Origin: a virus
Length of the DNA: 59,404 nt
Virus record (IMG/VR): IMGVR_UViG_3300043313_000821
Coordinates: 1 to 59,404 of that record
Direction: 5' to 3' (one strand)
Of the stretch, positions 1 to 59,404 are shown in pieces. Both the position numbers and the translations under genes were made by a program. The notes beneath the pieces were generated by a model, which saw nothing but the letters and a program-made list of their open reading frames with translations, was not told the origin of the DNA and ran no database searches. The number at the start of each line of letters is the position of its first letter. Positions within the stretch are counted from its first letter, which is position 1.

Positions 1-1
1 A

Positions 2-331
2 CAGGAGAACGTTCGGCGTTCCCTGGCAGGGTGTGGGGCCCCGTATTGGGTTGCCCCGATCACGGTCACGATGCTCCGCTGTGCCCCGACCCCCGGGCCG
101 ACGGACACCGCCCCGTCATGCGCCGCGTTGGCCACTGCCGCGATGATCCTCGAATCCGACCGTCAGGTCATCACACAAGCCCTCGCCTGCTGCCTGCAGG
201 GTTGGGTGACCGACCGGACGATCGAAGACTTTGTGATAGGACCACAAGCCCCCGTAGGCCCGGAGGGCGGATGCGTCGGTATCGCCCTCACCGTCACTGT
301 CGCCATCAACAACTGCACATGCCTGCCGTAG
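2..331 (+). CDS. Head-tail connector, 3' part (split by the contig ends)
   Basis: This is the C-terminal part of a protein of about 180 residues whose first 94 codons lie at 59121-59404. The reading frame is continuous across the terminal repeat. It follows the head-tail adaptor candidate and precedes an HK97 gp10-like gene, so a connector, head-closure or tail-terminator role is inferred from order. It has many cysteines, including CC near the middle and a CTC near the end, like the adaptor gene before it. I do not recognise a specific fold. The ATG at 71 is an internal Met, not the true start. Confidence 0.7.
   Translation, partial: QENVRRSLAGCGAPYWVAPITVTMLRCAPTPGPTDTAPSCAALATAAMILESDRQVITQALACCLQGWVTDRTIEDFVIGPQAPVGPEGGCVGIALTVTVAINNCTCLP
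4..72. repeat. Terminal direct repeat, left copy
   Basis: These 69 bases are identical to 59336-59404 at the other end of the window. Bases 1-3 match 59333-59335 except for one mismatch at position 3. The connector gene that starts at 59121 continues in frame through the repeat into the gene ending at 331. The repeat is therefore most simply an assembly overlap of a circular or circularly permuted phage genome of about 59,332 bases. A short physical terminal repeat is possible but less likely. Confidence 0.9.
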
Positions 332-341
332 GCTGGACTCC

Positions 342-776
342 ATGCCGTACGACGTGCGCGTTGATTCGATCAAAATCGCCTATGTTCTGGGCAGGCCCGG
401 CGGCGGTGTTGAACGCGACCTACTGAAACGTGGCCTGCGGGTCGAGACGAAGGCGAAACTCCTGCTATCCGGTGCGGGCGCGAACCACCCGAAACGAGTC
501 GACACGGGCCGCCTCCGCGCGTCGATCCGTACCGTGCCCGCACGCGACCACGGGAAACCCGTTGTACGGGTCGGTACGGCCGTCCGGTACGCCCGGTGGG
601 TACACGACGGCACCGGGATTTACGGGCCCCGCAGAGCGCCGATCACACCTGTTACCGCTAAGGTCCTCAGGTTCCGCCCTGCAGGGTCACCAGTATTCCT
701 ATACCGCCGCAGCGTCAAAGGGATGCGGGGTAACCCGTTCCTGAAAGATGCCCTACCCGCTGCCGCGTTGGGCTAA
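342..776 (+). CDS. HK97 gp10-like tail completion / neck protein
   Basis: A basic 144-aa protein resembling the HK97 gp10-like family of tail-completion proteins that join head and tail. Visible traits are an early RVETKAKLL helix, a RVDTGRLRASI segment (a hallmark of the family), then VRYARWVHDGTG, and a C-terminal NPFLKDAL ending. It lies just after the connector gene and just before a short leftward pair and the tail chaperones, as expected for a siphovirus neck gene. Its end overlaps the end of the convergent gene 773-958 by 4 bases. The start is the first ATG after the upstream stop. Confidence 0.82.
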   Translation: MPYDVRVDSIKIAYVLGRPGGGVERDLLKRGLRVETKAKLLLSGAGANHPKRVDTGRLRASIRTVPARDHGKPVVRVGTAVRYARWVHDGTGIYGPRRAPITPVTAKVLRFRPAGSPVFLYRRSVKGMRGNPFLKDALPAAALG

Positions 777-958
777 GGCACCCACACCGCGATAGGGGCA
801 TTAAGCTGCGCCCAGATCAACGCCACGGCCACGATCCCAGCGGCAGCCACGATCAGGACACCGGCCCCGAACAGCCGTCCGGGCCATGGCGTGTCGCCTT
901 CGGCGTACGTCCGGCCGATGCGGGCAGACGCAACAGGGGCGGCTGAGTGACGGCCCAT
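773..958 (-). CDS. Small single-span membrane protein
   Basis: A 61-aa protein with a basic N-terminal half and one hydrophobic segment of about 20 residues near the C-terminus (GAGVLIVAAAGIVAVALIW). The ATG shares one base with the stop of the upstream leftward gene (TGATG), which supports this start and translational coupling. Function unknown. It is one of only two leftward genes in the rightward tail operon, so the pair may be separately expressed. Confidence 0.6.
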   Translation of the reverse strand: MGRHSAAPVASARIGRTYAEGDTPWPGRLFGAGVLIVAAAGIVAVALIWAQLNAPIAVWVP

Positions 959-1221
959 CAGAGGGTCACCGCTGACATGATCATGTGCCGGTGTGTCTGC
1001 CGGTTGTGGTAGCACGAGATCGTGTCGGTGGGGATGATGGCCCACAGCATGTTCCGCTTCGGGGGGATCAGGTTCGCCCGCGACTCTGCCTGGCTGTCCG
1101 ACAGTGATGTGCAGATTTCCATTTTCCAGAGTCCTGCGTTGAGGATCCGGAATTCGTCGGTGTCCATCAGGTCAATGTGCTGGTCGATGAGGTTGACGGT
1201 TTCTGCGCCCTGGCTGGTCAT
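958..1221 (-). CDS. Hypothetical protein (leftward pair, first gene)
   Basis: An 87-aa protein of unknown function. The ATG at 1221 is chosen because GGAG lies 7 bases upstream; the frame stays open further upstream but would run into the promoter region of the divergent chaperone gene. It is rich in Asp, Ile and Met, with three His near the C-terminus. It is coupled to the downstream membrane protein gene. The pair sits between the neck gene and the tail chaperones, like a moron insertion. No motif recognised. Confidence 0.55.
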   Translation of the reverse strand: MTSQGAETVNLIDQHIDLMDTDEFRILNAGLWKMEICTSLSDSQAESRANLIPPKRNMLWAIIPTDTISCYHNRQTHRHMIMSAVTL

Positions 1222-1254
1222 CTGGTCTCCATGGGGTGGGGTTGTTACCAGGAA

Positions 1255-1282
1255 GCTCCCACCATCCCCCACGTGTGGGAGC
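1255..1282. promoter_or_regulatory. Inverted repeat in the divergent intergenic region
   Basis: GCTCCCAC (1255-1262) and GTGGGAGC (1275-1282) form a perfect 8-bp inverted repeat with a 12-base loop. It lies between the leftward pair (start 1221) and the rightward tail chaperone gene (start 1347). It could be an operator shared by two divergent promoters or a transcript-end hairpin. I see no clear -10/-35 pair nearby. Confidence 0.4.
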
Positions 1283-1346
1283 AACGCAAGACCCTTTACC
1301 CTGTCGTTACATAGACCGTGATCACTTTTCCGTGGGGTGGGGGACA

Positions 1347-1817
1347 ATGTCGGACATGACAGAAACCCTCCCCCCGCCGAACGTCGACGACGAAGACATT
1401 ATCGACATTTCAGACCCAACCCGCCCCAAGGTTGGCAAGTTTAAACTTAACGGGAAAGTCTACCTGTTCGCGCCCGCTGTGCCGCTGGTTAACTTCGCGA
1501 AACTCGCCGACCTGCAGCGAAAGGTCGGTGACGAATTCCGCGACCTGGACGCCCTGTGGGAACTGTGGGGCCTGGTCATGCCGCCCGAATCCGTCGCCCA
1601 ACTCAAAGCCGCCGCTGCCGACATGTTCAACCCCGTCGACCATCGCGACATGATCCGTATCCAGCGTCACATGGTGGAGACCTGGGGAAAAGATCAGACC
1701 GGGCCGTCTACGCCATCCTCGACTGGATCCGACGGCGAACCGTCTGGGTCTACTTCGACGGATGGTGCGCAGCCCGAGGCATCAACCCCGTTGACCTCCC
1801 CCCCGACCGGTTCCTGA
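1347..1817 (+). CDS. Tail assembly chaperone, short form (gpG-like)
   Basis: A 156-aa acidic protein in the position of lambda gpG, immediately before the tape measure gene, where it would bind tape measure protein during tail assembly. The ATG at 1347 follows a purine-rich GGGGTGGGGGACA. The body has a Phe/Leu-rich segment (VPLVNFAKLADLQRKVGDEF) and ends, after the frameshift site, in a low-complexity Ser/Thr/Pro/Gly tail that looks non-conserved. That tail is expected when most of the function lies before the slip site. Confidence 0.8.
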   Translation: MSDMTETLPPPNVDDEDIIDISDPTRPKVGKFKLNGKVYLFAPAVPLVNFAKLADLQRKVGDEFRDLDALWELWGLVMPPESVAQLKAAAADMFNPVDHRDMIRIQRHMVETWGKDQTGPSTPSSTGSDGEPSGSTSTDGAQPEASTPLTSPPTGS

Positions 1818-2032
1818 ACTTCGCACATCACTACATCCTGCTCATCAACCCTAAAGACCGGCACCCGCAGCTGAACCAGCATTTGATCGGAGCACCGATG
1901 GCCGTACGTACTGCAGCTGTAGCCGCGTCGACCATTCCCGTGCCAGCAGGGTTGCGTCCGCCTGCGTGGTGGCCGGCGGGGGATGTCGCGGCGGCTAACA
2001 TCGCTGCTGCTCAGGAAGCGATGCGCCGATGA
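1347..2032 (+). CDS. Tail assembly chaperone, frameshifted long form (gpGT-like)
   Basis: The first 115 codons (1347-1691) join by a -1 shift to the frame running 1691-2032, giving about 228 residues. The slip site is GGGAAAA at 1685-1691, read G-GGA-AAA in frame 0. After the shift the protein continues RSDRAVYAILDWI, a better protein-like sequence than the zero frame. Two chaperones from one frameshifted gene before the tape measure gene is near-universal in siphoviruses. The ATG of the tape measure overlaps the stop of this frame. Confidence 0.85.
1685..1691 (+). promoter_or_regulatory. Programmed -1 frameshift heptamer GGGAAAA
   Basis: The heptamer fits the X-XXY-YYZ rule with codons GGA-AAA in the zero frame and GGG-AAA after slippage. 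It lies exactly where the two overlapping chaperone frames must be joined. The downstream sequence is GC-rich, but I did not identify a specific pseudoknot. Confidence 0.82.
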
Positions 2033-4302
2033 CGGGCCCGATTGATGTCGCGTATGTTCAGCTTGAACCGGAGTTCACGGGGTTCGCGCAAAAAGTTAAA
2101 GCTGAGCTGAACACGGCGTTTGCTGGGCTTTCCCGTGATATTGATCGTGGCGGGGCGGGGGGGTTCGCTAACCTCCCCGCTGCTGCTGGGGAAGCGGGCC
2201 GGTCTGCTGGGCGTGAGTTCGCGGACGGGTTCACCCGCGACGCTTCGGGGCGTCTCCACGATGCTCGGGGCCGGTTCGTGTCCGAGTTCGGGGGCATGGG
2301 TGCTGCCGCGACGGAGGGCCTCTCAGGAGCCACGCAGGCGTTCACCCGGTTCGCGTCGCTTCCTATGGCCGCATCGAAGGGCCTGGGCGCGTTCGGGTCG
2401 GCTGCAGCCACTATGGGGTCAGTGGTTATGTTCGCGATCCCCCCGATTGTGGCGTTGTCAGCTGCGCTGGTTCAGCTGTTGGGGTTGTTGGCGGCTGTCC
2501 CGGCGGCGGCGGCGGTCGCGGGTGCGTTGATTCTGCCCGCTGTGATCGGGTTTTCCGGGTTCACGGATGCGTTGAAAAAGACGTCTACGGCGGGTGGTGG
2601 TGCCGTTGACACCCTGAGCATGGTTGAGGATGCCGAGTATCGGCTTGCTCAGGCGCAACGGTCGCGGGCCCGCGCGTCGGATGATGTGGCGCGGGCGACG
2701 CAGAACGCGACCCGCGAGTTGGAGGATCTACAAACCGCTGTCGCGCGGGGTGCCGGCGATGAGCAGGAAGCCCAACTTGCGGTTGTCCGGGCGTTCCAGC
2801 GGACCCGTAACACACGCGGTCTGGACCGGTTGGAAGCCCAGCTTGCGTACCGCGATGCTGTCGACAATTTGGAAGACATCCGGACCCGTAACAGGCGCAA
2901 CGCCGATGATCTGGCTGAGGCGCAGAAAAAGGGTGTACAGGGCTCTGACCAGGTTGTTTCGGCGCGTGAAGCTGAGGCGAACGCTATCCGTGCGGTCGCT
3001 GAGGCACAGCAGGCGTTGAACAAGGCGCAGCAGGGCAGCGGCGGTGGTGGGGGTGTCGACGCGCAGCAGGAAGCGTTGAACAAACTCGCCCCAGCGGCCC
3101 GCGAGGTTGCGGAAGAACTGATCGGTTTGCAGCCACGGTTTGATGCTTTCCGCCGTGGTGTGCAGCAGGCGTTGTTCGAACCGTTGATTGGTGATGCAAC
3201 AAAGTTCACCGATGTAACCCTGCCGCATATTCAGGCGGGTATGGAAAAAGTCGCCGGTAGCATTGGGCGCGGGCTCTCCGGGTTCATCGAGAAACTGTCT
3301 ACCCCACAGGCGGGGGAGTTCTTTGACAAGGTGTTCGCGTCCGCTGACAGAGTCATCGGGAAACTCGGGCCGGGGGTTGAGCGCCTGTTTGAGGCTATCG
3401 GGCGCGGTACGGAAGCTGGGTTGCCGTTCATTGAGGAATTCGCGGGACAGTTCGGGGATGCCCTCGAAACGTTCGGGGCGTTCATTATTGAAGCTGTCGA
3501 GGATGGCCGGTTCCAAAAGTGGATTGAAGACGGCGCGGCGGTAGCCGGCGAACTGTTCGACATTATCAAAGACCTCGGTGGGTTGTTCAAAGAACTGTTC
3601 ACTGAGGAAAACGCCGCCGTCGGTATGATGATCCTTGAAGGCATTAAAGGGATCATCGAGCTAGTTACTGGCGGCGTCGCGACTTTCAACGATTTCCAGG
3701 AAGCCGGCGAGGAAGCGTTTATTGCTATCGTCGGGTGGGTACAGAAAGTATCATCCGATATTGACGAATTCTTTGGGGCAATCCCCGAGAAAGCGAAGCA
3801 GCTAAGAGACAACTTCGTTGCCGCCGGTAAGCATTTGATAAGCGGATTCTTTTCCGGGCTGAAAGACGTTGGCGGGTTCATCGGTGGTCTCGCGTCGTCG
3901 GTCGGTGGCGCGATCCGTGGCGTCATGAACGACGTACTTGTCGGGTTCAACAGTGCCATCCAAGACGTGGATAACGTGCTGCCGTTCTCGCTGCCCCGTA
4001 TCCCGATGCTCGCGCAGGGCGGTATGGCGATCGGCCCGACCCTGGCCGGTATCGGCGAGGGCGGACGGAATGAGGTCATCCTCCCGTTGGGTGACCCGCG
4101 CACCATATCGGCGCTGCAGGCCGCTGGTATGGGCGGTGACGGCGGGCAAACGATCGTGTTCGAGGCGGGCGCTATCGCGGTCGGGTTTGATGGTGCGGTG
4201 CCGTCTGAGGCAGACGCCCGCCGCACAGGGCAGGCCGTTGGGTTGGGTATCGCGGATGTGTTGTCGGCGCGGAATGTTCGCACTCAGGTCAGGACACTCT
4301 AA
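2029..4302 (+). CDS. Tape measure protein
   Basis: A 757-aa protein that sets tail length and is threaded through the tail tube. It starts ATGA-overlapped with the chaperone stop. An N-terminal Ala/Gly-rich region is followed by strong hydrophobic segments at about residues 125-180 (alternating Ala, Val, Leu, Ile with Pro). A long charged coiled-coil region rich in Ala, Glu, Arg and Gln follows at about 200-330, then amphipathic helices and a second hydrophobic Gly/Phe-rich stretch near 590-640. It is the longest tail gene in the usual position. It is rather short for the class, which predicts a short tail of roughly 110 nm by the usual 1.5 A per residue rule (inference). Confidence 0.9.
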   Translation: MTGPIDVAYVQLEPEFTGFAQKVKAELNTAFAGLSRDIDRGGAGGFANLPAAAGEAGRSAGREFADGFTRDASGRLHDARGRFVSEFGGMGAAATEGLSGATQAFTRFASLPMAASKGLGAFGSAAATMGSVVMFAIPPIVALSAALVQLLGLLAAVPAAAAVAGALILPAVIGFSGFTDALKKTSTAGGGAVDTLSMVEDAEYRLAQAQRSRARASDDVARATQNATRELEDLQTAVARGAGDEQEAQLAVVRAFQRTRNTRGLDRLEAQLAYRDAVDNLEDIRTRNRRNADDLAEAQKKGVQGSDQVVSAREAEANAIRAVAEAQQALNKAQQGSGGGGGVDAQQEALNKLAPAAREVAEELIGLQPRFDAFRRGVQQALFEPLIGDATKFTDVTLPHIQAGMEKVAGSIGRGLSGFIEKLSTPQAGEFFDKVFASADRVIGKLGPGVERLFEAIGRGTEAGLPFIEEFAGQFGDALETFGAFIIEAVEDGRFQKWIEDGAAVAGELFDIIKDLGGLFKELFTEENAAVGMMILEGIKGIIELVTGGVATFNDFQEAGEEAFIAIVGWVQKVSSDIDEFFGAIPEKAKQLRDNFVAAGKHLISGFFSGLKDVGGFIGGLASSVGGAIRGVMNDVLVGFNSAIQDVDNVLPFSLPRIPMLAQGGMAIGPTLAGIGEGGRNEVILPLGDPRTISALQAAGMGGDGGQTIVFEAGAIAVGFDGAVPSEADARRTGQAVGLGIADVLSARNVRTQVRTL

Positions 4303-6926
4303 TGGGTAACTACAATCCGCATGTTCCGCAGAACCTTGGTAATGAGTGGGTCGGGATCCGTGATGAGGACATCACGTTTTCGCCGGTAGTGAACGCCTAC
4401 GAAATCGGTACAGGGTTCACGCTCGCCACGGCACGGCAGATCGGTGAAGCCCGGTTTTACATTCACGAGTGGCCGCCCGGTGAGGCTGTCGGGCAGGCGC
4501 ACATGGTGTCGATTTACCCGCAGGGTCAGGAAGACAACGCGGGCCCGGTGCGGCGTGTCGTGATTCCTTGCAACGCGGGCGGTATCACCGGCGGTAACGT
4601 CAACTATTATGGCGGTGCGACCACGCTCGCGCAGGCGTTCGCGGATCCGTCGGATAGCTCCGGTGTGTCGATGGCGTCAACGTTCGGCGGTGGCTCGAAC
4701 TACTTCAAGGCGTTCTTCGCTACATCGGCGTATCAGAACGAACTGTCAGGTAAGCGGATCCTTGGTGTCAACATCCTGTATGCCCTCGCGGGTGAAATCG
4801 ACGATGTATCGTTCGACATGGGAATTTACAACAATGCCGGGGCGGGCGCGACGTATGGAATCACTGATGACGGTACGATCTACGGGAACTCTACGTCTAG
4901 TAGTGTCCTGACGTCGGCGACACCTCAACAGGTTTCCCGACTGTTCACAGGGGAAATAAATCCGCTGTGGTCGACCAGCCTTTCGCCGAGTAACACGTCG
5001 GAACGCCAGCCGTGGGATTATACGGGCCTCGCACGTTTCGAAAGCACGTCAGCGAACCGTATGCAGGTTTGGGGAACGATCTACAACCAGTCCGTTTCCG
5101 GATTGTCGTTTTTCATCACCATGGAATATCTTGCGCTAGAAATCTTCTACTGCGAGGAAAGGCGCGTAGCGATCGGTGCGCGTGCGTTCGGATACAGTTC
5201 CGGTAGCCCGAACCGGTACCGGCCGTATGTGTGGGGTGCGAACAGTGTCCCGATGCGAGACGCATCACAGGTAGCTAACCCCGTCCTGCCCGCTGGCGCG
5301 TATACGGCGGTGATTTCCGCACCTGAGCAGGGCGGGTTTTACACGTCGGTGGGGCATTCAGTGTCCGCTACGAAGTTTCCGACCCTGAATGCGTTACGGG
5401 AGTTGTATGCGATCCCCCCGCATCCGGGTCTGCAAATCAACTTGCCGTTCCCGAAAGTACCCGCGATCGTTGGCCGCACCCTAACGTCGGAAACAACCCA
5501 TGTCCTGCCGCAAATCTCACTCCACACAACCGGCGGAACAGTTCTGACAGAACCACACGTATACGGCCGGCAGGCTGCCGCACCCGTGTACGGGTCGGTT
5601 GTCGCGACGCAAGGGATCATCAACGCGGCTGTTGGGGCTGTCCCGACGAACTATCCCCAGGTCAGGTTTTGGGCCCGCCGATTCGGTGACACAACCGTCG
5701 CCCTGAATCTGCACAATCAGTCCGGCTCACCTGCATGGTCAGCGTCGATCACCCCTGCAGACTTCGATGCCCTACCCGAAATTTTGGACGGCTGGAAAGA
5801 AGTCAACCTCACATTCACCGGCCCCACCCCATCGTTCACCGCCGCCGGTACCGCGACTACAGTCGAGTGGTCAGCGGTCGGGGAGGTCGCCGGTAACCGG
5901 TGGGAAGTGTTGGGTGTGACCGCACCGGCCCTGTCGGGTATCCCCGGCAATCTGCTGCAGTCGGTGCCGTCGGGGCAGTCGTTGGACGCGGCGACGTATG
6001 GGGGTTCTACGGCGTTCCTGTCGTGGCTGCAGCCCAACTCGGGTGCGACAGCGTCGGATACGACAGCGGATGCGTCGATCATTTTCGCGCAGGACATGCC
6101 GACGGTGTCGGGGGTCGCGATCACGTTGACGTCGCAGCTGGTGTCCGGGATCGGGTTGAACTGTGGCCTGCCGCCGGGGTGTATCCCGACGGGGATCGGG
6201 TTCCACACCGTTTCGTGGGTGTCTCTCGCCACGCAGTACGGGGCGGGGTCGGCTCCGATTACAGGGTTCGGGTATTACGAGATCCAGCGCATGGACACGA
6301 TCGACACATGGGCGACGATAGCCCAAGTGTCGACGGTGGCGTCTACATCGTTCCTGGACTATGAACCCAGGGTCGGTATTTTGTCTTCGTATCGGATACG
6401 TGCGTGTGATTCGTACGAGTTTTGCGGGCCGTGGTCGTCTACGGTGACAGCTACTTTGCCGTCTCCGGGTGTGTATGGCACTGACGGTAACGGTGTGCTG
6501 ATTTTTACGTGCAATAGTGTGCAGAGCGGTGCGATCAACTTGGCGTATACGCAGCAGTGGGAGACGAACAAACCTGAGGATGCTTTCGAGTTCCCCGAAG
6601 CGGGGAACGTGAAGCTGCAAGAGTTTTACGGTCAGGATTTCGTGACCGCGTTCCGTCCGCTCGAACGCGGTGGGGAACGGTTCGACGCGACCGTTTTGGT
6701 GCAGGCCGCTGCTGTGTCACCGCCTGTGTTGGAAAACGTGTTCCATTCGTTGCGTGACATGGCGTGGGAGGATGTGCCGCAGATTTGTGTCCGTAACGAG
6801 CTGGGTGACCGGTGGTTCGCGACGGTGATTGTTCCCGATGGGCGGGTGCGGCGTAACCGCAGGTTGCAGCTGGCCAAGTTGCAGGTTATCGAGGTCGCGG
6901 ATACGCCTGTGGTGGTGGAGTTGTGA
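4302..6926 (+). CDS. Minor tail protein with fibronectin-III-like domain
   Basis: An 874-aa protein directly after the tape measure, overlapping its stop by one base (TAATG). It is rich in Thr, Gly, Ser and Tyr, typical of beta-rich tail tip proteins. A segment around residues 640-715 has the spacing of a fibronectin type III module (GFGYYEIQRMD ... SYRIRACDSY). The C-terminal 150 residues (FEFPEAGNVKLQ ... FRPLERGGERF) look like a distal-tail structural domain. It probably forms part of the tail tip and touches the host surface. The exact role (distal tail versus adhesin) is not resolved. Confidence 0.78.
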   Translation: MGNYNPHVPQNLGNEWVGIRDEDITFSPVVNAYEIGTGFTLATARQIGEARFYIHEWPPGEAVGQAHMVSIYPQGQEDNAGPVRRVVIPCNAGGITGGNVNYYGGATTLAQAFADPSDSSGVSMASTFGGGSNYFKAFFATSAYQNELSGKRILGVNILYALAGEIDDVSFDMGIYNNAGAGATYGITDDGTIYGNSTSSSVLTSATPQQVSRLFTGEINPLWSTSLSPSNTSERQPWDYTGLARFESTSANRMQVWGTIYNQSVSGLSFFITMEYLALEIFYCEERRVAIGARAFGYSSGSPNRYRPYVWGANSVPMRDASQVANPVLPAGAYTAVISAPEQGGFYTSVGHSVSATKFPTLNALRELYAIPPHPGLQINLPFPKVPAIVGRTLTSETTHVLPQISLHTTGGTVLTEPHVYGRQAAAPVYGSVVATQGIINAAVGAVPTNYPQVRFWARRFGDTTVALNLHNQSGSPAWSASITPADFDALPEILDGWKEVNLTFTGPTPSFTAAGTATTVEWSAVGEVAGNRWEVLGVTAPALSGIPGNLLQSVPSGQSLDAATYGGSTAFLSWLQPNSGATASDTTADASIIFAQDMPTVSGVAITLTSQLVSGIGLNCGLPPGCIPTGIGFHTVSWVSLATQYGAGSAPITGFGYYEIQRMDTIDTWATIAQVSTVASTSFLDYEPRVGILSSYRIRACDSYEFCGPWSSTVTATLPSPGVYGTDGNGVLIFTCNSVQSGAINLAYTQQWETNKPEDAFEFPEAGNVKLQEFYGQDFVTAFRPLERGGERFDATVLVQAAAVSPPVLENVFHSLRDMAWEDVPQICVRNELGDRWFATVIVPDGRVRRNRRLQLAKLQVIEVADTPVVVEL

Positions 6927-8002
6927 GCCTTCCCCGCGTTGGTACTGTCGCGTTGACGACACAGGATCCTAATGCGTCGTTTGACTTGGATCCCCTGATC
7001 GGGCAGCGTACGGCAACGTTCCGGTTCGATCTCATTGATGGGATCACGGGCGAACATAAGGGCGAGCTGCATCCCCTAAGGGATTCACCGCCCACGTTGA
7101 GTCATAACGCGGACCGGACTATCCCCCGGACGATGCGAATGTCGCTCGGTGTGACGGACTCGGCGTTGATTGACGCTGGCCGGGATCGGGTGTTGCCGTA
7201 CATGGAGATCGGGGGCGGCGCGTACCAGTTGGGTCGGTACATGTTTTCGGACACGACTCCGATGTTGACGACGGCGGGATATTTGACGTCTTGTCAGTTG
7301 ACGGATGAAATGTTCCGTGTTGATCAAAAGATTTTTCAGGGGTTCGAGCCAGCCTCGACGGTCATGGAATCGATCGTTCTTCTTGTTCAGGGGGTTGAAA
7401 ACCCGCCGGTGATGGATATCGCGGCGTCGGGTTACATCGCCACGGGTGGTTGGTCGATCGGTGCGGGGCGTGGCCAAATTTTGGAAGCCCTCGCAACGCA
7501 GGGTGACTACCTTCGGGCTTGGATGAACAACGCTGGGGTCATGCGGATGATCCGTAGCTTTGACCCTGCGCAGGCGGTACCAACGTTTGATTTCGACTAC
7601 TACAAGCGGGTGTTACGCGACGCGCCTGTGATCACTAATGATCTTTTGGATGCGCCGAACCGGTTCGTTGTCACGTCAAACAGTGGATCGGGAGCGCCGG
7701 TCTTCGGATCGGCGGACGTTCCGGTCACCGCCCCGAACTCGATCCCGAACCGGGGGTTCGTCATCCCGGACGTCCGTAACATTCAGCTCACCTCGACAGG
7801 GCAGGCTCAGGCCATCGCTAACGGCCTAGCGACAACCGCCCTGGTTCTGGAACACGCCACGGTGTCGACGCCCCCTGACCCGCGTCACGACGGGTGGGAT
7901 GTCATCCTGTGGCAAGGCGTCAACTGGCTCGAAACCGCCTGGACAATGCAGATGATCGAGGGCGGCGAGATGACCCACACCCTGCGAAAGGCGTACACGT
8001 GA
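6923..8002 (+). CDS. Minor tail protein (baseplate hub-like)
   Basis: A 359-aa protein starting at GTG 6923 in a GTGA overlap with the preceding stop. It sits second after the tape measure, where siphoviruses encode the hub or tail-associated protein. The sequence is mixed alpha/beta, with LGRYMFSDTTP and an N-terminal FDLIDGITGEHKGEL, which I associate with actinophage minor tail proteins. No enzymatic motif is visible. Alternative: a distal tail protein. Confidence 0.7.
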   Translation: MSLPRVGTVALTTQDPNASFDLDPLIGQRTATFRFDLIDGITGEHKGELHPLRDSPPTLSHNADRTIPRTMRMSLGVTDSALIDAGRDRVLPYMEIGGGAYQLGRYMFSDTTPMLTTAGYLTSCQLTDEMFRVDQKIFQGFEPASTVMESIVLLVQGVENPPVMDIAASGYIATGGWSIGAGRGQILEALATQGDYLRAWMNNAGVMRMIRSFDPAQAVPTFDFDYYKRVLRDAPVITNDLLDAPNRFVVTSNSGSGAPVFGSADVPVTAPNSIPNRGFVIPDVRNIQLTSTGQAQAIANGLATTALVLEHATVSTPPDPRHDGWDVILWQGVNWLETAWTMQMIEGGEMTHTLRKAYT

Positions 8003-8652
8003 CCAGCCCAGTAGACGCCGCGCCGAACTCGCAGGATCCCACGGTGCTGGTGCAGGAGTTGAAGAAACGGGCCGTAGAGCTGGGGCTCTCTTGGCAGTTC
8101 CTTACCGGCACGATCACCACCACAAATATGGTAATGGTCGACTCCGACACGGTGCCGGTACCGTGCGTATCGCTGTCAGGTGCGCATCCGGAGGGAACCC
8201 GCGTCGGGTTGATACGGATCCCACCATCCGGACTTTATGTCATCGGCGTTATAGACAGTGCTGAAGAACAAGTTGTTGTCGCACGCGGCACCGCAGAGGT
8301 AACAGCCCTGCTCGCCCTGTCGACGACCCCGACAGCGTTGACGGGCGGGTCAGTGACAGTCACCGCGCCCAGTTCCGTCTACTATGAGGTAACCGCCGTA
8401 TTCGACCTGGAAGGCACCGTTGCGGGTAACGCTGTCGGGCAGGGCTACCTGTACATAGATTCCGTTGCGCAAACCCGCCAAGCGCTGTGGTCCCTCGCGA
8501 GCGTGGGACGTGGCACAGTAACGCAACAGTGGTCCGGCACCCTCACAGCGGGTACCCACCTGTTCGAACTGTATGCGGGGAAAAACGTTGCCCTGGGTAC
8601 AGGGCGTTGCAACTCGATCCACACCAACGTCAAAGTCACTTTCTACGCATAG
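7999..8652 (+). CDS. Minor tail protein
   Basis: A 217-aa protein starting at GTG 7999, which overlaps the previous stop (GTGA). The N-terminal third is helical and charged, the rest beta-rich with repeated Val/Thr/Gly (TAEVTALLALSTTPTALTG) and a jelly-roll-like end. It is the last structural tail gene before the sugar cassette. A tip-fibre or receptor-proximal role is inferred from position only. Confidence 0.62.
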   Translation: MTSPVDAAPNSQDPTVLVQELKKRAVELGLSWQFLTGTITTTNMVMVDSDTVPVPCVSLSGAHPEGTRVGLIRIPPSGLYVIGVIDSAEEQVVVARGTAEVTALLALSTTPTALTGGSVTVTAPSSVYYEVTAVFDLEGTVAGNAVGQGYLYIDSVAQTRQALWSLASVGRGTVTQQWSGTLTAGTHLFELYAGKNVALGTGRCNSIHTNVKVTFYA

Positions 8653-8659
8653 GAGCGCA

Positions 8660-9358
8660 GTGTCTCCCCCGTCTGTCGCGATCATCCTGACCCACAACCG
8701 GCCCGAACTACTCCAACGCTGCGTGTACGCGATCGCCCCACAGGTCGATAACGTGCTGATCATCGACAATGCTTCCGACCCACCCGTCGACAACGGCACC
8801 CCCGGAAACCGACGCTGGGGACACAACACATACGTAATCCACATCCCGGACCAGCCACCGAACCTGTCCGCCCTGTGGAACATCGGCCTACGGTGGGCGT
8901 GTGACGTCGTCTACCGGGACGACGTCGAAGACCCCACGTGGGATGTCGCGGTGCTGTGTGACGACGCGATCGTCCCTGATGGCTGGTTCCGGATCGTCGC
9001 TGACGGTATGCGGGCCCACAACGCGGCTGCAGCGTCAACGCATGGGATCACCCCGATCGCCTCCCCGATTGTGAAGACCGCCCCCGATTCCGACATCCGT
9101 AACCGGATGTGTTCGTGGGCGTTCGTCACCGCCGGGGAACGCAACATCCAAGCCGACGAACGCCTACATTTCTGGTGGGGCGACACAAGATTCGATTTTC
9201 AAGCGCGTGAGGCTGGCGGGATGGTTATCCTCCCCGGTCCTGTGGTAGTCAACGAGCGTCCCAATGATTTCTTGTACAGCGTTCCGGGCTTGGGCGAGCA
9301 GGCAGGCCGCGATACGGAGATGTTCACGGCAATCTACAACGGGTGGCGTCCGTGGTAG
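8660..9358 (+). CDS. GT-A fold glycosyltransferase (family 2-like) 1
   Basis: A 232-aa family-2-like glycosyltransferase. The GTG at 8660 is preceded by AGGAG at 8651-8655. The N-terminus VAIILTHNRPELLQRCV is the classic nucleotide-sugar binding start, followed by VLIIDNASDP and a metal-binding acidic motif in VAVLCDDAIVPDGWF. It is short for the family, with no membrane segment, so it is probably a soluble enzyme acting in the host cytoplasm. It is the first gene of the sugar cassette in the tail operon. The substrate cannot be read from the sequence. A virion protein acceptor is inferred from the position. Confidence 0.82.
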   Translation: MSPPSVAIILTHNRPELLQRCVYAIAPQVDNVLIIDNASDPPVDNGTPGNRRWGHNTYVIHIPDQPPNLSALWNIGLRWACDVVYRDDVEDPTWDVAVLCDDAIVPDGWFRIVADGMRAHNAAAASTHGITPIASPIVKTAPDSDIRNRMCSWAFVTAGERNIQADERLHFWWGDTRFDFQAREAGGMVILPGPVVVNERPNDFLYSVPGLGEQAGRDTEMFTAIYNGWRPW

Positions 9359-10017
9359 AAGAATGGGTAACTGTGCCGAGCCATCCCCTATATGAGGTAA
9401 GTAACCTAGGGCGCGTGCGGAGCAATCGACACAAAACGTCCAGAATTCTTACGCCGTACTACGGCAGCGACGGATACCTTAACATCAAACTAGGCAGAGG
9501 CTTCCAAACATCTATACATCGGCTTGTGTTGAGTTCGTTTTTTGCGCCCCCGCCGGGGGACGTGGAGTGCCGTCACCTTGACGGCAATCCCCATAACAAC
9601 CGGCTTGACAATCTGCGTTGGGGAACTAGGTCGGAGAACTATCATGACCGGCACGCCCACGGAACCGACAACAACGGCGAGCGTCACGGAAACGCGAAGC
9701 TAACCTCTGCTGCCGTTAGTGATATCCGAACCTCGACGTTATCCGACACGGAACTTGCTAGCATGTACGGCGTTACCCGATCCACGGTAAATGGTGCCCG
9801 TTCGGGTCGTTCGTGGCGTCATGAAAGCGGCGCGGTGGAAAGACCTGGGGTTCCGCGTGTGGGTGAGCGGAATGGGCGTGCTCGCTTGTGTGAGTCGCAG
9901 GTGATAGAGATCCGGAGTAGCGGGCTTTCTGACGTCGACCTAGCCGTAAGATTCGGCGTTTGCCGCCAAACGGTTAGCATGGCCCGCACCCGACAGACAT
10001 GGAGACATCTACCATGA
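9352..10017 (+). CDS. HNH homing endonuclease with NUMOD4 and HTH modules
   Basis: A free-standing homing endonuclease of about 221 aa. In order it has a NUMOD4 segment (EEWVTVPSHPLYEVSNLGRVRS), an HNH core (IHRLVLSSFF, then CRHLDGNPHNNRLDNLRWGT) and two C-terminal helix-turn-helix repeats (SDTELASMYGVTRSTVNGA and SDVDLAVRFGVCRQTVSMA). It overlaps the glycosyltransferase stop before it and the ATG after it. It is AT-richer than its neighbours, a sign of separate acquisition. GTG 9343 is an alternative start. It probably cuts a cognate site in genomes lacking it. Confidence 0.88.
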   Translation: MVEEWVTVPSHPLYEVSNLGRVRSNRHKTSRILTPYYGSDGYLNIKLGRGFQTSIHRLVLSSFFAPPPGDVECRHLDGNPHNNRLDNLRWGTRSENYHDRHAHGTDNNGERHGNAKLTSAAVSDIRTSTLSDTELASMYGVTRSTVNGARSGRSWRHESGAVERPGVPRVGERNGRARLCESQVIEIRSSGLSDVDLAVRFGVCRQTVSMARTRQTWRHLP

Positions 10018-10979
10018 CGCCGCGACGTGTGTTCGCGATCGCTACGGATTCGGCGGGGTGTTGGCATTACCGCCTGAACCTGCCGTTGACGCATTTGGAC
10101 CCGACAGAGTTTGAGGTGATTTGGGGTCCGCCGTCCCCGCCGGGTGGTGAACGTCTTCCGGGGGATGTGGTGATCGGGCAAAGGATCGTGGGCTACAACA
10201 CGGCGTGGCAGGAAATGTGTGCGGATCCTGGCCTGCTCGCTGTGTATGACCTGGACGATAATCTGCTCGACCTGGATCCGGCCAACCCCACGTTGTATTC
10301 CATTTTCATGCCGCAGGCAGACGAAACCCGCCGGAACATCGCGCTAGCTGATGTGGTGACGGTGTCAACGGCGGCGTTGGCGGAGTTCATCCGCCCGATC
10401 AACCCGAATGTCGTGATCCTGCCGAACTGTTCATCAGACGAATGGCTAACCCCAGTTACCGGATCGGTCCCTATCACTGTCGGGTGGGCTGGTTCTTTCT
10501 TCCACCACCAGGACTGGCCCGGCATCCCGCAGCAATTGGGGATCTATCAGAGCCGCGAACCGCGCGCTAAGTGGCACATGATCGGCGCGGACTACACAAG
10601 CGGCATGGTGTGGCCGCTGCTGATCGATGGCTGGTCAACGATTCCCGCGTACCTTAGGGCGTTGGATTTCACGATCGGCATCGCACCGTTGAACAGTTCG
10701 TCGTTCAATCGGTACAAATCGCACTGTAAGGTTCTGGAATACGCATCGCGGGGAATCGTGCCGGTAGCGTCACGGAACGCCGAATATCCGGAGTTCATCG
10801 AACACGGTGTTAACGGTCTGCTGGTCGACCGGATCGAGGACTGGCCGGATCACCTGGCAGCGTTGTCCGACGACACGCTCCGCGAAAAGATGGCCGCTGC
10901 AGCGCGGGCGACCGCCGAAACGTTCCACATCCGTAATCACATCCACCGGTGGGCAGCCACATACAGAGGTGAGTTTTAG
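10014..10979 (+). CDS. GT-B-like glycosyltransferase (family 4-like) A
   Basis: A 321-aa glycosyltransferase. The ATG at 10014 overlaps the HNH stop (ATGA) and has GGAGA 8-12 bases upstream. Motifs: N-terminal TDSAGCWHYRLNLP, VYDLDDNLLDLD, VTVSTAALAEFIRP, VGWAGSFFHHQDW and a C-terminal SHCKVLEYASRGIVPVAS with a donor-binding Glu. The same succession appears in the gene at 14966, so the two are paralogues. It probably transfers an activated sugar within the same pathway as gmd and the C-methyltransferase. Confidence 0.82.
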   Translation: MTPRRVFAIATDSAGCWHYRLNLPLTHLDPTEFEVIWGPPSPPGGERLPGDVVIGQRIVGYNTAWQEMCADPGLLAVYDLDDNLLDLDPANPTLYSIFMPQADETRRNIALADVVTVSTAALAEFIRPINPNVVILPNCSSDEWLTPVTGSVPITVGWAGSFFHHQDWPGIPQQLGIYQSREPRAKWHMIGADYTSGMVWPLLIDGWSTIPAYLRALDFTIGIAPLNSSSFNRYKSHCKVLEYASRGIVPVASRNAEYPEFIEHGVNGLLVDRIEDWPDHLAALSDDTLREKMAAAARATAETFHIRNHIHRWAATYRGEF

Positions 10980-12181
10980 TGCTACGCAAAACGTGTTCCG
11001 GGTGTGGGAGTACCAGCATCCGGCCGGTGCTGAACCTGGGTTCGTCGCCGTTGGCGGATGAGTTCCCTACGTCGCCGACGGAGTCGCAGACGCGGTATCC
11101 GTTGGGGTTGCAGCACTGCCCAGCCTGCACCATGATCCAACTGTCGTATGTGGTGCCCGACGAGGTTCTGTGGGGCGGCGAGTACGGGTTTTACACCGGC
11201 TCATCAGCTCAGGCTGTCGAATACTACCGGCAGTACGCGCAAACGATGCTTGCCAAATATGGGCGAGCGGCGCGGCGCGGCGTGATCGAGATCGCGTGTA
11301 ATGACGGCACCCTGTTACAACACTTCGCGGCTGTGCACATCCCGACCCTGGGTTGGGATCCCGCTGCCGGCCCCGTCGCTGCCGCGACCGGTAAAGGGCT
11401 GAATGTGGTTCACGCGCCGTTCACCGCCGCGACCGTAGCGGAGTATCAGCCTGAGCCGGCCGGGCTAGTCATCGCTAACCACGTCATCGCGCACGTGGCG
11501 GACCTCAACGATTTCGTTACCGCGCTCCGCAACGTGCTGCACCCTGATGGCGTTGCGGTGGTCGAGTTCCAGTACGGACCCGACCTGGTCGTCGGGAATG
11601 CTTTTGACCACGTCTATCACGAACACCGGTCGTTCCTGACCCTGTCCGCCCTGTCGGACATCCTGACACGGCATGACCTGATTGTCGTGTCAGCAGAACG
11701 GACCGAGCAGCAACGCGGGTCGCTGCGCGTCGCGATCGAACACCAACGCACAGGGACGTTCCCTGAACATTCAGTCCGTAACCTGATCCGCGCCGAGGAC
11801 TGGCTAACAGAACCAGACGCGTTGACCGCCCTGCAGCCGACCGCTGACCGGATCCGGATCCTGCTCGTTGAAGCGCTGGAAACCCTGCGGCTGCAGGGGA
11901 AAAAAGTTGCCGGCTACGGGGCGTCCGCGAAAGCAGCGACGCTACTGAACTGGTGCGGCATCAACGCTGACGACGTCGCGTATGTCGTGGACACGACACC
12001 CACAAAATGGGGCCGATACATTCCCGGCACCGACATACCGATCATCTCGCCAGCGTCGGATTCACGGCGCCCCGACGTGTACCTGCTGCTCGTATCAAAC
12101 TACCTGTCACACGTGGTGCGGAAAGAGGGCAAGTTTGAGGGCCGGTGGCTGGTGCCGATCCCGTATCCGGTGATGATCTGA
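10979..12181 (+). CDS. Sugar C-methyltransferase (NovU/EvaC/TylC3-like)
   Basis: A 400-aa SAM-dependent C-methyltransferase acting on NDP-4-keto-6-deoxysugars. The N-terminal zinc domain has C-x2-C (CSGCGS) and C-x2-C (CPAC) around LNLGSSPLADEF. The SAM motif is EIACNDGTLL. HVYHEHRSFLTLSAL carries the catalytic His region of the family. The C-terminal domain has GYGASAKAATLLNW. Length is normal (about 410). The GTG start shares one base with the TAG before it. With gmd next door it can C-methylate the 4-keto sugar intermediate. Confidence 0.88.
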   Translation: MLRKTCSGCGSTSIRPVLNLGSSPLADEFPTSPTESQTRYPLGLQHCPACTMIQLSYVVPDEVLWGGEYGFYTGSSAQAVEYYRQYAQTMLAKYGRAARRGVIEIACNDGTLLQHFAAVHIPTLGWDPAAGPVAAATGKGLNVVHAPFTAATVAEYQPEPAGLVIANHVIAHVADLNDFVTALRNVLHPDGVAVVEFQYGPDLVVGNAFDHVYHEHRSFLTLSALSDILTRHDLIVVSAERTEQQRGSLRVAIEHQRTGTFPEHSVRNLIRAEDWLTEPDALTALQPTADRIRILLVEALETLRLQGKKVAGYGASAKAATLLNWCGINADDVAYVVDTTPTKWGRYIPGTDIPIISPASDSRRPDVYLLLVSNYLSHVVRKEGKFEGRWLVPIPYPVMI

Positions 12182-13143
12182 TGCGGGCCCTGATCACCGG
12201 CGTCGCCGGTCAGGACGGGTTCTATCTCGCGCAGCAGTTGCTGAAAGACGGGCACCAGGTGTACGGCATGGTGCGGGGGCGCCCCGGGCCGGTCCGTGAC
12301 CAACTGCAGGATGAGCTACCCGACCTGCGGATCGTAGAAGGGGATCTACTCGACCAGTCAGGGCTACAAACCCTGGTCGGGCAGGTAGAACCAGATGTGA
12401 TCTATAACTTGGGTGCGTTGACGTTCGTTGGGATGTCGTGGTCTCAGCCGACGTTGATGTCAGAGGTTACCGGGTTGGGTGTCCTACGCCTGTTGGAGGC
12501 GGTTCGGGCCGTGAACGCGGGTATCCGGGTGGTGCATGCGTCGTCGTCGGAAATGTACGGCGCGGTTCGTGAAACACCGCAGGATGAGTTGACCCCGCTC
12601 AACCCTCGCTCACCGTATGGGGTCGCGAAAGCGTTCGCGCATCACACGTGTATCAACTATCGCGACTCGTACAACATGCACGTCAGTACCGCGATCATGT
12701 TCAACCACGAGTCACCCCGGCGGGGGTACGAGTTCGTGACCCAAAAAGTTGCCCGCGCCGCCGCGCAAGCGTCAAAGGTCAGCCCGCGCGCGCTGATCCT
12801 GAACTTAGGTGCGCTCGAACCACGCCGCGACTGGGGCTGGGCACCGGAATACATGGAAGCGTTGCCGTTGATCGCAGCCCAGTCGGATCCGTCCGACTTT
12901 TGCCTCGCAACGGGGGTCACGCATTCGGTACGCGAGTTGTGCGAAGTTGCGTACGGTTTGGTTGGGCTCGACTGGAAAGACCACGTCGTATCGAAACAAT
13001 CCCTGTACCGGCCTGCTGATGTGGATCTGCTGCAGGGCGACGCGCGGAAAGCGAAACGGGTCCTGGGTTGGGAACCAACGGTTACGTTCCATGAAATCAT
13101 TCTGCGGCTAGTGACGGCGAACCTGGAACGGCTCGCCCAGTGA
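12181..13143 (+). CDS. gmd: GDP-mannose 4,6-dehydratase
   Basis: A 320-aa short-chain dehydrogenase fold enzyme converting GDP-mannose to GDP-4-keto-6-deoxymannose with bound NADP. Motifs: nucleotide-binding TGVAGQDGFYLAQQL, NLGALTFVGMSW, active-site Thr/Ser and Glu region SSSEMYG, catalytic Y-x3-K in SPYGVAKA, and the GMD-specific NHESPRRGYEFVTQK. All key residues are present. It is slightly short of cellular enzymes. The ATG overlaps the previous stop by one base. It supplies substrate for the C-methyltransferase immediately upstream. Confidence 0.92.
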   Translation: MRALITGVAGQDGFYLAQQLLKDGHQVYGMVRGRPGPVRDQLQDELPDLRIVEGDLLDQSGLQTLVGQVEPDVIYNLGALTFVGMSWSQPTLMSEVTGLGVLRLLEAVRAVNAGIRVVHASSSEMYGAVRETPQDELTPLNPRSPYGVAKAFAHHTCINYRDSYNMHVSTAIMFNHESPRRGYEFVTQKVARAAAQASKVSPRALILNLGALEPRRDWGWAPEYMEALPLIAAQSDPSDFCLATGVTHSVRELCEVAYGLVGLDWKDHVVSKQSLYRPADVDLLQGDARKAKRVLGWEPTVTFHEIILRLVTANLERLAQ

Positions 13144-13811
13144 CCCCTACCCTGTCGATCGCTACCCCGACGTTCCCCGGCCGCGAAACCGAACTGTTAG
13201 AGCGGTGCATGCCGTCGGTCCGGGCCCTTGACTGGCCGGTCGTGGAACACGTCATTGTGTCGGACCGTAACCCTGACCTGCGGCACACCATGCGGTGGCT
13301 CCACACCTGGAACCGCGACAACCCGAACCGCCCGATCCGCTTCATAGAGATCAACGAAACGTGGCGGAACCCGACCACGGAACAGTCGACCGGTGGTGTG
13401 CCGTGGTTCCTGTCGTCATTCCTTGCGATGGGTGACTTTATCGGGTTCCTGGGCGACGACGACGAATTACTCCCCCACCACGCCCGCACGCATATCGAAG
13501 CGATGCAAGCCGCGAACGCCCTGTGGTCGGTGTCGCAGGTAGATTTCCGAGTGAACGGGGAACCCTATCTGGTCGTCGGTGACCCCAGTTACGACCTCGG
13601 ACACGTCGATACGACCGGTATCATGTGCTACAAAGACGCTCTCACCGTCGCCCGGTGGGATCCATGGACCGGCGAAAACGCCACCGACTGGCAGATGGTC
13701 CGTGACTGGCGTAACGCCGGCCTGATCGGAACGTTCATCCCGCAGATCACCGGCATACATCACGACGGGTGGGCCGCCGGGAAATCCGGGCGCCCCGACC
13801 GACCGAAGTAG
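13140..13811 (+). CDS. GT-A fold glycosyltransferase (family 2-like) 2
   Basis: A 223-aa protein starting at GTG 13140 (GTGA overlap with gmd). It has the family-2 N-terminus LSIATPTFPGRETELLERC and a metal-binding run GFLGDDDELLPHH at about residue 105. A Trp-rich C-terminal acceptor part follows (WDPWTGENATDWQMV). Soluble, with no membrane segment. Substrate unknown. Part of the cassette with gmd. Confidence 0.82.
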   Translation: MTPTLSIATPTFPGRETELLERCMPSVRALDWPVVEHVIVSDRNPDLRHTMRWLHTWNRDNPNRPIRFIEINETWRNPTTEQSTGGVPWFLSSFLAMGDFIGFLGDDDELLPHHARTHIEAMQAANALWSVSQVDFRVNGEPYLVVGDPSYDLGHVDTTGIMCYKDALTVARWDPWTGENATDWQMVRDWRNAGLIGTFIPQITGIHHDGWAAGKSGRPDRPK

Positions 13812-13816
13812 GAGAC

Positions 13817-14428
13817 ATGAACCCGCGCATTGCCGTTATCACCCCGTCCATTCCCCCGCGCGCGAAGATGCTACGCCGCGCCCTGTTCTCCGTTCACGCG
13901 CAAACCCTCCCCCCAGCAGCGCACAACATCGCCTACGACATCAACCGTGAGGGGGCGCCCGCAACACGTCAGCGGGCTCTCGACGCGGTCACCAGTGACA
14001 TTGAGTGGGTCGCCCCGCTTGATGATGATGACGAGTTCAAACCGTTCCACCTGGAAGCGTTGTACCGGCATGCGCAGGAAACCGGCGCGGACATGGTGTA
14101 TTCGTGGTTTGAGCTGATCGGGCAGGGTGGCCAGTCATACGGGGACGTTGACCCGATCTTCCCGGCAACGCATTTCACGAACCCGTTCAACCCGGATAAT
14201 CCGATCGAAACCACGATCACTGTGTTGGTTAGGGCGGAACTCGCTAAGCAGGTCGGGTACAAACGCCTGAACCGGGGTGAGGCGAACACCGGCGAGGACC
14301 GCTATTTCACCCTGGAATGCTTGGCTGCTGGGGCGAAGATTTCCCACCTGGTACAGCGCACTTGGAGATGGTCCCATCATGGGGGAAACACGTCCGGTCT
14401 AACAACTAAGGGCGATTGGCTTAGGTAA
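13817..14428 (+). CDS. GT-A fold glycosyltransferase (family 2-like) 3
   Basis: A 203-aa protein. The ATG at 13817 has GGAG at 13811-13814. N-terminal VITPSIPPRAKMLRRAL and a strong acidic run VAPLDDDDEFKPFHL match the donor and metal sites of family-2 enzymes. GEANTGEDRYFTLECLA resembles the catalytic base region. It is short for the family. An HNH gene follows directly downstream. Confidence 0.82.
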   Translation: MNPRIAVITPSIPPRAKMLRRALFSVHAQTLPPAAHNIAYDINREGAPATRQRALDAVTSDIEWVAPLDDDDEFKPFHLEALYRHAQETGADMVYSWFELIGQGGQSYGDVDPIFPATHFTNPFNPDNPIETTITVLVRAELAKQVGYKRLNRGEANTGEDRYFTLECLAAGAKISHLVQRTWRWSHHGGNTSGLTTKGDWLR

Positions 14429-14433
14429 CGGTT

Positions 14434-14949
14434 GTGGGCAAACGAATTATCGGCGATAACGTGAGGCGCTTGTTGTCCAAGCTTGACCAGACCGGCGGCG
14501 AGGATGCTTGCTGGATTTTTACGGGTGCTAAGAGCAGCCACGGTTATGGAAACTTTTATATGGGTGGAAGGTATATGAGCGCCCATCGGGCTGCATACCT
14601 GCTTTGGGTGGGTGAGATTCCGCGTTCTTTGGAGGTCGATCACGCCTGCCATGACGGTTTATCCTGTGCCGGCGGTTCCAAGTGTCCCCATCGACCTTGC
14701 GCTAACCCGCGTCATTTGCAGCTGTTGAGCCACCGAGACAACGACCTGAGGGGCTCCAGTTTCACGGCCGTCCATAGTCGTAAAACTCACTGCCCAGCAG
14801 GTCACGAGTTTAACGAGGAAAACACTTATACCCGCCCTGACAAGAAGAGTGCCAACGCGGTTAGCCGTGACTGTCGTAGGTGCAGGACTAAGGCTGAGGC
14901 GCGCCGTCGGGCTCGGGTTAAGGCTGCAGAGAAAACGGACATAACGTAA
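14434..14949 (+). CDS. HNH homing endonuclease, zinc-containing
   Basis: A 171-aa protein with N-terminal CWIFTGAKSSHGYGNF, the HNH core SLEVDHACHDG and CANPRHLQLLSHRDND with an internal C-x4-C pair, and a C-terminal zinc module (CPAGHEF ... DCRRCR). This is a common free-standing phage HNH type. The composition is AT-richer than the neighbouring glycosyltransferases. It starts at GTG 14434 and interrupts the sugar cassette, as the gene at 9352 does. Confidence 0.88.
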   Translation: MGKRIIGDNVRRLLSKLDQTGGEDACWIFTGAKSSHGYGNFYMGGRYMSAHRAAYLLWVGEIPRSLEVDHACHDGLSCAGGSKCPHRPCANPRHLQLLSHRDNDLRGSSFTAVHSRKTHCPAGHEFNEENTYTRPDKKSANAVSRDCRRCRTKAEARRRARVKAAEKTDIT

Positions 14950-14965
14950 CCATGTGGAGCATTCA

Positions 14966-16075
14966 GTGCGAATAGTGGCATATTGCGCAGATGTCTACGG
15001 ATGTGGATTCTATCGTATAATTCTCGCTGGTAATGCGTTGCGTGCTCAGGGTCACGATGTGGTCATCGTGCCGCCGGGCCCTGACACCGCATCGTATGGC
15101 GTGACGGGCGATATGCGCGACGACGTGATGGTTGATGCGCATGTGCCGCCGGGGACTGATGTGGTGGTTTTGCAGCGGGTGTCTCACCGCCGGTTGGCGA
15201 TGGCGATTCCGTTGTTACGCAAAAAGGGAATCTCTGTCGTCATCGACGTCGATGACGATTTGCAGCATATCCATCCGTCTAACCCTGCGTTCGCGATGCT
15301 GCACCCGAAGTCAGCTAACGAGTTCGCGTGGAAATATTGCTACGACGCTTGTCGGGATGCGTCTTTGGTGACGGTGTCGACACCGGCCCTGTTGGCGAGG
15401 TACGCGCCGCATGGCCGGGGGGCGGTGTTACCGAACTGTGTCCCTGAACTGTTTTTGGATATTCCGCGTGAGGATTCGGACCTGGTCGGGTGGGGTGGGT
15501 CTTTGCGGTCGCACCCTGATGATTTGCAGGTGATGGGTAACGCGGTCCGTCGGCATGGGGCGCCGTTTCATGTGGTGGGGCCGGCGGATGGGATCGCGGA
15601 TACGTTGGGTATACCGTCTGATCGGGTGGTTGCTACGGGGACGTTGCCTATCAACATGTGGCCGGTGGGGTTGTCTAAGCTGGGTGTCGGTTTGGCGCCT
15701 TTGTCCGATACGCGGTTTAACGCCGCCAAATCTCACTTGAAGTTGATCGAGCAATCTGGGCTCGGTGTCCCGTGGATCGCGTCGCCGCGTGTCGAGTACC
15801 AGAAGTTGCACGCCATACAGCCTGACGCGGGAATCCTTGCGGACACCCCGAACGACTGGCTGAAAGCCCTCCGTGCCTTGACGTCGGATCCTCGCCGCCG
15901 GCAGGACGCATCTGCCGCTGCCCGCCAGCTCGCCGCGAACTATCTGGTTGAGCGGAACGCTTGGCGGTGGGCTGAGGCGTGGGAGACGGCGTATCTCACT
16001 GACCACGCCGTACGGCCCGCGAGAGTGCCGCTGCTGGCGAAACCGGCCCGTTCCCCACTAGGACTACCCCTATGA
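14966..16075 (+). CDS. GT-B-like glycosyltransferase (family 4-like) B
   Basis: A 369-aa paralogue of the gene at 10014: VIDVDDDLQHIHPSNPAF, VTVSTPALLARYAP, VGWGGSLRSHPDDL and SHLKLIEQSGLGVPWIAS follow in the same order. The GTG at 14966 is chosen because GGAG (14956-14959) lies 6 bases upstream; GTG 14954 is an alternative. The first codons are AT-richer than the rest, as if the HNH insertion altered the 5' end. It is the last gene of the sugar cassette. Confidence 0.8.
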   Translation: MRIVAYCADVYGCGFYRIILAGNALRAQGHDVVIVPPGPDTASYGVTGDMRDDVMVDAHVPPGTDVVVLQRVSHRRLAMAIPLLRKKGISVVIDVDDDLQHIHPSNPAFAMLHPKSANEFAWKYCYDACRDASLVTVSTPALLARYAPHGRGAVLPNCVPELFLDIPREDSDLVGWGGSLRSHPDDLQVMGNAVRRHGAPFHVVGPADGIADTLGIPSDRVVATGTLPINMWPVGLSKLGVGLAPLSDTRFNAAKSHLKLIEQSGLGVPWIASPRVEYQKLHAIQPDAGILADTPNDWLKALRALTSDPRRRQDASAAARQLAANYLVERNAWRWAEAWETAYLTDHAVRPARVPLLAKPARSPLGLPL

Positions 16076-16254
16076 CCGGAGAGACCCCCATGGAAGCGTT
16101 GAGCGATGTTTGCCGGACCGGCTGGTACGGGCCGGGTGGTCATGTTCATACATGTAAGGTGCCGTGGCCGCATGACGGTGTTGCGCACCGCTGCGCGTGC
16201 CGTGCGACGCTCCTCGCGACGGAACCCGACGACAACCCCGAGGATGGATCATGA
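16072..16254 (+). CDS. Small Cys/His-rich protein
   Basis: A 60-aa protein with several Cys and His (HVHTCKVPWPHDG, HRCACRA), suggesting a metal site. It overlaps the previous stop (ATGA). The internal ATG at 16090 has GGAGAG upstream and could be the real start. Function unknown. It is first of three small genes closing the rightward operon. Confidence 0.6.
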   Translation: MTGETPMEALSDVCRTGWYGPGGHVHTCKVPWPHDGVAHRCACRATLLATEPDDNPEDGS

Positions 16255-16490
16255 AACCGAGTGTCGGCCGTATCGTCCATTACACCTCATACGGGACGCC
16301 CGGTGGTGAGTACACGTCGCAGTGCCGCGCCGCGATCATCACCGAAATCACTGAGTGCGACGCGCATACCGAATGCGTGGGCCTGTTCGTCGCGAACCCA
16401 GATGGGCTTTTCCTGAACCATCACATTCCGCACAACGAGACCAGTCAGCAGCGGGGTGGTACGTGGCATTGGCCGGAGCGTGTGGAGTGA
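16251..16490 (+). CDS. Conserved hypothetical actinophage protein
   Basis: A 79-aa protein beginning MKPSVGRIVHYTSYGTPGG, with CRAAIITEI in the middle and GGTWHWPERVE at the end. I recognise this pattern as a small protein common in actinobacteriophages near lysis genes, without a known function. It overlaps the preceding stop (ATGA) and the following GTG start. Confidence 0.68.
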   Translation: MKPSVGRIVHYTSYGTPGGEYTSQCRAAIITEITECDAHTECVGLFVANPDGLFLNHHIPHNETSQQRGGTWHWPERVE

Positions 16491-16756
16491 GATCATCTCA
16501 GGTGGCGTATCCGTGGCGGGCGACGGTCCGTACGGCGGTCGCGGCAGGGGTCGCGGCGATACCCCTGGTGGTGGTGGTGCTGTCGGGCCTGCACCTTGAT
16601 GGGACGGTGTGGGGGGCGTGGCTGATTTCCGCGACCACGGGCATGACGCGGCTTATGGCGGTGCCGCAGGTGAATGACTGGATACGGCGGTGGGTTCCGT
16701 GGTTGTCGCCTCAGCCGGCTAGTGCGGATGGTCCGAGGCACGCGGCCCCCGAATAG
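16487..16756 (+). CDS. Two-span membrane protein, holin-like
   Basis: An 89-aa protein starting at GTG 16487, which overlaps the previous stop (GTGA). Two hydrophobic segments at about residues 14-35 and 42-60, a basic N-terminus, and a hydrophilic tail with Pro/Ala and acidic end. Size and topology fit a small holin, but no endolysin is adjacent (the lysis peptidase is at 38015). It is the last gene before the strong terminator. Confidence 0.6.
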   Translation: MRSSQVAYPWRATVRTAVAAGVAAIPLVVVVLSGLHLDGTVWGAWLISATTGMTRLMAVPQVNDWIRRWVPWLSPQPASADGPRHAAPE

Positions 16757-16757
16757 C

Positions 16758-16792
16758 GAACACCCCCCGAACTGAAGCTTCGGGGGGTGTTC
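16758..16792. terminator. Bidirectional terminator between convergent operons
   Basis: GAACACCCCCCGAA (16758-16771) pairs perfectly with TTCGGGGGGTGTTC (16779-16792) around a 7-base loop. It separates the rightward late operon from the leftward small-gene block, so it probably stops both. No long T tract, which is common in high-GC genomes. Confidence 0.85.
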
Positions 16793-16813
16793 GGTGTTCC
16801 GGGGTGGGAACGG

Positions 16814-17059
16814 CTAGTGAGGTGCCACGTCGGCCCGTGTGACAGAGCCATTGGCGACGGTATCACGTGCCTCGCGGCAGTTCACGGCCATTCGGGCCAA
16901 GACTTGCGCTTTCGTCGGGGCTGCCCAGGTGTGCCAGCCGTGGCCAGGTACCCAGCGGGTGACGTGGTCCTTGCGGGTGTAGCCGCACCAGCGGCACCCC
17001 GTCGTGCGGGGCGTCCGGTGGTGCCGTATGCGAATGATGCTATAGGTGGGTGTAGTCAT
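16814..17059 (-). CDS. Small zinc-ribbon-like conserved protein
   Basis: An 81-aa protein with GCRWCGYTRKDH and VPGHGWHTWAAPT, a Cys/His/Trp pattern found in many small actinophage proteins of unknown role. The start at 17059 has GGGAAA upstream and lies inside the end of the previous leftward gene (20-base overlap). It is the last gene of the leftward block before the terminator. Confidence 0.68.
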   Translation of the reverse strand: MTTPTYSIIRIRHHRTPRTTGCRWCGYTRKDHVTRWVPGHGWHTWAAPTKAQVLARMAVNCREARDTVANGSVTRADVAPH

Positions 17060-17297
17060 CGGCGTTTTCCCTTGCGGTGACAACATAGTCAGCCCATGCG
17101 GGGTAGTCGGTTTCCGGGTTGGGGATTTCCCCGATCATGATTCCGCCGCGTACGCCAGAGACGCATACGATGTCGAGTTCGATGGCTTCCCTCATCAGCT
17201 GTTCGGCGGTGTTCCGGTTGCCGATGCGGTGGGCTAGGAACGACCGGTCGAGTAGTTCCAGGACGGTCGCGGTCCGCTGGGGTTGGTCAGTTCCCAT
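17040..17297 (-). CDS. Hypothetical protein
   Basis: An 85-aa acidic protein, TVLELLDRSFLAHRIGNRN followed by AEQLMREAIELDI. Function not recognised. The ATG at 17297 is chosen because it overlaps the end of the newly recognised gene 17287-17454 by 11 bases; the longer open frame upstream is the antisense shadow of that gene. Confidence 0.6.
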   Translation of the reverse strand: MGTDQPQRTATVLELLDRSFLAHRIGNRNTAEQLMREAIELDIVCVSGVRGGIMIGEIPNPETDYPAWADYVVTARENADDYTHL

Positions 17298-17454
17298 CGA
17301 TTCGGGCCCTGATTTCCTCGACGGTGGGGATCCCTGCGTGGGTGGTTTTGTTGTGGGGGTGGTCGGGTTGCCCGATGGGTTGCTTCCGGGTGTTGATGGA
17401 TTGGTCGGGGCCGGGGTCGGGGGCGTCGTCTTTGTGGGGTGGTGTTTTCGCCAT
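17287..17454 (-). CDS. Short hypothetical protein (55 aa)
   Basis: ATG at 17454, preceded by GGAGAATGA. The protein begins MAKTPPHKDDAPDPG and ends GIPTVEEIRARIDGN. Hydrophilic and Pro/Asp-rich, with a short helical C-terminus. It is short but has a good ribosome site, and its end overlaps the next start, so I take it as real. Function unknown. Confidence 0.6.
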   Translation of the reverse strand: MAKTPPHKDDAPDPGPDQSINTRKQPIGQPDHPHNKTTHAGIPTVEEIRARIDGN

Positions 17455-17493
17455 GATTCATTCTCCATTCTGGCTGTGGTCTGGCAGCCACTC

Positions 17494-17522
17494 CCCCGCC
17501 CAGCCGTGGGGGCTGGGCGGGG
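17494..17522. terminator. GC-rich hairpin between leftward genes
   Basis: CCCCGCCCAGCC and GGCTGGGCGGGG form a perfect 12-bp stem with a 5-base loop, just after the stop of the leftward gene 17532-17819. It may be a terminator or an attenuator, because genes continue in the same direction with no new promoter that I can see. Confidence 0.6.
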
Positions 17523-17531
17523 TGGAAGCGG

Positions 17532-17819
17532 TCAGAGTACGAGCTTGAACCCGAGCGTCAGAGCTGCCGCCACGGCCTGCATGTCGGTGACGGTGTCCTC
17601 GGGGAGGTGAACGGCGTTGGCGATGGTGTCGCTGGCTTCGGCGAGGATCAGCGCGAGGGCGGTCGCGGCGCCGGTCGACAGGCGAAGGGTGATCGTGTCG
17701 CCGTCGCGGGTGACCAGTTCGGGGTTGAGTTCCGCGCTGAGGTCGTCGATCCATGCGTCTTCCATGGTTGCGCGGTTGTAGGCTTCTTCGGCGTGGTCGC
17801 GCTGGTCGTCGATGTCCAC
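17532..17819 (-). CDS. Hypothetical acidic protein
   Basis: A 95-aa protein starting at GTG 17819 with AAAGGAG upstream. The N-terminal half is charged (DDQRDHAEEAYNRATMED), the C-terminal half Ala/Leu/Thr-rich and helical. Function unknown. It is the first gene after leftward promoter 1. Confidence 0.62.
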   Translation of the reverse strand: MDIDDQRDHAEEAYNRATMEDAWIDDLSAELNPELVTRDGDTITLRLSTGAATALALILAEASDTIANAVHLPEDTVTDMQAVAAALTLGFKLVL

Positions 17820-17854
17820 GGGTTCTCCTTTGGGGGTTGGTGTGTTACTGGTCA

Positions 17855-17885
17855 AGCATGACACACACTTGCGCCCTACGCAACC
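17855..17885 (-). promoter_or_regulatory. Leftward promoter 1 with overlapping operator
   Basis: On the minus strand, TTGCGT (-35, 17878-17883) and CATGCT (-10, 17855-17860) are 17 bases apart. The -35 box is one arm of TTGCG-CCCTA-CGCAA (17869-17883), the shared operator palindrome. The left arm is less extended than at the other three sites. It serves the gene starting at 17819. Confidence 0.72.
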
Positions 17886-17891
17886 CGTGGG

Positions 17892-18173
17892 TTAGTTGAC
17901 CTCATCGTCGGCCCACGTAAGCCGAACCTCGGCAACCTCACCCGTTTCGACACGCGACCGAGGGTTGAACGTGTACACCACCGGAGCCGCAAGGTAAGCA
18001 TCAACCGCCTCCCCCAAAAACCACTCATATCCGCCACGATCCAGCATCGCATATCGCTCCGCGCCCCGCGTAAAATAGTCATACGCAAGGTCCCACGCAT
18101 CGCACATCAGCGACCCCGGCAACCCCATATCCACCTCGGCGCAGTACGCCAGTTTCTCCCACAGCGTTTTCAT
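17892..18173 (-). CDS. Hypothetical protein
   Basis: A 93-aa protein starting MKTLWEKLAYCAEVDMG, rich in aromatic and acidic residues, with RLTWADDEV at the end. Its ATG overlaps the stop of the preceding gene by 4 bases. Not recognised. Confidence 0.6.
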   Translation of the reverse strand: MKTLWEKLAYCAEVDMGLPGSLMCDAWDLAYDYFTRGAERYAMLDRGGYEWFLGEAVDAYLAAPVVYTFNPRSRVETGEVAEVRLTWADDEVN

Positions 18174-18382
18174 TCGATCTCCGCTTCTAACACGTCAAGG
18201 ATGTCTGCCAGCGTCTGAGCGCTCATCTGAACCGTGGCGGGCTCGCCGCGAACAGGTGACGCGATGTAGTTCATCTGCCGCGCCCGGTCGATTACCTTTG
18301 CCGTCTCGGCCCTCATGTCAGCGCGCCGATCCTGTTCTGCCTGCTCTGCTTCGCGGCGCTTCCGCTGGTTGTCGTCCACCAT
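18170..18382 (-). CDS. Hypothetical coiled-coil protein
   Basis: A protein of about 70 aa dominated by charged helix (RKRREAEQAEQDRRADMRAE), probably a coiled coil, with an Ile/Leu-rich C-terminus. The start is uncertain: ATG 18382 is used, and TTG 18403 would add seven residues. Function unknown. Confidence 0.55.
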   Translation of the reverse strand: MVDDNQRKRREAEQAEQDRRADMRAETAKVIDRARQMNYIASPVRGEPATVQMSAQTLADILDVLEAEIE

Positions 18383-18418
18383 CGCCGCCGTCGGCTCGTA
18401 CAAGCCGAGTTTCGGCGC

Positions 18419-18721
18419 TCATTCGGTGGTTTCCTGTCGGGGGATGATGGCGGGCATGAGGTGTTCCAGTTCGCGGATCGCGTCGAGTGCGGCGAGGCGC
18501 GCTTGTGCTTCGCCGACGTCGTGTACTACGCCTCCGATGCCCCAGGGGATGGTTTTCTGCCGTGACAGGGGAATGTTGGGGTTCAGGTTTTCGATGGCGT
18601 CGATGAGTTGGCCGAGTGCGCGGTGGGCTTGGTTGAGGGCGCCGAGGGCGTTGAGGCGGTGTCGGGCGACCTCGTTACGGTGTGCGCGTTGGGCTAGTTG
18701 GTCTTCGGACTGCATGATCAT
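18419..18721 (-). CDS. Hypothetical helical protein
   Basis: A 100-aa, mainly helical protein (Ala, Leu, Arg, Gln-rich). The ATG at 18721 overlaps the stop of the HTH gene before it and has AAGGAG upstream. A second Met two codons later is possible. Function unknown. Confidence 0.62.
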   Translation of the reverse strand: MIMQSEDQLAQRAHRNEVARHRLNALGALNQAHRALGQLIDAIENLNPNIPLSRQKTIPWGIGGVVHDVGEAQARLAALDAIRELEHLMPAIIPRQETTE

Positions 18722-19263
18722 TTCTCCTTGGGGTTGCAGACGGAGCAGCGCTGGACGGCGGTCACGATCCGGCCGTCAGGGTTGCGTGTGTCGCCGGTGG
18801 CGATGACTCCCACACCCTGGCACCCGCAGCCCTGGACACGCGCCCACAGGACGTCTGAGAGAGCGAGCAGGGCCGCTGTGTGGCGGGGCGTGGGGTTGCC
18901 TCCCCGGGTCCACCGGTTGACCGTCTGGGGGGTGACTTTCAGGGCGGTCGCGATGTCGCGGGTAGTCATGTGCGCGGATCGTGCGTGCGCGAGGGCCGCG
19001 CGTACGGGGTCGCGGGGTTCGGGGCGCTCGATGTCGGGGATGGGGGGCAGCAGGATCGACGGGTCGGGGGTGGGGTTGTAGTAGGCGCGGACCATGGCGA
19101 GGAAATCCGTGGCGTCAACCTCGGTGCCGTGGCTGCGGGAAAACTCGTGCTGGTAGACGCCGGAGGAGAGGGTTTCGACGCGCCAGATGTCGGCTCCGGC
19201 GACGGTGTCGTGGGTGAGTGTGATGACGGCGGTTCCGACGTGTTCGCGGGTGATGGTCTTCAT
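18718..19263 (-). CDS. HTH DNA-binding protein with C-terminal cysteine motif
   Basis: A 181-aa protein. A helix-turn-helix at about residues 100-125 reads TTRDIATALKVTPQTVNRW, followed by TPRHTAALLALSD as in XRE-type regulators. The C-terminus has CGCQG and CSVC, a possible zinc site. The N-terminal 80 residues form an unrecognised beta-rich domain. It is first after leftward promoter 2 and has AGGAG before its ATG. Probably a regulator. Its target is unknown. Confidence 0.72.
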   Translation of the reverse strand: MKTITREHVGTAVITLTHDTVAGADIWRVETLSSGVYQHEFSRSHGTEVDATDFLAMVRAYYNPTPDPSILLPPIPDIERPEPRDPVRAALAHARSAHMTTRDIATALKVTPQTVNRWTRGGNPTPRHTAALLALSDVLWARVQGCGCQGVGVIATGDTRNPDGRIVTAVQRCSVCNPKEK

Positions 19264-19301
19264 CGGGGGTTCTCCTCGCGGGGGTTGTTGGGGCTGGGTT
19301 C

Positions 19302-19339
19302 AGCATACACCCCGGTTGCGTGAGACGCAACCGGGGTGT
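19302..19339 (-). promoter_or_regulatory. Leftward promoter 2 with extended operator palindrome
   Basis: Minus-strand TTGCGT (-35, 19325-19330) and TATGCT (-10, 19302-19307) are 17 bases apart. The operator GGTTGCG-TGAGA-CGCAACC (19314-19332) extends to a perfect 14-bp inverted repeat (19307-19320 and 19326-19339). In RNA this would also form a terminator-like hairpin behind gene 19346-19630. The same DNA may thus end one transcript and start the next. Confidence 0.8.
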
Positions 19340-19345
19340 GCTTGG

Positions 19346-19630
19346 TTACCGGCCCTGATCAATCCGGTACATCTGCTCATTCGCGAACTGGCGAACGCCA
19401 ACCGCCATCGATTCCAACGCCAACGCCCGCGCCGCCAAATCCTCCCACGCCGCCCGCTGGGCTTCCGGATACTGATCCGCCGGACGCGGCACCGGACGGT
19501 ACTGCCCATCTTCGCCCTTCGCGAACACCGTGCTGGCCACGTTCCACGCACTGACGGTGTACCGCGTCAGCCGGGCCATGTCGCGGAGGGTTTCGAGGAT
19601 GACGCGCCGGGGGTTTTTCTGCCGTGCCAT
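19346..19630 (-). CDS. Hypothetical protein
   Basis: A 94-aa protein with AAGGAG before the ATG at 19630. Basic N-terminus (MARQKNPRRVILETLRD), then Ala-rich helices and FANEQMYRIDQGR at the end. Function unknown. Confidence 0.62.
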   Translation of the reverse strand: MARQKNPRRVILETLRDMARLTRYTVSAWNVASTVFAKGEDGQYRPVPRPADQYPEAQRAAWEDLAARALALESMAVGVRQFANEQMYRIDQGR

Positions 19631-19682
19631 GACTGCTCCTTAGGGTTGGGGTCCTCATTAGTCGGGGCTGAGACTTTCCGGC

Positions 19683-19709
19683 TGGGGCCCCGCACATGTC
19701 GGGGCCCCA
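19683..19709. terminator. Hairpin between leftward genes
   Basis: TGGGGCCCC (19683-19691) and GGGGCCCCA (19701-19709) form a perfect 9-bp stem, located just after the stop of leftward gene 19720-19917. Terminator-like or an RNA processing or attenuation element. Confidence 0.55.
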
Positions 19710-19719
19710 CAGGCAAGGA

Positions 19720-19917
19720 TCAGAACATGCAGTCCGCTTCGGAACCCCACTCCGCCTCAACCTCAGCAGCGAGCGCGTCTTCATAGTTCCACTCGTACTC
19801 GCACTGTGCGCCGGTCGCGTCGTGCTGGTGCTGGGTGGGCCACCCCTGATACTTCAGGTCCGACCCGCAGACGGGGCACGTGTCGTGGCAGGAAATCGGG
19901 AGGGTCTTACGGCTCAT
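19720..19917 (-). CDS. Small zinc-finger-like protein
   Basis: A 65-aa protein, CHDTCPVCGSDLKYQGW with later Cys and His, consistent with a zinc ribbon. It ends EWGSEADCMF. AGGAG precedes the ATG at 19917. Similar short CPVCGS proteins are common in actinophages. Role unknown. Confidence 0.66.
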   Translation of the reverse strand: MSRKTLPISCHDTCPVCGSDLKYQGWPTQHQHDATGAQCEYEWNYEDALAAEVEAEWGSEADCMF

Positions 19918-19966
19918 CAGATTCTCCTCAGGTGGGGATGTTCGGGGTTGAACATCTTCGGCGCGG

Positions 19967-19982
19967 CCCGCCCGTGGGCGGG
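19967..19982. terminator. Short GC hairpin between leftward genes
   Basis: CCCGCCC and GGGCGGG with only GT between them, just downstream of leftward gene 19998-20315. A real RNA loop would open one or two pairs. Weak terminator or spacer hairpin. Confidence 0.4.
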
Positions 19983-19997
19983 TCTCACCGGAGCTGT

Positions 19998-20315
19998 TCA
20001 CCAGCCGATGTCGTCGGACTTGGCGGCGCGCTGTGCGGCGGTCGGGATGCGGGTGAGGCTGTTGTTCATTCCGATCCCGGCGGCGTGGTCCTCGGCGATC
20101 AGCTTTGCCATGTGCGTCGCGGCGCGGAGGCAAACGACGCCGCCGCACAGGATGCCGTCGTCGTCCATCATTTCGATGTAGAACGCGCTGGTGTCGCAGG
20201 TGGAGCAGCCGTGGCCGCAGCGGCCGTTGTTGGTGGCGATGAGGGGAAGTACGTCCTCATGGTTGAGGCTGGCGAGCCATTCGTTGCGGGCTTCGGGGGT
20301 GGTGTGGGTGGTCAT
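19998..20315 (-). CDS. Hypothetical cysteine-containing protein
   Basis: A 105-aa protein with CGHGCSTCD at about residues 33-41 and FYIEMMDDDG after it. The Cys cluster suggests a metal site. AAAGGAG precedes the ATG. Function unknown. Confidence 0.62.
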   Translation of the reverse strand: MTTHTTPEARNEWLASLNHEDVLPLIATNNGRCGHGCSTCDTSAFYIEMMDDDGILCGGVVCLRAATHMAKLIAEDHAAGIGMNNSLTRIPTAAQRAAKSDDIGW

Positions 20316-20389
20316 CGGTTTCTCCTTTGGGTTGGGGTTCTGAAGGGTTTCGGCTCAAATCCGGCGGGGCCGGATATGGCCGGAACTGT

Positions 20390-20524
20390 TCAGTAGTTGA
20401 CGCAGCAGCGGTAGTCGCCGCAGGGGGTGTTTTCGGGGCAGTCGTTCTGGGGGTTGTGGAAGTGTCCGCAGGTGTCGCAGTAGTCGGGGTCGATGTCGCT
20501 GTCGGGGGTGGTGTTGTCGTTCAT
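20390..20524 (-). CDS. Short cysteine-rich protein (44 aa)
   Basis: ATG at 20524 with AAAGGAG upstream. The protein reads DYCDTCGHFHNPQNDC in the middle and CGDYRCC near the end, a typical small zinc-binding phage peptide. It is the first gene after leftward promoter 3. Too short for standard length cut-offs but well supported by motif and ribosome site. Confidence 0.68.
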   Translation of the reverse strand: MNDNTTPDSDIDPDYCDTCGHFHNPQNDCPENTPCGDYRCCVNY

Positions 20525-20558
20525 CGGGGCTCCTTTGGCTTGTCTTGCTTACCCCTTA

Positions 20559-20589
20559 ATCATACCCCAGGTTGCGCTGAACGCAACCT
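20559..20589 (-). promoter_or_regulatory. Leftward promoter 3 with overlapping operator
   Basis: Minus-strand TTGCGT (-35, 20581-20586) and TATGAT (-10, 20559-20564, five of six consensus) are 16 bases apart. The operator GGTTGCG-CTGAA-CGCAACC (20570-20588) overlaps the -35 box and is flanked by matching A and T. Confidence 0.8.
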
Positions 20590-20612
20590 CTGGAACTGTC
20601 TGGTACACGACA

Positions 20613-20640
20613 GAACCCCCGGGCCTAAGCCTGGGGGTTC
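20613..20640. terminator. Intrinsic terminator of leftward gene 20651-20929
   Basis: GAACCCCC and GGGGGTTC enclose a continued GGGC/GCCT stem with one G-T pair and a CTAA loop. It lies 10 bases after the leftward stop and just before promoter 3, so it isolates the first leftward transcript from the second. Confidence 0.8.
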
Positions 20641-20650
20641 CGCCCAACAC

Positions 20651-20929
20651 CTACTCGCCAAACAACTTCACGCCCGGAATAGAAAGCAGACTCAACGCCG
20701 TAGTGAGTTCCTGACCCGTCGGGTACTCATCCTCGAACGAGTGCCAAACCCGCCACACCCGGTAAAGGTCCGGAAACGCGGTCGCGAGCTTCGCGCGGGT
20801 GTCTGCTCCGCCGACCTCGATCGCCCGGAGCAGGTGCAGTGGTAGAGACCATGCAGTGGTTGCTCCCAGGTAGGTTGCTAGTTCGTCGATCGAGCCGACG
20901 GGTTCGGTGCTGTCCGACATGCGGGGCAT
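20651..20929 (-). CDS. Hypothetical protein, first leftward gene
   Basis: A 92-aa protein with GGGAGA before the ATG at 20929. Helical, with HLLRAIEVGGADTRAKLATA and FPDLYRVWRVWHSFE. It is divergent from the HTH gene at 21015 and shares its control region, the place where phages often put an immunity or anti-repressor function. No motif seen. Confidence 0.62.
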   Translation of the reverse strand: MPRMSDSTEPVGSIDELATYLGATTAWSLPLHLLRAIEVGGADTRAKLATAFPDLYRVWRVWHSFEDEYPTGQELTTALSLLSIPGVKLFGE

Positions 20930-20964
20930 CTGGTGTCTCCCTGTGTAGTTGTGGTGTTGGGTCG

Positions 20965-21008
20965 ACCATACCCCGGGGTTGTGCCTGACGCAACCCTGGT
21001 GTTAGGGT
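20965..21008. promoter_or_regulatory. Divergent promoters (leftward 4 and rightward early) with shared operator
   Basis: Leftward: TTGCGT (20988-20993) and TATGGT (20965-20970) are 17 bases apart. Rightward: TTGTGC (20979-20984) and TAGGGT (21003-21008) are 18 apart, with the HTH start codon 6 bases after the -10 box. The operator GGGTTGTG-CCTGA-CGCAACCC (20976-20996) covers both -35 boxes, so one bound dimer would block both directions. Confidence 0.8.
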
Positions 21009-21014
21009 GGGCCC

Positions 21015-21248
21015 ATGACCAGAACCGAAAGGCGTAAGCACCTCGCCGCGCTCATCCGCGCAGCGATGGCCGAACACAACATCACTCAAGCCCAACTCGC
21101 GGAAATCTTCGGCGTGGACAAAGGCGTGATCTCGCGCCGCTGCCACGGTGAGTATTCGTGGGCGGCTGAGGATCTGCTGATCCTCGCGGACGTGTTCGGC
21201 GCACCAATCAGCATCCAACCCCCCGCCCTCGCTGCTGCTGGTGGATGA
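21015..21248 (+). CDS. Cro/CI-type HTH regulator
   Basis: A 77-aa single-domain DNA-binding protein. After a basic N-terminus, the helix-turn-helix reads ITQAQLAEIFGVDKGVISRRCHG at about residues 25-47. There is no cleavage or dimerisation domain, so it is Cro-sized. The ATG lies exactly where transcription from TAGGGT would begin, implying a leaderless mRNA. It is adjacent to one of four operator copies, so I infer that it binds GGTTGCG-N5-CGCAACC and controls itself and the leftward block. Confidence 0.8.
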   Translation: MTRTERRKHLAALIRAAMAEHNITQAQLAEIFGVDKGVISRRCHGEYSWAAEDLLILADVFGAPISIQPPALAAAGG

Positions 21249-21396
21249 GCGGGGGCGGGTGGAGTGCCCCGTCTGTGGGCGGTGGTTGCTTCATCAGGTG
21301 AACGGCCGTGTACGGCGTCACGGGGCGCCGTGTGACGGTGTGGGTATGTACCCGCTACGGAGAATCAGAATCAGAAGAATGGAGAACACCCCATGA
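21241..21396 (+). CDS. Short zinc-finger-like protein (51 aa)
   Basis: GTG at 21241, overlapping the HTH stop by 8 bases. It begins VDERGRVECPVCGRWLL and has RHGAPCDG, giving a C-x2-C ... H ... C metal pattern, then a basic Arg/Ile tail. Its stop overlaps the next ATG (ATGA). Tight overlaps at both ends support it. Role unknown. Confidence 0.62.
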   Translation: MDERGRVECPVCGRWLLHQVNGRVRRHGAPCDGVGMYPLRRIRIRRMENTP

Positions 21397-21677
21397 TCAT
21401 TGAACTTGAACACGTCGGCGTGACGATCGACCTCCCCGAAATCGACGTTAAGGTCGCTGACAGCCTGTCGTGGCTGCTGTACTACACCGACGGCGCGCAG
21501 CGCGTCATCGCCGGGATCCGGGCTCACCTCCGCGACACACAGGAGCCGTTGCCGCTGTATCGGGAGTTGACGCCCCCGGACCCGTTGACCACGTCAACGG
21601 TGATGCTGCTGGAAGACCTGCGCCGTTACACCGCCGCGCGGGACGTCGAGCAGACCGCCGCGCAGGTGACGGCATGA
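21393..21677 (+). CDS. Hypothetical protein
   Basis: A 94-aa acidic protein, MIIELEHVGVTIDLPEIDV, then helical. ATGA overlaps at both ends place it in the early operon. Function unknown. Confidence 0.65.
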   Translation: MIIELEHVGVTIDLPEIDVKVADSLSWLLYYTDGAQRVIAGIRAHLRDTQEPLPLYRELTPPDPLTTSTVMLLEDLRRYTAARDVEQTAAQVTA

Positions 21678-22069
21678 TCGGCGTTCCGTCGTATGACGAA
21701 CTGGAAGCTGAGGTTGCCGCCCTGCGGGCTCAGGTGGCGCGTGTGCGGGCGTTGGTGACGGACCCTAGGTGGGAGATACCACCGGACGGGACGATCATCC
21801 ATGCCACATACAGCGGCGGTTACTCCCACGGCGGGGCGACGCGCCCTGATCGTGAGGGCCTGTTTGTTCGCACTGACGGTGACGACTGTTCCGACCCTGA
21901 GGGCGACTGGTGGAAGATCGGCGACGGCACGGAGGGCCGTTACTCATACGGGGAGGTTCTCGCCCACGATGATCCTCCGGAGGACCGGCCGACGGTGAGC
22001 GTTGAACCGCTCGTGTACGCGTACGAAATTCTTCACGCCCTCGACGGGCCGGTAACACACCCGAAGTGA
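21674..22069 (+). CDS. Hypothetical protein
   Basis: A 131-aa protein. A short N-terminal coiled coil (YDELEAEVAALRAQVARVRAL) is followed by an acidic Gly/Asp-rich region (DGDDCSDPEGDWWKIGDG). Function not recognised. It overlaps the previous stop by 4 bases. Confidence 0.65.
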   Translation: MIGVPSYDELEAEVAALRAQVARVRALVTDPRWEIPPDGTIIHATYSGGYSHGGATRPDREGLFVRTDGDDCSDPEGDWWKIGDGTEGRYSYGEVLAHDDPPEDRPTVSVEPLVYAYEILHALDGPVTHPK

Positions 22070-22125
22070 CCTGCGCATATGCTCAACGCACACCCGACCG
22101 GCACACCAGCAAAAGGCACCCGCAC

Positions 22126-22473
22126 ATGACCCTCCCGATTCACCCGATAAGCCCCGGCTACGCCCCCAACCCAGACGCTGACCTGACCACCCCTATCCGC
22201 CGGCCGAACGGTTTAGGCCACACGATCGCTATGGACATGGGTGCGGTCCGTAAGGCCGCACCCGTCGACTACCAGCCCGAACCTGCGCCGCATCCCGTGA
22301 ACCTGATCCCGTCGCACCGGTCGCGGCGCCCCAGCCGGCCACGACCGGTTGCGGAGCAGGTTGATACGGCCCGGTGGTGGCAGATCGGCATGGGTCTTGC
22401 CCTGTCGCATCTGATGGCCGCATTGTTGGGTGCGGCTGTTGTCGCTGCTCTGTTCACTGATTGGAGTTCCTGA
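22126..22473 (+). CDS. Tail-anchored-like membrane protein
   Basis: A 115-aa protein with a hydrophilic Pro/Arg-rich N-terminus and one hydrophobic segment near the C-terminus (MGLALSHLMAALLGAAVVA). The ATG at 22126 has AAAGG upstream; the open frame extends back to 22066 but without a better start. Function unknown. Confidence 0.58.
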   Translation: MTLPIHPISPGYAPNPDADLTTPIRRPNGLGHTIAMDMGAVRKAAPVDYQPEPAPHPVNLIPSHRSRRPSRPRPVAEQVDTARWWQIGMGLALSHLMAALLGAAVVAALFTDWSS

Positions 22474-22616
22474 TGATTACCGCGTTCCTGATTCTCGCCG
22501 TCCTGCTGGTGGTCGCTCCGATGGTCGGGGCCCGCCCCCAGCAGGTTCCGACCTTGACGGGTTTCGGGCTGGTCACCGTTGACCGTGCGGGGCGGGTGAC
22601 TGTCACACCCTGCTGA
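22473..22616 (+). CDS. Short membrane or secreted peptide (47 aa)
   Basis: The ATG at 22473 overlaps the previous stop by one base (TGATG). The N-terminus is a hydrophobic segment of about 18 residues (ITAFLILAVLLVVAPMVG), then a polar tail ending in Cys. It resembles a signal peptide or single-span protein. Role unknown. Confidence 0.55.
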   Translation: MITAFLILAVLLVVAPMVGARPQQVPTLTGFGLVTVDRAGRVTVTPC

Positions 22617-22650
22617 CATCCTGACCCCTACCCACCCTTTAGGAGACTCG

Positions 22651-23118
22651 TTGAACGGCGCTGAGCACTATAAGCATGCCCAACACTTGATCACCCTTCC
22701 GAACAATCAGGTCCGCGTCCCGGGCCATAAAGAGTCCATCCGCACCGCCCAGGTTCACGCCCTGCTGGCCATCGCGGAAGCGTTGGGCGTGAACCAGCCC
22801 CCACCACGTCCCACCTCGCGCGACGATGACCACCAGTGGGGTAACGGCTGGCCGGGCATGTTGGAACGCAACAAGCCTGGTGATCATTGGCCCCCGCGCA
22901 GGGGTGACATTTGGCAGGACAAGAACTATCAGAACTGGATTGCGGTTCCGGTCCGCTACGTGTACACGGGCAAGTTCGAGGTACCCGCGTTGGAGGGCCC
23001 CGTATACCTGATGTGCCTCGATGGTATCGGCGACGATTCACCTGATGGAATCAACGAGAACCGAGGGCCGCTAACGTTGATCTTCCGCCCCAGCCTCAAC
23101 GAAGATTGCCCGTTCTGA
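22651..23118 (+). CDS. Conserved actinophage protein with EHY motif
   Basis: A 155-aa protein starting at TTG 22651 with AGGAGACTCG upstream. The N-terminus NGAEHYKHAQHLI ... AQVHALLAIAEALG matches that of the gene at 24342, so the two are paralogues in this part. The C-terminal half is different and contains RGDIWQDKNYQNW. Function unknown; such proteins occur widely in actinophage early operons. Confidence 0.66.
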   Translation: MNGAEHYKHAQHLITLPNNQVRVPGHKESIRTAQVHALLAIAEALGVNQPPPRPTSRDDDHQWGNGWPGMLERNKPGDHWPPRRGDIWQDKNYQNWIAVPVRYVYTGKFEVPALEGPVYLMCLDGIGDDSPDGINENRGPLTLIFRPSLNEDCPF

Positions 23119-23459
23119 TGAGCGAACCGATCAGGCTAGAAGTAGTTCGGTGGAAGTGCCCGGCGTGTTCGAAGTCGTTTTACAACCGACTTGCCGCTGT
23201 CAGGCATATGGAGCGCTGCTGGCGCCGCCCCGAAAATCGGGGCTGCAGGACATGCGGTCACGCGGACGGCCCTAACTCGGATTTTGTCACTGACTGCAGT
23301 GTTGGCGTCGACCTCACGGCCCGACCGTGTGAGAACTGCGGCGGGGACGGCGGTCTGTTCGGTTATCCATGTGCGCAGTGTTCCGGTACGGGCATCGTAA
23401 AGGGTGATGCGCTGCCGATCGTTCGTTGTCCGTTGTGGGTGGCGTCCGATGATCAGTGA
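23118..23459 (+). CDS. Zinc-finger protein (C2H2-like plus DnaJ-type repeats)
   Basis: A 113-aa protein with KCPACSKSFYNRLAAVRHMERC, resembling a C2H2 finger, then GCRTCGHADG and a DnaJ-like CENCGGDGGLFGYPCAQCSG. It probably binds nucleic acid or a partner protein through zinc. It overlaps the previous stop by one base and the following nuclease gene by 11. Confidence 0.7.
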   Translation: MSEPIRLEVVRWKCPACSKSFYNRLAAVRHMERCWRRPENRGCRTCGHADGPNSDFVTDCSVGVDLTARPCENCGGDGGLFGYPCAQCSGTGIVKGDALPIVRCPLWVASDDQ

Positions 23460-24345
23460 GTGGGTTCAGCCGTTCGAGTTCGCGCGGTGTCCGAGCGTGA
23501 TAGCGGGTATGCCGGATGAGGTTTATCACGGTGATCCGGTGTTGGGTGGTTCGTTGTCGTCGTCGGGGGCGCGGCAGTTGGTTCCGCCTGGTTGTCCGGC
23601 GAAGTTTGATGCCCTGCGGGGGGCACTGGAGTACACCAGTACGGACCTGGATGTCGGGTCTGCCGCGCATAAGAAGGTGCTGAACGCTGGCCAGGAAATC
23701 CATGTGATCCAAAAGGAGCCGGGCGTGCCGGCGGACAGTATGCGCACAAACGCGGCTAAGGCTGATGCTGCGTTGGCGCGTGCGGCGGGAAAGATTCCGT
23801 TGTTGTTGGATGACTACAACACGGTGTGTCAGATGGCGAGTGCGGTTTATGCGCATCCGTTGGCGTCGCAGTTGTTGCAGGGCGCGGGGGGTGTGTCTGA
23901 GTTGTCGCTGTTTTGGACGGATGAGCGGACGGGGGTTCGGTGTCGGGGGCGGGTGGATCGTTGGCAGCGGTTGCCGACGGGCCGGATGGTCGCGGTTGAC
24001 TATAAGACGACAACGTCGGTGACGCCGCGTGAGATCCTGAAAGCTATCCGGACGTACGGGTACTGGCAGCAGGGCGAGTTTTATTCGCGGGGGATCCGCG
24101 CGACCGGGCTGGAACTAGAGCCGTGGTTTATGTTCGTGTTTCAGGAGAAAACCCCCCCATACATGATCCAGGTTGTTGATCTGTCCCCGATGGCGTTAGC
24201 GTATGGTCGGCAACTCAACGATCGTGCCCTTGAGGTCTATCGGGATTGTTCCGAATCCGGTATTTGGCCGGGATATGAGAATGCTGGGGAAATCCTGACG
24301 ATCGACCTACCCCCCTACCTGCAGCAAGAAATGGAGTGGTCATGA
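23449..24345 (+). CDS. RecE/Cas4-like PD-(D/E)XK exonuclease
   Basis: A 298-aa nuclease that would resect DNA ends for recombination. Motifs: GSLSSSGARQL near the N-terminus, the conserved His in GSAAHKKVL, RGRVDRW and the catalytic VAVDYKTTTSV (D ... D-x-K), then YGYWQQGEFYSRGI, a typical end of the family. It sits one small gene before RecT, the standard exonuclease-annealase pairing. All catalytic acidic residues are visible. Confidence 0.85.
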   Translation: MISEWVQPFEFARCPSVIAGMPDEVYHGDPVLGGSLSSSGARQLVPPGCPAKFDALRGALEYTSTDLDVGSAAHKKVLNAGQEIHVIQKEPGVPADSMRTNAAKADAALARAAGKIPLLLDDYNTVCQMASAVYAHPLASQLLQGAGGVSELSLFWTDERTGVRCRGRVDRWQRLPTGRMVAVDYKTTTSVTPREILKAIRTYGYWQQGEFYSRGIRATGLELEPWFMFVFQEKTPPYMIQVVDLSPMALAYGRQLNDRALEVYRDCSESGIWPGYENAGEILTIDLPPYLQQEMEWS

Positions 24346-24584
24346 ACGGACCAGAGCACTACCGCGAAGCCGAACAGCATTTGAAGTACGCCGCTGAATG
24401 CGGCGCCACGGACCCGCGTACCGAAACCCTGCATTTGGCGTACGCGCAGGTTCACGCGACTCTTGCCCACGTCGCGGCGGTCGCGACTATGGACGCTACG
24501 GAGGGCCCGAACGGTGGATCCGCGACGGGTCGGACCGTCGAAGATTACTGCGCGTGGGCTGACGTGTTGGGGGGCGGCAAGTGA
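24342..24584 (+). CDS. Small conserved protein with EHY motif
   Basis: An 80-aa paralogue of the N-terminal domain at 22651: NGPEHYREAEQHLKYAAE and AYAQVHATLAHVAAVA. It lies between the nuclease and RecT with ATGA overlaps on both sides. Function unknown. Could be a helical accessory factor of recombination. Confidence 0.66.
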   Translation: MNGPEHYREAEQHLKYAAECGATDPRTETLHLAYAQVHATLAHVAAVATMDATEGPNGGSATGRTVEDYCAWADVLGGGK

Positions 24585-25600
24585 CTGAGGTTGCCGTACG
24601 TGAGCCGATGACGGCGGAGACGCTGCGGTATACGGCGCCGCCGTCTGCGTCGGTGGATTTGGTGCGGTGGGTGGAGCAGTTGACCGCCGCTTCCACGATC
24701 GCCCGCCAGCTGTGCAACACCGAGTTCGTGCCCCCGCATTTTAGGGGGAAGGTCGAAGCCGCGACGGCCGCTGTCTTGTACGGGGCGACGCTCGGCATGG
24801 ATCCGTTGGCGTCGTGGCAGGCCATCTACGTCATTTCCGGGCGTGTCGGCATGTACGCGAAGTCGATGGTTGCTGTCGTGATGGCGGCTGGTCACAGCGT
24901 GTGGGTGGAGCACCAGTCCGACAAGTCGGTCACGGTGTGTGCCCTGCGGAAGGGCGACCCTCCGGATAAAACGGCCCGGTGTACGTGGGACGAGCGGCGC
25001 GCTATGGCCGCTGGCCTGTACACCAACAGCAAGTACAAGACGAACCCGCAGCAGATGTTCTATGCCCGCGCCGCGTCTGAGGCATGCCGGCAGGTCGCCC
25101 CCGACGCGCTTCACGGCATGGCGTACTCGGTGGAAGAGTTGGAGGACATGCCGCCCCTGGCGGTCGACGCGACGGTCGGTGATCCGGTCACTGCCGTGGA
25201 TATCCTCGGTGGGCCCGTTGAGCCGGCCGCAGACAGCCCTGCGGTGGTGATGGTGCAGCAGGACCAGCACAAGCGGATGCACCGCCTGTGGGGGCTGCTG
25301 GGTTACTCCGACAGTGACCAGGATCGGGCGACGCGGTTGCAGGTGACGTCTCGGATCGTGGGCCGTGAGCTGGGGTCGTCTAAGGAACTGACGTTCGCGG
25401 AAGCGAACACCATGATCAAAGAGTTGACGGTCAAGGTCGAAGAAGCCGCAGCCCGTAAGGCGGCGCAACCCCCCCAGCAGCCCGAACCGGACTCCGCTTA
25501 TGGTTCCGGGCCCGCCGACGAGGCCGTGGTGGTCGGCTACATCGAAGCCGACGAGGTCGATGGGTGGCCACCCATCGCGGAACCGGGGGCGGGCGCATGA
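24581..25600 (+). CDS. recT: RecT-family single-strand annealing protein
   Basis: A 339-aa protein. RecT-family features: FRGKVEAATAAVLYGATLGMDP, QAIYVISGRVGMYAKSM, KYKTNPQQMFYARAASEACRQVAPD. It would anneal complementary strands made by the upstream exonuclease. The C-terminal third is acidic and low complexity. GTG start 24581 overlaps the previous stop (GTGA). Confidence 0.88.
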   Translation: MTEVAVREPMTAETLRYTAPPSASVDLVRWVEQLTAASTIARQLCNTEFVPPHFRGKVEAATAAVLYGATLGMDPLASWQAIYVISGRVGMYAKSMVAVVMAAGHSVWVEHQSDKSVTVCALRKGDPPDKTARCTWDERRAMAAGLYTNSKYKTNPQQMFYARAASEACRQVAPDALHGMAYSVEELEDMPPLAVDATVGDPVTAVDILGGPVEPAADSPAVVMVQQDQHKRMHRLWGLLGYSDSDQDRATRLQVTSRIVGRELGSSKELTFAEANTMIKELTVKVEEAAARKAAQPPQQPEPDSAYGSGPADEAVVVGYIEADEVDGWPPIAEPGAGA

Positions 25601-25779
25601 CCACGGATTACATCGGTTTCTGCGTCCGCTGCAAAGCCAAGCGGCAGTTTCCCGGCACGCTGGGGGCTACGCCTAAGGGACAGCCGTTCGCGAAAGGGCC
25701 GTGTTATGCCTGCGGCGTCTCCATGGTGACGTTCATCCGTATGTCCATGGCTACGTTCATTCGGAAGGGGGCGAAATGA
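25597..25779 (+). CDS. Small zinc-ribbon protein (DUF5679-like)
   Basis: A 60-aa protein with FCVRCKAKRQF and GPCYACGVSMVTFI, the paired C-x2-C pattern of DUF5679-type phage proteins. The C-terminus has a short direct repeat (SMVTFIR and SMATFIR). Overlaps the recT stop by 4 bases. Confidence 0.72.
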   Translation: MTTDYIGFCVRCKAKRQFPGTLGATPKGQPFAKGPCYACGVSMVTFIRMSMATFIRKGAK

Positions 25780-26024
25780 AGCCGGCTAGCGAATTGACCG
25801 ACGAGGAAATCGACGCGCTCAGCCACGATGATGCATATACCGCGATGTGTGACCTAGTCAACGAACTACTTCCCCCGATCCGGGATGCGTTGCGGGTCAA
25901 CGTGCCTGCGGCCGTGGCGCGAGGGCTGGCCACTCAGTTGATGGCCAGCTTCTATGACACGCATACCGTCGCGGGGATTGCCGCTGTGATGTTGGTTCAG
26001 GCAGCGCAGGGGGAGGTGTCCTGA
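25776..26024 (+). CDS. Hypothetical protein
   Basis: An 82-aa acidic helical protein (KPASELTDEEIDALSHDDA). Function unknown. ATGA overlap with the previous gene, and one shared base with the next. Confidence 0.63.
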   Translation: MKPASELTDEEIDALSHDDAYTAMCDLVNELLPPIRDALRVNVPAAVARGLATQLMASFYDTHTVAGIAAVMLVQAAQGEVS

Positions 26025-26263
26025 TGGGTTGGTCTTCGGGTGGTGAGGTGTTCGACCCGGTCGCGCGGGTGATCGTTGACCTGCTCGCCGATGGCGATAT
26101 CGAGCCGTCGACAGCGGAGCTGATCCTGAGCACGTTGATTGTCGGGTTGCAGACACGCGATTGGGACACTGAGTGCGAGTCTTTGGATGAGTTCACCCAG
26201 TATCCGATCGTGGTGAAAGCGTTCGCGTTGTGTGGGATTGCGCGGCCACCTGATGCTGGTTAA
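26024..26263 (+). CDS. Hypothetical protein
   Basis: A 79-aa acidic protein (VFDPVARVIVDLLADGDIEPSTAELI). Not recognised. Its end overlaps the RusA-like gene by 11 bases. Confidence 0.63.
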   Translation: MGWSSGGEVFDPVARVIVDLLADGDIEPSTAELILSTLIVGLQTRDWDTECESLDEFTQYPIVVKAFALCGIARPPDAG

Positions 26264-26696
26264 CTGGTGGCAGGTTCAGATCCCGGTTCCGGTCGCGGTT
26301 CACGGGTGGTTGACGTCGAACAACCGTAAAGAGCAAATGGCGCAGTCACGTCGGGTGAAGGCGTACCGGCGTGCTGCAGCGGACGCGGGGCGCCGTGCGG
26401 GCCTGCCGATGGAGGTTTCCGGCGTTTCGTTGCATTTCGACTGCTATTACGTGACCGCCATGGCGCCGGTCCGTGACCGTCTGAACCTTGAACCGACGAT
26501 CAAGGCGTTGACGGATGGGTTGGGCCCGGAACGCGGGTTCCTGCGGCAGGGCAAACCCCTGTGGAATCCGGGGTGCGGTTTCCTGGTCGACGATTCCGAT
26601 AAGCACGTGTTGGCCCAAACGTGGGCTCTGATCCGGGATGATCGGCCGGGGGCGCTACCCTATGTTGTCCTTACGATTCGTAGAGAAAGCGTGTGA
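26253..26696 (+). CDS. RusA-like Holliday-junction resolvase
   Basis: A 147-aa protein of RusA size. Acidic motif DRLNLEPTIKALTDGL (RusA has D-x-D-N-L ... K ... D) and GFLVDDSDKHVLAQTW match its active-site layout, although the first Asp is replaced by the Asp-Arg pair seen here. It would resolve branched DNA made by the RecE/RecT recombination set in the same operon. Confidence 0.72.
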   Translation: MLVNWWQVQIPVPVAVHGWLTSNNRKEQMAQSRRVKAYRRAAADAGRRAGLPMEVSGVSLHFDCYYVTAMAPVRDRLNLEPTIKALTDGLGPERGFLRQGKPLWNPGCGFLVDDSDKHVLAQTWALIRDDRPGALPYVVLTIRRESV

Positions 26697-26697
26697 C

Positions 26698-27189
26698 GTG
26701 ACCGCAAAACTTAAGCTGGCTGCTGACTTGAACAGCGCCGGTAACATGGCGTTGGATGATGTGACGCCCCGCCTGTATGACCACCTGGGGATGAAAATCG
26801 TTGGAGTGGTGGAGCTCACCGCGATCGAGCGTAACGAGATCGCGGAGGACGAGAAAGGCGACCCGTGGGTGAAGCTGCGGGTGTCGGGGATCGAGGTCGC
26901 ACGCGGTGACGGCGAGCAGGTGATCCGGGATGCGATGCGCGCTCTGCGGATCATGCGGACGGCGTACGGCACGTTGACGGAAGAGTTCGATGTGCAGTTG
27001 GCGGACAAGCTTGTCGAGAACCTCCGCGACAACCTGACATTGGCTGAGGCTGCCCGGCTCCGCGCCGGTGTCGTGGAGCTGGCGCACTACGCGCAGCAGT
27101 CCGTGAGCGCGGACCTGACGATCGAGGGCCTGCGGATGGAGTTGAAGCGCGTCGCGGACGCCCTGTATGAACTTGGAACCCTTCGGTAA
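26698..27189 (+). CDS. Hypothetical protein, last gene of the early operon
   Basis: A 163-aa charged helical protein. Start GTG 26698 lies 1 base after the previous stop; the N-terminus reads TAKLKLAADLNSAGNMALDD. Phages often carry a similar acidic helical protein after recombination genes, but I do not recognise it. Followed by a strong terminator. Confidence 0.62.
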   Translation: MTAKLKLAADLNSAGNMALDDVTPRLYDHLGMKIVGVVELTAIERNEIAEDEKGDPWVKLRVSGIEVARGDGEQVIRDAMRALRIMRTAYGTLTEEFDVQLADKLVENLRDNLTLAEAARLRAGVVELAHYAQQSVSADLTIEGLRMELKRVADALYELGTLR

Positions 27190-27213
27190 CACAGCACGGC
27201 AGATGGGTTGATG

Positions 27214-27245
27214 CGGGTGCGGGTCTCAGGGCCCGCGCCCGTTTT
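27214..27245 (+). terminator. Intrinsic terminator of the early operon
   Basis: GGGTGCGGG (27215-27223) pairs with CCCGCGCCC (27232-27240), with one G-T pair and an 8-base loop, followed directly by GTTTT. It has both hairpin and T tract. Confidence 0.85.
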
Positions 27246-27273
27246 AACTCTGGTGCTCGTTGCTTCCTTACGG

Positions 27274-27303
27274 TATACAAATGTGACGTGTGTGGTATGT
27301 GAC
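27274..27303 (+). promoter_or_regulatory. Probable promoter and TGTGAC direct repeats
   Basis: TATACA (27274-27279) is a good -10 box just after the terminator, although no strong -35 is visible. TGTGAC occurs twice downstream (27282-27287 and 27298-27303), 16 bases apart, a spacing fit for one face of the helix. This would drive the 27339-31704 operon and be regulated through the repeats (inference). Confidence 0.45.
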
Positions 27304-27338
27304 ATGTTGGAGGGTTGCCGATAAGGGAGGGCTGATGA

Positions 27339-27524
27339 ATGAAAACGCGGCTACCAGTTCGTACGCATGTATTCCAGTCCGATGGTGTCCGTATTCATCC
27401 GCTCTACCCTGACACCGGTTGTCTCCGCTGTGAATGCCCGCAGCGTCACCCAGTGCATAGAGTGCCCGACCGGCACGCCGCGCAGGCTGCTGTACGGGCC
27501 CGATTTGGGGACGTTGATGAGTAG
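27339..27524 (+). CDS. Small CxC-containing protein
   Basis: A 61-aa basic protein, HPLYPDTGCLRCECPQRHP with Cys/His pairs suggesting a metal site. GGGAGG precedes the ATG by 8 bases. Its stop overlaps the following ATG. Role unknown. Confidence 0.62.
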   Translation: MKTRLPVRTHVFQSDGVRIHPLYPDTGCLRCECPQRHPVHRVPDRHAAQAAVRARFGDVDE

Positions 27525-27789
27525 AAAACTGAACGCGTTAAACCCTCTGGAACAAGCTGCCGCGTTGGCGTTACACCACCGGGCGGTCGGGATCGGCGTT
27601 GACCCTGTCACGTTGGAAGGGCCGGGCGTTGATTTCCTTCGCGACATCATGCCGTACCTCGGTTTGCGGCAGGGCAGGGTCAAACCGGGGGTGTGCCCCA
27701 CGTGCGATGGGCTGATCTCGATCACCCGTGCGTCGAACCCGCAGCCCGGCGACCACCGGCAGTATTGCTCTGCGGAGTGCACACCGTGA
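27517..27789 (+). CDS. Small zinc-ribbon-like protein
   Basis: A 90-aa protein with helical N-terminus and CPTCDGLISI ... YCSAEC, a four-Cys zinc site. It overlaps the upstream stop by 8 bases and the WhiB start (GTGA). Confidence 0.66.
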   Translation: MSRKLNALNPLEQAAALALHHRAVGIGVDPVTLEGPGVDFLRDIMPYLGLRQGRVKPGVCPTCDGLISITRASNPQPGDHRQYCSAECTP

Positions 27790-28415
27790 CCACGGTCTAC
27801 GATCCGCGTGCGTGGGCGTGGCAGGAACACGCCGGGTGCCGTGGCTGGCCGACGCCGGAAGATTTCACGACCGCTGACCCATACCGGCTCACTGCCGGGA
27901 ACCGGGCCGCGTTGCTGCAGTGCCGCACCAGGTGTCCGGTACGGGCGGAGTGTTTCGCGGCGACTCAGGCGAAACCGAAGCTGGAACGGAAAAGCATCGT
28001 CGCGGGCGGAAGGTTGTGGTCCGTGGGTGGGCAACCGCTGTCAGCCACACCGCCGCAGCTACCGGCGTTGACGGGGCCGCCGCTACGTCCCCGCAGCCCC
28101 CACGGGTCGCCGTCCGCGTACCGGCGTCACCAAAAGAACAAAGAACCGATCTGCGATGTTTGTCAGGAAGGGCATACAGCGCGGCGTCTTGACCGCGTGC
28201 GGGGAGGTGTGGCGCCGGACCTGATCGAGAAGATGCCCGCGATGCTCGCTGCACGTCGTGCAGCCTTAAGCGTGGGTCGGCGTGTCGCGGCGCAGCAGAT
28301 AGGGACCAGCGTCACGAGTCTGTATCTGTTTGAGACGGGGCAGCGGATCCCGTTGCAAAGCATCCTCCAAAAAATGATCAACTGGTTGCAGCCCGAACTG
28401 GAGAAACCCCGATGA
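27786..28415 (+). CDS. WhiB-like protein fused to a C-terminal HTH-like domain
   Basis: A 209-aa protein. The N-terminal 80 residues carry the WhiB iron-sulfur cysteine pattern: C in HAGCRGW, then CRTRC and AEC (C ... C-x3-C-x5-C). GlyGly follows (SIVAGG), although the canonical GVWGG turn is altered. A central AYRRHQKNKEPICDVCQEGH adds two Cys. The C-terminus RRVAAQQIGTSVTSLYLFETGQ looks like a helix-turn-helix. WhiB proteins are known only from actinobacteria and their phages. Probably a transcription regulator. Confidence 0.78.
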   Translation: MTTVYDPRAWAWQEHAGCRGWPTPEDFTTADPYRLTAGNRAALLQCRTRCPVRAECFAATQAKPKLERKSIVAGGRLWSVGGQPLSATPPQLPALTGPPLRPRSPHGSPSAYRRHQKNKEPICDVCQEGHTARRLDRVRGGVAPDLIEKMPAMLAARRAALSVGRRVAAQQIGTSVTSLYLFETGQRIPLQSILQKMINWLQPELEKPR

Positions 28416-28543
28416 CCCACGATCCCGAACGCTTCGCCGCCCACCTCCGACGGTGGGACAACATCGGCCGATGGTCACGCCGCATCGGCGCCGCGCTCAT
28501 CATCGCCGGGATCCTGCTCGCCGCCGCTGTCCTCGCGACATGA
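28412..28543 (+). CDS. Short membrane protein (43 aa)
   Basis: ATG 28412 overlaps the previous stop. Charged N-terminal half (THDPERFAAHLRRWDN) and one hydrophobic helix at the C-terminus (AALIIAGILLAAAVL). Function unknown. Confidence 0.58.
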   Translation: MTHDPERFAAHLRRWDNIGRWSRRIGAALIIAGILLAAAVLAT

Positions 28544-28872
28544 CCAACCCCACCGTCACGATGACCATCCGCGACGCGAACTACATGCGCGGCTGGAACG
28601 ACGCCCTGACCGCAGCCCAAGAATCACACATTGCGATGTCGGAAGCCCTCACCGCGCAATCCGAGGTACTCGCCTACCAGCACCGCGCGATCTTTCAGGA
28701 AGGAATCCGCTACGCCCTGGAACAAGCCACCGCCGCTCTACGCGACCGGTACCAGTTCGCTCAATGGTGCAACGCCCAAAACCTCAGCCAAGCCGTCCTA
28801 TCAACGGCCCGCGCCCACGAACGCGCCGCCCTGTACCTGATCCACGTACTGACCTCGGAGACCCCAGAATGA
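28540..28872 (+). CDS. Hypothetical helical protein
   Basis: A 110-aa, strongly helical protein (YMRGWNDALTAAQESHIAMS). No motif recognised. ATGA overlaps at both ends. Confidence 0.62.
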   Translation: MTNPTVTMTIRDANYMRGWNDALTAAQESHIAMSEALTAQSEVLAYQHRAIFQEGIRYALEQATAALRDRYQFAQWCNAQNLSQAVLSTARAHERAALYLIHVLTSETPE

Positions 28873-29384
28873 CCACACCACCAACGATCGTGCAGACGTT
28901 CATGTGCGACAAATGCGACACCGAACACGCTCAGCACGGCACGGGATGGACCCGCGACGAACGCCGCGCCCACGCACGCGCCATCATCGCCCAACTCGGT
29001 TGGGTGTTCATCGACGGCGCGGACCTGTGCCCCCGCTGCAAACCCGCCCCCACCGGCGAAGACGTATACGTCGACCCGTTCCGGTCCATCGACGTTACCC
29101 CCACCGACCTGCCGGTCGGGCTCCGCTCAGACGCCTACGCCGCAGCCGAAGACGCTGCCCGCCGCATGGCGAACCCGTGGGAGATAGCCGACGCTGTCCT
29201 CGCTAGCGTGCTCAACGCCTGCGAGGTCCGGGAAGAGTGGAACACCGAACACCCCCAGTACGGGGAAACGTGGCTCGTGTGGCGCGATGAACGGTGGACG
29301 CGACGCCACGCCGAACGGGCCGGCGAACCATACCGGGTGGTTCGACGTCTGGTCATCACCACCCCCAGCCAGGTACGCCCATGA
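28869..29384 (+). CDS. Zinc-ribbon protein
   Basis: A 171-aa protein. CDKCDTEH and, 37 residues later, LCPRCKP form a split four-Cys zinc site in the N-terminal domain. The C-terminal 90 residues contain EDAARRMANPWEIADAVL and WLVWRDERWTRRH. Function unknown. Confidence 0.64.
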   Translation: MTTPPTIVQTFMCDKCDTEHAQHGTGWTRDERRAHARAIIAQLGWVFIDGADLCPRCKPAPTGEDVYVDPFRSIDVTPTDLPVGLRSDAYAAAEDAARRMANPWEIADAVLASVLNACEVREEWNTEHPQYGETWLVWRDERWTRRHAERAGEPYRVVRRLVITTPSQVRP

Positions 29385-29662
29385 TCCCGCACCCAACCGT
29401 AAACTCGTTGCTCACCAAACACGGCAACACCCCCGACGGTCGCCGCGCCGCCCGTGCCGCGATCACCGACACCGTCGTCACCTACGCCCGACGGGAAGCC
29501 GCCACCGCTGGCCGGTCCATCAACTGCGGCATGGGCAACCACCGCCGTACCTGGCGGAACCACACCGGCAAAAACCACGCCGTCGGCTGCACCGACGACG
29601 GCACGTCGTGTATCTGCGAATGCCACGACGACCAGACCCCGACTGGGCAGGCCAGTTCATGA
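29381..29662 (+). CDS. Hypothetical Cys/His protein
   Basis: A 93-aa protein with a C-terminal CGMGNH ... CTDDGTSCICECH cluster, probably metal-binding. Function unknown. Confidence 0.6.
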   Translation: MIPHPTVNSLLTKHGNTPDGRRAARAAITDTVVTYARREAATAGRSINCGMGNHRRTWRNHTGKNHAVGCTDDGTSCICECHDDQTPTGQASS

Positions 29663-30030
29663 CCCCGGACGAACACCGCCGAACCGCGCTCGACATCATC
29701 CGGCGCCGAGCCAACGGTGCTGAGTCGCTGGCCATCGCTGATTACTGCTATCACTTCGGGCTGAACGCCAGCGACGCTGATCGCGAAGCCATCGCCGAAC
29801 TAATCCGTACGGCGAACATCGAAATTACGTTCCCCCCGAAGCCGCGTTCAGACCTGGCCACATGGGATCCGCAGCCCGGCGAGACGTGGCGGTACGTCCT
29901 GCGCGACGAACTGTGGCAGGTTCGCAACGTGGATGGGCGGCTGGAACTCCACCGACCCGGCGCGGACCCCGTCCCCGTCGCCAACGTCGCAGACCCCATC
30001 CTGATGCAGCGCGTCAAGGCCGCGCCGTGA
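29659..30030 (+). CDS. Hypothetical protein
   Basis: A 123-aa protein with a helical N-terminus (TPDEHRRTALDIIRRRANG) and a C-terminal beta part (GETWRYVLRDELWQVRNVDG). Not recognised. The PQPGETWRYV pattern recalls the QYGETWLVW end of the gene at 28869. Confidence 0.6.
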   Translation: MTPDEHRRTALDIIRRRANGAESLAIADYCYHFGLNASDADREAIAELIRTANIEITFPPKPRSDLATWDPQPGETWRYVLRDELWQVRNVDGRLELHRPGADPVPVANVADPILMQRVKAAP

Positions 30031-30242
30031 TGTGGGATGTGATCCGTATGCAGTTGATCCGGCGCCGGATCGAACTAGGGCTGTCGTGCCGTGAGGTGGA
30101 GCGCCGCATGCCGACGGGTTCCAAATCCCGGAACGGGTTGCAGGTCGCCCGTTGGGAAAACGGTGTCCAAATCCCGACGATGGTCCGGTTCGGCGAATGG
30201 CTGGAAGCCCTCGACATGACTTTTACCCTGGACAAACTATGA
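30030..30242 (+). CDS. Small XRE-type HTH protein
   Basis: A 70-aa protein: MQLIRRRIELGLSCREVERR, then LQVARWENGVQIPTMVRFGEWLEAL, a compact XRE helix-turn-helix with the usual W-E-x-G signature. Probably a DNA-binding regulator. It overlaps the previous stop by one base. Confidence 0.72.
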   Translation: MWDVIRMQLIRRRIELGLSCREVERRMPTGSKSRNGLQVARWENGVQIPTMVRFGEWLEALDMTFTLDKL

Positions 30243-30553
30243 CCGAAATACCCCTATTCGACGTGCCGGAGCTCCCACCCGCCCCCGACCTGTCCCCCGA
30301 CCAACGTCGGGTCTCACGCCAAAACGAAGCACTCGCACGCGGATGGCACCCCTTCGGCCCAAAACTCCACCCCGACGCCCCACCCCCCGACGACCGCGAC
30401 GCCCCAGGACCACGCTGCCGCACCTGCACACACCGCATCAACTGGGGACACGGAAGCTACCCCAAATGCGACCTACACCCCATCACCCACGGACCAGGAA
30501 CCGACTGCCGCGCCTGGTGGCCCGCCTGCACCAACTACACCCCCAAGGAATAG
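30239..30553 (+). CDS. Conserved actinophage cysteine protein
   Basis: A 104-aa Pro-rich protein: LFDVPELPPAP, then RQNEALARGWHPFGPKLHPDA and GPRCRTCTHR ... CDLHPIT ... CRAWWPAC. The four-Cys C-terminus resembles a widespread actinophage family of unknown function. Confidence 0.66.
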   Translation: MTEIPLFDVPELPPAPDLSPDQRRVSRQNEALARGWHPFGPKLHPDAPPPDDRDAPGPRCRTCTHRINWGHGSYPKCDLHPITHGPGTDCRAWWPACTNYTPKE

Positions 30554-30555
30554 CG

Positions 30556-30969
30556 ATGCAACCCCGGCCAGACACCACCCCCTGCGCCTGCGGCCACCCA
30601 CCCAAAGACCACCCCGTAGGAGACGGGTGGGGCAACCCCTGCACCCTTTGTTCCTGCGCCGATTACGACTACACACCCGTAGCCCTCGCCGAAACCACCG
30701 GCTATTCCTACTGGACCCACCCCGACGGCACCCCCATGCGGCAACGCGTCAACTGCGACGGGCGGCCCACCGGCCCCGCCGCGCCCGCCACCGATCCTGC
30801 CGCTATCCCCCGTTGGCTGATCTGGATCCTCGCTGTTGGGTTCACCATCATCGGCGTAGCACGCCTCATCCTCGGGGAATGGCTTGCCGCCAGCACAGCG
30901 TTTTTATTCGTCCTATGGATCGCCACCGGCGCCACCTGGCGCCGCACCATCCCTCGGAACAAGCCGTGA
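30556..30969 (+). CDS. Membrane protein with N-terminal Cys cluster
   Basis: A 137-aa protein. The N-terminus has CACGHPPKDH and CTLCSCADY. Two hydrophobic segments lie in the C-terminal half (IPRWLIWILAVGFTIIGVA and an Ala/Phe/Leu segment). Function unknown. Confidence 0.62.
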   Translation: MQPRPDTTPCACGHPPKDHPVGDGWGNPCTLCSCADYDYTPVALAETTGYSYWTHPDGTPMRQRVNCDGRPTGPAAPATDPAAIPRWLIWILAVGFTIIGVARLILGEWLAASTAFLFVLWIATGATWRRTIPRNKP

Positions 30970-31151
30970 CCCTCCGATGGCGTGCCGGGTTCACGGTTGG
31001 CTACACCGCAGTGTTTGCCATACAGGGGCTATGTATCTACACATCCATACGAACCGGACAACCCTGGTTCATACCGTTGGTAGCGTTCTCCGCCGGTGCC
31101 ACGATCCGCGACCTGTACCGGCTCTGGAAACCCCGAAAGGCCAACCCGTGA
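30966..31151 (+). CDS. Small two-span membrane protein
   Basis: A 61-aa protein starting at GTG 30966 (GTGA overlap). Two hydrophobic helices separated by RTGQPWF, basic C-terminus. Function unknown. Confidence 0.58.
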   Translation: MTLRWRAGFTVGYTAVFAIQGLCIYTSIRTGQPWFIPLVAFSAGATIRDLYRLWKPRKANP

Positions 31152-31411
31152 CCCAACCCCCCACCATCACCCGATCGGCGATCACAGCAGGCGTCAGTCG
31201 GCTCATGGCCGATAAGTACGCCAACCGCTACCTAGGCTCATACGGGTACGCCGAAACCGTAACGCAAATGGTGCTCGCCGCCGCGTGGCCGCACCTGCTA
31301 CAAGCCATCATCAACGATGCATACGACGGCCGGCACATAGCCGCTGGGTATGCCGGTGACTGGCTCGCCCACCGGTACGCCACGATCCTCGACGCGTTGG
31401 GAGAATCATGA
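31148..31411 (+). CDS. Hypothetical protein
   Basis: An 87-aa helical protein starting at GTG 31148, with YAETVTQMVLAAAWPHLLQA. Function unknown. Confidence 0.6.
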   Translation: MTQPPTITRSAITAGVSRLMADKYANRYLGSYGYAETVTQMVLAAAWPHLLQAIINDAYDGRHIAAGYAGDWLAHRYATILDALGES

Positions 31412-31704
31412 CCAACGAACCCGCCGGCACGTCAGATATCGGCTGGACAACCGAACAGGTATCAACCGCGTACGTCAACCTGATCGGACTACTAACCCAC
31501 GCCGGGCGCCACATCCTGCTCCTACCCCTGCAGCAGCTCGCCGAAGTCAACGAACACATGCAAGCCCTCGCGCCCGTCCTCGAACCCACTGCATACCAGC
31601 GCGGCGGCGCACAAAACCTCGCCGATCAACGCCGGGTCATCGCAGCTGCAGCCGAGTTTCAGCGCGTCCTACGGTCCCTCGAACCCGCCAGCACAGGGGG
31701 CTAG
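31408..31704 (+). CDS. Hypothetical helical protein
   Basis: A 98-aa helical protein (HAGRHILLLPLQQLAEVNEH), last in the 27339-31704 operon before a strong hairpin. Function unknown. Confidence 0.6.
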   Translation: MTNEPAGTSDIGWTTEQVSTAYVNLIGLLTHAGRHILLLPLQQLAEVNEHMQALAPVLEPTAYQRGGAQNLADQRRVIAAAAEFQRVLRSLEPASTGG

Positions 31705-31744
31705 CCTGCAGCGTCGACCGGAGTACGATCATCACCCATAACGC

Positions 31745-31777
31745 GAACGGCCACCCGCGTCCAACGGGTGGCCGTTC
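31745..31777 (+). terminator. Intrinsic terminator
   Basis: GAACGGCCACCCG (31745-31757) and CGGGTGGCCGTTC (31765-31777) form a perfect 13-bp stem with a 7-base loop, 41 bases after the last gene of the operon. Confidence 0.85.
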
Positions 31778-31814
31778 CAAACCGCAGTTACGCCTATACG
31801 GGAGGCGAACGTTT

Positions 31815-31865
31815 ATGAGGCAGTATATCACCCCCTCAATCCACATCCTGTGGATGGCTGTCTGA
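31815..31865 (+). CDS. Possible 16-aa leader peptide
   Basis: ATG at 31815 preceded by GGGAGG; the peptide is MRQYITPSIHILWMAV. Its TGA shares one base with the ATG of the replication-like gene (TGATG). The good ribosome site and exact coupling suggest that ribosomes enter here and re-initiate. The peptide itself may have no function. Confidence 0.4.
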   Translation: MRQYITPSIHILWMAV

Positions 31866-32611
31866 TGGTCTGGTTCAAGGTCACCGACAAACTTCACTCA
31901 GACAGCAAAATCCGGAAATTGCTGGCGATCGAGCCCGCCGCTCTCGCCCTCTGGACCGTCGCCGGATCATGGTGCTCCGACAACCTTACGGACGGATTTG
32001 TCCCAGATCACCAACTACCCTGGCTCATCCCCCAGGACGCCGAAAAACTGGCCCAAGCCCTGTGTATAACTCGGATCTGGAAGCGCGTCCGAGGGGGATA
32101 TTCGTTCATCGAGTGGACTTCGAACGAGTCGGGAACAAAGTTACAGCCCTCACGAGCAGAGGTACAAGAGGCACGACTTAAGAAGGCCGAAGCGGGTAGG
32201 AAAGGGGGCCTGGCCAGCGGAAAGTCTCGAAGCAAACCCGAAGCAAGTGCTTCAGCAAATGCTGCAGTGTTTGCTAGGGGCATGGTTGAACTCCCGACCC
32301 GACCCGAAGGGTCGGGTAGTAGTTACTCAGATCTAGAAGGGGGCCGGGCCGTAACGCGCGGGGCCCCCCCCAACCCCAAAAGATGCCCAAAACACCAAAA
32401 CACCCCCAACCCCCCAAACTGCGGCCCCTGCGGCGACGCCCGCCACAACACCGAAGCAGCCGAAGCCGCAAAACGGGAAAGACTCGCCCAAACCCCACAA
32501 TGCCCCCACCACCGAGGCCAACCCGCCGACAACTGCGCCAACTGCCGCGCCGACGCCATCGCCAGCCCCACCAAAGAACACCCCCTAATCACCCCAGGAA
32601 AACAGCCGTGA
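31865..32611 (+). CDS. Replication-initiator-like winged-helix protein with zinc motifs
   Basis: A 248-aa protein. The N-terminal 110 residues (MVWFKVTDKLHSDSKIRKLL, LALWTVAGSWCSDNLTDGFV) match a winged-helix domain common in actinophage replication regions and comparable to the DnaD/O-type initiator N-terminus. A basic linker follows, then two zinc-like clusters (CPKHQ ... CGPCGDARH and CPHHRG ... CANCRAD). No helicase or primase gene was seen, so it may recruit host replication proteins (inference). GTG 31850 is an alternative start. Confidence 0.65.
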   Translation: MVWFKVTDKLHSDSKIRKLLAIEPAALALWTVAGSWCSDNLTDGFVPDHQLPWLIPQDAEKLAQALCITRIWKRVRGGYSFIEWTSNESGTKLQPSRAEVQEARLKKAEAGRKGGLASGKSRSKPEASASANAAVFARGMVELPTRPEGSGSSYSDLEGGRAVTRGAPPNPKRCPKHQNTPNPPNCGPCGDARHNTEAAEAAKRERLAQTPQCPHHRGQPADNCANCRADAIASPTKEHPLITPGKQP

Positions 32612-33186
32612 CCAGCACAGACCTCTCCATTTACATGATCAAAGCAACCGTTCCCATCGCACTTCCCCCAGCCAAAAAGAAAGCCAAAAAACCAACAAAT
32701 CCGACAATACATTTGGAAATTACAAACGCCGGCTTCACGCTTTGGAACCAAGTCACATACGTAGAATGCGGACAGACCTACCGATTCAATAACGAAGTCC
32801 TAACAATGCCATTCTTCGACCAGATATACCGCTACCTAACCACCCATTACGCCACACACCGAAACAACCCCATCGGCGCATTTCTACGCCCCGCAATCGA
32901 AGCCATGGAAGCAGCCAGAGCAACCCGCGACGGCTCATCCGTCTACTTCGCCCAAGCCGGAAACAGAATCAAAATCGGCTGGTCACGCAACGTCGCCCAA
33001 CGCATAACCCAACTCCAAACCGGCAACCCCGAACCCGTCCAACTCCTCGCCACCACCCCCGGCGCCCGAACACTCGAACGCCAACTACACACCCGATTCG
33101 CCGCCGCACGCCTCACCGGAGAATGGTTCCAAAACACCCCAGAAATACACACATACATACAAACCCTAAACGCGCAAACCGGATAA
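32608..33186 (+). CDS. GIY-YIG-like (T5orf172/MUG113) protein
   Basis: A 192-aa protein. The C-terminal domain VYFAQAGNRIKIGWSRNVAQR, LLATTPGARTLERQLHTRF and RLTGEWF is the T5orf172-type GIY-YIG fold, with the Tyr, Arg and Glu-containing motif spacing. The N-terminal 90 residues are Lys-rich and unrecognised. The composition is AT-richer than neighbours. It may be a nuclease or a DNA-binding module. GTG start 32608 overlaps the preceding stop. Confidence 0.72.
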   Translation: MTSTDLSIYMIKATVPIALPPAKKKAKKPTNPTIHLEITNAGFTLWNQVTYVECGQTYRFNNEVLTMPFFDQIYRYLTTHYATHRNNPIGAFLRPAIEAMEAARATRDGSSVYFAQAGNRIKIGWSRNVAQRITQLQTGNPEPVQLLATTPGARTLERQLHTRFAAARLTGEWFQNTPEIHTYIQTLNAQTG

Positions 33187-33191
33187 AGTTG

Positions 33192-33932
33192 ATGGCATCC
33201 ATCGAACCAATTCCCGGCCGATGCGGGAAAAAACTACGCCCACCAAAACAAAACATGTACTGCGAGCAATGGCCCATCATCGGTAGCGACCGCTGCCGAA
33301 CCCACGTATATGACCTCGCAGCAGCACGAACTAGGAGAAACGTCGTCGTGGAGTTAGAGAAATGGCAGGTCAGCACCCAAACGACCGCTATCGACCCCGA
33401 CGAAACGATCTTGCGAATGCTGTCGCAATCCGTCGCACGGGCCGACCTATACGCCGCGAAACTTCACGAAGCCTACGAAACCGGGCAACGGTTACAAACC
33501 CTGCTCCGCCGGCAGAACGACGGCGAACAACTCACCGACGCTGAGGCCACTGAGCTGCAACAACACCGCAACCGCCTCGAATGGATCTTCGAAACAGGTG
33601 GCATAACCGCCCTCATCGGACACACCTGGGCACAAACACCAAAAGGCCAACGCTTCGCCACCGGCGAAGAAATCCGCGCCCTCGCCCGCCTCGAAATCGA
33701 AGAACGGAAACTAGCGGCTAACTTCGCCAAAATCGCCTCACAACGGAACATCGCGGAACGGCAGATCCGCCTCGCCGAAGCCCAATCTGCCGCCGTCCTG
33801 TCCGTCGTGTACGGGTCGCTCCGGGCCCTCGGCTTGTCGCCGGATGATCTTCAAGTTCGGGAGATCGTCTATCAACAGCTCACCGCGATCGGGTCGGGCC
33901 ACGACCCAGTGCCCATTTCTGGGGGTCTGTAG
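33192..33932 (+). CDS. Small terminase subunit candidate
   Basis: A 246-aa protein. The N-terminus has a Cys cluster (GRCGKKLRPP ... CEQW ... CRTHV) as in many actinophage small terminases, followed by a long coiled coil and a C-terminal helical region (ERQIRLAEAQSAAVLSVVYG). It would recognise the packaging site and bring DNA to the large subunit. The large subunit lies 7 kb away, which is unusual. A DNA-binding function other than packaging is possible. Confidence 0.62.
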   Translation: MASIEPIPGRCGKKLRPPKQNMYCEQWPIIGSDRCRTHVYDLAAARTRRNVVVELEKWQVSTQTTAIDPDETILRMLSQSVARADLYAAKLHEAYETGQRLQTLLRRQNDGEQLTDAEATELQQHRNRLEWIFETGGITALIGHTWAQTPKGQRFATGEEIRALARLEIEERKLAANFAKIASQRNIAERQIRLAEAQSAAVLSVVYGSLRALGLSPDDLQVREIVYQQLTAIGSGHDPVPISGGL

Positions 33933-33944
33933 CCCTGCTAGAAT
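33916..33944 (+). promoter_or_regulatory. Promoter candidate upstream of gene 34011
   Basis: TTTCTG (33916-33921) and TAGAAT (33939-33944, five of six consensus) are 17 bases apart. The -10 box is strong, the -35 weak. It overlaps the end of the small terminase gene. Confidence 0.5.
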
Positions 33945-34010
33945 CGACGAACACGCCCCGTCGGTACGACGGGACACCCCACCCCCAAACTGTAGGGCTA
34001 GGAGACGCCC

Positions 34011-34265
34011 GTGACCCACCCCGCCACCCGCCTCACCGGCACCCGCGACTACCAGAAACTCCCCCACACCTGTCAATGCGGACAAAGGTGGTCAGGGGAA
34101 GAAACCGCACACTGCCCCACCTGTCACCACACATTCGGCGGAACCACGCCATTCGACTACCACCGTCGAAACGGGCAATGCTCTATTACCCGTACGCTTC
34201 ACATGGAACTAGACACCCGCCGCGCGTTCCCGTGCTGGTCAATGCCCCGACTTGACAACCACTGA
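34011..34265 (+). CDS. FDxHR-type zinc-finger protein
   Basis: An 84-aa protein starting at GTG 34011 with AGGAGA upstream. CQCGQRWSG ... CPTCHHTFGG ... FDYHRRNGQC is a recognised pattern of small phage zinc proteins (the FDxHR finger). Role unknown. A promoter for the tRNA-like region overlaps its end. Confidence 0.72.
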   Translation: MTHPATRLTGTRDYQKLPHTCQCGQRWSGEETAHCPTCHHTFGGTTPFDYHRRNGQCSITRTLHMELDTRRAFPCWSMPRLDNH

Positions 34266-34281
34266 CACACGCCCCTAACGT
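34252..34281 (+). promoter_or_regulatory. Strong promoter for the tRNA-like array
   Basis: TTGACA (34252-34257, perfect consensus) and TAACGT (34276-34281) are 18 bases apart. This is the best -35 box I found in the window. It reads into the tRNA-like elements from 34403. Confidence 0.72.
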
Positions 34282-34306
34282 CAACACCGCTTCCGAAACG
34301 GAGCAC

Positions 34307-34387
34307 ATGATGCTGACCGACGGGTCAGGGTTGGTGGTGGAGGGCCGCACAACAGCCCGAAGAAACGCGACCAACATGCCCAAGTGA
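34307..34387 (+). CDS. Possible 26-aa peptide
   Basis: ATG at 34307 with GGAG five bases upstream; the peptide begins MMLTDGSGLVVEGRTTARR. It lies between the promoter and the first tRNA-like element. Coding is not certain; it may only be leader RNA. Confidence 0.3.
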   Translation: MMLTDGSGLVVEGRTTARRNATNMPK

Positions 34388-34402
34388 TCCCCAGCACAAG
34401 GC

Positions 34403-34471
34403 TTGCCGGTAGCTCAGGGGTAGAGCAACCCGAACGCGAGGCAATACGCTGGTTCGATTCCAGCCCGGCAA
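34403..34471 (+). tRNA. tRNA-like element 1, anticodon not assignable
   Basis: A perfect 7-bp acceptor stem (TTGCCGG with CCGGCAA), D arm GCTC-AGGGGTA-GAGC and T arm GCTGG-TTCGATT-CCAGC are all canonical. The 21 bases between D and T arms (34427-34447) form no 5-bp anticodon stem and lack a U33 candidate. No CCA is encoded. Total length 69. A tRNA by three arms, but without a usable anticodon arm. Confidence 0.62.
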
Positions 34472-34510
34472 ACGCAATGCCCTTCACTGCAAGTCAGGCA
34501 CAGCACAAAA

Positions 34511-34534
34511 CCCGCAGCGTTCCAGCGTTGCGGG
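34511..34534 (+). repeat. Hairpin preceding tRNA-like element 2
   Basis: CCCGCAGCG and CGTTGCGGG form a 9-bp stem (one G-T pair) with a 6-base loop, directly after a CAGCACAA copy and six bases before element 2. Similar hairpins precede elements 3 and 4. Possibly an RNA processing signal. Confidence 0.5.
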
Positions 34535-34539
34535 CCATG

Positions 34540-34622
34540 GAGTGTGTAGCTCAGGGGTAGAGCACCTGATCGGCCGGCCAGCCATCGATCAGGGGGTCGG
34601 CGGTTCGAATCCGCCCACGTTC
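34540..34622 (+). tRNA. tRNA-like element 2 with enlarged anticodon loop
   Basis: Acceptor GAGTGTG/CACGTTC (with two G-T pairs), D arm GCTC-AGGGGTA-GAGC, T arm GGCGG-TTCGAAT-CCGCC. The anticodon region has an 8-bp stem CCTGATCG/CGATCAGG (34565-34572 and 34586-34593) closing a 13-base loop in place of 5 bp and 7 bases. Without a 7-base loop the anticodon cannot be read. Confidence 0.6.
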
Positions 34623-34717
34623 CCGCAGATCCGGGGTCGGTGCAGACGCGAACAGCCGGAACCTTCCGGTAAGGCGGTTCAGCGGGCCGGATGCAGAAAA
34701 CCCGACACAGCACAAAA

Positions 34718-34744
34718 CGGGGAACCAGGGCAAAGGGTTCCCCG
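34718..34744 (+). repeat. Hairpin preceding tRNA-like element 3
   Basis: CGGGGAACC and GGTTCCCCG form a perfect 9-bp stem with a 9-base loop, again immediately after CAGCACAA and just before element 3. Confidence 0.5.
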
Positions 34745-34748
34745 CCAA

Positions 34749-34865
34749 GGGGTTGTAGCTCAACTGGCAGAGCAACGGACACTGAAACACCACCGGTCCC
34801 CCCCAGGTCAACCGCAACGGTGCGACAGTTCCGGCGATACGGGTGGTTCAAGTCCCCCCAACCCC
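34749..34865 (+). tRNA. tRNA-like element 3 with expanded middle
   Basis: Perfect acceptor GGGGTTG/CAACCCC, D arm GCTC-AACTGGCA-GAGC, T loop TTCAAGT with a 5-bp stem containing one mismatch. The part between D and T arms is 68 bases (about 22 expected). A CTGAAAC string near 34782 resembles a loop with GAA (Phe) anticodon but is not flanked by a proper stem. Possibly a tRNA with inserted sequence. Confidence 0.5.
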
Positions 34866-34931
34866 TCGCAAACGCTGCACCGGACGTTTGATCAACGAAA
34901 CGGACAGCAACACCCGGATTGATCACCGGGT

Positions 34932-35021
34932 GGCCGTGTCGTCTAAAGGTAAGACGCCCTACCACCGCACCGTAAGGGACACCGGTAGGGAAATGCCCGC
35001 ATTCGAAACCGGGTCACGGCA
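34932..35021 (+). tRNA. tRNA-like element 4, degenerate
   Basis: D arm GTCT-AAAGGTA-AGAC and a 6-of-7 acceptor (GGCCGTG/CACGGCA) as in Gln/Glu-type tRNAs. The anticodon region is a 7-bp stem CCCTACC/GGTAGGG closing 20 bases. The T loop TTCGAAA is present, but its stem is only 4 bp with a 10-base loop. A perfect acceptor partner CACGGCC also occurs slightly downstream at 35027-35033. The most degraded of the four. Confidence 0.4.
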
Positions 35022-35029
35022 CGTATCAC

Positions 35030-35059
35030 GGCCCTGTACCCGTGCCTCGGTACGGGGCC
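35030..35059 (+). repeat. Hairpin after tRNA-like element 4
   Basis: GGCCCTGTACC and GGTACGGGGCC form an 11-bp stem with one G-T pair and an 8-base loop. The stretch from 35060 to 35149 holds no gene or arm that I can identify. Confidence 0.45.
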
Positions 35060-35165
35060 TTGATGTGGGAGCCACCGATCACGACGTTGTGACGGGCAGG
35101 CGCTACAACCACACCACCTGAGGCGTCGTCGCGGAGGCGTCAGGGAAACCAGCACAACCCAAAAA

Positions 35166-35199
35166 GGAAGCCCCCGACCATCACAGGTCGGGGGCTTCC
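35166..35199. terminator. Bidirectional terminator after the tRNA-like array
   Basis: GGAAGCCCCCGACC and GGTCGGGGGCTTCC form a perfect 14-bp stem with a 6-base loop, preceded by AAAAA. It also lies 7 bases after the stop of the leftward gene 35207-35365. Confidence 0.88.
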
Positions 35200-35206
35200 C
35201 GCGTCT

Positions 35207-35365
35207 CTACGGGGTTGTGGTGTTGAACACACCCGCGTAAAACATGTACCCCACCAAAACTCCAGCCACCAACAACATCACCCCCGCAGCACGAGCACCA
35301 AACCTCGCCCAAACAGCCAACACCACAAACAACAACAGCCCACCAACAACCACAGCACCAGTCAT
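35207..35365 (-). CDS. Leftward small membrane protein (52 aa)
   Basis: ATG at 35365, six bases after TAGGGT on the minus strand, suggesting a leaderless transcript. The protein is almost entirely hydrophobic with two spans (GGLLLFVVLAVWARFGARAAG and GVMLLVAGVLVGYMFYAG). It ends TTTP. It runs toward the tRNA-array terminator and is divergent from the gene at 35383. Function unknown. Confidence 0.66.
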   Translation of the reverse strand: MTGAVVVGGLLLFVVLAVWARFGARAAGVMLLVAGVLVGYMFYAGVFNTTTP

Positions 35366-35370
35366 ACCGC

Positions 35371-35377
35371 TACCCTA
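35371..35377. promoter_or_regulatory. Overlapping divergent -10 boxes of two leaderless genes
   Basis: TACCCTA reads TACCCT rightward (35371-35376) and TAGGGT leftward (35377-35372). Each is followed by exactly six bases and then an ATG (35383 rightward, 35365 leftward). The 17-base intergenic region has no ribosome site in either direction. Confidence 0.65.
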
Positions 35378-35382
35378 ACCCA

Positions 35383-35589
35383 ATGACCCGACGCCCCAAA
35401 CCCGTCCACCCCACCAACCGACCCCCCGAACACCGCAACCAACCCGCCTGGGAAGTAACCAACATGATGCTCGCCGACGTCCTAAACTGGATCCGCGAAG
35501 ACGGACACCCCATCGACCGAGCCCAACTCGTATACGGACCATGCGGCCTGCACGAACTACACCTGATCTTCACCGAGGAAACCCCATGA
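35383..35589 (+). CDS. Hypothetical protein, leaderless start
   Basis: A 68-aa protein, basic Pro-rich N-terminus (MTRRPKPVHPTNRPPEH), then MMLADVLNWIREDGHPIDRA. No ribosome site; TACCCT lies six bases before the ATG. First gene of the 35383-39763 series. Function unknown. Confidence 0.62.
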   Translation: MTRRPKPVHPTNRPPEHRNQPAWEVTNMMLADVLNWIREDGHPIDRAQLVYGPCGLHELHLIFTEETP

Positions 35590-35834
35590 CCATCCTCCAT
35601 GTACCCGGCGCAGACATGCCCCCCGACAGCGGTGACCTTACCGCCAAACTGACCACCCTGCTCAACGGCTACGAAAACCCATCCAACACCCCCGACTTCA
35701 TCCTCGCCGAATACCTCAAAAACTGCCTAGACGCCTACAACAACGCCGTACAAGACCGCGCCGCCTGGTACAACCGGATGGACATACCCGGACGTGGCCA
35801 CATCCCCTACCCCCCGACCGGAGAAACCCCATGA
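35586..35834 (+). CDS. Conserved actinophage small protein
   Basis: An 82-aa acidic protein: NTPDFILAEYLKNCLDAYNNAVQ and RAAWYNRMDIPGRG. I recognise this N-T-P-D-F ... L-A-E-Y-L pattern from many actinophages; function unknown. ATGA overlaps at both ends. Confidence 0.68.
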   Translation: MTILHVPGADMPPDSGDLTAKLTTLLNGYENPSNTPDFILAEYLKNCLDAYNNAVQDRAAWYNRMDIPGRGHIPYPPTGETP

Positions 35835-36169
35835 CCGAATCCGTATCCGGGTACCGCCCCGACGCATGGGCCGCCATCCAATGGCTGAAACCCCTACTCG
35901 AACCCGAGACTGCCGCCGTCGGGCCCGCCGTCGATGGCGGCGTCCAATGGTTGAAACCCCCCGCCACCCCTGGACCCGAATGGCTCGTCCGGGAAGCGGA
36001 AGCCCACCTCGCGATCATCCGGCTCTACGAAGACGCAGACCGCCACCCCAACCGGTACGCCGGACCCGAAATCATCGACGCGCTAGCCGACGTCATCGAA
36101 GCCATCGCCTACATCTACCACCCCCGCCTCAAACTTCCCGACACGGCAAACACACCCCGCCCAACCTGA
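35831..36169 (+). CDS. Hypothetical protein with internal duplication
   Basis: A 112-aa protein with two copies of a QWLKP segment (IQWLKPLLEP and VQWLKPPATP), then a helical C-terminus (PEIIDALADVIEAIAYIY). Function unknown. Confidence 0.6.
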   Translation: MTESVSGYRPDAWAAIQWLKPLLEPETAAVGPAVDGGVQWLKPPATPGPEWLVREAEAHLAIIRLYEDADRHPNRYAGPEIIDALADVIEAIAYIYHPRLKLPDTANTPRPT

Positions 36170-36229
36170 TACAGTTCGAACCTGCCGCGCAACCCGCGCA
36201 ATCACTGTCCCCAACCGTAAGGAACAACT

Positions 36230-36607
36230 GTGTTCGAGTACGAGCCCTGGACCCCGCCCGCATCCGACAAGCGCCCCGGTGTCCCCCCGAAGCCGACGGT
36301 TCACGAAAACGCGATCACCGACAACTACGCCGCCGGCCCCGACGTCTGGCACCAGTTCACCATCGGCCCGCGTGACAGCAACCCCAACGATCCGTACAAC
36401 GCGTCGATCCTGGAACACACCCTTGATCTCGTGCGTTCCGCCCGGCGCGGTGGTGTCAACCTGGTGTACAAGGTGTACAACGCGGCGACGGGTGAGCACG
36501 TCCTCACGAAGACCGCCGACGGCATCACAGCCGACCAGGTACTCACCGACGCCGGGGTGCCCGCGATCATCCGGTTCAACGCCCGACCGAAGCGCGTCAA
36601 GGCATAA
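36230..36607 (+). CDS. Hypothetical protein
   Basis: A 125-aa protein starting at GTG 36230 with AAGGAACAACT upstream. Mixed alpha/beta, WHQFTIGPRDSNPNDPYN and LVYKVYNAATGEH. Not recognised. Confidence 0.62.
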   Translation: MFEYEPWTPPASDKRPGVPPKPTVHENAITDNYAAGPDVWHQFTIGPRDSNPNDPYNASILEHTLDLVRSARRGGVNLVYKVYNAATGEHVLTKTADGITADQVLTDAGVPAIIRFNARPKRVKA

Positions 36608-36611
36608 CCCC

Positions 36612-37058
36612 ATGGCCGCAAACCCCCTCCGGAGACGCCCCCGCGTACGGCCGCAACAGCTCACCGCCCTTAAGGAGCGGGAGACTGTTGCGGCCGACGC
36701 CGTACGCCGCTACTGCCCCGAACCCGACTGTGTCATCGAACTCCCCGTGTGGGCTGCCACACACCCCGGTCTGCACCGGCGTTGCACGTTCGAGGAATAC
36801 GACCGGGCCGCGAAAGCGCAGGCAAGGTACGCCGACGCAGGTGTCCATTTTCCCGACTGGATTTATGGGAAAACCCGCCCGTGGATGTGGGGCCGCGTCG
36901 GGCAGCCCTACAGGCTCGGAGACCTACGCGAAATCAAAGACCAAGCGTTGGGTATGGTCGTCGCCCGGCATTGCGACCCTGCCGACCTCGACGGATACGA
37001 GACCACAATCCGGCAGATGGAATACGCCGCTGCCGCTGCGCACGCGGCCTACCCGTGA
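36612..37058 (+). CDS. Hypothetical basic protein
   Basis: A 148-aa Arg-rich protein with two Cys/Trp-containing segments (RRYCPEPDCVIEL, GRVGQPYRLGDLREIK). Function unknown. Confidence 0.6.
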   Translation: MAANPLRRRPRVRPQQLTALKERETVAADAVRRYCPEPDCVIELPVWAATHPGLHRRCTFEEYDRAAKAQARYADAGVHFPDWIYGKTRPWMWGRVGQPYRLGDLREIKDQALGMVVARHCDPADLDGYETTIRQMEYAAAAAHAAYP

Positions 37059-37216
37059 CCATGTGGCGCAGGTTCAAACAGTGGTGTTGGCTAACCGACT
37101 GGGTCAACGTTTTCGGTGTGGCCGTCATAGTCGGGATCGCTGTGTTTACGGGGGTTGCTACATGGTTCATGGTCTACGGGGCGTTAACCGCCGACGTTCC
37201 CCCCAACTGCCAGTAA
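37055..37216 (+). CDS. Small single-span membrane protein
   Basis: A 53-aa protein starting at GTG 37055 (ATG 37061 is an alternative). The Trp-rich N-terminus precedes one span (VFGVAVIVGIAVFTGVAT). Function unknown. Confidence 0.55.
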   Translation: MTMWRRFKQWCWLTDWVNVFGVAVIVGIAVFTGVATWFMVYGALTADVPPNCQ

Positions 37217-37228
37217 AGGAGAAACCCT

Positions 37229-37447
37229 GTGGGGTTGAAAGGCACACCAGAGCAGCCGTTTTATGAGGCTGTGAAACAGACCAGCGAGCCGGGTGACCAC
37301 ACCGATTTTTGGATGATCAGCTGCGATGAAGGTTGGCGTACCTCGATCGTCTGTACCGACATGTACCGGTGGGCGGCTGACTGGCTGGTAAACCTGATCC
37401 AGGGACAGCCCTACGCCCCCGACCGAGACGGAAACCCCCGGTCATGA
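37229..37447 (+). CDS. Hypothetical protein
   Basis: A 72-aa protein starting at GTG 37229 with AAAGGAGAAA upstream. YEAVKQTSEPGDHTDFWMIS. Function unknown. Confidence 0.6.
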   Translation: MGLKGTPEQPFYEAVKQTSEPGDHTDFWMISCDEGWRTSIVCTDMYRWAADWLVNLIQGQPYAPDRDGNPRS

Positions 37448-37725
37448 CCGATCCGTCTCTGGCTGCCGCTCTCACACTGCCCGGCGCGACGTTCACCCCC
37501 GCACGGGAATGGACATACTTCGTGGCGTTCACCGCCCGGATGGACGGAAACACCGTCTGGGGTAACGCGGCCATCGAAACCGACGGCCCGATCCGCTCGT
37601 ACGACGATGTTCTTAACCTGACCCGACGGCTCGAAACCACGTACTACCTGGATGGTGTGACGGTCATCAGTTGGACGATGCTGCCCGATTCTGGGCAGGG
37701 CGCAGCGATCAGGAGCGCGATATGA
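37444..37725 (+). CDS. Hypothetical protein
   Basis: A 93-aa protein (TYFVAFTARMDGNTVWGNAA) with a beta-rich look. ATGA overlap with the previous gene. Not recognised. Confidence 0.6.
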   Translation: MTDPSLAAALTLPGATFTPAREWTYFVAFTARMDGNTVWGNAAIETDGPIRSYDDVLNLTRRLETTYYLDGVTVISWTMLPDSGQGAAIRSAI

Positions 37726-37922
37726 TGGGGCGTCCGCCGCAAGGCTCGGACTGGTATGTGCCGAAGACGCAGGCAGAGGCGAAAGACGCGGCGACGATGG
37801 CCGCTGCGGAGCAGTTGGTGTTGATTCAGGCGGCGCGGTCGCGGATGCCGTCGGCGTTGATCGCGTGTACGTTCCTGGTGTGTGTGACGGCGATACTGAT
37901 TGCGGTAATCGTGTCCAGGTGA
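37722..37922 (+). CDS. Small tail-anchored membrane protein
   Basis: A 66-aa protein with an N-terminal amphipathic helix (KTQAEAKDAATMAAAEQ) and one C-terminal span (ALIACTFLVCVTAILIAVIV). It precedes the lysis peptidase. Confidence 0.58.
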   Translation: MMGRPPQGSDWYVPKTQAEAKDAATMAAAEQLVLIQAARSRMPSALIACTFLVCVTAILIAVIVSR

Positions 37923-37961
37923 CGGGTTTGGGCTGGTAAAACGGGTCTGGATTTTGGGTGT

Positions 37962-37993
37962 CGGGTGTGATCAGCTACGGTTGATCACACCCG
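37962..37993 (+). promoter_or_regulatory. Long hairpin upstream of the lysis peptidase
   Basis: CGGGTGTGATCA (37962-37973) and TGATCACACCCG (37982-37993) form a perfect 12-bp stem with an 8-base loop and no T tract. It ends 13 bases before the GGAGG of the lysis gene. It may terminate the upstream operon, serve as an operator, or protect the lysis mRNA. Confidence 0.55.
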
Positions 37994-38014
37994 ATGTTCT
38001 ATTCCGGAGGCATG

Positions 38015-38695
38015 ATGGCGAGTCCGAAACTTGCGGTGTGGGACAAGGCGGGGCGTCCGTTCAAGGTCGCAGCCCCGATAGTTTACGTGGTCAACTATTG
38101 TAAGCGTAAAGCAATCGCGAACCTTGGCACCATCGGCAACACCGACCATCTGACCGCCGACCCACCCGAAGACCACACTCCCTACTCCGACACAGCATGG
38201 CCGAACCGGCTACCCCTCGCCGTCCTAGTCGACGGCGAACGGTACTGGGTATGCGCAGGCGACTTCGGCAACGAAAAAGGGCTAGGCGCCGCGATCCTCC
38301 GCGACGCCCGCGCCGGCCTACTCCCATGGCTCAAATACTTGAACGTCGGCGGAATGCACTACACGTTCGCTGACGGGTTCAAACAGGGCCGCCCGAACCC
38401 CGACCAGCACATCCACCTGTCCACGTTCGACGACCCGGACAGCCTGACCTATGACTGCGAAGGATGGGATCCGCTCGCAGGTATCCCCCCACGAAAGGAA
38501 GCCCCCACCATGATGCGGTTTGTTCGTGTGCCCAGCACCCCGTGGGTGTACCTGACCGACGGGAACACTGCCCGGTGGATGCAGGACGAAACCGAACGCG
38601 ACTACTGGAAAAAGGCCCTGAACATGCCCCCCGAGATGGCTATCACTCAGACGTTGTTCGCTCGGCTGGTCATCGTGGGTGTAAAGCCGCAGTGA
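38015..38695 (+). CDS. Endolysin, M15 (VanY-like) D,L-peptidase
   Basis: A 226-aa protein. The zinc peptidase pattern is visible: DHLTADPPEDHTPYS (H ligand), WVCAGDF (D ligand) and DQHIHLS (last H), with WLKYLNV between them, as in M15-type actinophage endolysins. It would cut peptidoglycan stem or cross-link peptides. A C-terminal domain of about 60 residues (VRVPSTPWVYLTDGN) may bind the wall. GGAGG at 38006-38010 fits ATG 38015; ATG 37994 and 38012 are alternatives. Membrane protein genes follow. Confidence 0.78.
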   Translation: MASPKLAVWDKAGRPFKVAAPIVYVVNYCKRKAIANLGTIGNTDHLTADPPEDHTPYSDTAWPNRLPLAVLVDGERYWVCAGDFGNEKGLGAAILRDARAGLLPWLKYLNVGGMHYTFADGFKQGRPNPDQHIHLSTFDDPDSLTYDCEGWDPLAGIPPRKEAPTMMRFVRVPSTPWVYLTDGNTARWMQDETERDYWKKALNMPPEMAITQTLFARLVIVGVKPQ

Positions 38696-38886
38696 CGTGG
38701 TGGGGTTGGACACTGCTCGCCGTGGTGGCCTGGTTGGGCCCTGCGGCGGGCTACCTGCTGGGGTGGATCACACGATCACTGATGATCGGTAGAGAGGTTG
38801 AGAGTGGTCACGGGCCGGCACATCATGCTGACAGCGTTCTCGCTAGCGTGGTGCGCCGTGGTGATCATCTACGCGGTCACCCATAA
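38692..38886 (+). CDS. Holin-like membrane protein 1
   Basis: A 64-aa protein starting at GTG 38692 (GTGA overlap with the endolysin stop). One or two spans in the first 35 residues (WTLLAVVAWLGPAAGYLLG), then a hydrophilic His-rich tail. The last 83 bases overlap the next gene, so the tail may be a shadow. Confidence 0.5.
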   Translation: MTWWGWTLLAVVAWLGPAAGYLLGWITRSLMIGREVESGHGPAHHADSVLASVVRRGDHLRGHP

Positions 38887-39007
38887 AGGCGTTGTACCCG
38901 CTGAAATTTGGGCACTGTACGGAACAGGAGTCGGCACGATTTACACCCTGACCAAAAACGAAACCAGCGACCCCTATGCAGGACGACACCGGAAAGACAA
39001 AACTTAG
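38804..39007 (+). CDS. Holin-like membrane protein 2
   Basis: A 67-aa protein; GTG 38804 has GAGAGG six bases upstream. Two hydrophobic segments (LTAFSLAWCAVVIIYAVTH and PAEIWALYGTGVGTIYTL), then a charged C-terminus rich in Lys and Arg. This is the commonest small-holin layout. It lies just after the endolysin. Confidence 0.65.
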   Translation: MVTGRHIMLTAFSLAWCAVVIIYAVTHKGVVPAEIWALYGTGVGTIYTLTKNETSDPYAGRHRKDKT

Positions 39008-39015
39008 GACGGCCC

Positions 39016-39120
39016 GTGTACCTACTCGAATCGGTCATCTACGGTGCCAGCGCGTTCGGCATCACCTGGATGATCATCACCGGCGGAAGGGCACTAGTGT
39101 CGTGGAAATCGCGAAAGTGA
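39016..39120 (+). CDS. Short membrane peptide (34 aa)
   Basis: GTG 39016 with AGGA upstream. A single span (VIYGASAFGITWMIITGG) followed by a short basic end. It lies between the holin-like and spanin-like genes. Possibly an accessory lysis peptide. Confidence 0.5.
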   Translation: MYLLESVIYGASAFGITWMIITGGRALVSWKSRK

Positions 39121-39443
39121 TCCAATCGAAAACCGTCGGGTTCATCATCCTCGCCACCGTCGCAGTATCGATGTTCATGTCGTGGCACTCCACCGCGCAA
39201 CTCAGCGACTACGTAGAATGCCAAGCCCGCTGGTCCCAAGCCTACGCCCAGTCAGCAGCGCAACGCGCGGAAGCCGCCGCAGACGACCGGGCGGCCCTTG
39301 ACCGGCTAGTCGCTGCCGTAGCTGAGGCCACCGACCGCAACCAGACCCGTACCGCCCTCGCCCTGTACCGCCAGGCCCGCGCCACAGCCGACCAGCAACG
39401 CGCCGAAAACCCTCCCCCAGAACCCCCCGCGATATGCCACTGA
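39117..39443 (+). CDS. Spanin-like or accessory lysis protein
   Basis: A 108-aa protein with an N-terminal span (VGFIILATVAVSMFMSW) and a long Ala/Arg/Gln-rich coiled coil outside the membrane, ending in a Pro-rich tail. This is the layout of Rz-type or LysZ-like proteins. Start GTG 39117 overlaps the previous stop (GTGA); GTG 39102 is an alternative. Confidence 0.58.
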   Translation: MIQSKTVGFIILATVAVSMFMSWHSTAQLSDYVECQARWSQAYAQSAAQRAEAAADDRAALDRLVAAVAEATDRNQTRTALALYRQARATADQQRAENPPPEPPAICH

Positions 39444-39763
39444 CAGGCCCGTGGGCGTCTAAAGGCGCATGTCGAAACACATATGATGAACCGGGATGGT
39501 TCCCTGACCGGGCAACATTCGATGTCGATCCGGTCGTACAACGCTACTGCAACATGTGCGACGTACGCGGCAAATGCCTCGAATGGGCGTTAACGGTGGC
39601 GGAGCAAGGCGTATGGGGCGGCACCACCGAACCCCAACGCGAACGCATCCGACGCGGCATCAGCCGAAAAGCGTGCCCCGTCTGCACATCCGTACACATC
39701 ACCCGGCAGCCAACCACCGAAATCTGTATGTCCTGCGGCCTGGCGTGGCACATCAAAACATGA
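39434..39763 (+). CDS. WhiB-family regulator with zinc-ribbon tail
   Basis: A 109-aa protein. Canonical Wbl features: C in KGACRNT, then YCNMCDVRGKCLEWAL (C-x2-C-x5-C), the turn GVWGGT and the basic TEPQRERIRRGIS. These bind an Fe-S cluster and contact the sigma factor. A C-terminal CPVCTS ... CMSCG zinc ribbon is an addition to the usual domain. It overlaps the spanin-like gene by 10 bases and is followed by a hairpin. Confidence 0.88.
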   Translation: MPLTGPWASKGACRNTYDEPGWFPDRATFDVDPVVQRYCNMCDVRGKCLEWALTVAEQGVWGGTTEPQRERIRRGISRKACPVCTSVHITRQPTTEICMSCGLAWHIKT

Positions 39764-39764
39764 G

Positions 39765-39830
39765 GCCCGCCGGATGACCTCTCCACGCGCACGCAAAGCC
39801 TGTGATCCACGCACACATCATCCGGCGGGC
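39765..39830 (+). terminator. Long-stem hairpin after the WhiB gene
   Basis: GCCCGCCGGATGA (39765-39777) and TCATCCGGCGGGC (39818-39830) form a perfect 13-bp stem with a 40-base loop. It starts right after the WhiB stop. Probably a terminator, or a folded regulatory RNA because the loop is unusually large. The stretch up to 39900 has no gene. Confidence 0.6.
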
Positions 39831-39900
39831 TGAGACACGCATGGGAGGCAAACACCTAAGGCGCCCAGCGCCCCACTACCCTAACACAACCCCAACCAAC

Positions 39901-39906
39901 TACACT
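39901..39906 (+). promoter_or_regulatory. -10 box of a leaderless gene
   Basis: TACACT is followed by six bases and the ATG at 39913, with no ribosome site. Same geometry as at 21003, 35371, 35377 (leftward) and 43417. Confidence 0.55.
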
Positions 39907-39912
39907 CACCCC

Positions 39913-40191
39913 ATGAACCCCATCCGCGCCCTCGTCGCCCTACTCCAAGACATTGCATACCGACACGAGCGGATCGAAAAACCCGGCGTCGGCACACTCC
40001 ACACATGGACCAACCGCATCACCCGACGGATTACATACACTGTCGCATGGCCCGACGACAGCACACCGTTCGGCTACATCGAAATCCCCCCCAAGGGCAC
40101 CCCCGCAGCCCTCACCGCACTCTCCATCGCCTGCAACGCCCACGACTACCGAGGCAACCTCCAACGTATCCTTACCGGCGTGACCTTCTAA
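39913..40191 (+). CDS. Hypothetical protein, leaderless start
   Basis: A 92-aa protein (NPIRALVALLQDIAYRHERI, then ITYTVAWPDDSTPFGYIEIP). Function unknown. First gene of the series leading into the large terminase. Confidence 0.62.
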   Translation: MNPIRALVALLQDIAYRHERIEKPGVGTLHTWTNRITRRITYTVAWPDDSTPFGYIEIPPKGTPAALTALSIACNAHDYRGNLQRILTGVTF

Positions 40192-40203
40192 GGAGACCAC
40201 ACC

Positions 40204-40566
40204 ATGACCGATCCGCCCAAAGCATGCCAGCCGATTCTCTGCCCACCGTTCGAAACGATAACCTTCCACGAAGTAACCCCCGGCGTACCCGGGGAATTCG
40301 GTGTTGCTGCGTGGCACGCCATGAACGGCCCCGTTCCCGACGGCGTCAACCCCCGACACGTAATGATCGTCTTCCAGCCACCCGACCGTCTCGACATACC
40401 CGTCTACCCCACCACGCCCGAACAAGCCGCAACGTGGGCTTACCGGTACGGGACGTGGTTCATATACCACGGCTTCGAAGACATCAGCGACTTCGAAGAC
40501 CAAACCACCCGCATCATGATCGAACGCGGGTGGGCCACCATCGTTACCCCAGAGGAGACCACCTGA
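40204..40566 (+). CDS. Hypothetical protein
   Basis: A 120-aa protein with AAGGAG upstream. Pro and aromatic-rich, mixed alpha/beta. Not recognised. Confidence 0.62.
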   Translation: MTDPPKACQPILCPPFETITFHEVTPGVPGEFGVAAWHAMNGPVPDGVNPRHVMIVFQPPDRLDIPVYPTTPEQAATWAYRYGTWFIYHGFEDISDFEDQTTRIMIERGWATIVTPEETT

Positions 40567-40862
40567 TGCCCCGCACCCGCACCGACCGGCGTGTCGTAAC
40601 CACCAACCGGTACGAACTCCTCCAAGCCATCGACCGGAACGAAGTCCACAAGTTCGCTGTTAACACCGTCTGGCAGCCAGACGACGACGCTGGCGCCCGC
40701 GATGTGACCGACACTGTCCTGCTGTTTCAGCAGTGGGGATGGGCAGGGTTCCGCGCCCACGACCACCCCGACGCCATCTGGCCGGGCGGCAGGCCCGTCG
40801 CCCTGACCGACCTCGGACGCGACCGCCTCGACCTCTACCGCAGGGGCCGCGCCGATGCCTGA
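40566..40862 (+). CDS. Hypothetical protein
   Basis: A 98-aa protein (RYELLQAIDRNEVHKFAVNT; GRDRLDLYRRGRAD). Its ATG overlaps the previous stop by one base. Possibly a winged-helix-like fold, but no firm motif. Confidence 0.6.
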   Translation: MPRTRTDRRVVTTNRYELLQAIDRNEVHKFAVNTVWQPDDDAGARDVTDTVLLFQQWGWAGFRAHDHPDAIWPGGRPVALTDLGRDRLDLYRRGRADA

Positions 40863-41079
40863 CCGGATCGAGGGCGCGGACGCCTGGAACGCCATGACGA
40901 ACGGCGAAGAGTGGTTTCTGCCCGACACCCCCGAAGACGCCGCCGTGTTCACGACCCTCGGGGCGGGGTTCGTCCACGACATGGAAGCCACCGAGCAGGG
41001 CGCCCAGTTCAAAGCCGACACCCTAGCCGCGTACGCGGCGCTGGTCGGAGCGAACCCTGACCCGTTCGCGGACCTGTAA
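40855..41079 (+). CDS. Hypothetical acidic protein before terminase
   Basis: A 74-aa acidic protein (IEGADAWNAMTNGEEWFLPD) overlapping the previous gene and sharing one base with the terminase ATG (TAATG). It could be a packaging accessory protein, by position only. Confidence 0.6.
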   Translation: MPDRIEGADAWNAMTNGEEWFLPDTPEDAAVFTTLGAGFVHDMEATEQGAQFKADTLAAYAALVGANPDPFADL

Positions 41080-42593
41080 TGGCTCTTGACCTGTCCCCAG
41101 CCCAACGGCATGCGTTCGCCCGCGCTGCTGAACTCGCGAACCCGCAACAACTGCGGTGGCGTAAAGACCCGGCGGCGTGGGCGCGGGAACGGATGGGCGC
41201 TGAGCTGTGGTCGAAACAGGTCGAATTGCTCCGATCTGTAGCAGAAAACAGGCGTACGGCCGTAAGGTCCGGTCACGGCACAGGCAAGACCTATTCAGCC
41301 GGTTTGCTAGCATTGTGGTGGATCGATATACATCCTCCCGGGGAAGCGTTTGTGATCAGTTCGGCGCCGTCGTACGACCAGGTCCACGCCCTGTTGTGGG
41401 AGGAAATCCGGAAAGGCCACCGTAAGGCAAAGTTGCCGGGCGTCGTGACCCTGGATGATCAGTGGAAGCTAGCTGACGGGACGCTGGTCGGTCAGGGCCG
41501 GAAGCCCCCGAACCATGTGGAGCAGGCTTTCCAGGGCCTACACCGCCGGTACGTCCTCGCCCTGCTCGATGAGGCGTGCGGGATTCCGGCGTGGTTGTGG
41601 GTTGCGGTGGAGACGGTGACGACGAATGATGATTGCCGGCTGTTGGCGATCGGTAATCCGGATGATCCGCAGTCCGAGTTTTATAATGTGAACAAACCGG
41701 ATTCGGGTTGGAACGTCATTAAGATCAGTGTGATGGATTCCCCGAACCTGACCGGCGAACCAGTTTCGGATCACCTGCGGAAAATGTTGACCTCGAAAGA
41801 GTGGGTTGAGGATAAGAAAAGCCGCTGGGGTGAACGGTCCGGCTTGTACATGTCGAAAATCCTGGCAGAGTTCGCTTTGGATCAGGATCCGTGGATCACC
41901 GTCCCGTACGGCACGATCATGCAATGCCGGAACCTGGAATATCCTGAAACGGAACCAGCCGAAGGCGGTATAGACATCGGTGCCGGCGGTGACCGGACCG
42001 TCCTCCGCGAACGCCGGGGTATGCGCGCGGGCCGTGAGTTCGTGTTCGTTGACGCTGACCCGATGAAAGCCGCTGGGGCCCTGATTCAACACATTGTCGA
42101 GTGGGGGTTAACGCGCGTCAAAGTTGATGTCATCGGTGTTGGCTGGGGCCTGGTCGGCCGGTTAAAGGAACTGTCAACCGTCCACAACCCGACCGGTGCG
42201 CAGCACTGCACCCACTCCGCTGAAATCATCGGGATCAACGTTGCGGGGAAACCGACACCAGGGAACGAAGACAGGTTCCGGAATCTTCGCGCAGAGTTGT
42301 GGTGGATGGCCCGGGAAAACAGTCGACTGAAACTGTGGGACCTGTCCGTCATCGACGACGACACTATCGCGGAGCTCTCCGCACCCCGTTATGAGATCAT
42401 GGATTCGAAAGGCAAAGTCAAGATCGAAGCGAAAGACGAAGTGATCAAACGCATGGGCGTCTCCCCCGACCGCGCCGACGCGCTCCTACTCGCCTACTGG
42501 TCCCCCGCATCCGTCGCAACAGTTCCACCACCCCACACCATGCGCTACGACCTGACCCGCGACCTCACCCCAGGAAGTTACGGATCATACTGA
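41079..42593 (+). CDS. terL: Terminase large subunit
   Basis: A 504-aa packaging ATPase-nuclease. Walker A AVRSGHGTGKT at about residues 61-71, adenine-binding SAPSYDQVHALLWEEI, Walker B LALLDEACG near 165, coupling motif LLAIGNPDDP. The nuclease domain starts at GGIDIGAGGDRT (about 295), with later acidic residues in KVDVIGVGWG and DRADALLLAYW. Length and motif order are normal. Its small-subunit candidate lies 7 kb upstream. Confidence 0.93.
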   Translation: MALDLSPAQRHAFARAAELANPQQLRWRKDPAAWARERMGAELWSKQVELLRSVAENRRTAVRSGHGTGKTYSAGLLALWWIDIHPPGEAFVISSAPSYDQVHALLWEEIRKGHRKAKLPGVVTLDDQWKLADGTLVGQGRKPPNHVEQAFQGLHRRYVLALLDEACGIPAWLWVAVETVTTNDDCRLLAIGNPDDPQSEFYNVNKPDSGWNVIKISVMDSPNLTGEPVSDHLRKMLTSKEWVEDKKSRWGERSGLYMSKILAEFALDQDPWITVPYGTIMQCRNLEYPETEPAEGGIDIGAGGDRTVLRERRGMRAGREFVFVDADPMKAAGALIQHIVEWGLTRVKVDVIGVGWGLVGRLKELSTVHNPTGAQHCTHSAEIIGINVAGKPTPGNEDRFRNLRAELWWMARENSRLKLWDLSVIDDDTIAELSAPRYEIMDSKGKVKIEAKDEVIKRMGVSPDRADALLLAYWSPASVATVPPPHTMRYDLTRDLTPGSYGSY

Positions 42594-42603
42594 TGGAGAA
42601 CCG

Positions 42604-43206
42604 ATGAAACCGTGGTGCGACAACCTGACGTGTACCTATAACGGCGAACACGACCATTTCGGTTCGCGTGGTGAGGTGACGTCAAACGCCGGATGGTGCG
42701 CCCCGACCGTGCCGTACACGTGGAATGATCCTGGTCCGCCCCCGCCGGACCTCGACGGCGAGCCCACTAAGTGTGACAACTGCTGGGGTACCGGCAGTGT
42801 CCCCAGTACGACGTGCGCGTGCCCTGACTGTGATGCCCACCGGACCCGCGTTCAGTGCGACGACTGTGATGGTGCGGGCGTGGTCACGCCGATGACGACC
42901 GCCGAATGGGAGGCGTACGCGGCGCGCGTCCGTACGGGTGAAGATCCAAATCATTGGGCGTTCTACGAAGTGTCGGTGCGGCGCGGCGGTGTGCGGTTTC
43001 CGTTCGAGGTTTCCTCCGAGGTAGTGCGGGAACGTGCCCACTTGATGAACGACCTACGTGACCGGTTGGACATCCTTCCTGGTGTGGCATGCGGTTTCCG
43101 TCCGGCCCGTCGCGCTGATACGCTGCCGGTACCGCAGGCAAGAGCACGGCGCGGTGGATCTCATCTGGTTGACGCGGCGGGTGGCGTGGCTCCCTATTCT
43201 CCTTAG
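42604..43206 (+). CDS. DnaJ-type zinc-finger protein
   Basis: A 200-aa protein; GGAGAACCG before ATG. Repeats CDNCWGTGSV ... CACPDCD and CDDCDGAGVV are DnaJ central-domain-like CxxCxGxG units. The N-terminus has WCDNLTCTYNGEHDH. It sits between terminase and portal. Possibly a head-assembly chaperone, but there is no J domain. Confidence 0.68.
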   Translation: MKPWCDNLTCTYNGEHDHFGSRGEVTSNAGWCAPTVPYTWNDPGPPPPDLDGEPTKCDNCWGTGSVPSTTCACPDCDAHRTRVQCDDCDGAGVVTPMTTAEWEAYAARVRTGEDPNHWAFYEVSVRRGGVRFPFEVSSEVVRERAHLMNDLRDRLDILPGVACGFRPARRADTLPVPQARARRGGSHLVDAAGGVAPYSP

Positions 43207-43220
43207 GAAGGATCGGCCCT

Positions 43221-43382
43221 ATGACCTCGGGACGAACGATGCGCCCGGCGTTGCTGATCCTGCGCCACCCGCATAACCTGACGTTCGTGTGCCCTGCGTG
43301 TAAGGGTGTCCCCCATGATGGGCAGCCCGACGGCTGTCAGGGCGGCACGTGGTGTGACTGCGGGCACCGCCCCCCACGCTGA
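43221..43382 (+). CDS. Short zinc-binding protein (53 aa)
   Basis: ATG 43221 with AGGAAGGA upstream. LTFVCPACKGVPHDG ... CQGGTWCDCGHRPPR gives a five-Cys/His metal site. Role unknown. Confidence 0.62.
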   Translation: MTSGRTMRPALLILRHPHNLTFVCPACKGVPHDGQPDGCQGGTWCDCGHRPPR

Positions 43383-43416
43383 TCAACGATCTTTCCTAGA
43401 CCCCCGTCCAGGCTGC

Positions 43417-43422
43417 TACCCT
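43417..43422 (+). promoter_or_regulatory. -10 box of a leaderless gene
   Basis: TACCCT is followed by six bases and GTG 43429, identical in geometry to the gene at 35383. No ribosome site precedes the GTG. Confidence 0.5.
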
Positions 43423-43428
43423 GCCGCT

Positions 43429-43881
43429 GTGGTCTCCCTATTTACTGTCCTGTTCTGCCTCACCGTCTACCGGGTGACGCGGCTCCTCACCGAGGACAAA
43501 ATCCCTATCATCGCGACGCCCCGCGCGGTCCTGTACAACTGGCTGGATCCCGACCCGGCCGAAGTGTTAGCCGGTCGCAGGAAACCCACCGGCGGCACCG
43601 CACGCGCGGTCGCCTACCTGTTGACCTGCCCGTGGTGTATGTCCGTGTGGGTCGGCGGTATCGCAGCGTTGGCTGTCGACCACTGGCTACACATCCCATA
43701 CGTGTGGTGGATGTGGCCCGCCTCATCGGCCGTAACCGGTCTACTCGCCGCAGCAGAGGGACTAGCCGAGAAACACTACGAACTCACCGAAGCGCGTACC
43801 GCGCTCGCGCGCTCCGAACGGCTCCTGATCGAGGCCCAAACGAAGCAGGCCCGCCTCACCCTGCCCGAATCGATGAGGTAA
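43429..43881 (+). CDS. DUF1360-like membrane protein
   Basis: A 150-aa protein. The N-terminal span (VSLFTVLFCLTVYRVTRLL), then CPWCMSVWVGG, a signature of DUF1360 phage membrane proteins, and a second span region with WWMWPASSAVTGLLAA. A charged coiled coil ends the protein. It lies between terminase and portal. Function unknown. Confidence 0.72.
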   Translation: MVSLFTVLFCLTVYRVTRLLTEDKIPIIATPRAVLYNWLDPDPAEVLAGRRKPTGGTARAVAYLLTCPWCMSVWVGGIAALAVDHWLHIPYVWWMWPASSAVTGLLAAAEGLAEKHYELTEARTALARSERLLIEAQTKQARLTLPESMR

Positions 43882-43887
43882 CCGCCC

Positions 43888-45447
43888 ATGCCTGAGCGCC
43901 GTGTCCGCCGCATCCCGATCCCCGCCGACCAGTTGCAGGTGTTGACCGCTGCCGCTGAACTGTTGACCCCTAACACGGTGGTCGAGAACCCGGGACGCCG
44001 GCCGTTGTTTCAGTACGCCTCTTGGCAGGATGAGGGGTGGGCGTTTTGGCGTAGTAGTGGCGAGTTCAACTTTGGTGTTACCTGGTTGTCGAACACCATT
44101 TCGCGTATCCGGTTGATCGCTGCGGAGATGGGCGCACCGGGCGACGAACCAACGGCCCTCCCCGCAGACCATGAGGCGTCCCTACTGGTTGCTTCGATCG
44201 GGGGGAACATTTCCGGTCAGGCTGCCCTGTTGGGATCGTTGTCGACTCACCTGTCCGTGCCGGGTGATTCATGGGTTGTTGTCGAACAGAAACCCAACAA
44301 GCAACTTGACTGGAAAGTTTACTCAGCTAAAACGATCCGCGAACCGAAAAAGTTGGGTGCACCGTTTCAGGTACAGGTGAACGCCAAGCAATGGCGTCCC
44401 CTGTCCAACAACACGATAACGTTCCGTGTATGGCGCCCCGATGAGGAATACCACTGGCGGGCGTTTTCCTTCACCGAACCCGCGTTGCCGATCCTCCGCG
44501 CCCTCGACCTGTACAACCGGCGGATCATCGCAACGCTCGTGTCACGTATCGCGATGAACGGTTTTCTGACCGTACCGGCGGAAATGACGTTCCAGTCACG
44601 GCCAGAGTTCAAAGACGCCCCGGACCCGTTTATCGCGGAAATGGTTGAGCACGCATCGTATGCGATCAAAAACCCTGGCACCGCGTCAGCTGCGATCCCG
44701 TTCCCCGTAAGAATCCCCGCACAACACATTGACGGGTTTAAGCACATCGCGCTGGAAAACGGTGTTGATCCGAAGCTGATCGAGGCCCGCGACTCTGAGA
44801 TCAAACGGCTCGCGACGACCATTCACATGCCCGGCGAGGTCCTGCTAGGCATGGGTGACACGTCCCACTGGAACGCCTGGCAGATCTCTGACGAAGCAAT
44901 CAAAACGTTCATTTCGCCGATCGTGGAAATCGAGGTCGGGGCGTTCACCGACCAGTACCTGTTGCCCGCTTTGACCGCGATGGGGAAGCCGCTGGTCGGG
45001 CCCCACGGGCGTCCGATCGTGTGCTGGTACGACCCGTCAGAGATCACCGTCAAGCCCGACAAGACACAGGCTGTCAAGGACGGGTACGACCGTGGTGAAG
45101 TGTCGGGCAAGGCACTGCGCCGCGAACTCGGTTTGGAAGAAGCAGACAAGCCCACGAAGTCTGAACTCCGCGACTGGACGTTGAAGCGCCTTGTTCAGGC
45201 ACCCCAGACGGCCGTACAGGCCGCTAAAGAGCTCGTTGGTATCGACCTCGCCCCACCAGCACCGACCCAGCCCGAACTGCCGTTCGACGAAGCCGGCGGC
45301 ACAGGGGATCCCCTGGACCAACTCACTGCCGACGAGACACGGACCGCGCCGACGATGGCCAACGACCGCGACCAGCCGCCACCGGTCACCGCATCGTCGT
45401 GGTCAACGTTGAACGTCAACGGTCACCGACCGCCGGTCAGGGTGTGA
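43888..45447 (+). CDS. Portal protein
   Basis: A 519-aa portal forming the dodecameric DNA channel at one capsid vertex. It follows terminase by two small genes. Features: FNFGVTWLSNTISRIRL, WVVVEQKP, TFRVWRPDEEYHWRAFS, and a long stem with PGEVLLGMGDTSHWNAWQISDEAIKT. The acidic C-terminal region ends in a Pro/Thr-rich tail. Length is usual for siphovirus portals. Confidence 0.88.
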   Translation: MPERRVRRIPIPADQLQVLTAAAELLTPNTVVENPGRRPLFQYASWQDEGWAFWRSSGEFNFGVTWLSNTISRIRLIAAEMGAPGDEPTALPADHEASLLVASIGGNISGQAALLGSLSTHLSVPGDSWVVVEQKPNKQLDWKVYSAKTIREPKKLGAPFQVQVNAKQWRPLSNNTITFRVWRPDEEYHWRAFSFTEPALPILRALDLYNRRIIATLVSRIAMNGFLTVPAEMTFQSRPEFKDAPDPFIAEMVEHASYAIKNPGTASAAIPFPVRIPAQHIDGFKHIALENGVDPKLIEARDSEIKRLATTIHMPGEVLLGMGDTSHWNAWQISDEAIKTFISPIVEIEVGAFTDQYLLPALTAMGKPLVGPHGRPIVCWYDPSEITVKPDKTQAVKDGYDRGEVSGKALRRELGLEEADKPTKSELRDWTLKRLVQAPQTAVQAAKELVGIDLAPPAPTQPELPFDEAGGTGDPLDQLTADETRTAPTMANDRDQPPPVTASSWSTLNVNGHRPPVRV

Positions 45448-45451
45448 CACT

Positions 45452-48400
45452 TTGGCCACAGCCGCAGGGCTACCACCCGAAGATCTGGACCGGTACGAAA
45501 CACGCGCCGAAAACGCGGCGCGGTCTGTCGCACGCCGGATCATAGACACAATCCTCGCCGCGCTCCGCAACATCCGATCCCCACAATCGGTAGACCCCAC
45601 CGTCGTAGCCGCACCAGCGAACACCCTGTGGACCGAACTAGCACCCCCAGCGGTCATGCCTGTCGCGGCAGACACATGGTCGGCTGCAGCAGCAGCGACA
45701 GCAGCAGACTTCGCTGCCGCAGGCGTACCGACCAGCATCCTCGGCCCTGACCGGGCAGCCGCCTACCTGACCGAAGCCACGAACCGGCTCGTGGGCATCG
45801 GCGACGACATCTGGCAAGCGATCGCAACCCAGCTCGCGCAGGGCGTAGACATCGGGGAAAGCATCCCCGAACTCGCCGCCCGGATCCGCGCGACCGCCCC
45901 CATGACCGAGGCCCGCGCCACCACCATCGCACGCACCGAATGCCTACCTGGCGACGTCTCTGTCAATGCCGCCAACATCACGGCCATATTCCGTCGTTGG
46001 TACGAGGGGGATTGGGTTGAGATCGTTACCGCATCGGGCCGCAAGTTCTCCGGTACCCCGAATCACCCAATGCTCACGCGGCGCGGATGGGTTGGCCTTG
46101 GTGACCTCAAGGAAGGCGACGACCTTGTCAGCTACAGCGTCAACATTGAGCGCACGAGTCCTGCGGGAGATCATTACGTAGAGCACCGCCCACCCACGCT
46201 CAGCGAGATATGGGATGCGGTTTCGGCAGTAGACGTCCCTGAATGGGAACGCACTGCTCAGCCAGACTTCCACGGCGACGGGATGGATGGCTATGTCGAT
46301 GTTCTTCGTCCCGACCGGATGCTGATGTATGGGGTTCAATCCTCTTTGGATCAGGGCATCTTGGACGACCTCCTCCCCCCATCCCACGCAACTGAGGCCG
46401 GAAAATCTGGATATGGCGGCCAGTTTGCTAGCATCATCCCGATCGATAGCGCTACGCGACGCTTTTCTGTCCCGGATTGGGATGCCTTCAAGTCGGAGTC
46501 GCCGCTCTATCCAGTGCCCGCTCACTCCGTAAGCAATGCAGAGGCTTCTAACGGACCGTCCCGCTTGGTATTCAGCGATGATCTGGGCCGTTGGGAGGTC
46601 ATCTCGCAGGCTGTTTCTGAATCCCGTGGCGTGCAGGAGTCTGCGAGCGGCGGACCGAGTCCGAATTTCGACTCCCGCTTTAGTCACGATCTGAGTCACA
46701 GTCGAAGCGTTGCATCCGACGATTCTAGAAATGACGGTGGATCCGAGCCCGGATTTGTAGAGTTCGACAATCTTGTCTCGGTCGGTTTGCGGCAATGGAA
46801 AGGCCATGTCTACAACCTGACTACTCGACAGGGATTCTTCGTGGCAGATGAATTCTACACGTCGAACACGATCTCCGCATCGAACGCTGGGTCGTTCGCG
46901 CAAGCCCAAACCCTCGACGACCCCACCATGACAAAAACGTGGCTCGCGACAAACGACCCACGTACCCGCCCCACCCACCGTGCAGCGGACGGGCAAACCG
47001 TGCCGCTGCTAGATGCGTTCGTGGTGGGCGGGTTCCCGCTGATGGTCCCCGGCGACCCCATCGGCCCCCCCGGCGAGATAATTGGTTGCCGTTGCAGTTT
47101 GTCTTACGACTTCGATCCGGGAGTAATCGTGGCAGCGTGGGATACCGAAGTTGTGGACACCAGCTGGTCTGTTGTCCTGACCGCCGCTGCCGAACCCCAC
47201 ACCGGCGCCATGGTCGCGCTCGTACCCTGCGACTTCGATGCCCGCCGGTTGGAGGTCAGCGAACCCGCCGAAGAACTCCACGCCACACTCGCCTACCTCG
47301 GTGACGACGCGGCCCTGACACCCGAACACCGCGCCGCGATCCTAACGACAATGGCTGACTTCGCCGCCACACGCGCGCCGCTCGACCTCGACGGGTTCGC
47401 TATCGCCGTGTTCAACCCCACCAACCCCGACCGTGACACAGCCGTCGTGTTGGAACTGTCCGGCGAAAACGGGCCCGAACTCGTTGCCCTCCGCGAGGCT
47501 GTGACAGGAACCCTGGGCAGCATCCTGGGTGTCCACATGCCCGACCAGCACACCCCCTACTTTCCGCATGTCACGCTCGCATTCACCGACGACCCGACCC
47601 TTGCCGGACGGCTAACCCACCTGACCGGTCCGATCCTGTTCGACCGGCTACGGGTCGCGTTCGGAGGCGACGTATACGATTTCCCCCTCGGCGCGCTGCC
47701 CGCCGATGACGACGTGTGGGATGTGACTGTCGCGTCGGTGAAGAACCCCGAGTTTGAGGGCAAACACAAACGCGACAAAGAAGGCCAGTTTGCGACGATG
47801 GCGGCCCGTTTGGGTGCCGCGTTGAAAGCCCACACCGGCGAGGGGGATCCGTTCGCGGGGTTCACCCGTGACCAGTTGCGCCGTGAGGCAACCAAGCGTG
47901 GGATCCCGCTGTCGCGTGGCGAGTCGCAGGAGTCGATCTCGAAAAAGCTCCGCGCCCACATGACCGACGGCGGGGACAGCAAGACCGCGAAGCCAGCAGA
48001 CAAGCCAGCCCCGAAAGCGGAAGCCCCCGAACCCACGGAACCTGTTGTATCTGAACGTACGGAACCCACGCCGGAAGACATAGCAGCGTTCCGGCTGGAA
48101 GGTAATGTGCAGGTAGCCGAGTCCAGGGAAGCGGCCGTTGCGCTTCTTAAGGATATGGACCGGAGCCAACTGAAAGAATTTGCCCGCCTTACCGGAAGGG
48201 GCGAACGGGCCGCCAACGATGATTCGTTGAGCGATGATGAGGTCAGGAACCGTCTCGGTATTGCCATCCGGGGGAGGCATCCGCGCTCCTACGAAGGAAA
48301 GCTAGCCCCGAAAGCCCCCGAACCCGCTGCACCGGACACCCCGGACGTGACCCCGGATGCGGGTAACGAGCGGGCACAGGCCGTGTCGGATGCGTTGGAA

Positions 48401-50617
48401 GACATTTATGTACGTGCCGCTAACGGGGACATCACCCCAGAGCAGGGCCGCGCGCAGGCACGGAAGTACATCGATAGCCTGAAACTGTCCGCACCCGAGT
48501 TGCGGGAACTGTCGACGCAGATGGGTGTCACGGTCCCCCCACGGGCGACGAAAGCCGGGGTGCGGGACGCAATCGCGACCCGAATGGTTGACGCAAAGCT
48601 ACAATCCCGCGCCATCGCAAGAGACACCAAACCGGTTACACCAGCCCGGAAGCCGGTGGAACCGTTGCCGGCGAAAATCCCACGGATCGCTAAGGCGCCG
48701 GGGGAACCATCCGAGGCACCGAAGAAACGCGCCCCCGCCGCACCGAAACCAGCGTTTGCCGGCGATGCCGAAGCCGTTAAAGCAGAGCTGAAAAAGATCC
48801 GTACCCACCATGTGGAAACACGCGAACGCGGGGGTAGGGAAGCCGCCGCCGCGTTTCTCGACAGTCTGAAACTTACGTCCCCGCAGCTGCGGGCGTTGGG
48901 ACGTGAACTGAACATTCACCTACCGAGCACTGCCCGGAAGGAAGACATCCGGGATGCGATCGTTCGTAACCAGGTCGGGGCGTATCTGGAATCAGCTGCC
49001 ATTACGCGGGGCGGTACGAACGAACGGTCACGTACTGGGGCGCCGGATGTTCCTGCTGCCTCCCCGTGGCACGGCGACCTCACACCCAGTCAGCAGCGCG
49101 TATCTGAAATCGCGGCATCGCCGTTGATCACACGGAAACGTCAGGGCGGCGCGATGGGTGTCGTGTCGCTTGACGCCCACGATGAAGGATCGATCGTCCG
49201 TAAGGATGTCGCGTCGCGTCCGGGGTCCGCTGATGTACGGGATCCGTTGGAGCAGGCAGACGCAGAACAGCTAGCACCGCTGGTTGCTGAGGCGTTGGGG
49301 TTGCGTGCCCCTGCAGTGGTTCGCACGGATCGCCACAAACTCGAAATGGAGTTTGTCGAAGGGTTCACCGGCGACGCTGAACATCCGATGGCCAGCGCTC
49401 CTCCGAAGCAGGACATGCGTTCCCCGGATGGGCAGCGTATGGGGATCCTTGACCAGGCGATTAACAACTATGACCGGAACATGGGTAACTACATCCGGAC
49501 CGTCGACGGGCGGCTAGTTCCGATCGATCACAGTATGGCGTTTTTTGCGGGCGACGCGGCAATGCCGAGGTTCAGCACCCACAATCTTGATGTTACCGAG
49601 TCTGAGGCTGCGCAGATGAGGTCCCAGATTGAGGCGTTGCGGCCAGAGTTTGACCGGGTGGGGCGCGGCCAGTGGTTGGATGAAACGTTGGAACGGTTCG
49701 ACGGGATCAAATTCGCCCCCGATCCGACCACCCCAGAAGCAGCCCCTGAGCCGGTGCGTAACCCGGTTGATGACGCTCGGGTGAAGACCATCCAGTCGCG
49801 GCTAGATGAACTGCAAGCGGCTGCCGCTCCGGTTCGCGCCGCGCAGTTGGAGTACACGCAAAAGTATCGTGGTGGACGTTTCGCGCCCCCAGCTGTGGAA
49901 GAGGCACGGGAAGAACACAACGCCGAAATGCGGAGGCTGAAAGCGGAAGCGGCCCCGCTTGCAGACGAACTGCTCGCGTTGCTCCGCGAACGCGACGGCA
50001 CGAACCTGGGATCAGTCGACGACCCAGACCGCAGCCACTGGGATCAGGTCAGGCAAGATTTCGAAGCTACCAGTCAGTGGTCATGGGACCGGCACGTCTC
50101 GATCCAACCCGCGCCCAGCGCAACAGCCGCGCAGACCGCTGCAGCAACGAAAGTGATCGACAAGTACCGCGAAGACGACCGCACCACCGTACTCAACAAC
50201 GAGAAACTCCGGGCCGATGACCCGTCAGCTAAAGCGTGGGAACGGAAGACCCAGGCCGCGATCGAAACCACGCAACTGTCGCAGGATTCTATTGTCTACC
50301 GTGGTGCGGCCCTCCCGCCGCAGGTGTTGATGGAGTTCCGGCCGGGTGCGGTCATTTCGGATAAGGGTTTCAACTCGACGACGTCGAATCGTGAAATCGC
50401 CGAGGGTTACACCAGCACGCGGAGTATTTTCACCCCTGGCGTGCTGCCGGTCGTGTTCGAGATCAGAACGCGCGCGGGAACCCCAGCCGCTGATGCCCAA
50501 TACGACGGTGAGATTGTTTTCGGGGCGGGCCGGTCGATGCGGATCATTTCCGTTTCGGAACGCCCTGCCGGAAAGTATTTACCTGCTGGTCTTGAGGTGG
50601 TAGCGGAATGGCTGTAG
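45452..50617 (+). CDS. MuF head-morphogenesis protein with intein, 2H phosphoesterase, SAP-like, kinase-like and ADP-ribosyltransferase domains
   Basis: A giant 1,721-codon gene after the portal (TTG start 45452). Domains in order: MuF N-terminal helices; intein (residues 164-472); MuF C-terminal core with HRAADGQTVPLLDAF and CRC; 2H phosphoesterase with ELHATL near 609 and PHVTLAF near 706; four SAP-like helix repeats between about 800 and 1180; a HipA/PI-kinase-like domain with INNYDRNMGN and PIDHSMAFF; and a C-terminal ADP-ribosyltransferase with VYRG (Arg 1617), FNSTTSNREIAEGY and YDGEIVF. The mature protein is about 1,412 residues. MuF proteins can be packaged with DNA, so these domains may be injected effectors (inference). 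Confidence 0.85.
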   Translation: MATAAGLPPEDLDRYETRAENAARSVARRIIDTILAALRNIRSPQSVDPTVVAAPANTLWTELAPPAVMPVAADTWSAAAAATAADFAAAGVPTSILGPDRAAAYLTEATNRLVGIGDDIWQAIATQLAQGVDIGESIPELAARIRATAPMTEARATTIARTECLPGDVSVNAANITAIFRRWYEGDWVEIVTASGRKFSGTPNHPMLTRRGWVGLGDLKEGDDLVSYSVNIERTSPAGDHYVEHRPPTLSEIWDAVSAVDVPEWERTAQPDFHGDGMDGYVDVLRPDRMLMYGVQSSLDQGILDDLLPPSHATEAGKSGYGGQFASIIPIDSATRRFSVPDWDAFKSESPLYPVPAHSVSNAEASNGPSRLVFSDDLGRWEVISQAVSESRGVQESASGGPSPNFDSRFSHDLSHSRSVASDDSRNDGGSEPGFVEFDNLVSVGLRQWKGHVYNLTTRQGFFVADEFYTSNTISASNAGSFAQAQTLDDPTMTKTWLATNDPRTRPTHRAADGQTVPLLDAFVVGGFPLMVPGDPIGPPGEIIGCRCSLSYDFDPGVIVAAWDTEVVDTSWSVVLTAAAEPHTGAMVALVPCDFDARRLEVSEPAEELHATLAYLGDDAALTPEHRAAILTTMADFAATRAPLDLDGFAIAVFNPTNPDRDTAVVLELSGENGPELVALREAVTGTLGSILGVHMPDQHTPYFPHVTLAFTDDPTLAGRLTHLTGPILFDRLRVAFGGDVYDFPLGALPADDDVWDVTVASVKNPEFEGKHKRDKEGQFATMAARLGAALKAHTGEGDPFAGFTRDQLRREATKRGIPLSRGESQESISKKLRAHMTDGGDSKTAKPADKPAPKAEAPEPTEPVVSERTEPTPEDIAAFRLEGNVQVAESREAAVALLKDMDRSQLKEFARLTGRGERAANDDSLSDDEVRNRLGIAIRGRHPRSYEGKLAPKAPEPAAPDTPDVTPDAGNERAQAVSDALEDIYVRAANGDITPEQGRAQARKYIDSLKLSAPELRELSTQMGVTVPPRATKAGVRDAIATRMVDAKLQSRAIARDTKPVTPARKPVEPLPAKIPRIAKAPGEPSEAPKKRAPAAPKPAFAGDAEAVKAELKKIRTHHVETRERGGREAAAAFLDSLKLTSPQLRALGRELNIHLPSTARKEDIRDAIVRNQVGAYLESAAITRGGTNERSRTGAPDVPAASPWHGDLTPSQQRVSEIAASPLITRKRQGGAMGVVSLDAHDEGSIVRKDVASRPGSADVRDPLEQADAEQLAPLVAEALGLRAPAVVRTDRHKLEMEFVEGFTGDAEHPMASAPPKQDMRSPDGQRMGILDQAINNYDRNMGNYIRTVDGRLVPIDHSMAFFAGDAAMPRFSTHNLDVTESEAAQMRSQIEALRPEFDRVGRGQWLDETLERFDGIKFAPDPTTPEAAPEPVRNPVDDARVKTIQSRLDELQAAAAPVRAAQLEYTQKYRGGRFAPPAVEEAREEHNAEMRRLKAEAAPLADELLALLRERDGTNLGSVDDPDRSHWDQVRQDFEATSQWSWDRHVSIQPAPSATAAQTAAATKVIDKYREDDRTTVLNNEKLRADDPSAKAWERKTQAAIETTQLSQDSIVYRGAALPPQVLMEFRPGAVISDKGFNSTTSNREIAEGYTSTRSIFTPGVLPVVFEIRTRAGTPAADAQYDGEIVFGAGRSMRIISVSERPAGKYLPAGLEVVAEWL
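45941..46867 (+). mobile_element. Intein in MuF (309 aa), residues 164-472
   Basis: The Hint N-terminal part starts with Cys (CLPGDVSVNAANITAIF), then KFSGTPNHPMLT with the block B Thr-x-x-His type motif, and GDLKEGDDL. The C-terminal part VYNLTTRQGFFVADEFYTSN ends in Asn with Thr as the next extein residue; the usual penultimate His is Ser here. Removing it restores IARTE-TISASNAG, the conserved MuF motif, so splicing is expected. The middle sense sequence is Ser/Asp-rich and has no LAGLIDADG or HNH motif, because the endonuclease lies on the other strand. Confidence 0.9.
45944..46807 (-). CDS. Antisense homing endonuclease nested in the MuF intein
   Basis: A 287-aa protein on the strand opposite the MuF gene. 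ATG 46807 has AGG upstream, and the TAG is the complement of intein codon 2 (CTA). Two helix-turn-helix modules (DKIVELYKSGLGSTVISRIV and AEYQAGRSVRSLCIAYGVS) precede a DUF559/Vsr-like PD-(D/E)xK nuclease core: WGEEVVQDALIQRGL, NIDIAI, VAVEVW, RNRIPYLAERGW and REHWVIRGTGE. Its codons are exact reverse complements of the sense codons. The composition is AT-richer than the rest of the gene. It probably drives homing of the intein. Expression would need its own promoter, which I could not identify. Confidence 0.82.
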   Translation of the reverse strand: MAFPLPQTDRDKIVELYKSGLGSTVISRIVGCNASTVTQIVTKAGVEIRTRSAARRLLHATGFRNSLRDDLPTAQIIAEYQAGRSVRSLCIAYGVSGHWIERRLRLEGIPIRDRKASRSAIDRDDASKLAAISRFSGLSCVGWGEEVVQDALIQRGLNPIHQHPVGTKNIDIAIHPVAVEVWLSSAFPFRDVYCRNRIPYLAERGWAVLYVMISRRTRALNVDAVADKVVAFLEVTKANPSAPREHWVIRGTGELAARCGNDLNPIPLVPTTEYGRDVGGIDRDVAR

Positions 50618-50775
50618 ACGACAAGGCGGAAGAAACGCCGAGAGAAACGCCGGAAGATGCGCCGTTGGCTAAGGCTATGCGGTTCGTGTGGGGGCCGGAA
50701 GAGTTCCAGGTCACACCACCACCAGCGGGGACGGAGGTGACCTCTGATGTCGACGCGACCGCTGTTGACCGGTGA
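50608..50775 (+). CDS. Short protein between MuF and protease (55 aa)
   Basis: ATG 50608 overlaps the MuF stop. An acidic N-terminus with two short DKAEETPRETPED repeats, then MRFVWGPEEFQVTPPP. The end overlaps the next gene by 29 bases. It may be a scaffold-like or small structural peptide. Function unknown. Confidence 0.55.
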   Translation: MAVDDKAEETPRETPEDAPLAKAMRFVWGPEEFQVTPPPAGTEVTSDVDATAVDR

Positions 50776-51010
50776 TGAGCCGGGTAGCGAAATCGGTACG
50801 GTCACGTGGGATGGTGAAACCCTGACGTTGGATGGTGCGGCGGAAGGCGTGTTCGACAACCTGCGTGACTTCATGGGTGATGAGGCGTTGGGCGCAACCC
50901 TGATCGGTGAGGGCTGGTCGAATGGCTACCTGTGGTTGGGTGAGCCGGTCGACGATGAGGATGGGTTGGCGGAGGTGATCGGGGATGGACAGTCCACGGC
51001 CGGGGAGTGA
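50747..51010 (+). CDS. Hypothetical acidic protein
   Basis: An 87-aa acidic protein; ATG 50747 with GGAGG upstream. GTVTWDGETLTLDGAAEGVFD. Overlaps both neighbours. Possibly capsid-associated by position. Confidence 0.6.
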   Translation: MSTRPLLTGDEPGSEIGTVTWDGETLTLDGAAEGVFDNLRDFMGDEALGATLIGEGWSNGYLWLGEPVDDEDGLAEVIGDGQSTAGE

Positions 51011-52022
51011 CCGTGCCCTACGCCAGTATTGGGTCGTTGGACCCGGCGCTATCAAGATCAACTGGCCGGCTGAGGGCTCATTCGGGCGGTGCGTAACCCA
51101 ACTCGGGAAATACGTCCGTGACCCCGAAGGGCTTTGCGCCGAATACCATCATGAAGCGACCGGGAAATGGCCCGGCGAAAAACACCACCACGACGGGGCT
51201 ATCACTGCCGCCGGAACGGAGCAAAACATGCCAGGATTTGATGTGGAGGTTGTCGACGCTCCGCTAACCGCTGCAGCGGTAACCGTCACGATCCCCGACG
51301 CCCCCCCGCCAGAGTGGTTCGACGAACCCGTCGGTATCCCTGCAGCTGAGGGCGCGTTTCATATCGAGCAGAACGGCCGTGTGTACGGCTACCTTGCCCC
51401 CTCTAAAGTCGCGCACCGCGCGTTCCGTGACAGGCGTGTTGAGGTTCCGCGAGGAAACGTCGATTACAGCCGGTGGATGAAACGAGACGGCGCGATGGTC
51501 GCTGACGGCGGTCGGGTCACTGCCGGCCCGGTCACGTTCGACTGTGGCCACGCGGACCCGACCAGCAGCGACTACGCGGCCCGCCGCGACCACTACGACA
51601 ACTCGTGCAGCGTGTTCGCGTCGATCCGGATCGGTGAGAACGCGAACGGGGTGTGGGTCGCTGGCGCTCTGATGCCAGGTGTGACGGGTGAGCAGATTGC
51701 CCGCGCATCAATGTGTCAGTTGTCGGGGGATTGGCAGCCGCACCCTGAGCAGCCGGGGAAAAAGGAGTTCATTGGGGCGCTGTTGGTGCCAGTGCCCGGG
51801 TTTCCGTCGTCGTCGGGTGATAACGGTGGGTCGCGCCCGCGTCCTTCGGTGCAGGTGGATCGGAATGGTGCGCTTGTGGCGTCGTTTGTGCCGGTGATTG
51901 TCGCGGCGCCGGTTGCGCCGGTGGCACCGGATTTGGGGCCGGTGGTGGAGCGGATCGCACGGCAGGTGGGTCGGGATCCGCAGTCGCTTGTTGCGGCGGC
52001 TCGCGTGCGGGTGGGCCGGTAG
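50985..52022 (+). CDS. Capsid maturation protease-like protein
   Basis: A 345-aa protein in the protease position before the major capsid. The sequence around residues 150-270 (PVTFDCGHADPTSSDYAARR, DHYDNSCSVFASIRIGEN, GVWVAGALMPGVTGEQI, LSGDWQP) is the pattern seen in actinophage capsid maturation proteases, with conserved His, Asn and Ser. The C-terminal 60 residues are Pro/Val-rich. It would trim the capsid scaffold. Catalytic residues are inferred, not proven. Confidence 0.75.
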   Translation: MDSPRPGSDRALRQYWVVGPGAIKINWPAEGSFGRCVTQLGKYVRDPEGLCAEYHHEATGKWPGEKHHHDGAITAAGTEQNMPGFDVEVVDAPLTAAAVTVTIPDAPPPEWFDEPVGIPAAEGAFHIEQNGRVYGYLAPSKVAHRAFRDRRVEVPRGNVDYSRWMKRDGAMVADGGRVTAGPVTFDCGHADPTSSDYAARRDHYDNSCSVFASIRIGENANGVWVAGALMPGVTGEQIARASMCQLSGDWQPHPEQPGKKEFIGALLVPVPGFPSSSGDNGGSRPRPSVQVDRNGALVASFVPVIVAAPVAPVAPDLGPVVERIARQVGRDPQSLVAAARVRVGR

Positions 52023-52072
52023 GGTATGGTGTTCGTGGGGTAATACAGAGTCGTTTTCCGAGGGGTTTAAAG

Positions 52073-52108
52073 GTTCAGGCCCGCATCAGCGCCGGTGCGG
52101 GCCTGAAC
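52073..52108 (+). terminator. Hairpin after the protease gene
   Basis: GTTCAGGCCCGCA (52073-52085) and TGCGGGCCTGAAC (52096-52108) form a perfect 13-bp stem with a 10-base loop. It separates the terminase-portal-protease transcript from the capsid genes. Confidence 0.82.
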
Positions 52109-52159
52109 TGTGCCCAGGGTGTTATCCTGCGGGGCGAACCCTGATGTGAGGAGAAAACG

Positions 52160-52270
52160 ATGTATGTCAACAACGTGTTTCCGTCGTGTGGTTGTGGGTC
52201 GCGTCCGGCCCCTCAGCCGCAGCCTCAGCCTGAGCCGCAGCCTCAGCCTGATCCTGGGGCGCAGCAATGA
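52160..52270 (+). CDS. Short Pro/Gln-repeat peptide (36 aa)
   Basis: ATG 52160 with GAGGAG upstream. N-terminus MYVNNVFPSCGCGSRPA, then a PQ/PE repeat. Small size, a good ribosome site and coupling to the next gene (ATGATG) support it. Function unknown. Confidence 0.55.
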   Translation: MYVNNVFPSCGCGSRPAPQPQPQPEPQPQPDPGAQQ

Positions 52271-52383
52271 TGTTGCGTCGGGTGGTGTTGGATGTGGCGC
52301 CGTGGTGGGTGCTGGTCGGGGTCGCGATCGCGTTGATCGGTGTGGATCCTGGCGTGTGGGCGTGGCCGATTACCCGCTGGTGA
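52267..52383 (+). CDS. Short membrane peptide (38 aa)
   Basis: ATG 52267 overlaps the previous stop (ATGA). One hydrophobic segment (WWVLVGVAIALIGVDPGVW). Function unknown. Confidence 0.5.
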   Translation: MMLRRVVLDVAPWWVLVGVAIALIGVDPGVWAWPITRW

Positions 52384-52393
52384 TCTTGCATCT

Positions 52394-52421
52394 TTGACTT
52401 GGGCTAAAACGGTCTTACCGT
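52394..52421 (+). promoter_or_regulatory. Promoter of the capsid gene
   Basis: TTGACT (52394-52399, five of six) and TACCGT (52416-52421) are 16 bases apart, located 36 bases before the major capsid start. Confidence 0.65.
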
Positions 52422-52442
52422 GATCAGCAAAACGTCTGATCA
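52421..52442 (+). promoter_or_regulatory. 5' leader hairpin of the capsid mRNA
   Basis: TGATCAG and CTGATCA form a 7-bp stem with an 8-base loop right where the capsid transcript should begin, followed by AAGGA and the ATG at 52457. A 5' hairpin of this kind could stabilise the most abundant late mRNA, or act as an operator. Confidence 0.5.
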
Positions 52443-52456
52443 TGTAAGGACGGCAA

Positions 52457-54148
52457 ATGCCCGAGTTCGAGCTACCCGCAGACCTGTCCGGCCTGCCCGA
52501 CAGTGAGCTGTCCGGGCTACTCGACCAGGCCAACCAGGCTTTCGACGCCACTGCAGCGCAACCCCCCACCGCCGCCACCGCCGCAGAGGCAACCCGCCTC
52601 GCGGACGCGATCGAGGCACTACGCGGCCAGCAGACCAGCCGCGCCGAAGCCGCCGGAAACGTCGCCGACGCTGTCGCCCGAATCGCAGCGACCCGCCAGC
52701 CAGCCGCGACCACCCCGCCGGAGCCAGTCAACCCGAACCCAGAGCCGACGACCGAACCCGCCGACAGCCGGGAACCGGAACTGGTCACCGCATCGTCTGG
52801 CGGTGCTGTCACCGCGCCCCGTGACCTCGGTGGCCTGTCGGGGCCGCGCCGCAGCCTGAACCCGTCGCTGTCGGAGATCCGCCGGCAGCAGCCGGTACAG
52901 GACATGCCGGCCCGCAACGATCCGGTCCTGGTCGCGTCAGCTGACATTCCCGGTTTCACCCAGGGTGGCCAGATCCACGACATGGATGCCCTCGTTGCTG
53001 CGATGCACGCCCGCGCCCGTACCCTTCCCGTGTCCCACGGCAATGGCCAGCGGGTACCGGTCGCGCAGCTGCAGCGGACCTACACCCACAACCTGAACCT
53101 CGATTCGACGGCAGCGGAGATCGACCGTGTCCTTACGGCTGCCGCGTCGCCGGAGGTTCTGATCGCCGCTGGTGGCTGGTGTGCCCCGTCGGAGATCTCG
53201 TACGACTTTTTCAACATCGCGTGTATCGATGGCCTGCTGGACTTGCCGACGATCGGTATCAACCGGGGTGGCCTGCGGTGGCCGACGTCAGCGTCGTTCG
53301 GTGACATCAACGCCCTCACCGGCATTGTGTGGACCTGGAACGAAACCATGGACGTCGCGGCGGCGACGGGTACCGGCATGTCCGGGACGAAGCCATGTGT
53401 CCGGGTGCCTTGCCCGGCGTACAACGAGGCCCGCCTTTCGTGCGACGGTGTGTGTGTGACCGTCGGTAACTTGACGAACGATGCGTTCCCGGAGCTGATC
53501 GCGAACCACCTCAGGCTTGTTGAGGCGATCCAGGCGCATTACACGAACACGCGGATTATCAACAGTGTTGTCGCGCAGTCCACGGCTGTCACCGACGGCG
53601 GTTCAGCTACGCAGTCCACGACGGCCGGGATCCTGAACGCCGCGAACCTGCAGGCCACGGACTATCGCGAGAAGTATGCGATGTGTCGGACCGATGTCAT
53701 GGAGGCGGTGTTCCCGTCGTGGATGCTCAACAACGTCCGTGAGGATCTCGCGAAGCGTATGGGTGTCGAGAACTTCATGGCGGTTACGAACGCGCAGATC
53801 GCGGCGTGGTTCGACGTCCGGGACATCCGTACCCAGTGGATCGCTGACTGGCAGGTCCGTACGACGGGTCTGGGTCAGTCCGCTGCCGCGACGGCGTGGC
53901 CCACCAGCGCACAGTTCCTGACGTACGCGCCGGGGACGTTCGTCCGGGGTAACGGCCTGACCCTCGACCTCGGTGTCGTCCGTGACTCGACGTTGAACGC
54001 GACGAACGACTTCACCGCCGCGTGGATGGAAGAGTGCTACCTGGTCGCGAAGCGCGGCCACGAGTCCCGCGTCGTGACTGTTGATGTGTGTGCGAACGGC
54101 ACCACGGGCGCGGCGAACATCGCTTCCTGCGTCGGCGGCACGTCCTGA
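52457..54148 (+). CDS. Major capsid protein (HK97-like)
   Basis: A 563-aa protein. The N-terminal 150 residues are helical and then Pro/Glu-rich (NPNPEPTTEPADSREPE), fitting a cleaved scaffold-like delta domain. The shell part runs from about residue 170 (VASADIPGFTQGG) with SYDFFNIACIDGLLDLPTIG, GDINALTGIVWTWNE and REDLAKRMGVENFM. It has several Cys (CVRVPCPAYNEARLSCDGVC), unusual for a capsid, that might form disulfides or bind metal. It follows its own promoter, leader hairpin and protease. Confidence 0.87.
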   Translation: MPEFELPADLSGLPDSELSGLLDQANQAFDATAAQPPTAATAAEATRLADAIEALRGQQTSRAEAAGNVADAVARIAATRQPAATTPPEPVNPNPEPTTEPADSREPELVTASSGGAVTAPRDLGGLSGPRRSLNPSLSEIRRQQPVQDMPARNDPVLVASADIPGFTQGGQIHDMDALVAAMHARARTLPVSHGNGQRVPVAQLQRTYTHNLNLDSTAAEIDRVLTAAASPEVLIAAGGWCAPSEISYDFFNIACIDGLLDLPTIGINRGGLRWPTSASFGDINALTGIVWTWNETMDVAAATGTGMSGTKPCVRVPCPAYNEARLSCDGVCVTVGNLTNDAFPELIANHLRLVEAIQAHYTNTRIINSVVAQSTAVTDGGSATQSTTAGILNAANLQATDYREKYAMCRTDVMEAVFPSWMLNNVREDLAKRMGVENFMAVTNAQIAAWFDVRDIRTQWIADWQVRTTGLGQSAAATAWPTSAQFLTYAPGTFVRGNGLTLDLGVVRDSTLNATNDFTAAWMEECYLVAKRGHESRVVTVDVCANGTTGAANIASCVGGTS

Positions 54149-54193
54149 TCATGAACGTTTCGACAGTTGAGCAGGTTGAACAGGAGGTGAACG

Positions 54194-55117
54194 ATGGCAG
54201 CGTTTCCTAGGCGGCTAACCGCCCCACCAGGGTATCGGGCCCTCCCGTTCAACCTGCTCAGCGTCGTCCAATGGATCAACGACCCGGACACGCACTATGG
54301 CATGGGCATGCTGTGGCAGCCCCTCTGCCCGGGTGGCGGGTCGACCTTCGACGGTTGCATCGTGTCGGGTGGCGGCACGCCGCCAGCGAAAGCGTCGAAC
54401 GCTTCGCTGGGTTTGCGCGGATCAACGCCGTTCACGGTGTTCACTGAGGTCGACTGTTCGCCGGTCGGGTGGTGGGACCGGGCTGCGGAAAACGCGGAGA
54501 TCGCGTTGACGCAGGTCGAAGCCTATGTTGTGGAGCAGGTGTTCTGGACGGGGACTGTTGCCGGTATCACCAACGCCCAGTATCCGCATTTGGCCGCGAA
54601 CGCGATCGTCCTTGAGGCATCGTTGTCAACAGGTGGCCCGACGACGCTACAGACCGCCGCGACCGTGGTGACGGGTTCTGTTCTCGACATGGTTGAGGGT
54701 TTGGGCCTGTTGGAGCAGCAGCTGGCGGACTGCTATAAGGGCGGCGCGGGTGTTATTCACGTGACGCAGGCAGTCCTCGACAGCCTCGCAACGAACGGTC
54801 TGATCGTCAAAGACGGCGCTGTGTACCGGACGTGGAACGGGAACCTGGTTGTTCCCGGCGGCGGCTACCGTGGCACATCACCGGCGGGGGCGACCGCTAC
54901 GGCGGGAACGTCGTGGATGTATGCGACCGGACCTGTGTTCGGGTGGCGGTCCGATATCAGCATTCTCGGGGAACCCGGGCAGCGACTTGACCGCAATGTC
55001 AACACGCTGAAAACGATCGTTGAACGCACATACACGCTCGGGTTCGACTGCTGCCATTTGGCGGTCCAGGTCTCCACGGGCGGCGTCATCACTGGCCAGC
55101 CAGGCACACCGGTATAG
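54194..55117 (+). CDS. Structural protein following the capsid
   Basis: A 307-aa protein with AGGAGGTGAACG before its ATG. EAYVVEQVFWTGTVAG, GAGVIHVTQAVLDSLA, YATGPVFGWRSDISILGEPGQR and ERTYTLGFDCCHLAV recur in a conserved actinophage protein family encoded after the capsid gene. It is probably a head or decoration protein. The exact role is unknown. Confidence 0.68.
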   Translation: MAAFPRRLTAPPGYRALPFNLLSVVQWINDPDTHYGMGMLWQPLCPGGGSTFDGCIVSGGGTPPAKASNASLGLRGSTPFTVFTEVDCSPVGWWDRAAENAEIALTQVEAYVVEQVFWTGTVAGITNAQYPHLAANAIVLEASLSTGGPTTLQTAATVVTGSVLDMVEGLGLLEQQLADCYKGGAGVIHVTQAVLDSLATNGLIVKDGAVYRTWNGNLVVPGGGYRGTSPAGATATAGTSWMYATGPVFGWRSDISILGEPGQRLDRNVNTLKTIVERTYTLGFDCCHLAVQVSTGGVITGQPGTPV

Positions 55118-55127
55118 GGGATAGAGA

Positions 55128-55793
55128 ATGTCGACGTTCACTCGGTGCTACTCCCCTATCCGGGGGCGCGTGGTCCGTATCACGCTCCTCAATTCGTGCG
55201 GTGCGACGGTCACGGGCGCGTCGTCGGCGCAGATCACGACCGGCGGGTTCACTCAGGTCGCGCAGACCGCGCAGTACGACACCGGCGCGGAGCACATCAC
55301 CCGCCGTGCTGACGCGCAGCTGTGTGTCAACGAGAAAGACCCCGACTATTTGAAGCGTCTCCAGCTGACGTTTGACCTGTGCTCGATCAACCCGGGAATT
55401 ATCGCGAACACTGTCGCGGGTGCGCGCCTGCTGACATATTCGCAGTCCCCGACGGGTACCGGTTTCGCGATCGGCACTCAGGGCACCCCGCCACATTTCA
55501 GCCTTGAGGTGTGGCAGGACGTAGCCGGGCAGGCTTGCGACTCTTCCGGTAACCCGCTGTACGTGTACAACGCGTGGCCGAACCTCGCGAACGGGAAGAT
55601 CGGTGACTACAACATCGGTCTTGACCCGTCAGCGTTGCAGATCATCGCGGAGTCGTTCCCCGTATGGCCCGGCTGGACAACCGGTAACAGCTGGCTCGGA
55701 TCCGGCGCTGTCCAGGCCATCCCCGACCACTGGTTCCAGAACCTGACATCCACAGCACCACCAGCAGAATCGTGCACCATCATCACGATCTAA
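55128..55793 (+). CDS. Major tail (tube) protein
   Basis: A 221-aa protein. Tail-tube-like features: N-terminal FTRCYSPIRGRVVRIT, FSLEVWQDVAGQAC and GKIGDYNIGLDPSALQIIAESF, a pattern I associate with actinophage tail tubes. Size is right. Its position after the capsid, far from the tail chaperones, is only apparent on the linear map: circularly, head and tail genes are continuous. Confidence 0.75.
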   Translation: MSTFTRCYSPIRGRVVRITLLNSCGATVTGASSAQITTGGFTQVAQTAQYDTGAEHITRRADAQLCVNEKDPDYLKRLQLTFDLCSINPGIIANTVAGARLLTYSQSPTGTGFAIGTQGTPPHFSLEVWQDVAGQACDSSGNPLYVYNAWPNLANGKIGDYNIGLDPSALQIIAESFPVWPGWTTGNSWLGSGAVQAIPDHWFQNLTSTAPPAESCTIITI

Positions 55794-55827
55794 CCGTCGC
55801 GCGGGCGGTTGGGGTAGATAGGTAGGG

Positions 55828-55868
55828 GTTCGGGGTGTTCCTACTGGGGAGGTAGGGACACCCCGAAC
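55828..55868 (+). terminator. Long hairpin between tail tube and fibre genes
   Basis: GTTCGGGGTGTTCCTAC and GTAGGGACACCCCGAAC pair over 17 positions with one bulged base. It may terminate or attenuate transcription after the abundant capsid and tube genes, lowering fibre expression. Confidence 0.72.
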
Positions 55869-55885
55869 GCATAAAGGGAGTGGTC

Positions 55886-58015
55886 ATGGCGCGGCTGTTG
55901 TACTCCGACCCAGGGTCACACCTGGTGTATCAACTGTCGGGCCGTGATGTCCTGTCCGCTGCTGGCCGTGTTGGCACCGTGTACGAAGACGCCGCCGGCA
56001 CAGTCCTCGCGGACATCGCCACCTACGACCCATCCACCCCAGCTGTCCCCGGCCCTGTCATCGGGTCATCGCAGCTGACCGTTGACAGCACCTCGCGTCT
56101 CCCCTGGTTCTGGGGCCCCGCATCCGGGCAAGACGAACTGTGGGTCACCGTCAACGGCGGACCACTCACCCTGATCACGGCGTACTACGATCCCCGTATT
56201 GATGCCATCATCGGCGGTGGCATCGTTACCAGCATCATCGCCGGTAACGGCATCGACGTTTCCGGGGCCGTCGGTAACGTCACTGTGTCGGTAGAGTTCG
56301 GCACCGGCAACAACCAGGTACCGCAGGGCGACAGCGTCGTTTACTTGACCGGCAATCAGACCATTGCTGGCGAAAAGACGTTCACCGACCCGGTAGCTGT
56401 CGACACCGCCACCGACCTGATCATCCGATTCCAGGGCCGGCTATCCACCGCAGGTGCGCCCGTCGCCGGTACCTACGCCGCCGGGGACCTGATCGTCGAC
56501 GTCAACGGGGTCTGGTACCTCTGCACTGCAGGTGGAACCCCCGGAACGTGGACCACGGGCACCGTCAACCTAGTGGGAACGCAGACCGCTGCAGGCAACA
56601 AAACCTGGTCCGGATATCAGACTGTGGCTGCTGCGGCATCGGGTGTTACCCCGCAACTGATGATCGACCCGACGACGCCAGCCGACGGCACGATCCTTCT
56701 GTATTTCGACACTGATCGTCAGTGGCTGTTTAAGCAGGCAAACACGGGTTCGTCGGCTCGCTTGGAATTGAAGTCCACCACCAGCGCCAAAGAGTTCCGC
56801 GTCACCTCGTCCAATGACCAGCAGGCATTCGGCGTGTTGGTCGACGACACCAACGGATTGCAGGCCACCACCATCAACGGCGTCGCCATCGTCGGTGGGC
56901 AATCCTCTCTTTCCCAGGTGCGTTTCCCTGGGCGTCGGGGTAGCGCTGGTGCCCCGTCCACCGGAACTCACGTTGCCGGTGAGATCGTCCCCGACTCCGC
57001 TGGCGCCTGGTGGCTCTGTACCTCTGGCGGCACTCCCGGCACGTGGGTATCCGCTGACGTCGTTGGCTACATCACCACCAAGGGTGACCTGGTAGCTGGC
57101 ACCGCCTCGCAGACGGCCTCCCGTCTCGGTGTGGGCACTAACGGCCAGGTCCTCACAGCCGACTCCACACAGACGACGGGGCTGCGGTGGGGAGCAACGC
57201 AGGATGTGCGTGAATACACTTCGTCGCAATCGAACATCAGCACGCCATCGGGAATCCTCGGCGGCTGGATAACCATCATCGGGGCGGGCTCTGGCGGTGG
57301 ATCGGGCCGGAAGGGCGCGGCTGGCACAGTCCGGTGCGGTGGCGGCGGCGCCGGCTCTCCCGGCTGGCTACGCGAGGTGTGGATCCCCGCCAGCCTCTGG
57401 GGCGCAACGTACAGCGTTACCCTCGCTGCCGGCGGGGCCGGCGGTGCGGCCAGGTCGACGAACGATACGGACGGGGCCACGGGCACTCAGGCTGGCGCTA
57501 CCTCGCTGGTAACGAACGGCCGTACGTGGTCGGCGCAGTCCGGTGGTGGCGGAGTGGCCGGTACGGCCAGCAGCTCCGGTACTGGCTTTGGCGGCTACCC
57601 AGGCGCGCAAACAGGCGCTGGCGCTTCCGCAACTGGCGGCGTCGGCGGCTCACCGGGCGACACGTTCGGTACCAGTAATCCCGCTGCTGGCGCGGGCGGT
57701 GGAATCACGTCTGGCGATAGCGCGTCAGCTGGTGGCGCTTCTGGTTCATCTATAACGATCAGCCTGGCCGCTGCCAGCGCCGGTGTTGTGGGCGGCGCTT
57801 CGCCCGGTGCCGGCGCTGGCGCGACCGGAGGCTATCCAGGCGGTTCCGGTGGCGGCGGTGCCGCCTCCACCACCACCAACGCCCAGACGGGCGGCGCTGG
57901 CGGTTTCCCCGGCGGTTCCGGTGGCGGGGGTGGCGCCGCTCTGAATGGCGTCGGGAACTCCGGTGCTGGCGGCCTTGGTGCAAACTCGTTTATCTCTGTC
58001 AAGTTTGCCTACTAG
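55886..58015 (+). CDS. Tail fibre / adhesin with glycine-rich C-terminal domain
   Basis: A 709-aa protein; AAAGGGAG precedes ATG 55886 (GTG 55880 is an alternative). The middle contains two copies of a repeat (FQGRLSTAGAPVAGTYAAGD ... GTPGTWTTG and FPGRRGSAGAPSTGTHVAGE ... GTPGTWVS). The last 250 residues are a Gly/Ala/Ser-rich array (GGGGAGSPGW ... GGYPGGSGGGG) ending SFISVKFAY, resembling polyglycine-sandwich adhesin tips. A receptor-binding role is inferred. Confidence 0.78.
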   Translation: MARLLYSDPGSHLVYQLSGRDVLSAAGRVGTVYEDAAGTVLADIATYDPSTPAVPGPVIGSSQLTVDSTSRLPWFWGPASGQDELWVTVNGGPLTLITAYYDPRIDAIIGGGIVTSIIAGNGIDVSGAVGNVTVSVEFGTGNNQVPQGDSVVYLTGNQTIAGEKTFTDPVAVDTATDLIIRFQGRLSTAGAPVAGTYAAGDLIVDVNGVWYLCTAGGTPGTWTTGTVNLVGTQTAAGNKTWSGYQTVAAAASGVTPQLMIDPTTPADGTILLYFDTDRQWLFKQANTGSSARLELKSTTSAKEFRVTSSNDQQAFGVLVDDTNGLQATTINGVAIVGGQSSLSQVRFPGRRGSAGAPSTGTHVAGEIVPDSAGAWWLCTSGGTPGTWVSADVVGYITTKGDLVAGTASQTASRLGVGTNGQVLTADSTQTTGLRWGATQDVREYTSSQSNISTPSGILGGWITIIGAGSGGGSGRKGAAGTVRCGGGGAGSPGWLREVWIPASLWGATYSVTLAAGGAGGAARSTNDTDGATGTQAGATSLVTNGRTWSAQSGGGGVAGTASSSGTGFGGYPGAQTGAGASATGGVGGSPGDTFGTSNPAAGAGGGITSGDSASAGGASGSSITISLAAASAGVVGGASPGAGAGATGGYPGGSGGGGAASTTTNAQTGGAGGFPGGSGGGGGAALNGVGNSGAGGLGANSFISVKFAY

Positions 58016-58030
58016 TGAAAGGGAAAGTGT

Positions 58031-58234
58031 ATGCCTGATCCGCAGCGTTACGTTGTTGTTGACCCGTTGGCCATGCTTGTTGTCGGGGGTGCCTATCTCT
58101 GGGATGGTGAGGCGGAGTGGACTCCGCCGGAGATCGAGACGAACCCGACCGCTGGCTTCCTGCTGATACTGGAGTCCGATGCTCTGGATTCCGGTTACAG
58201 TTACCCGCCTCCGCCCCCGCACCCCGAGGACTGA
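58031..58234 (+). CDS. Small structural or assembly protein
   Basis: A 67-aa protein (MPDPQRYVVVDPLAMLVVGG) ending in a poly-Pro and acidic tail (SYPPPPPHPED). It follows the fibre gene. Possibly a small chaperone or fibre accessory; no family recognised. Confidence 0.6.
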   Translation: MPDPQRYVVVDPLAMLVVGGAYLWDGEAEWTPPEIETNPTAGFLLILESDALDSGYSYPPPPPHPED

Positions 58235-58284
58235 CCCGCCGGCACCCCATACGTTGAGACCAGTTAGGAGCGTAAGATCAGGTC

Positions 58285-59124
58285 ATGCCGATTCCTGCTG
58301 GCCCTTCGGGTGCTGAGTCCGCTGGTGCGGGTATCAGCGGTCCGTGTGCGGATTGGTCGCCGCCGGACGCTTGGTGCTGCAACCTGACGGGTATGTCGGC
58401 AGCGGTGTCGGGTGACGGGCTCGCCGCCGCGACTGAGGTCCTGTTCTACGCGTCCGGGCAGCAGTTCGGCCTGTGTACCCAAACGCTGCGGCCGTGCCGA
58501 CGCGACTGTCAGGGTACGTACTGGACACGGAACCAGTTCCCGGAGTGGGGCGGTGGGCTGGGATCGTTCTGGCCGATGCCTGCGCTGATCGATGGGCAGT
58601 GGTACAACCTGACGTGCGGGACATGTGGGGATAACTGTTCGTGCAGCATGATTTCTGAGGCGATGCTACCGGCCCCCGTGTACGACATTACAGAGGTCAA
58701 GGTTGATGGTGTCATTCTGTCCCCTGACGCGTACCGCGTGGATGACCATCGGATCCTTGTCCGCCTTGATGGGGAAATGTGGCCGTGGTGTAACGACCTG
58801 TCGGTCGGTGACACTGAGGTCGGTACGTGGTCAGTTACGGCCCGGTTTGGGCAGCCGCCGCCCGTGTTGGGGTCGATCGCGGTCGGTGAGTTGGCGTGCG
58901 AAATTTCGAAGCTCATCGCGTGTGACTCTGGGTGTAAGTTGTCGCCGTTTTTCCTGCAATCGCTGAACCGGCAGGGTGTGCAGTTCACATTTGACCCGCA
59001 GCAGGAATTCGGGATGCTCCCCGCGACGTCACTGTTCATTAAGACGTTCAATCCGAACGGCCTGCGAGGCAGGGCGCAGGCATACAACCTTGACGGCCCG
59101 ACGTTCCGGATCGTGGGCACATGA
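58285..59124 (+). CDS. Head-to-tail adaptor protein
   Basis: A 279-aa cysteine-rich protein: FGLCTQTLRPCRRDCQG, LTCGTCGDNCSCSM and CDSGCKLSPFFLQSL. This Cys layout with VYDITEVKVDGVILSPDAYR is the pattern of actinophage head-to-tail adaptors. It precedes the connector gene by an ATGA overlap. No strong ribosome site at the best distance; AGGAG is 15 bases upstream. Confidence 0.76.
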   Translation: MPIPAGPSGAESAGAGISGPCADWSPPDAWCCNLTGMSAAVSGDGLAAATEVLFYASGQQFGLCTQTLRPCRRDCQGTYWTRNQFPEWGGGLGSFWPMPALIDGQWYNLTCGTCGDNCSCSMISEAMLPAPVYDITEVKVDGVILSPDAYRVDDHRILVRLDGEMWPWCNDLSVGDTEVGTWSVTARFGQPPPVLGSIAVGELACEISKLIACDSGCKLSPFFLQSLNRQGVQFTFDPQQEFGMLPATSLFIKTFNPNGLRGRAQAYNLDGPTFRIVGT

Positions 59125-59404
59125 TCACATCGCGTACGCCCCTAGCGTGGTACGTCGTCGTAACCGGCATGGGCGCCTGCGTCCGCGCGGCTCTACCCGA
59201 CACGTTGGGCGGGGTTCCCGACGCCCTCCGCGAATGCTTCGCTGTCCCCGGTGCGATCGCGTGGGATGACTGCCAATGCGGCCAGCTCGCCCTGTCCGTA
59301 GGTCCGTCGTTCTACTCGACGACGTTCCCGCAACCGGAGAACGTTCGGCGTTCCCTGGCAGGGTGTGGGGCCCCGTATTGGGTTGCCCCGATCACGGTCA
59401 CGAT
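59121..59404 (+). CDS. Head-tail connector, 5' part (continues at window start)
   Basis: The first 94 codons of the connector whose end lies at 331. The N-terminus SRTPLAWYVVVTGMGACVRA and AWDDCQCGQLALSVG are cysteine-containing like the adaptor upstream. The gene runs off the window in frame and continues at position 71 (or 2 with the repeat). Overlaps the adaptor stop (ATGA). Confidence 0.7.
   Translation, partial: MITSRTPLAWYVVVTGMGACVRAALPDTLGGVPDALRECFAVPGAIAWDDCQCGQLALSVGPSFYSTTFPQPENVRRSLAGCGAPYWVAPITVT
59336..59404. repeat. Terminal direct repeat, right copy
   Basis: Identical to 4-72. See the left copy. Confidence 0.9.

Follow-up and report, generated by a model that had tools for sequence, protein, structure and literature searches.

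What controls the leftward block of small genes in the 59,404-base soil bacteriophage genome analysed here (hereafter the window), and does a single repressor govern it? The question is raised by a palindrome that recurs at four positions. The preliminary description of this locus had proposed that four near-identical leftward promoters share one operator, through which a single Cro-like protein would autoregulate and silence 13 leftward genes. All four units are present, at 17855-17885, 19302-19338, 20559-20589 and 20965-21008 (S1 to S4, respectively). The 15-bp TTG(C/T)G-N5-CGCAA palindromes within them start at 17869, 19316, 20572 and 20979, with no others in the 59,404 bases; they read TTGCGCCCTACGCAA at S1 (17869-17883), TTGCGTGAGACGCAA at S2 (19316-19330), TTGCGCTGAACGCAA at S3 (20572-20586) and TTGTGCCTGACGCAA at S4 (20979-20993). 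The exact pattern TTGYGN5CGCAA gives seven strand matches in this genome, corresponding to the four sites on both strands, against 0.42 expected; seven was never reached in 100 dinucleotide shuffles (mean 0.42, sd 0.81, maximum 4), and the reversed control pattern had no match in the same genome. When two mismatches were allowed, 87 matches were observed against 117 expected and, as there is no excess at this level, the signal is limited to the four exact sites.

The sites are not equivalent. S1 is the weakest in the window, with an imperfect right arm (CGCAAGT) and a poor -10 box (CATGCT), S2 extends to 13-bp arms and is the longest palindrome, and S4 is imperfect owing to a TTGTG half-site, which explains why a de novo palindrome count listed nothing for the window. 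Thus, the TTGCG/TTGTG motif described earlier holds at all four sites with its TTGTG half confined to S4, and the longer consensus suggested for scanning, GGTTGCGN5CGCAACC, is not fully matched by S1, with its divergent right arm, or by S4, with one C-to-T change. The word "mapped", previously applied to this regulon, is too strong for one predicted from the sequence.

When 2.9 million viral contigs were scanned for GGTTGCGT-N4-CGCAACC, a single contig proved to have several of these sites at promoters, the 57-kb IMG/VR record IMGVR_UViG_3300025909_000009 (L049). In the pieces of the region that align, the DNA of this independent phage genome is 65-78% identical to that of the window. At the protein level the maps of both phages are collinear and circularly permuted, the ends of each falling inside the other, and therefore both genomes are probably complete. 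The whole record of the relative contains exactly four exact TTGCG-N5-CGCAA sites, one before each syntenic leftward unit. All eight sites have GGTTGCGT-N4-C(G/A)CAA in common, and the outer arms vary between sites and between phages: S1 of the relative is a full palindrome with arms of about 12 bp and a TATGCT -10 box, while S1 of the window almost lacks outer arms. A constant core with free flanks is the pattern to be expected of an operator, as these sites are predicted to be. Moreover, when a matrix was trained on the four sites of either genome and run on the other, the top seven hits in the window were its four sites and the top eight in the relative were its four, and the de novo palindrome count in the relative returned the operator motif alone.

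Since a single relative carries the system, its conservation rests on two genomes. Searches of viral_contigs with the HTH protein alone, a two-row HTH profile, a profile of the 181-aa protein described below and RecT gave no relative beyond the 57-kb genome, nor did the 181-aa profile find one among bacterial genomes. In two more distant relatives, found via a head-module protein, the HTH protein is absent and so are exact sites; one is a 26-kb fragment and thus an incomplete comparison, so that only the other, the 59-kb G003, counts.

As had been proposed, the TTGCGT arm of each palindrome coincides with the -35 box of a predicted leftward (minus-strand) promoter. In S1 the -35 box (17878-17883) is followed by CATGCT (17855-17860) after a spacer of 17 nt, in S2 (19325-19330) by TATGCT (19302-19307) also after 17 nt, and in S3 (20581-20586) by TATGAT (20559-20564) after 16 nt, a spacing shared by the relative. 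S4 comprises two divergent putative promoters around the operator: the leftward one has its -35 box at 20988-20993 and TATGGT at 20965-20970 (spacer of 17 nt), and the other arm, TTGTGC (20979-20984), would serve as -35 box on the plus strand, with TAGGGT at 21003-21008 and a spacer of 18 nt. The claim that the fourth site also covers the -35 box of the HTH gene is thereby borne out. Among the eight sites of both phages, seven have a TANNNT -10 box at 16-17 nt from TTGCGT; at random positions of the region TANNNT is found at 16-18 nt in 0.7%, a null drawn mostly from coding DNA and applied to sites that are not independent, so that a formal probability should not be taken literally. A start codon with a Shine-Dalgarno sequence (AAAGGAG, GAGGAG, AAAGGAG and GGGAGA) lies about 29-39 nt past the leftward -10 boxes. 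A rightward -10 box exists at S4 only, in both phages, just where the HTH gene begins; it ends 6 nt before the ATG, which has no Shine-Dalgarno sequence in either phage, and a leaderless HTH mRNA is therefore predicted in both. The fourth site of the relative (at 4804 of L049) likewise precedes its HTH gene, in the same two-way layout. A scan with the sigma-70 consensus of E. coli returned no promoter here, because the -35 and -10 boxes differ from that consensus.

The leftward units downstream of these promoters, all on the minus strand, differ in size. That of S4 has one gene, for a 92-aa protein (20651-20929) 48% identical in the relative, and a hairpin between it and the S3 promoter (20609-20644, z -3.66; z -4.76 for the hairpin at that position in the relative) is probably its terminator. 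The S3 unit (19346-20524) contains four genes, for proteins of 44 (20390-20524), 105 (19998-20315), 65 (19720-19917) and 94 aa (19346-19630), none with a family over the cut-off. The S2 unit (17892-19263) begins with the gene for a 181-aa HTH/Cys-rich protein (18718-19263), followed by genes for 100, 77 and 93 aa. The S1 unit (16814-17819) has three or four genes, for 95 (17532-17819), 55 (17287-17454) and 85 aa (17040-17297), with a possible gene within 16814-17086. The total is 12-13 genes, almost all of which lack a known family.

The gene for the 77-aa HTH protein (21015-21248, plus strand) is the first of a rightward block that includes RecE/RecT-like genes. The protein scores 33.4 bits with PF01381 (HTH_3), over the Pfam cut-off of 23, matches the transcriptional repressor family phrog_4583 (4.3e-11) and is 61% identical between the window and the relative. 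An AlphaFold model (mean pLDDT 82.6) has four helices (3-21, 25-32, 36-43 and 51-61) and a disordered tail, and its Foldseek neighbours in the PDB are C.BclI and the DNA-binding domains of Corynebacterium glutamicum ClgR and of BldD, at a modest best E of 0.006. The 77-aa protein thus belongs to the Cro/C1-type (HTH_3, Xre) family of phage repressors and has an all-helical HTH fold. In both phages a dyad-symmetric operator, as predicted, lies over the promoter of this gene itself. An association between palindromes of this form and HTH genes was also found in unrelated viral contigs, where at six loci, against 1.35 expected, such a palindrome lay no more than 100 bp from a Cro/C1-type HTH gene, among matches listed for a looser operator-plus-promoter pattern in viral_contigs that are mostly chance matches; the palindrome had served to select the contigs, and of the six loci two are related to each other. 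Several of the six have an ISR/ISK motif in the recognition helix, similar to ISRR in the 77-aa protein.

The sites with their spacing and conservation, together with the family of the protein, suggest that the palindromes are the operators of the 77-aa HTH protein, which probably represses there whatever the life style of the phage. We infer that a dimer would bind GGTTGCG-N5-CGCAACC and cover the -35 box, blocking RNA polymerase at the four leftward promoters and silencing the 12-13 small genes of the four transcription units. At S4, where each arm holds the -35 box of one of the divergent promoters, one binding event would shut the nearest leftward unit and limit the protein's own leaderless mRNA. 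Its role would be to bring early transcription of the leftward units to a close in the lytic cycle. Of the single Cro-like autoregulator previously envisaged, what stands is the shared operator at the four leftward promoters and at that of the HTH gene, kept in the relative, and the Cro/C1 type of the protein; the 13 silenced genes become 12-13, and a second HTH-bearing protein, that of 181 aa, lies in the leftward block itself.

The timing role depends on the life style of the phage. A Pfam search of both genomes detected no tyrosine integrase (PF00589), serine recombinase (PF00239) or ParA-type ATPase (PF13614), and no CI partner was recognised in either genome. The divergent neighbour at S4 is the 92-aa protein without a family match and not a paired CI gene. 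Since these lysogeny functions were not recognised and the HTH gene heads the block with RecE/RecT-like genes, a Cro-like lytic role is the likeliest, and control of timing in the lytic cycle is likelier than prophage immunity. We tentatively propose, as a possibility short of probable, a lone self-limiting Cro-type repressor without CI that would act as a lytic timer, shutting four early operons in a phage without lysogeny genes, and that would be conserved across a divergent group. The 77-aa protein might instead bind the same operators as an immunity repressor that maintains a prophage, temperate or plasmid-like, not recognised as such, a reading that shares part of the probability of the operator assignment itself. 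An autoregulated small repressor at a divergent control point would suit such a function, for which no other HTH_3 protein of the window scores above the cut-off; the missing integrase and ParA matches in both genomes and the compact rightward block that the gene heads argue against it, and we regard it as unlikely.

Somewhat less likely still is that the 181-aa protein of the S2 unit binds the operators as a leftward autoregulator and the 77-aa protein acts elsewhere. The 181-aa protein is also conserved (67% identical in the relative) and could therefore be the binder; its own promoter carries the longest palindrome, and it has weak HTH matches (PF13384, 3.4e-5; PF01381, 9e-4), which are, however, below both Pfam cut-offs. 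Short palindromes of such kind are usually bound by small Cro/C1 proteins, and S4 lies exactly over the promoter of the 77-aa gene. Host regulators may be put to use by phages, and the structural neighbours of the 77-aa fold include the small Xre-type actinobacterial regulators ClgR and BldD; it is nevertheless very improbable that the palindromes are sites of a host regulator used by the phage to time its promoters, as the sites are crowded near the HTH gene that the phage itself encodes, all of them in one block, and neither the sites nor this gene occur in G003. Least probable of all is that the palindromes function chiefly as RNA hairpins, as terminators between leftward operons, which would suit the very stable hairpins predicted between stop codon and next promoter at S2 of the window and at S1 and S2 of the relative (z -6.6, -5.3 and -6.7, respectively) but is contradicted by S1 of the window, which has no such fold (z -0.5), by the lack of a T-run after the palindromes, by the fact that the core and the spacing between it and the -10 box are conserved and stem length is not, and by the separate hairpin in the S4-to-S3 gap. 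A terminator-only function was rejected on these grounds; at S2 of both phages and S1 of the relative, directly past the upstream stop codon, the hairpin may help to end the preceding unit.

Control of several operators by one phage repressor is already known, and in this sense the system is an ordinary phage regulon. The Cro/CI region of lambda-type phages has a small HTH_3 protein, a palindromic operator across two divergent promoters and autoregulation. The window resembles it in its small HTH_3 protein and predicted operator across divergent promoters; unlike lambda, which has three operators at the divergent region, it has a single one there, and three further copies recur at later promoters within this leftward block. 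With no CI partner or integrase found, it does not count as a lambda-type cI/cro switch. The Cro protein of the telomere phage PY54 is a small lytic repressor with a short palindrome and a leaderless cro mRNA; it has a single operator, by which its own synthesis is thought not to be repressed (PMC4488713). Here a leaderless mRNA is also predicted, but there are four putative operators, one of them over the promoter of the HTH gene itself. In mycobacteriophage BPs, the repressor gp33 binds five regions and regulates four promoters; the full operator consists of two half-sites, one a 12-bp palindrome, gp33 is a tetramer, the sites are spread over the genome and immunity depends on integration (PMC4557955). 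The window is similar to BPs in having one predicted repressor at several promoters.

The Cluster O (Corndog) mycobacteriophages have a repeated perfect palindrome, divergent promoters predicted to be leaderless, several leftward promoters and no integrase (PMC4351075). However, the 34 copies of their palindrome, TGTTCGG-N3-CCGAACA, are mostly away from promoters (PMC4351075) and the likeness is thus superficial; here every copy sits on a predicted promoter, and repeats of the Corndog kind were rejected. Stoperator sites follow the direction of transcription and are found both inside genes and between them. The stoperators of L5-type Cluster A mycobacteriophages are asymmetric, numerous and stop elongation (PMC6550527, PMC9283540). 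As in those phages, there are several sites of a repressor, here predicted, in one genome; since the sites of the window are symmetric, only four and all at -35 boxes of promoters, a stoperator system was also rejected.

The locus provides a compact, wholly predicted regulon, with operator, promoters, regulator and targets, in an uncultured phage group for which the phage records searched contain no close DNA match. It brings together 12-13 small genes, otherwise unannotated, in a putatively co-regulated set that offers a lead to their function, and is a clean case for asking what purpose a Cro-like repressor serves in a phage apparently without a prophage state. A DNA megablast of 24 kb against known phages gave no match. 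Among known phages the 77-aa protein has a single match, 42% identical, which is gp47 of Mycobacterium phage JustASigh; gp47 lies in the cro position and faces an annotated immunity repressor, in a genome where no such operator was found.

Palindromes of the operator form TTGCG-N5-CGCAA also occur in other viral contigs. The unrelated contig L150 carries three, at 1560, 7789 and 9565, adjoining TAAAAT-like boxes, and these could constitute another multi-operator phage regulon. In another viral contig, L023, five such palindromes form a tandem array at 5293-5416. Within the window, a 209-aa protein (27786-28415) gave weak matches to WhiB and HTH_31, both below the cut-off, and may be a further regulator.

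Downstream of the tail genes, a cluster at 8660-16075 resembles, by eye, glycosyltransferases and a sugar-nucleotide dehydratase. Its genes are mostly 66-81% identical to those of the relative, the independent 57-kb phage genome IMGVR_UViG_3300025909_000009, with the gene at 12145-13143 showing just 41% identity. Among the head-module genes, the 207-aa protein encoded at 55170-55793 is 95% identical to its counterpart in the relative, as opposed to 79-87% for its neighbours, which would suggest either recent exchange or strong constraint. The 1721-aa open frame at 45452-50617, which aligns only partially with the relative's copy, unites a Mu F-like head protein with a domain resembling 2'-5' RNA ligase; it also contains a sub-cut-off match to intein splicing at 168-459. 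Moreover, ARAGORN reported a tRNA-like gene with undetermined anticodon at 34540-34624.

Follow-up and report, generated by a model that had tools for sequence, protein, structure and literature searches.

The window, by which we mean the whole 59.4-kb IMG/VR record analyzed here, comes from a tailed phage in which genes for the tape measure, terminase, portal, and major capsid proteins are recognized. It also carries two WhiB-like genes, which indicate an actinobacterial host, and no DNA match to it was found among cultured phages. An array of four tRNA-like elements is preceded on its 5' side by a gene for a phage zinc-binding protein (34011–34265, PF24071) and followed by small genes of unassigned function. 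The zinc-binding protein gene, the array, and the small genes are all on the same strand. The array and the hairpins associated with it are as follows.

34403–34471, plus strand: element 1, tRNA body; Rfam tRNA score of 45.3 bits; near-MFE cloverleaf without a stable anticodon arm
34511–34534, plus strand: GC-rich hairpin (CCCGCAGCGTTCCAGCGTTGCGGG), 5 nt upstream of element 2, read from the sequence
34540–34622, plus strand: element 2, tRNA body; Rfam tRNA score of 51.8 bits; 'tRNA-???' by ARAGORN; the MFE structure is the cloverleaf
34718–34744, plus strand: GC-rich hairpin just upstream of element 3, inverted repeat I13
34749–34865, plus strand: element 3, tRNA body; Rfam tRNA score of 38.4 bits
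about 34911–34932, plus strand: GC-rich hairpin just upstream of element 4, read from the sequence
34932–35021, plus strand: element 4, tRNA-like; descriptor match; the cloverleaf is the MFE structure (z = -2.3); no Rfam score
35165–35200, strand not assigned: strong hairpin downstream of the array; a 14-bp stem followed by a T run, terminator-like on the minus strand

The hairpins before elements 2, 3, and 4 are possible processing or attenuation signals. The contig contains no ordinary tRNA detectable by ARAGORN or Rfam, and their calls were confined to the odd elements. A protein-coding reading of the array was rejected, as the overlapping ORFs match no PHROG, and so was an integration scar, as no tyrosine or serine integrase was found by Pfam in the contig. 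A CAGCACAAAA motif that is repeated in two of the spacers is no more frequent genome-wide than expected by chance.

The closest relative of the window phage is the contig L003, which is syntenic and has a terminase of 80% identity. It was the only close relative recovered in searches with the terminase and portal. Both flanks of the array are conserved in L003 and the four elements are missing there, indicating that the array is dispensable.

Anatomy and computed support of the four elements

Elements 1 and 2 retain 16 of 16 base pairs in the acceptor, D, and T stems. In element 1, the acceptor (TTGCCGG/CCGGCAA) has 7/7 pairs, the D stem 4/4, and the T stem 5/5; the anticodon stem is absent, and 21 unpaired nucleotides (34427–34447) lie between the D and T arms. 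Element 2 likewise has 7/7 acceptor pairs (two of them G-U), 4/4 D pairs, and 5/5 T pairs. Its substituted arm (34565–34593) consists of CCTGATCG, 13 nt, and CGATCAGG, which together form an 8-bp stem with a 13-nt loop, and is followed by a variable loop, GGGTC. The acceptor of element 2 includes a G3-U70 pair, and its discriminator is C. Element 3 has 7/7 acceptor and 4/4 D pairs, along with 4/5 T pairs (one U-C mismatch), and 68 nt (34774–34841) replace both the anticodon arm and the variable loop. Element 4 is the most altered in its body, having 6/7 acceptor pairs (the mismatch is at the end), an intact D stem, and an altered T arm with a 10-nt loop; its substituted arm (34957–34990) is formed by CCCTACC, 20 nt, and GGTAGGG, giving a 7-bp stem with a 20-nt loop. 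A normal anticodon arm (5-bp stem, 7-nt loop, and U33) is present in none of the four elements (0/4). With the anticodon missing, RNAs of this form cannot read codons. A preliminary description made from the sequence had reported acceptor and D arms in all four elements and a T arm in elements 1–3, and these arms, the positions of the elements, and the lengths of the anticodon regions were all found to be right upon direct rereading.

Computed scores agreed with this anatomy for most of the array. By cmscan with the Rfam tRNA model (RF00005), elements 1–3 scored 45.3, 51.8, and 38.4 bits (E-values of 3e-8, 5e-10, and 2e-6, respectively, for a 1-kb search), which is above the Rfam cut-off of 29 bits, and the model skipped the anticodon region in each of them. 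Element 4 was not reported, such that the covariance-model check suggested in the preliminary description identifies elements 1–3 as tRNA and not element 4. ARAGORN called element 2 alone. A structural descriptor blind to the anticodon matched elements 1 and 2 in its strict form, elements 1–3 with a T stem of at least 4/5 pairs, and element 4 when relaxed; 40 dinucleotide shuffles of the window yielded 0, 0, and a mean of 0.25 matches, respectively. Thermodynamic folding of each element alone gave the cloverleaf with its substituted arm as the MFE structure for elements 2 and 4, and for element 1 the cloverleaf was within 0.1 kcal/mol of the MFE. Adding one or two 3' bases to element 2 made an alternative fold slightly better than the cloverleaf, and in element 3 the cloverleaf lay 4 kcal/mol above the MFE.

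Apart from tRNA, no Rfam family matched the four elements of the array or the odd elements of 16 other loci. Homologues of the four window elements were not found in the collections searched. Patterns matching the bodies of elements 1 and 2 had no match in viral contigs, and the pattern for the element 3 body had a single match, L396, which is an ordinary tRNA. The preliminary description had proposed looking for the same altered arms in related phages; the array is absent from L003, and the collections searched yielded no homologues of the window elements. For this reason, conservation is argued below from the class to which the elements belong and not from these four.

Elements of the same class in other phages

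When viral contigs were scanned for consensus D and T arms separated by an enlarged gap, at least 120 matches were obtained, and the acceptor was paired in more than 100 of the matches listed. Some of these matches, including the Ile(UAU)-like group described below, look like real decoding tRNAs. Counts for the class are lower bounds, the scans having used consensus arms. In a sample obtained with a pattern open to both normal and odd forms, clear enlargement was seen in about 2–3% of roughly 130 tRNAs. Among the matches listed, the T stem was paired at 5/5 positions in 100 of 112 odd elements and the acceptor at 7/7 positions in 95 of 112. A closing stem of at least 4 bp at the anticodon position occurred in 53 of the 112 odd elements listed, as compared with ~10 in shuffled cores, while CCA was encoded in 23 of these 112 as compared with 87 of 153 normal tRNAs. 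If the class is defined by pairing in the acceptor, D, and T arms together with the lack of a decodable anticodon arm, elements 1–3 of the window belong to it fully and element 4 in a relaxed sense.

Several recurring families exist within the class, and some phages carry more than one element. Within 3 kb, the phage contig G008 has six odd elements; one of them carries its insert in the D loop instead, and two are weak or below threshold in the genome search. G012 has three odd elements and G011 two. The element with the D-loop insert (L397, 2107–2210) has a nearly normal anticodon arm with a 6-nt loop. G009 (L390), which is distantly related to the window phage by its portal, has two elements identical in acceptor and T-arm sequence and unrelated in their arms. 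In a family from Clostridia (L040, L284, and L334, comprising genomes and a virus contig), the substituted arm is conserved and its loop pairs with the variable region, with covariation of this pseudoknot (AAGGA:TCCTT, AAGGG:CCCTT, and AAGCA:TGCTT) in three sequences only. We did not find a description of this phage element class in the open-access literature, and the class is apparently broad and undescribed.

Other unusual tRNA-like sequences were encountered in the scans. An odd element with the core ACAGGCGGGCCC..AACAGACCTAA is shared by a virus contig (L102) and a bacterial chromosome (L343, Paenibacillus farraposensis), the latter copy presumably being a prophage. A group of Ile(UAU)-like tRNAs in viral and bacterial contigs (L036, L065, L073, L093, L136, L274, L312, L319, and others) has a YTTATAC loop and a long variable arm containing AGATTA or AGATAA; these look like a recurring group of genuine class II tRNAs that decode. 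On the minus strand of L019 (IMGVR_UViG_3300005546_000004), at ~2460–2200, there are two units, in each of which the 3' half of a tRNA, with a terminal CCA, is followed after 3–4 nt by the matching 5' half. The acceptors and anticodon stems of these units are paired, their YrlA score is weak, and a Ro60 gene was not found. They are apparently circularly permuted phage tRNA-like genes or Y-RNA-like RNAs.

Cultured phages carry such elements as well. Streptomyces phage phiC31 has one between gp13 and gp14 (AJ006589, 31424–31510), which is unannotated in the record. A phiC31-type element in phage Lilbooboo (MK450431, 30716–30803) is annotated as tRNA-Gly, and an element in Microbacterium phage Schubert (MK308637, 28379–28463) as tRNA-Pro; in neither is the anticodon arm that of a decoding tRNA. 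The element of phage phiBT1 has nearly the same body as that of phiC31 and a wholly different arm. These phage genomes (phiC31, phiBT1, and Schubert) are finished, which makes an assembly error, named in the preliminary description as an outcome that would undo its reading, an unlikely cause of the window elements.

Ten members of the phiC31 family were compared. In these, 98.8% of cells are paired and 11 pairs have two-sided changes, including two in the stem of the substituted arm and two in its inner hairpin; none of 500 shuffles was as high. Compensatory changes occur in the acceptor and T arm as well as in the substituted stem and the inner hairpin. Even L083, in which the acceptor and T-stem sequences are unrelated, has nearly the same internal loop (AAYCCGGRRC/GYGCAC). 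This sequence comparison supports structural selection on the substituted arm of the Streptomyces phages phiC31 and Vash, with the arm being kept by compensatory changes. The phiC31-type module was not found in the array by covariance model R1, and a likeness to it seen by eye in element 4 and in a GCAAC hairpin of element 3 was rejected by the covariance model.

Alternative explanations and a possible role

The preliminary description had allowed for tRNAs carrying small insertions, in which case the window elements would be functional tRNAs with small anticodon-loop introns removed by archaeal-type or other splicing. The extra length does sit at the archaeal intron position, and the search pattern that retrieves odd elements also retrieves archaeal intron-bearing tRNAs. 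A spliced tRNA, however, requires a 7-nt anticodon loop with U33, and removal of a single stretch restores such a loop in none of the four window elements (as determined by script for element 2 and, for elements 1, 3, and 4, by reading the sequence); element 1 is in fact shorter than normal in its anticodon region. U33 is present in 122 of 124 normal viral tRNAs, and the test is passed by every one of the 35 full-stem, intron-bearing archaeal tRNAs recovered with the same search pattern. In contrast, among the matches listed, U33 is possible in 17 of 49 odd viral elements with a stem of 4–5 bp, with ~44% expected by chance from two random positions, and 9 of 23 odd viral elements with a perfect stem pass. 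Since U33 is no more frequent than chance among the odd elements and near-universal in the controls, the class is not explained by small introns, and the suggestion of small insertions is contradicted. RtcB was also not found in the window or its relatives, though a ligase of the host may serve. We consider introns in the window elements extremely improbable.

Gene decay is a more serious alternative, though we judge it unlikely. The four elements would be remnants of an acquired tRNA array that is being lost, consistent with the absence of the array from the syntenic L003 and with the acceptor mismatch and distorted T arm of element 4, and the lack of homologues that could prove selection leaves room for decay of these four in particular. 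Against this, elements 1 and 2 have kept every body pair though the anticodon arm is gone, the same pattern is seen in all four window elements, other phages also have arrays in which such elements predominate, and phiC31-type arms covary. That independent decay would hardly strike a single arm in four of four elements had been argued in the preliminary description, and the argument gains from the recurrence of the pattern in many unrelated phages and from the structural selection on the phiC31-family arm. It is also conceivable, but quite unlikely, that the elements serve as punctuation for RNA processing, providing tRNA-shaped cleavage sites for RNase P and 3' nucleases in phage transcripts while the arm is free to vary. 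The elements of phiC31, Vash, and Schubert do lie in tight gaps between codirectional genes, the acceptor-T half needed by RNase P is the most conserved part, and the arm differs between the nearly identical bodies of phiC31 and phiBT1. If the arm were free, however, one would not expect the conserved internal loop and covarying stems that phiC31-type elements have even in L083, and four to six elements in a row exceed what punctuation needs. Lastly, the substituted arms might pair with mRNA, making the elements tRNA-scaffolded antisense RNAs. In element 2, the loop and 3' stem (34578–34592) are an exact 15-nt complement of 10620–10634 of the window, which lies in a glycosyltransferase gene, and none of 600 random 34-mers from the genome reached 15-nt complementarity. 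But the target site is in the middle of the gene and half of the matching sequence is stem, elements 1, 3, and 4 have no excess complementarity, and the elements of phiC31, phiBT1, and Schubert have no complementarity to their own genomes. An antisense payload was thus rejected as a general rule, and we regard it as very unlikely for the array.

The interpretation we favor, and to which we assign about an even chance, is that the array specifies four tRNA-bodied, non-decoding RNAs that undergo tRNA-like maturation and most likely act as mimics or decoys for host tRNA-binding proteins. Retention of the acceptor, D, and T arms and of the elbow residues would permit the transcripts to be matured and stabilized by host tRNA enzymes, through RNase P, 3' processing, and possibly CCA addition. 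The acceptor/T half and the elbow are what RNase P and CCA-adding enzymes recognize, and because these are intact, tRNA-like maturation and stability are expected. With the anticodon arm exchanged for other, mostly structured sequence, the RNAs could occupy host proteins that recognize the tRNA body—tRNA-targeting toxins, defense nucleases, or other tRNA-binding factors—and would present no normal anticodon loop for cleavage. The substituted arm may itself be a functional module in some families. Of the readings in the preliminary description, both decoys for tRNA-cleaving defenses and tRNA-like regulators may thus still apply. The class and its maintenance are supported by the evidence above; the decoy role we infer from two things, the anatomy of the elements and the published tRNA-targeting defenses. 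Phage tRNAs matter against defenses that cleave tRNA (PMC10264068, PMC13096335).

Odd tRNAs occur across many phages, including phiC31, and the tRNA body thus appears to have been turned into a carrier for RNAs with no part in translation. A broader form of this idea, which we put forward tentatively and hold to be somewhat doubtful, is that phages widely encode tRNA-scaffolded regulatory RNAs, each with a stable, processed body and an exchangeable arm, that are diversified in arrays and antagonize different host tRNA-binding defense or translation factors. The tRNA genes of phages are generally regarded as aids to decoding or as substitutes for tRNAs that host defenses have cut. With the body kept and the anticodon lost, neither of these jobs is possible, and hence some annotated phage tRNAs, such as the tRNA-Gly of Lilbooboo and the tRNA-Pro of Schubert, are something else. 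As phiC31 is genetically tractable and carries one such element, function is directly testable.

Comparison with known tRNA-like RNAs

Bacterial Y RNA (YrlA) has a tRNA-like body with another stem in place of the anticodon arm, as is also evident in the Rfam alignment RF02553. YrlA is permuted, however, with its T arm before its D arm, and acts with Ro60, whereas the window elements are in the normal order; no YrlA match was found in the window, and no partner gene with a TROVE domain (Ro60) was found. Like tmRNA, the elements combine the acceptor half of a tRNA with other sequence in the anticodon region, and element 2 shares with tmRNA the G3-U70 pair. However, tmRNA has no D stem and contains pseudoknots and a reading frame; the elements have full D stems and no such insert, and neither ARAGORN nor Rfam detected a tmRNA in the window. 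The TMERs of gammaherpesvirus MHV68 are a viral cluster of tRNA-like, non-decoding carrier RNAs. They belong to an animal virus, and their miRNA hairpins are located 3' of the tRNA body and not in the anticodon arm. These TMERs are cited in PMC6409571.

Among phage RNAs, the canonical tRNA arrays include those of mycobacteriophages, in which mutations in the anticodon loop let tRNAs escape anticodon nucleases (van den Berg 2023, PMC10264068). These are similar to the window array in being clustered phage tRNA genes with changes concentrated in the anticodon arm, but they keep a 7-nt loop and decode, whereas the window elements have no anticodon. The element of phiC31, phiBT1, and Vash shares with the window elements intact acceptor, D, and T arms, a substituted anticodon arm, and a location in the phage early region. 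It differs in occurring as a single copy, as compared with four in the window, and in that the phiC31 arm is a defined module (the AAYCCGGRRC/GYGCAC internal loop plus a hairpin) to which the window elements have no match. Taken as a whole, the class would correspond in nature to the 'tRNA scaffold' with which inserted RNAs are stabilized in the laboratory.
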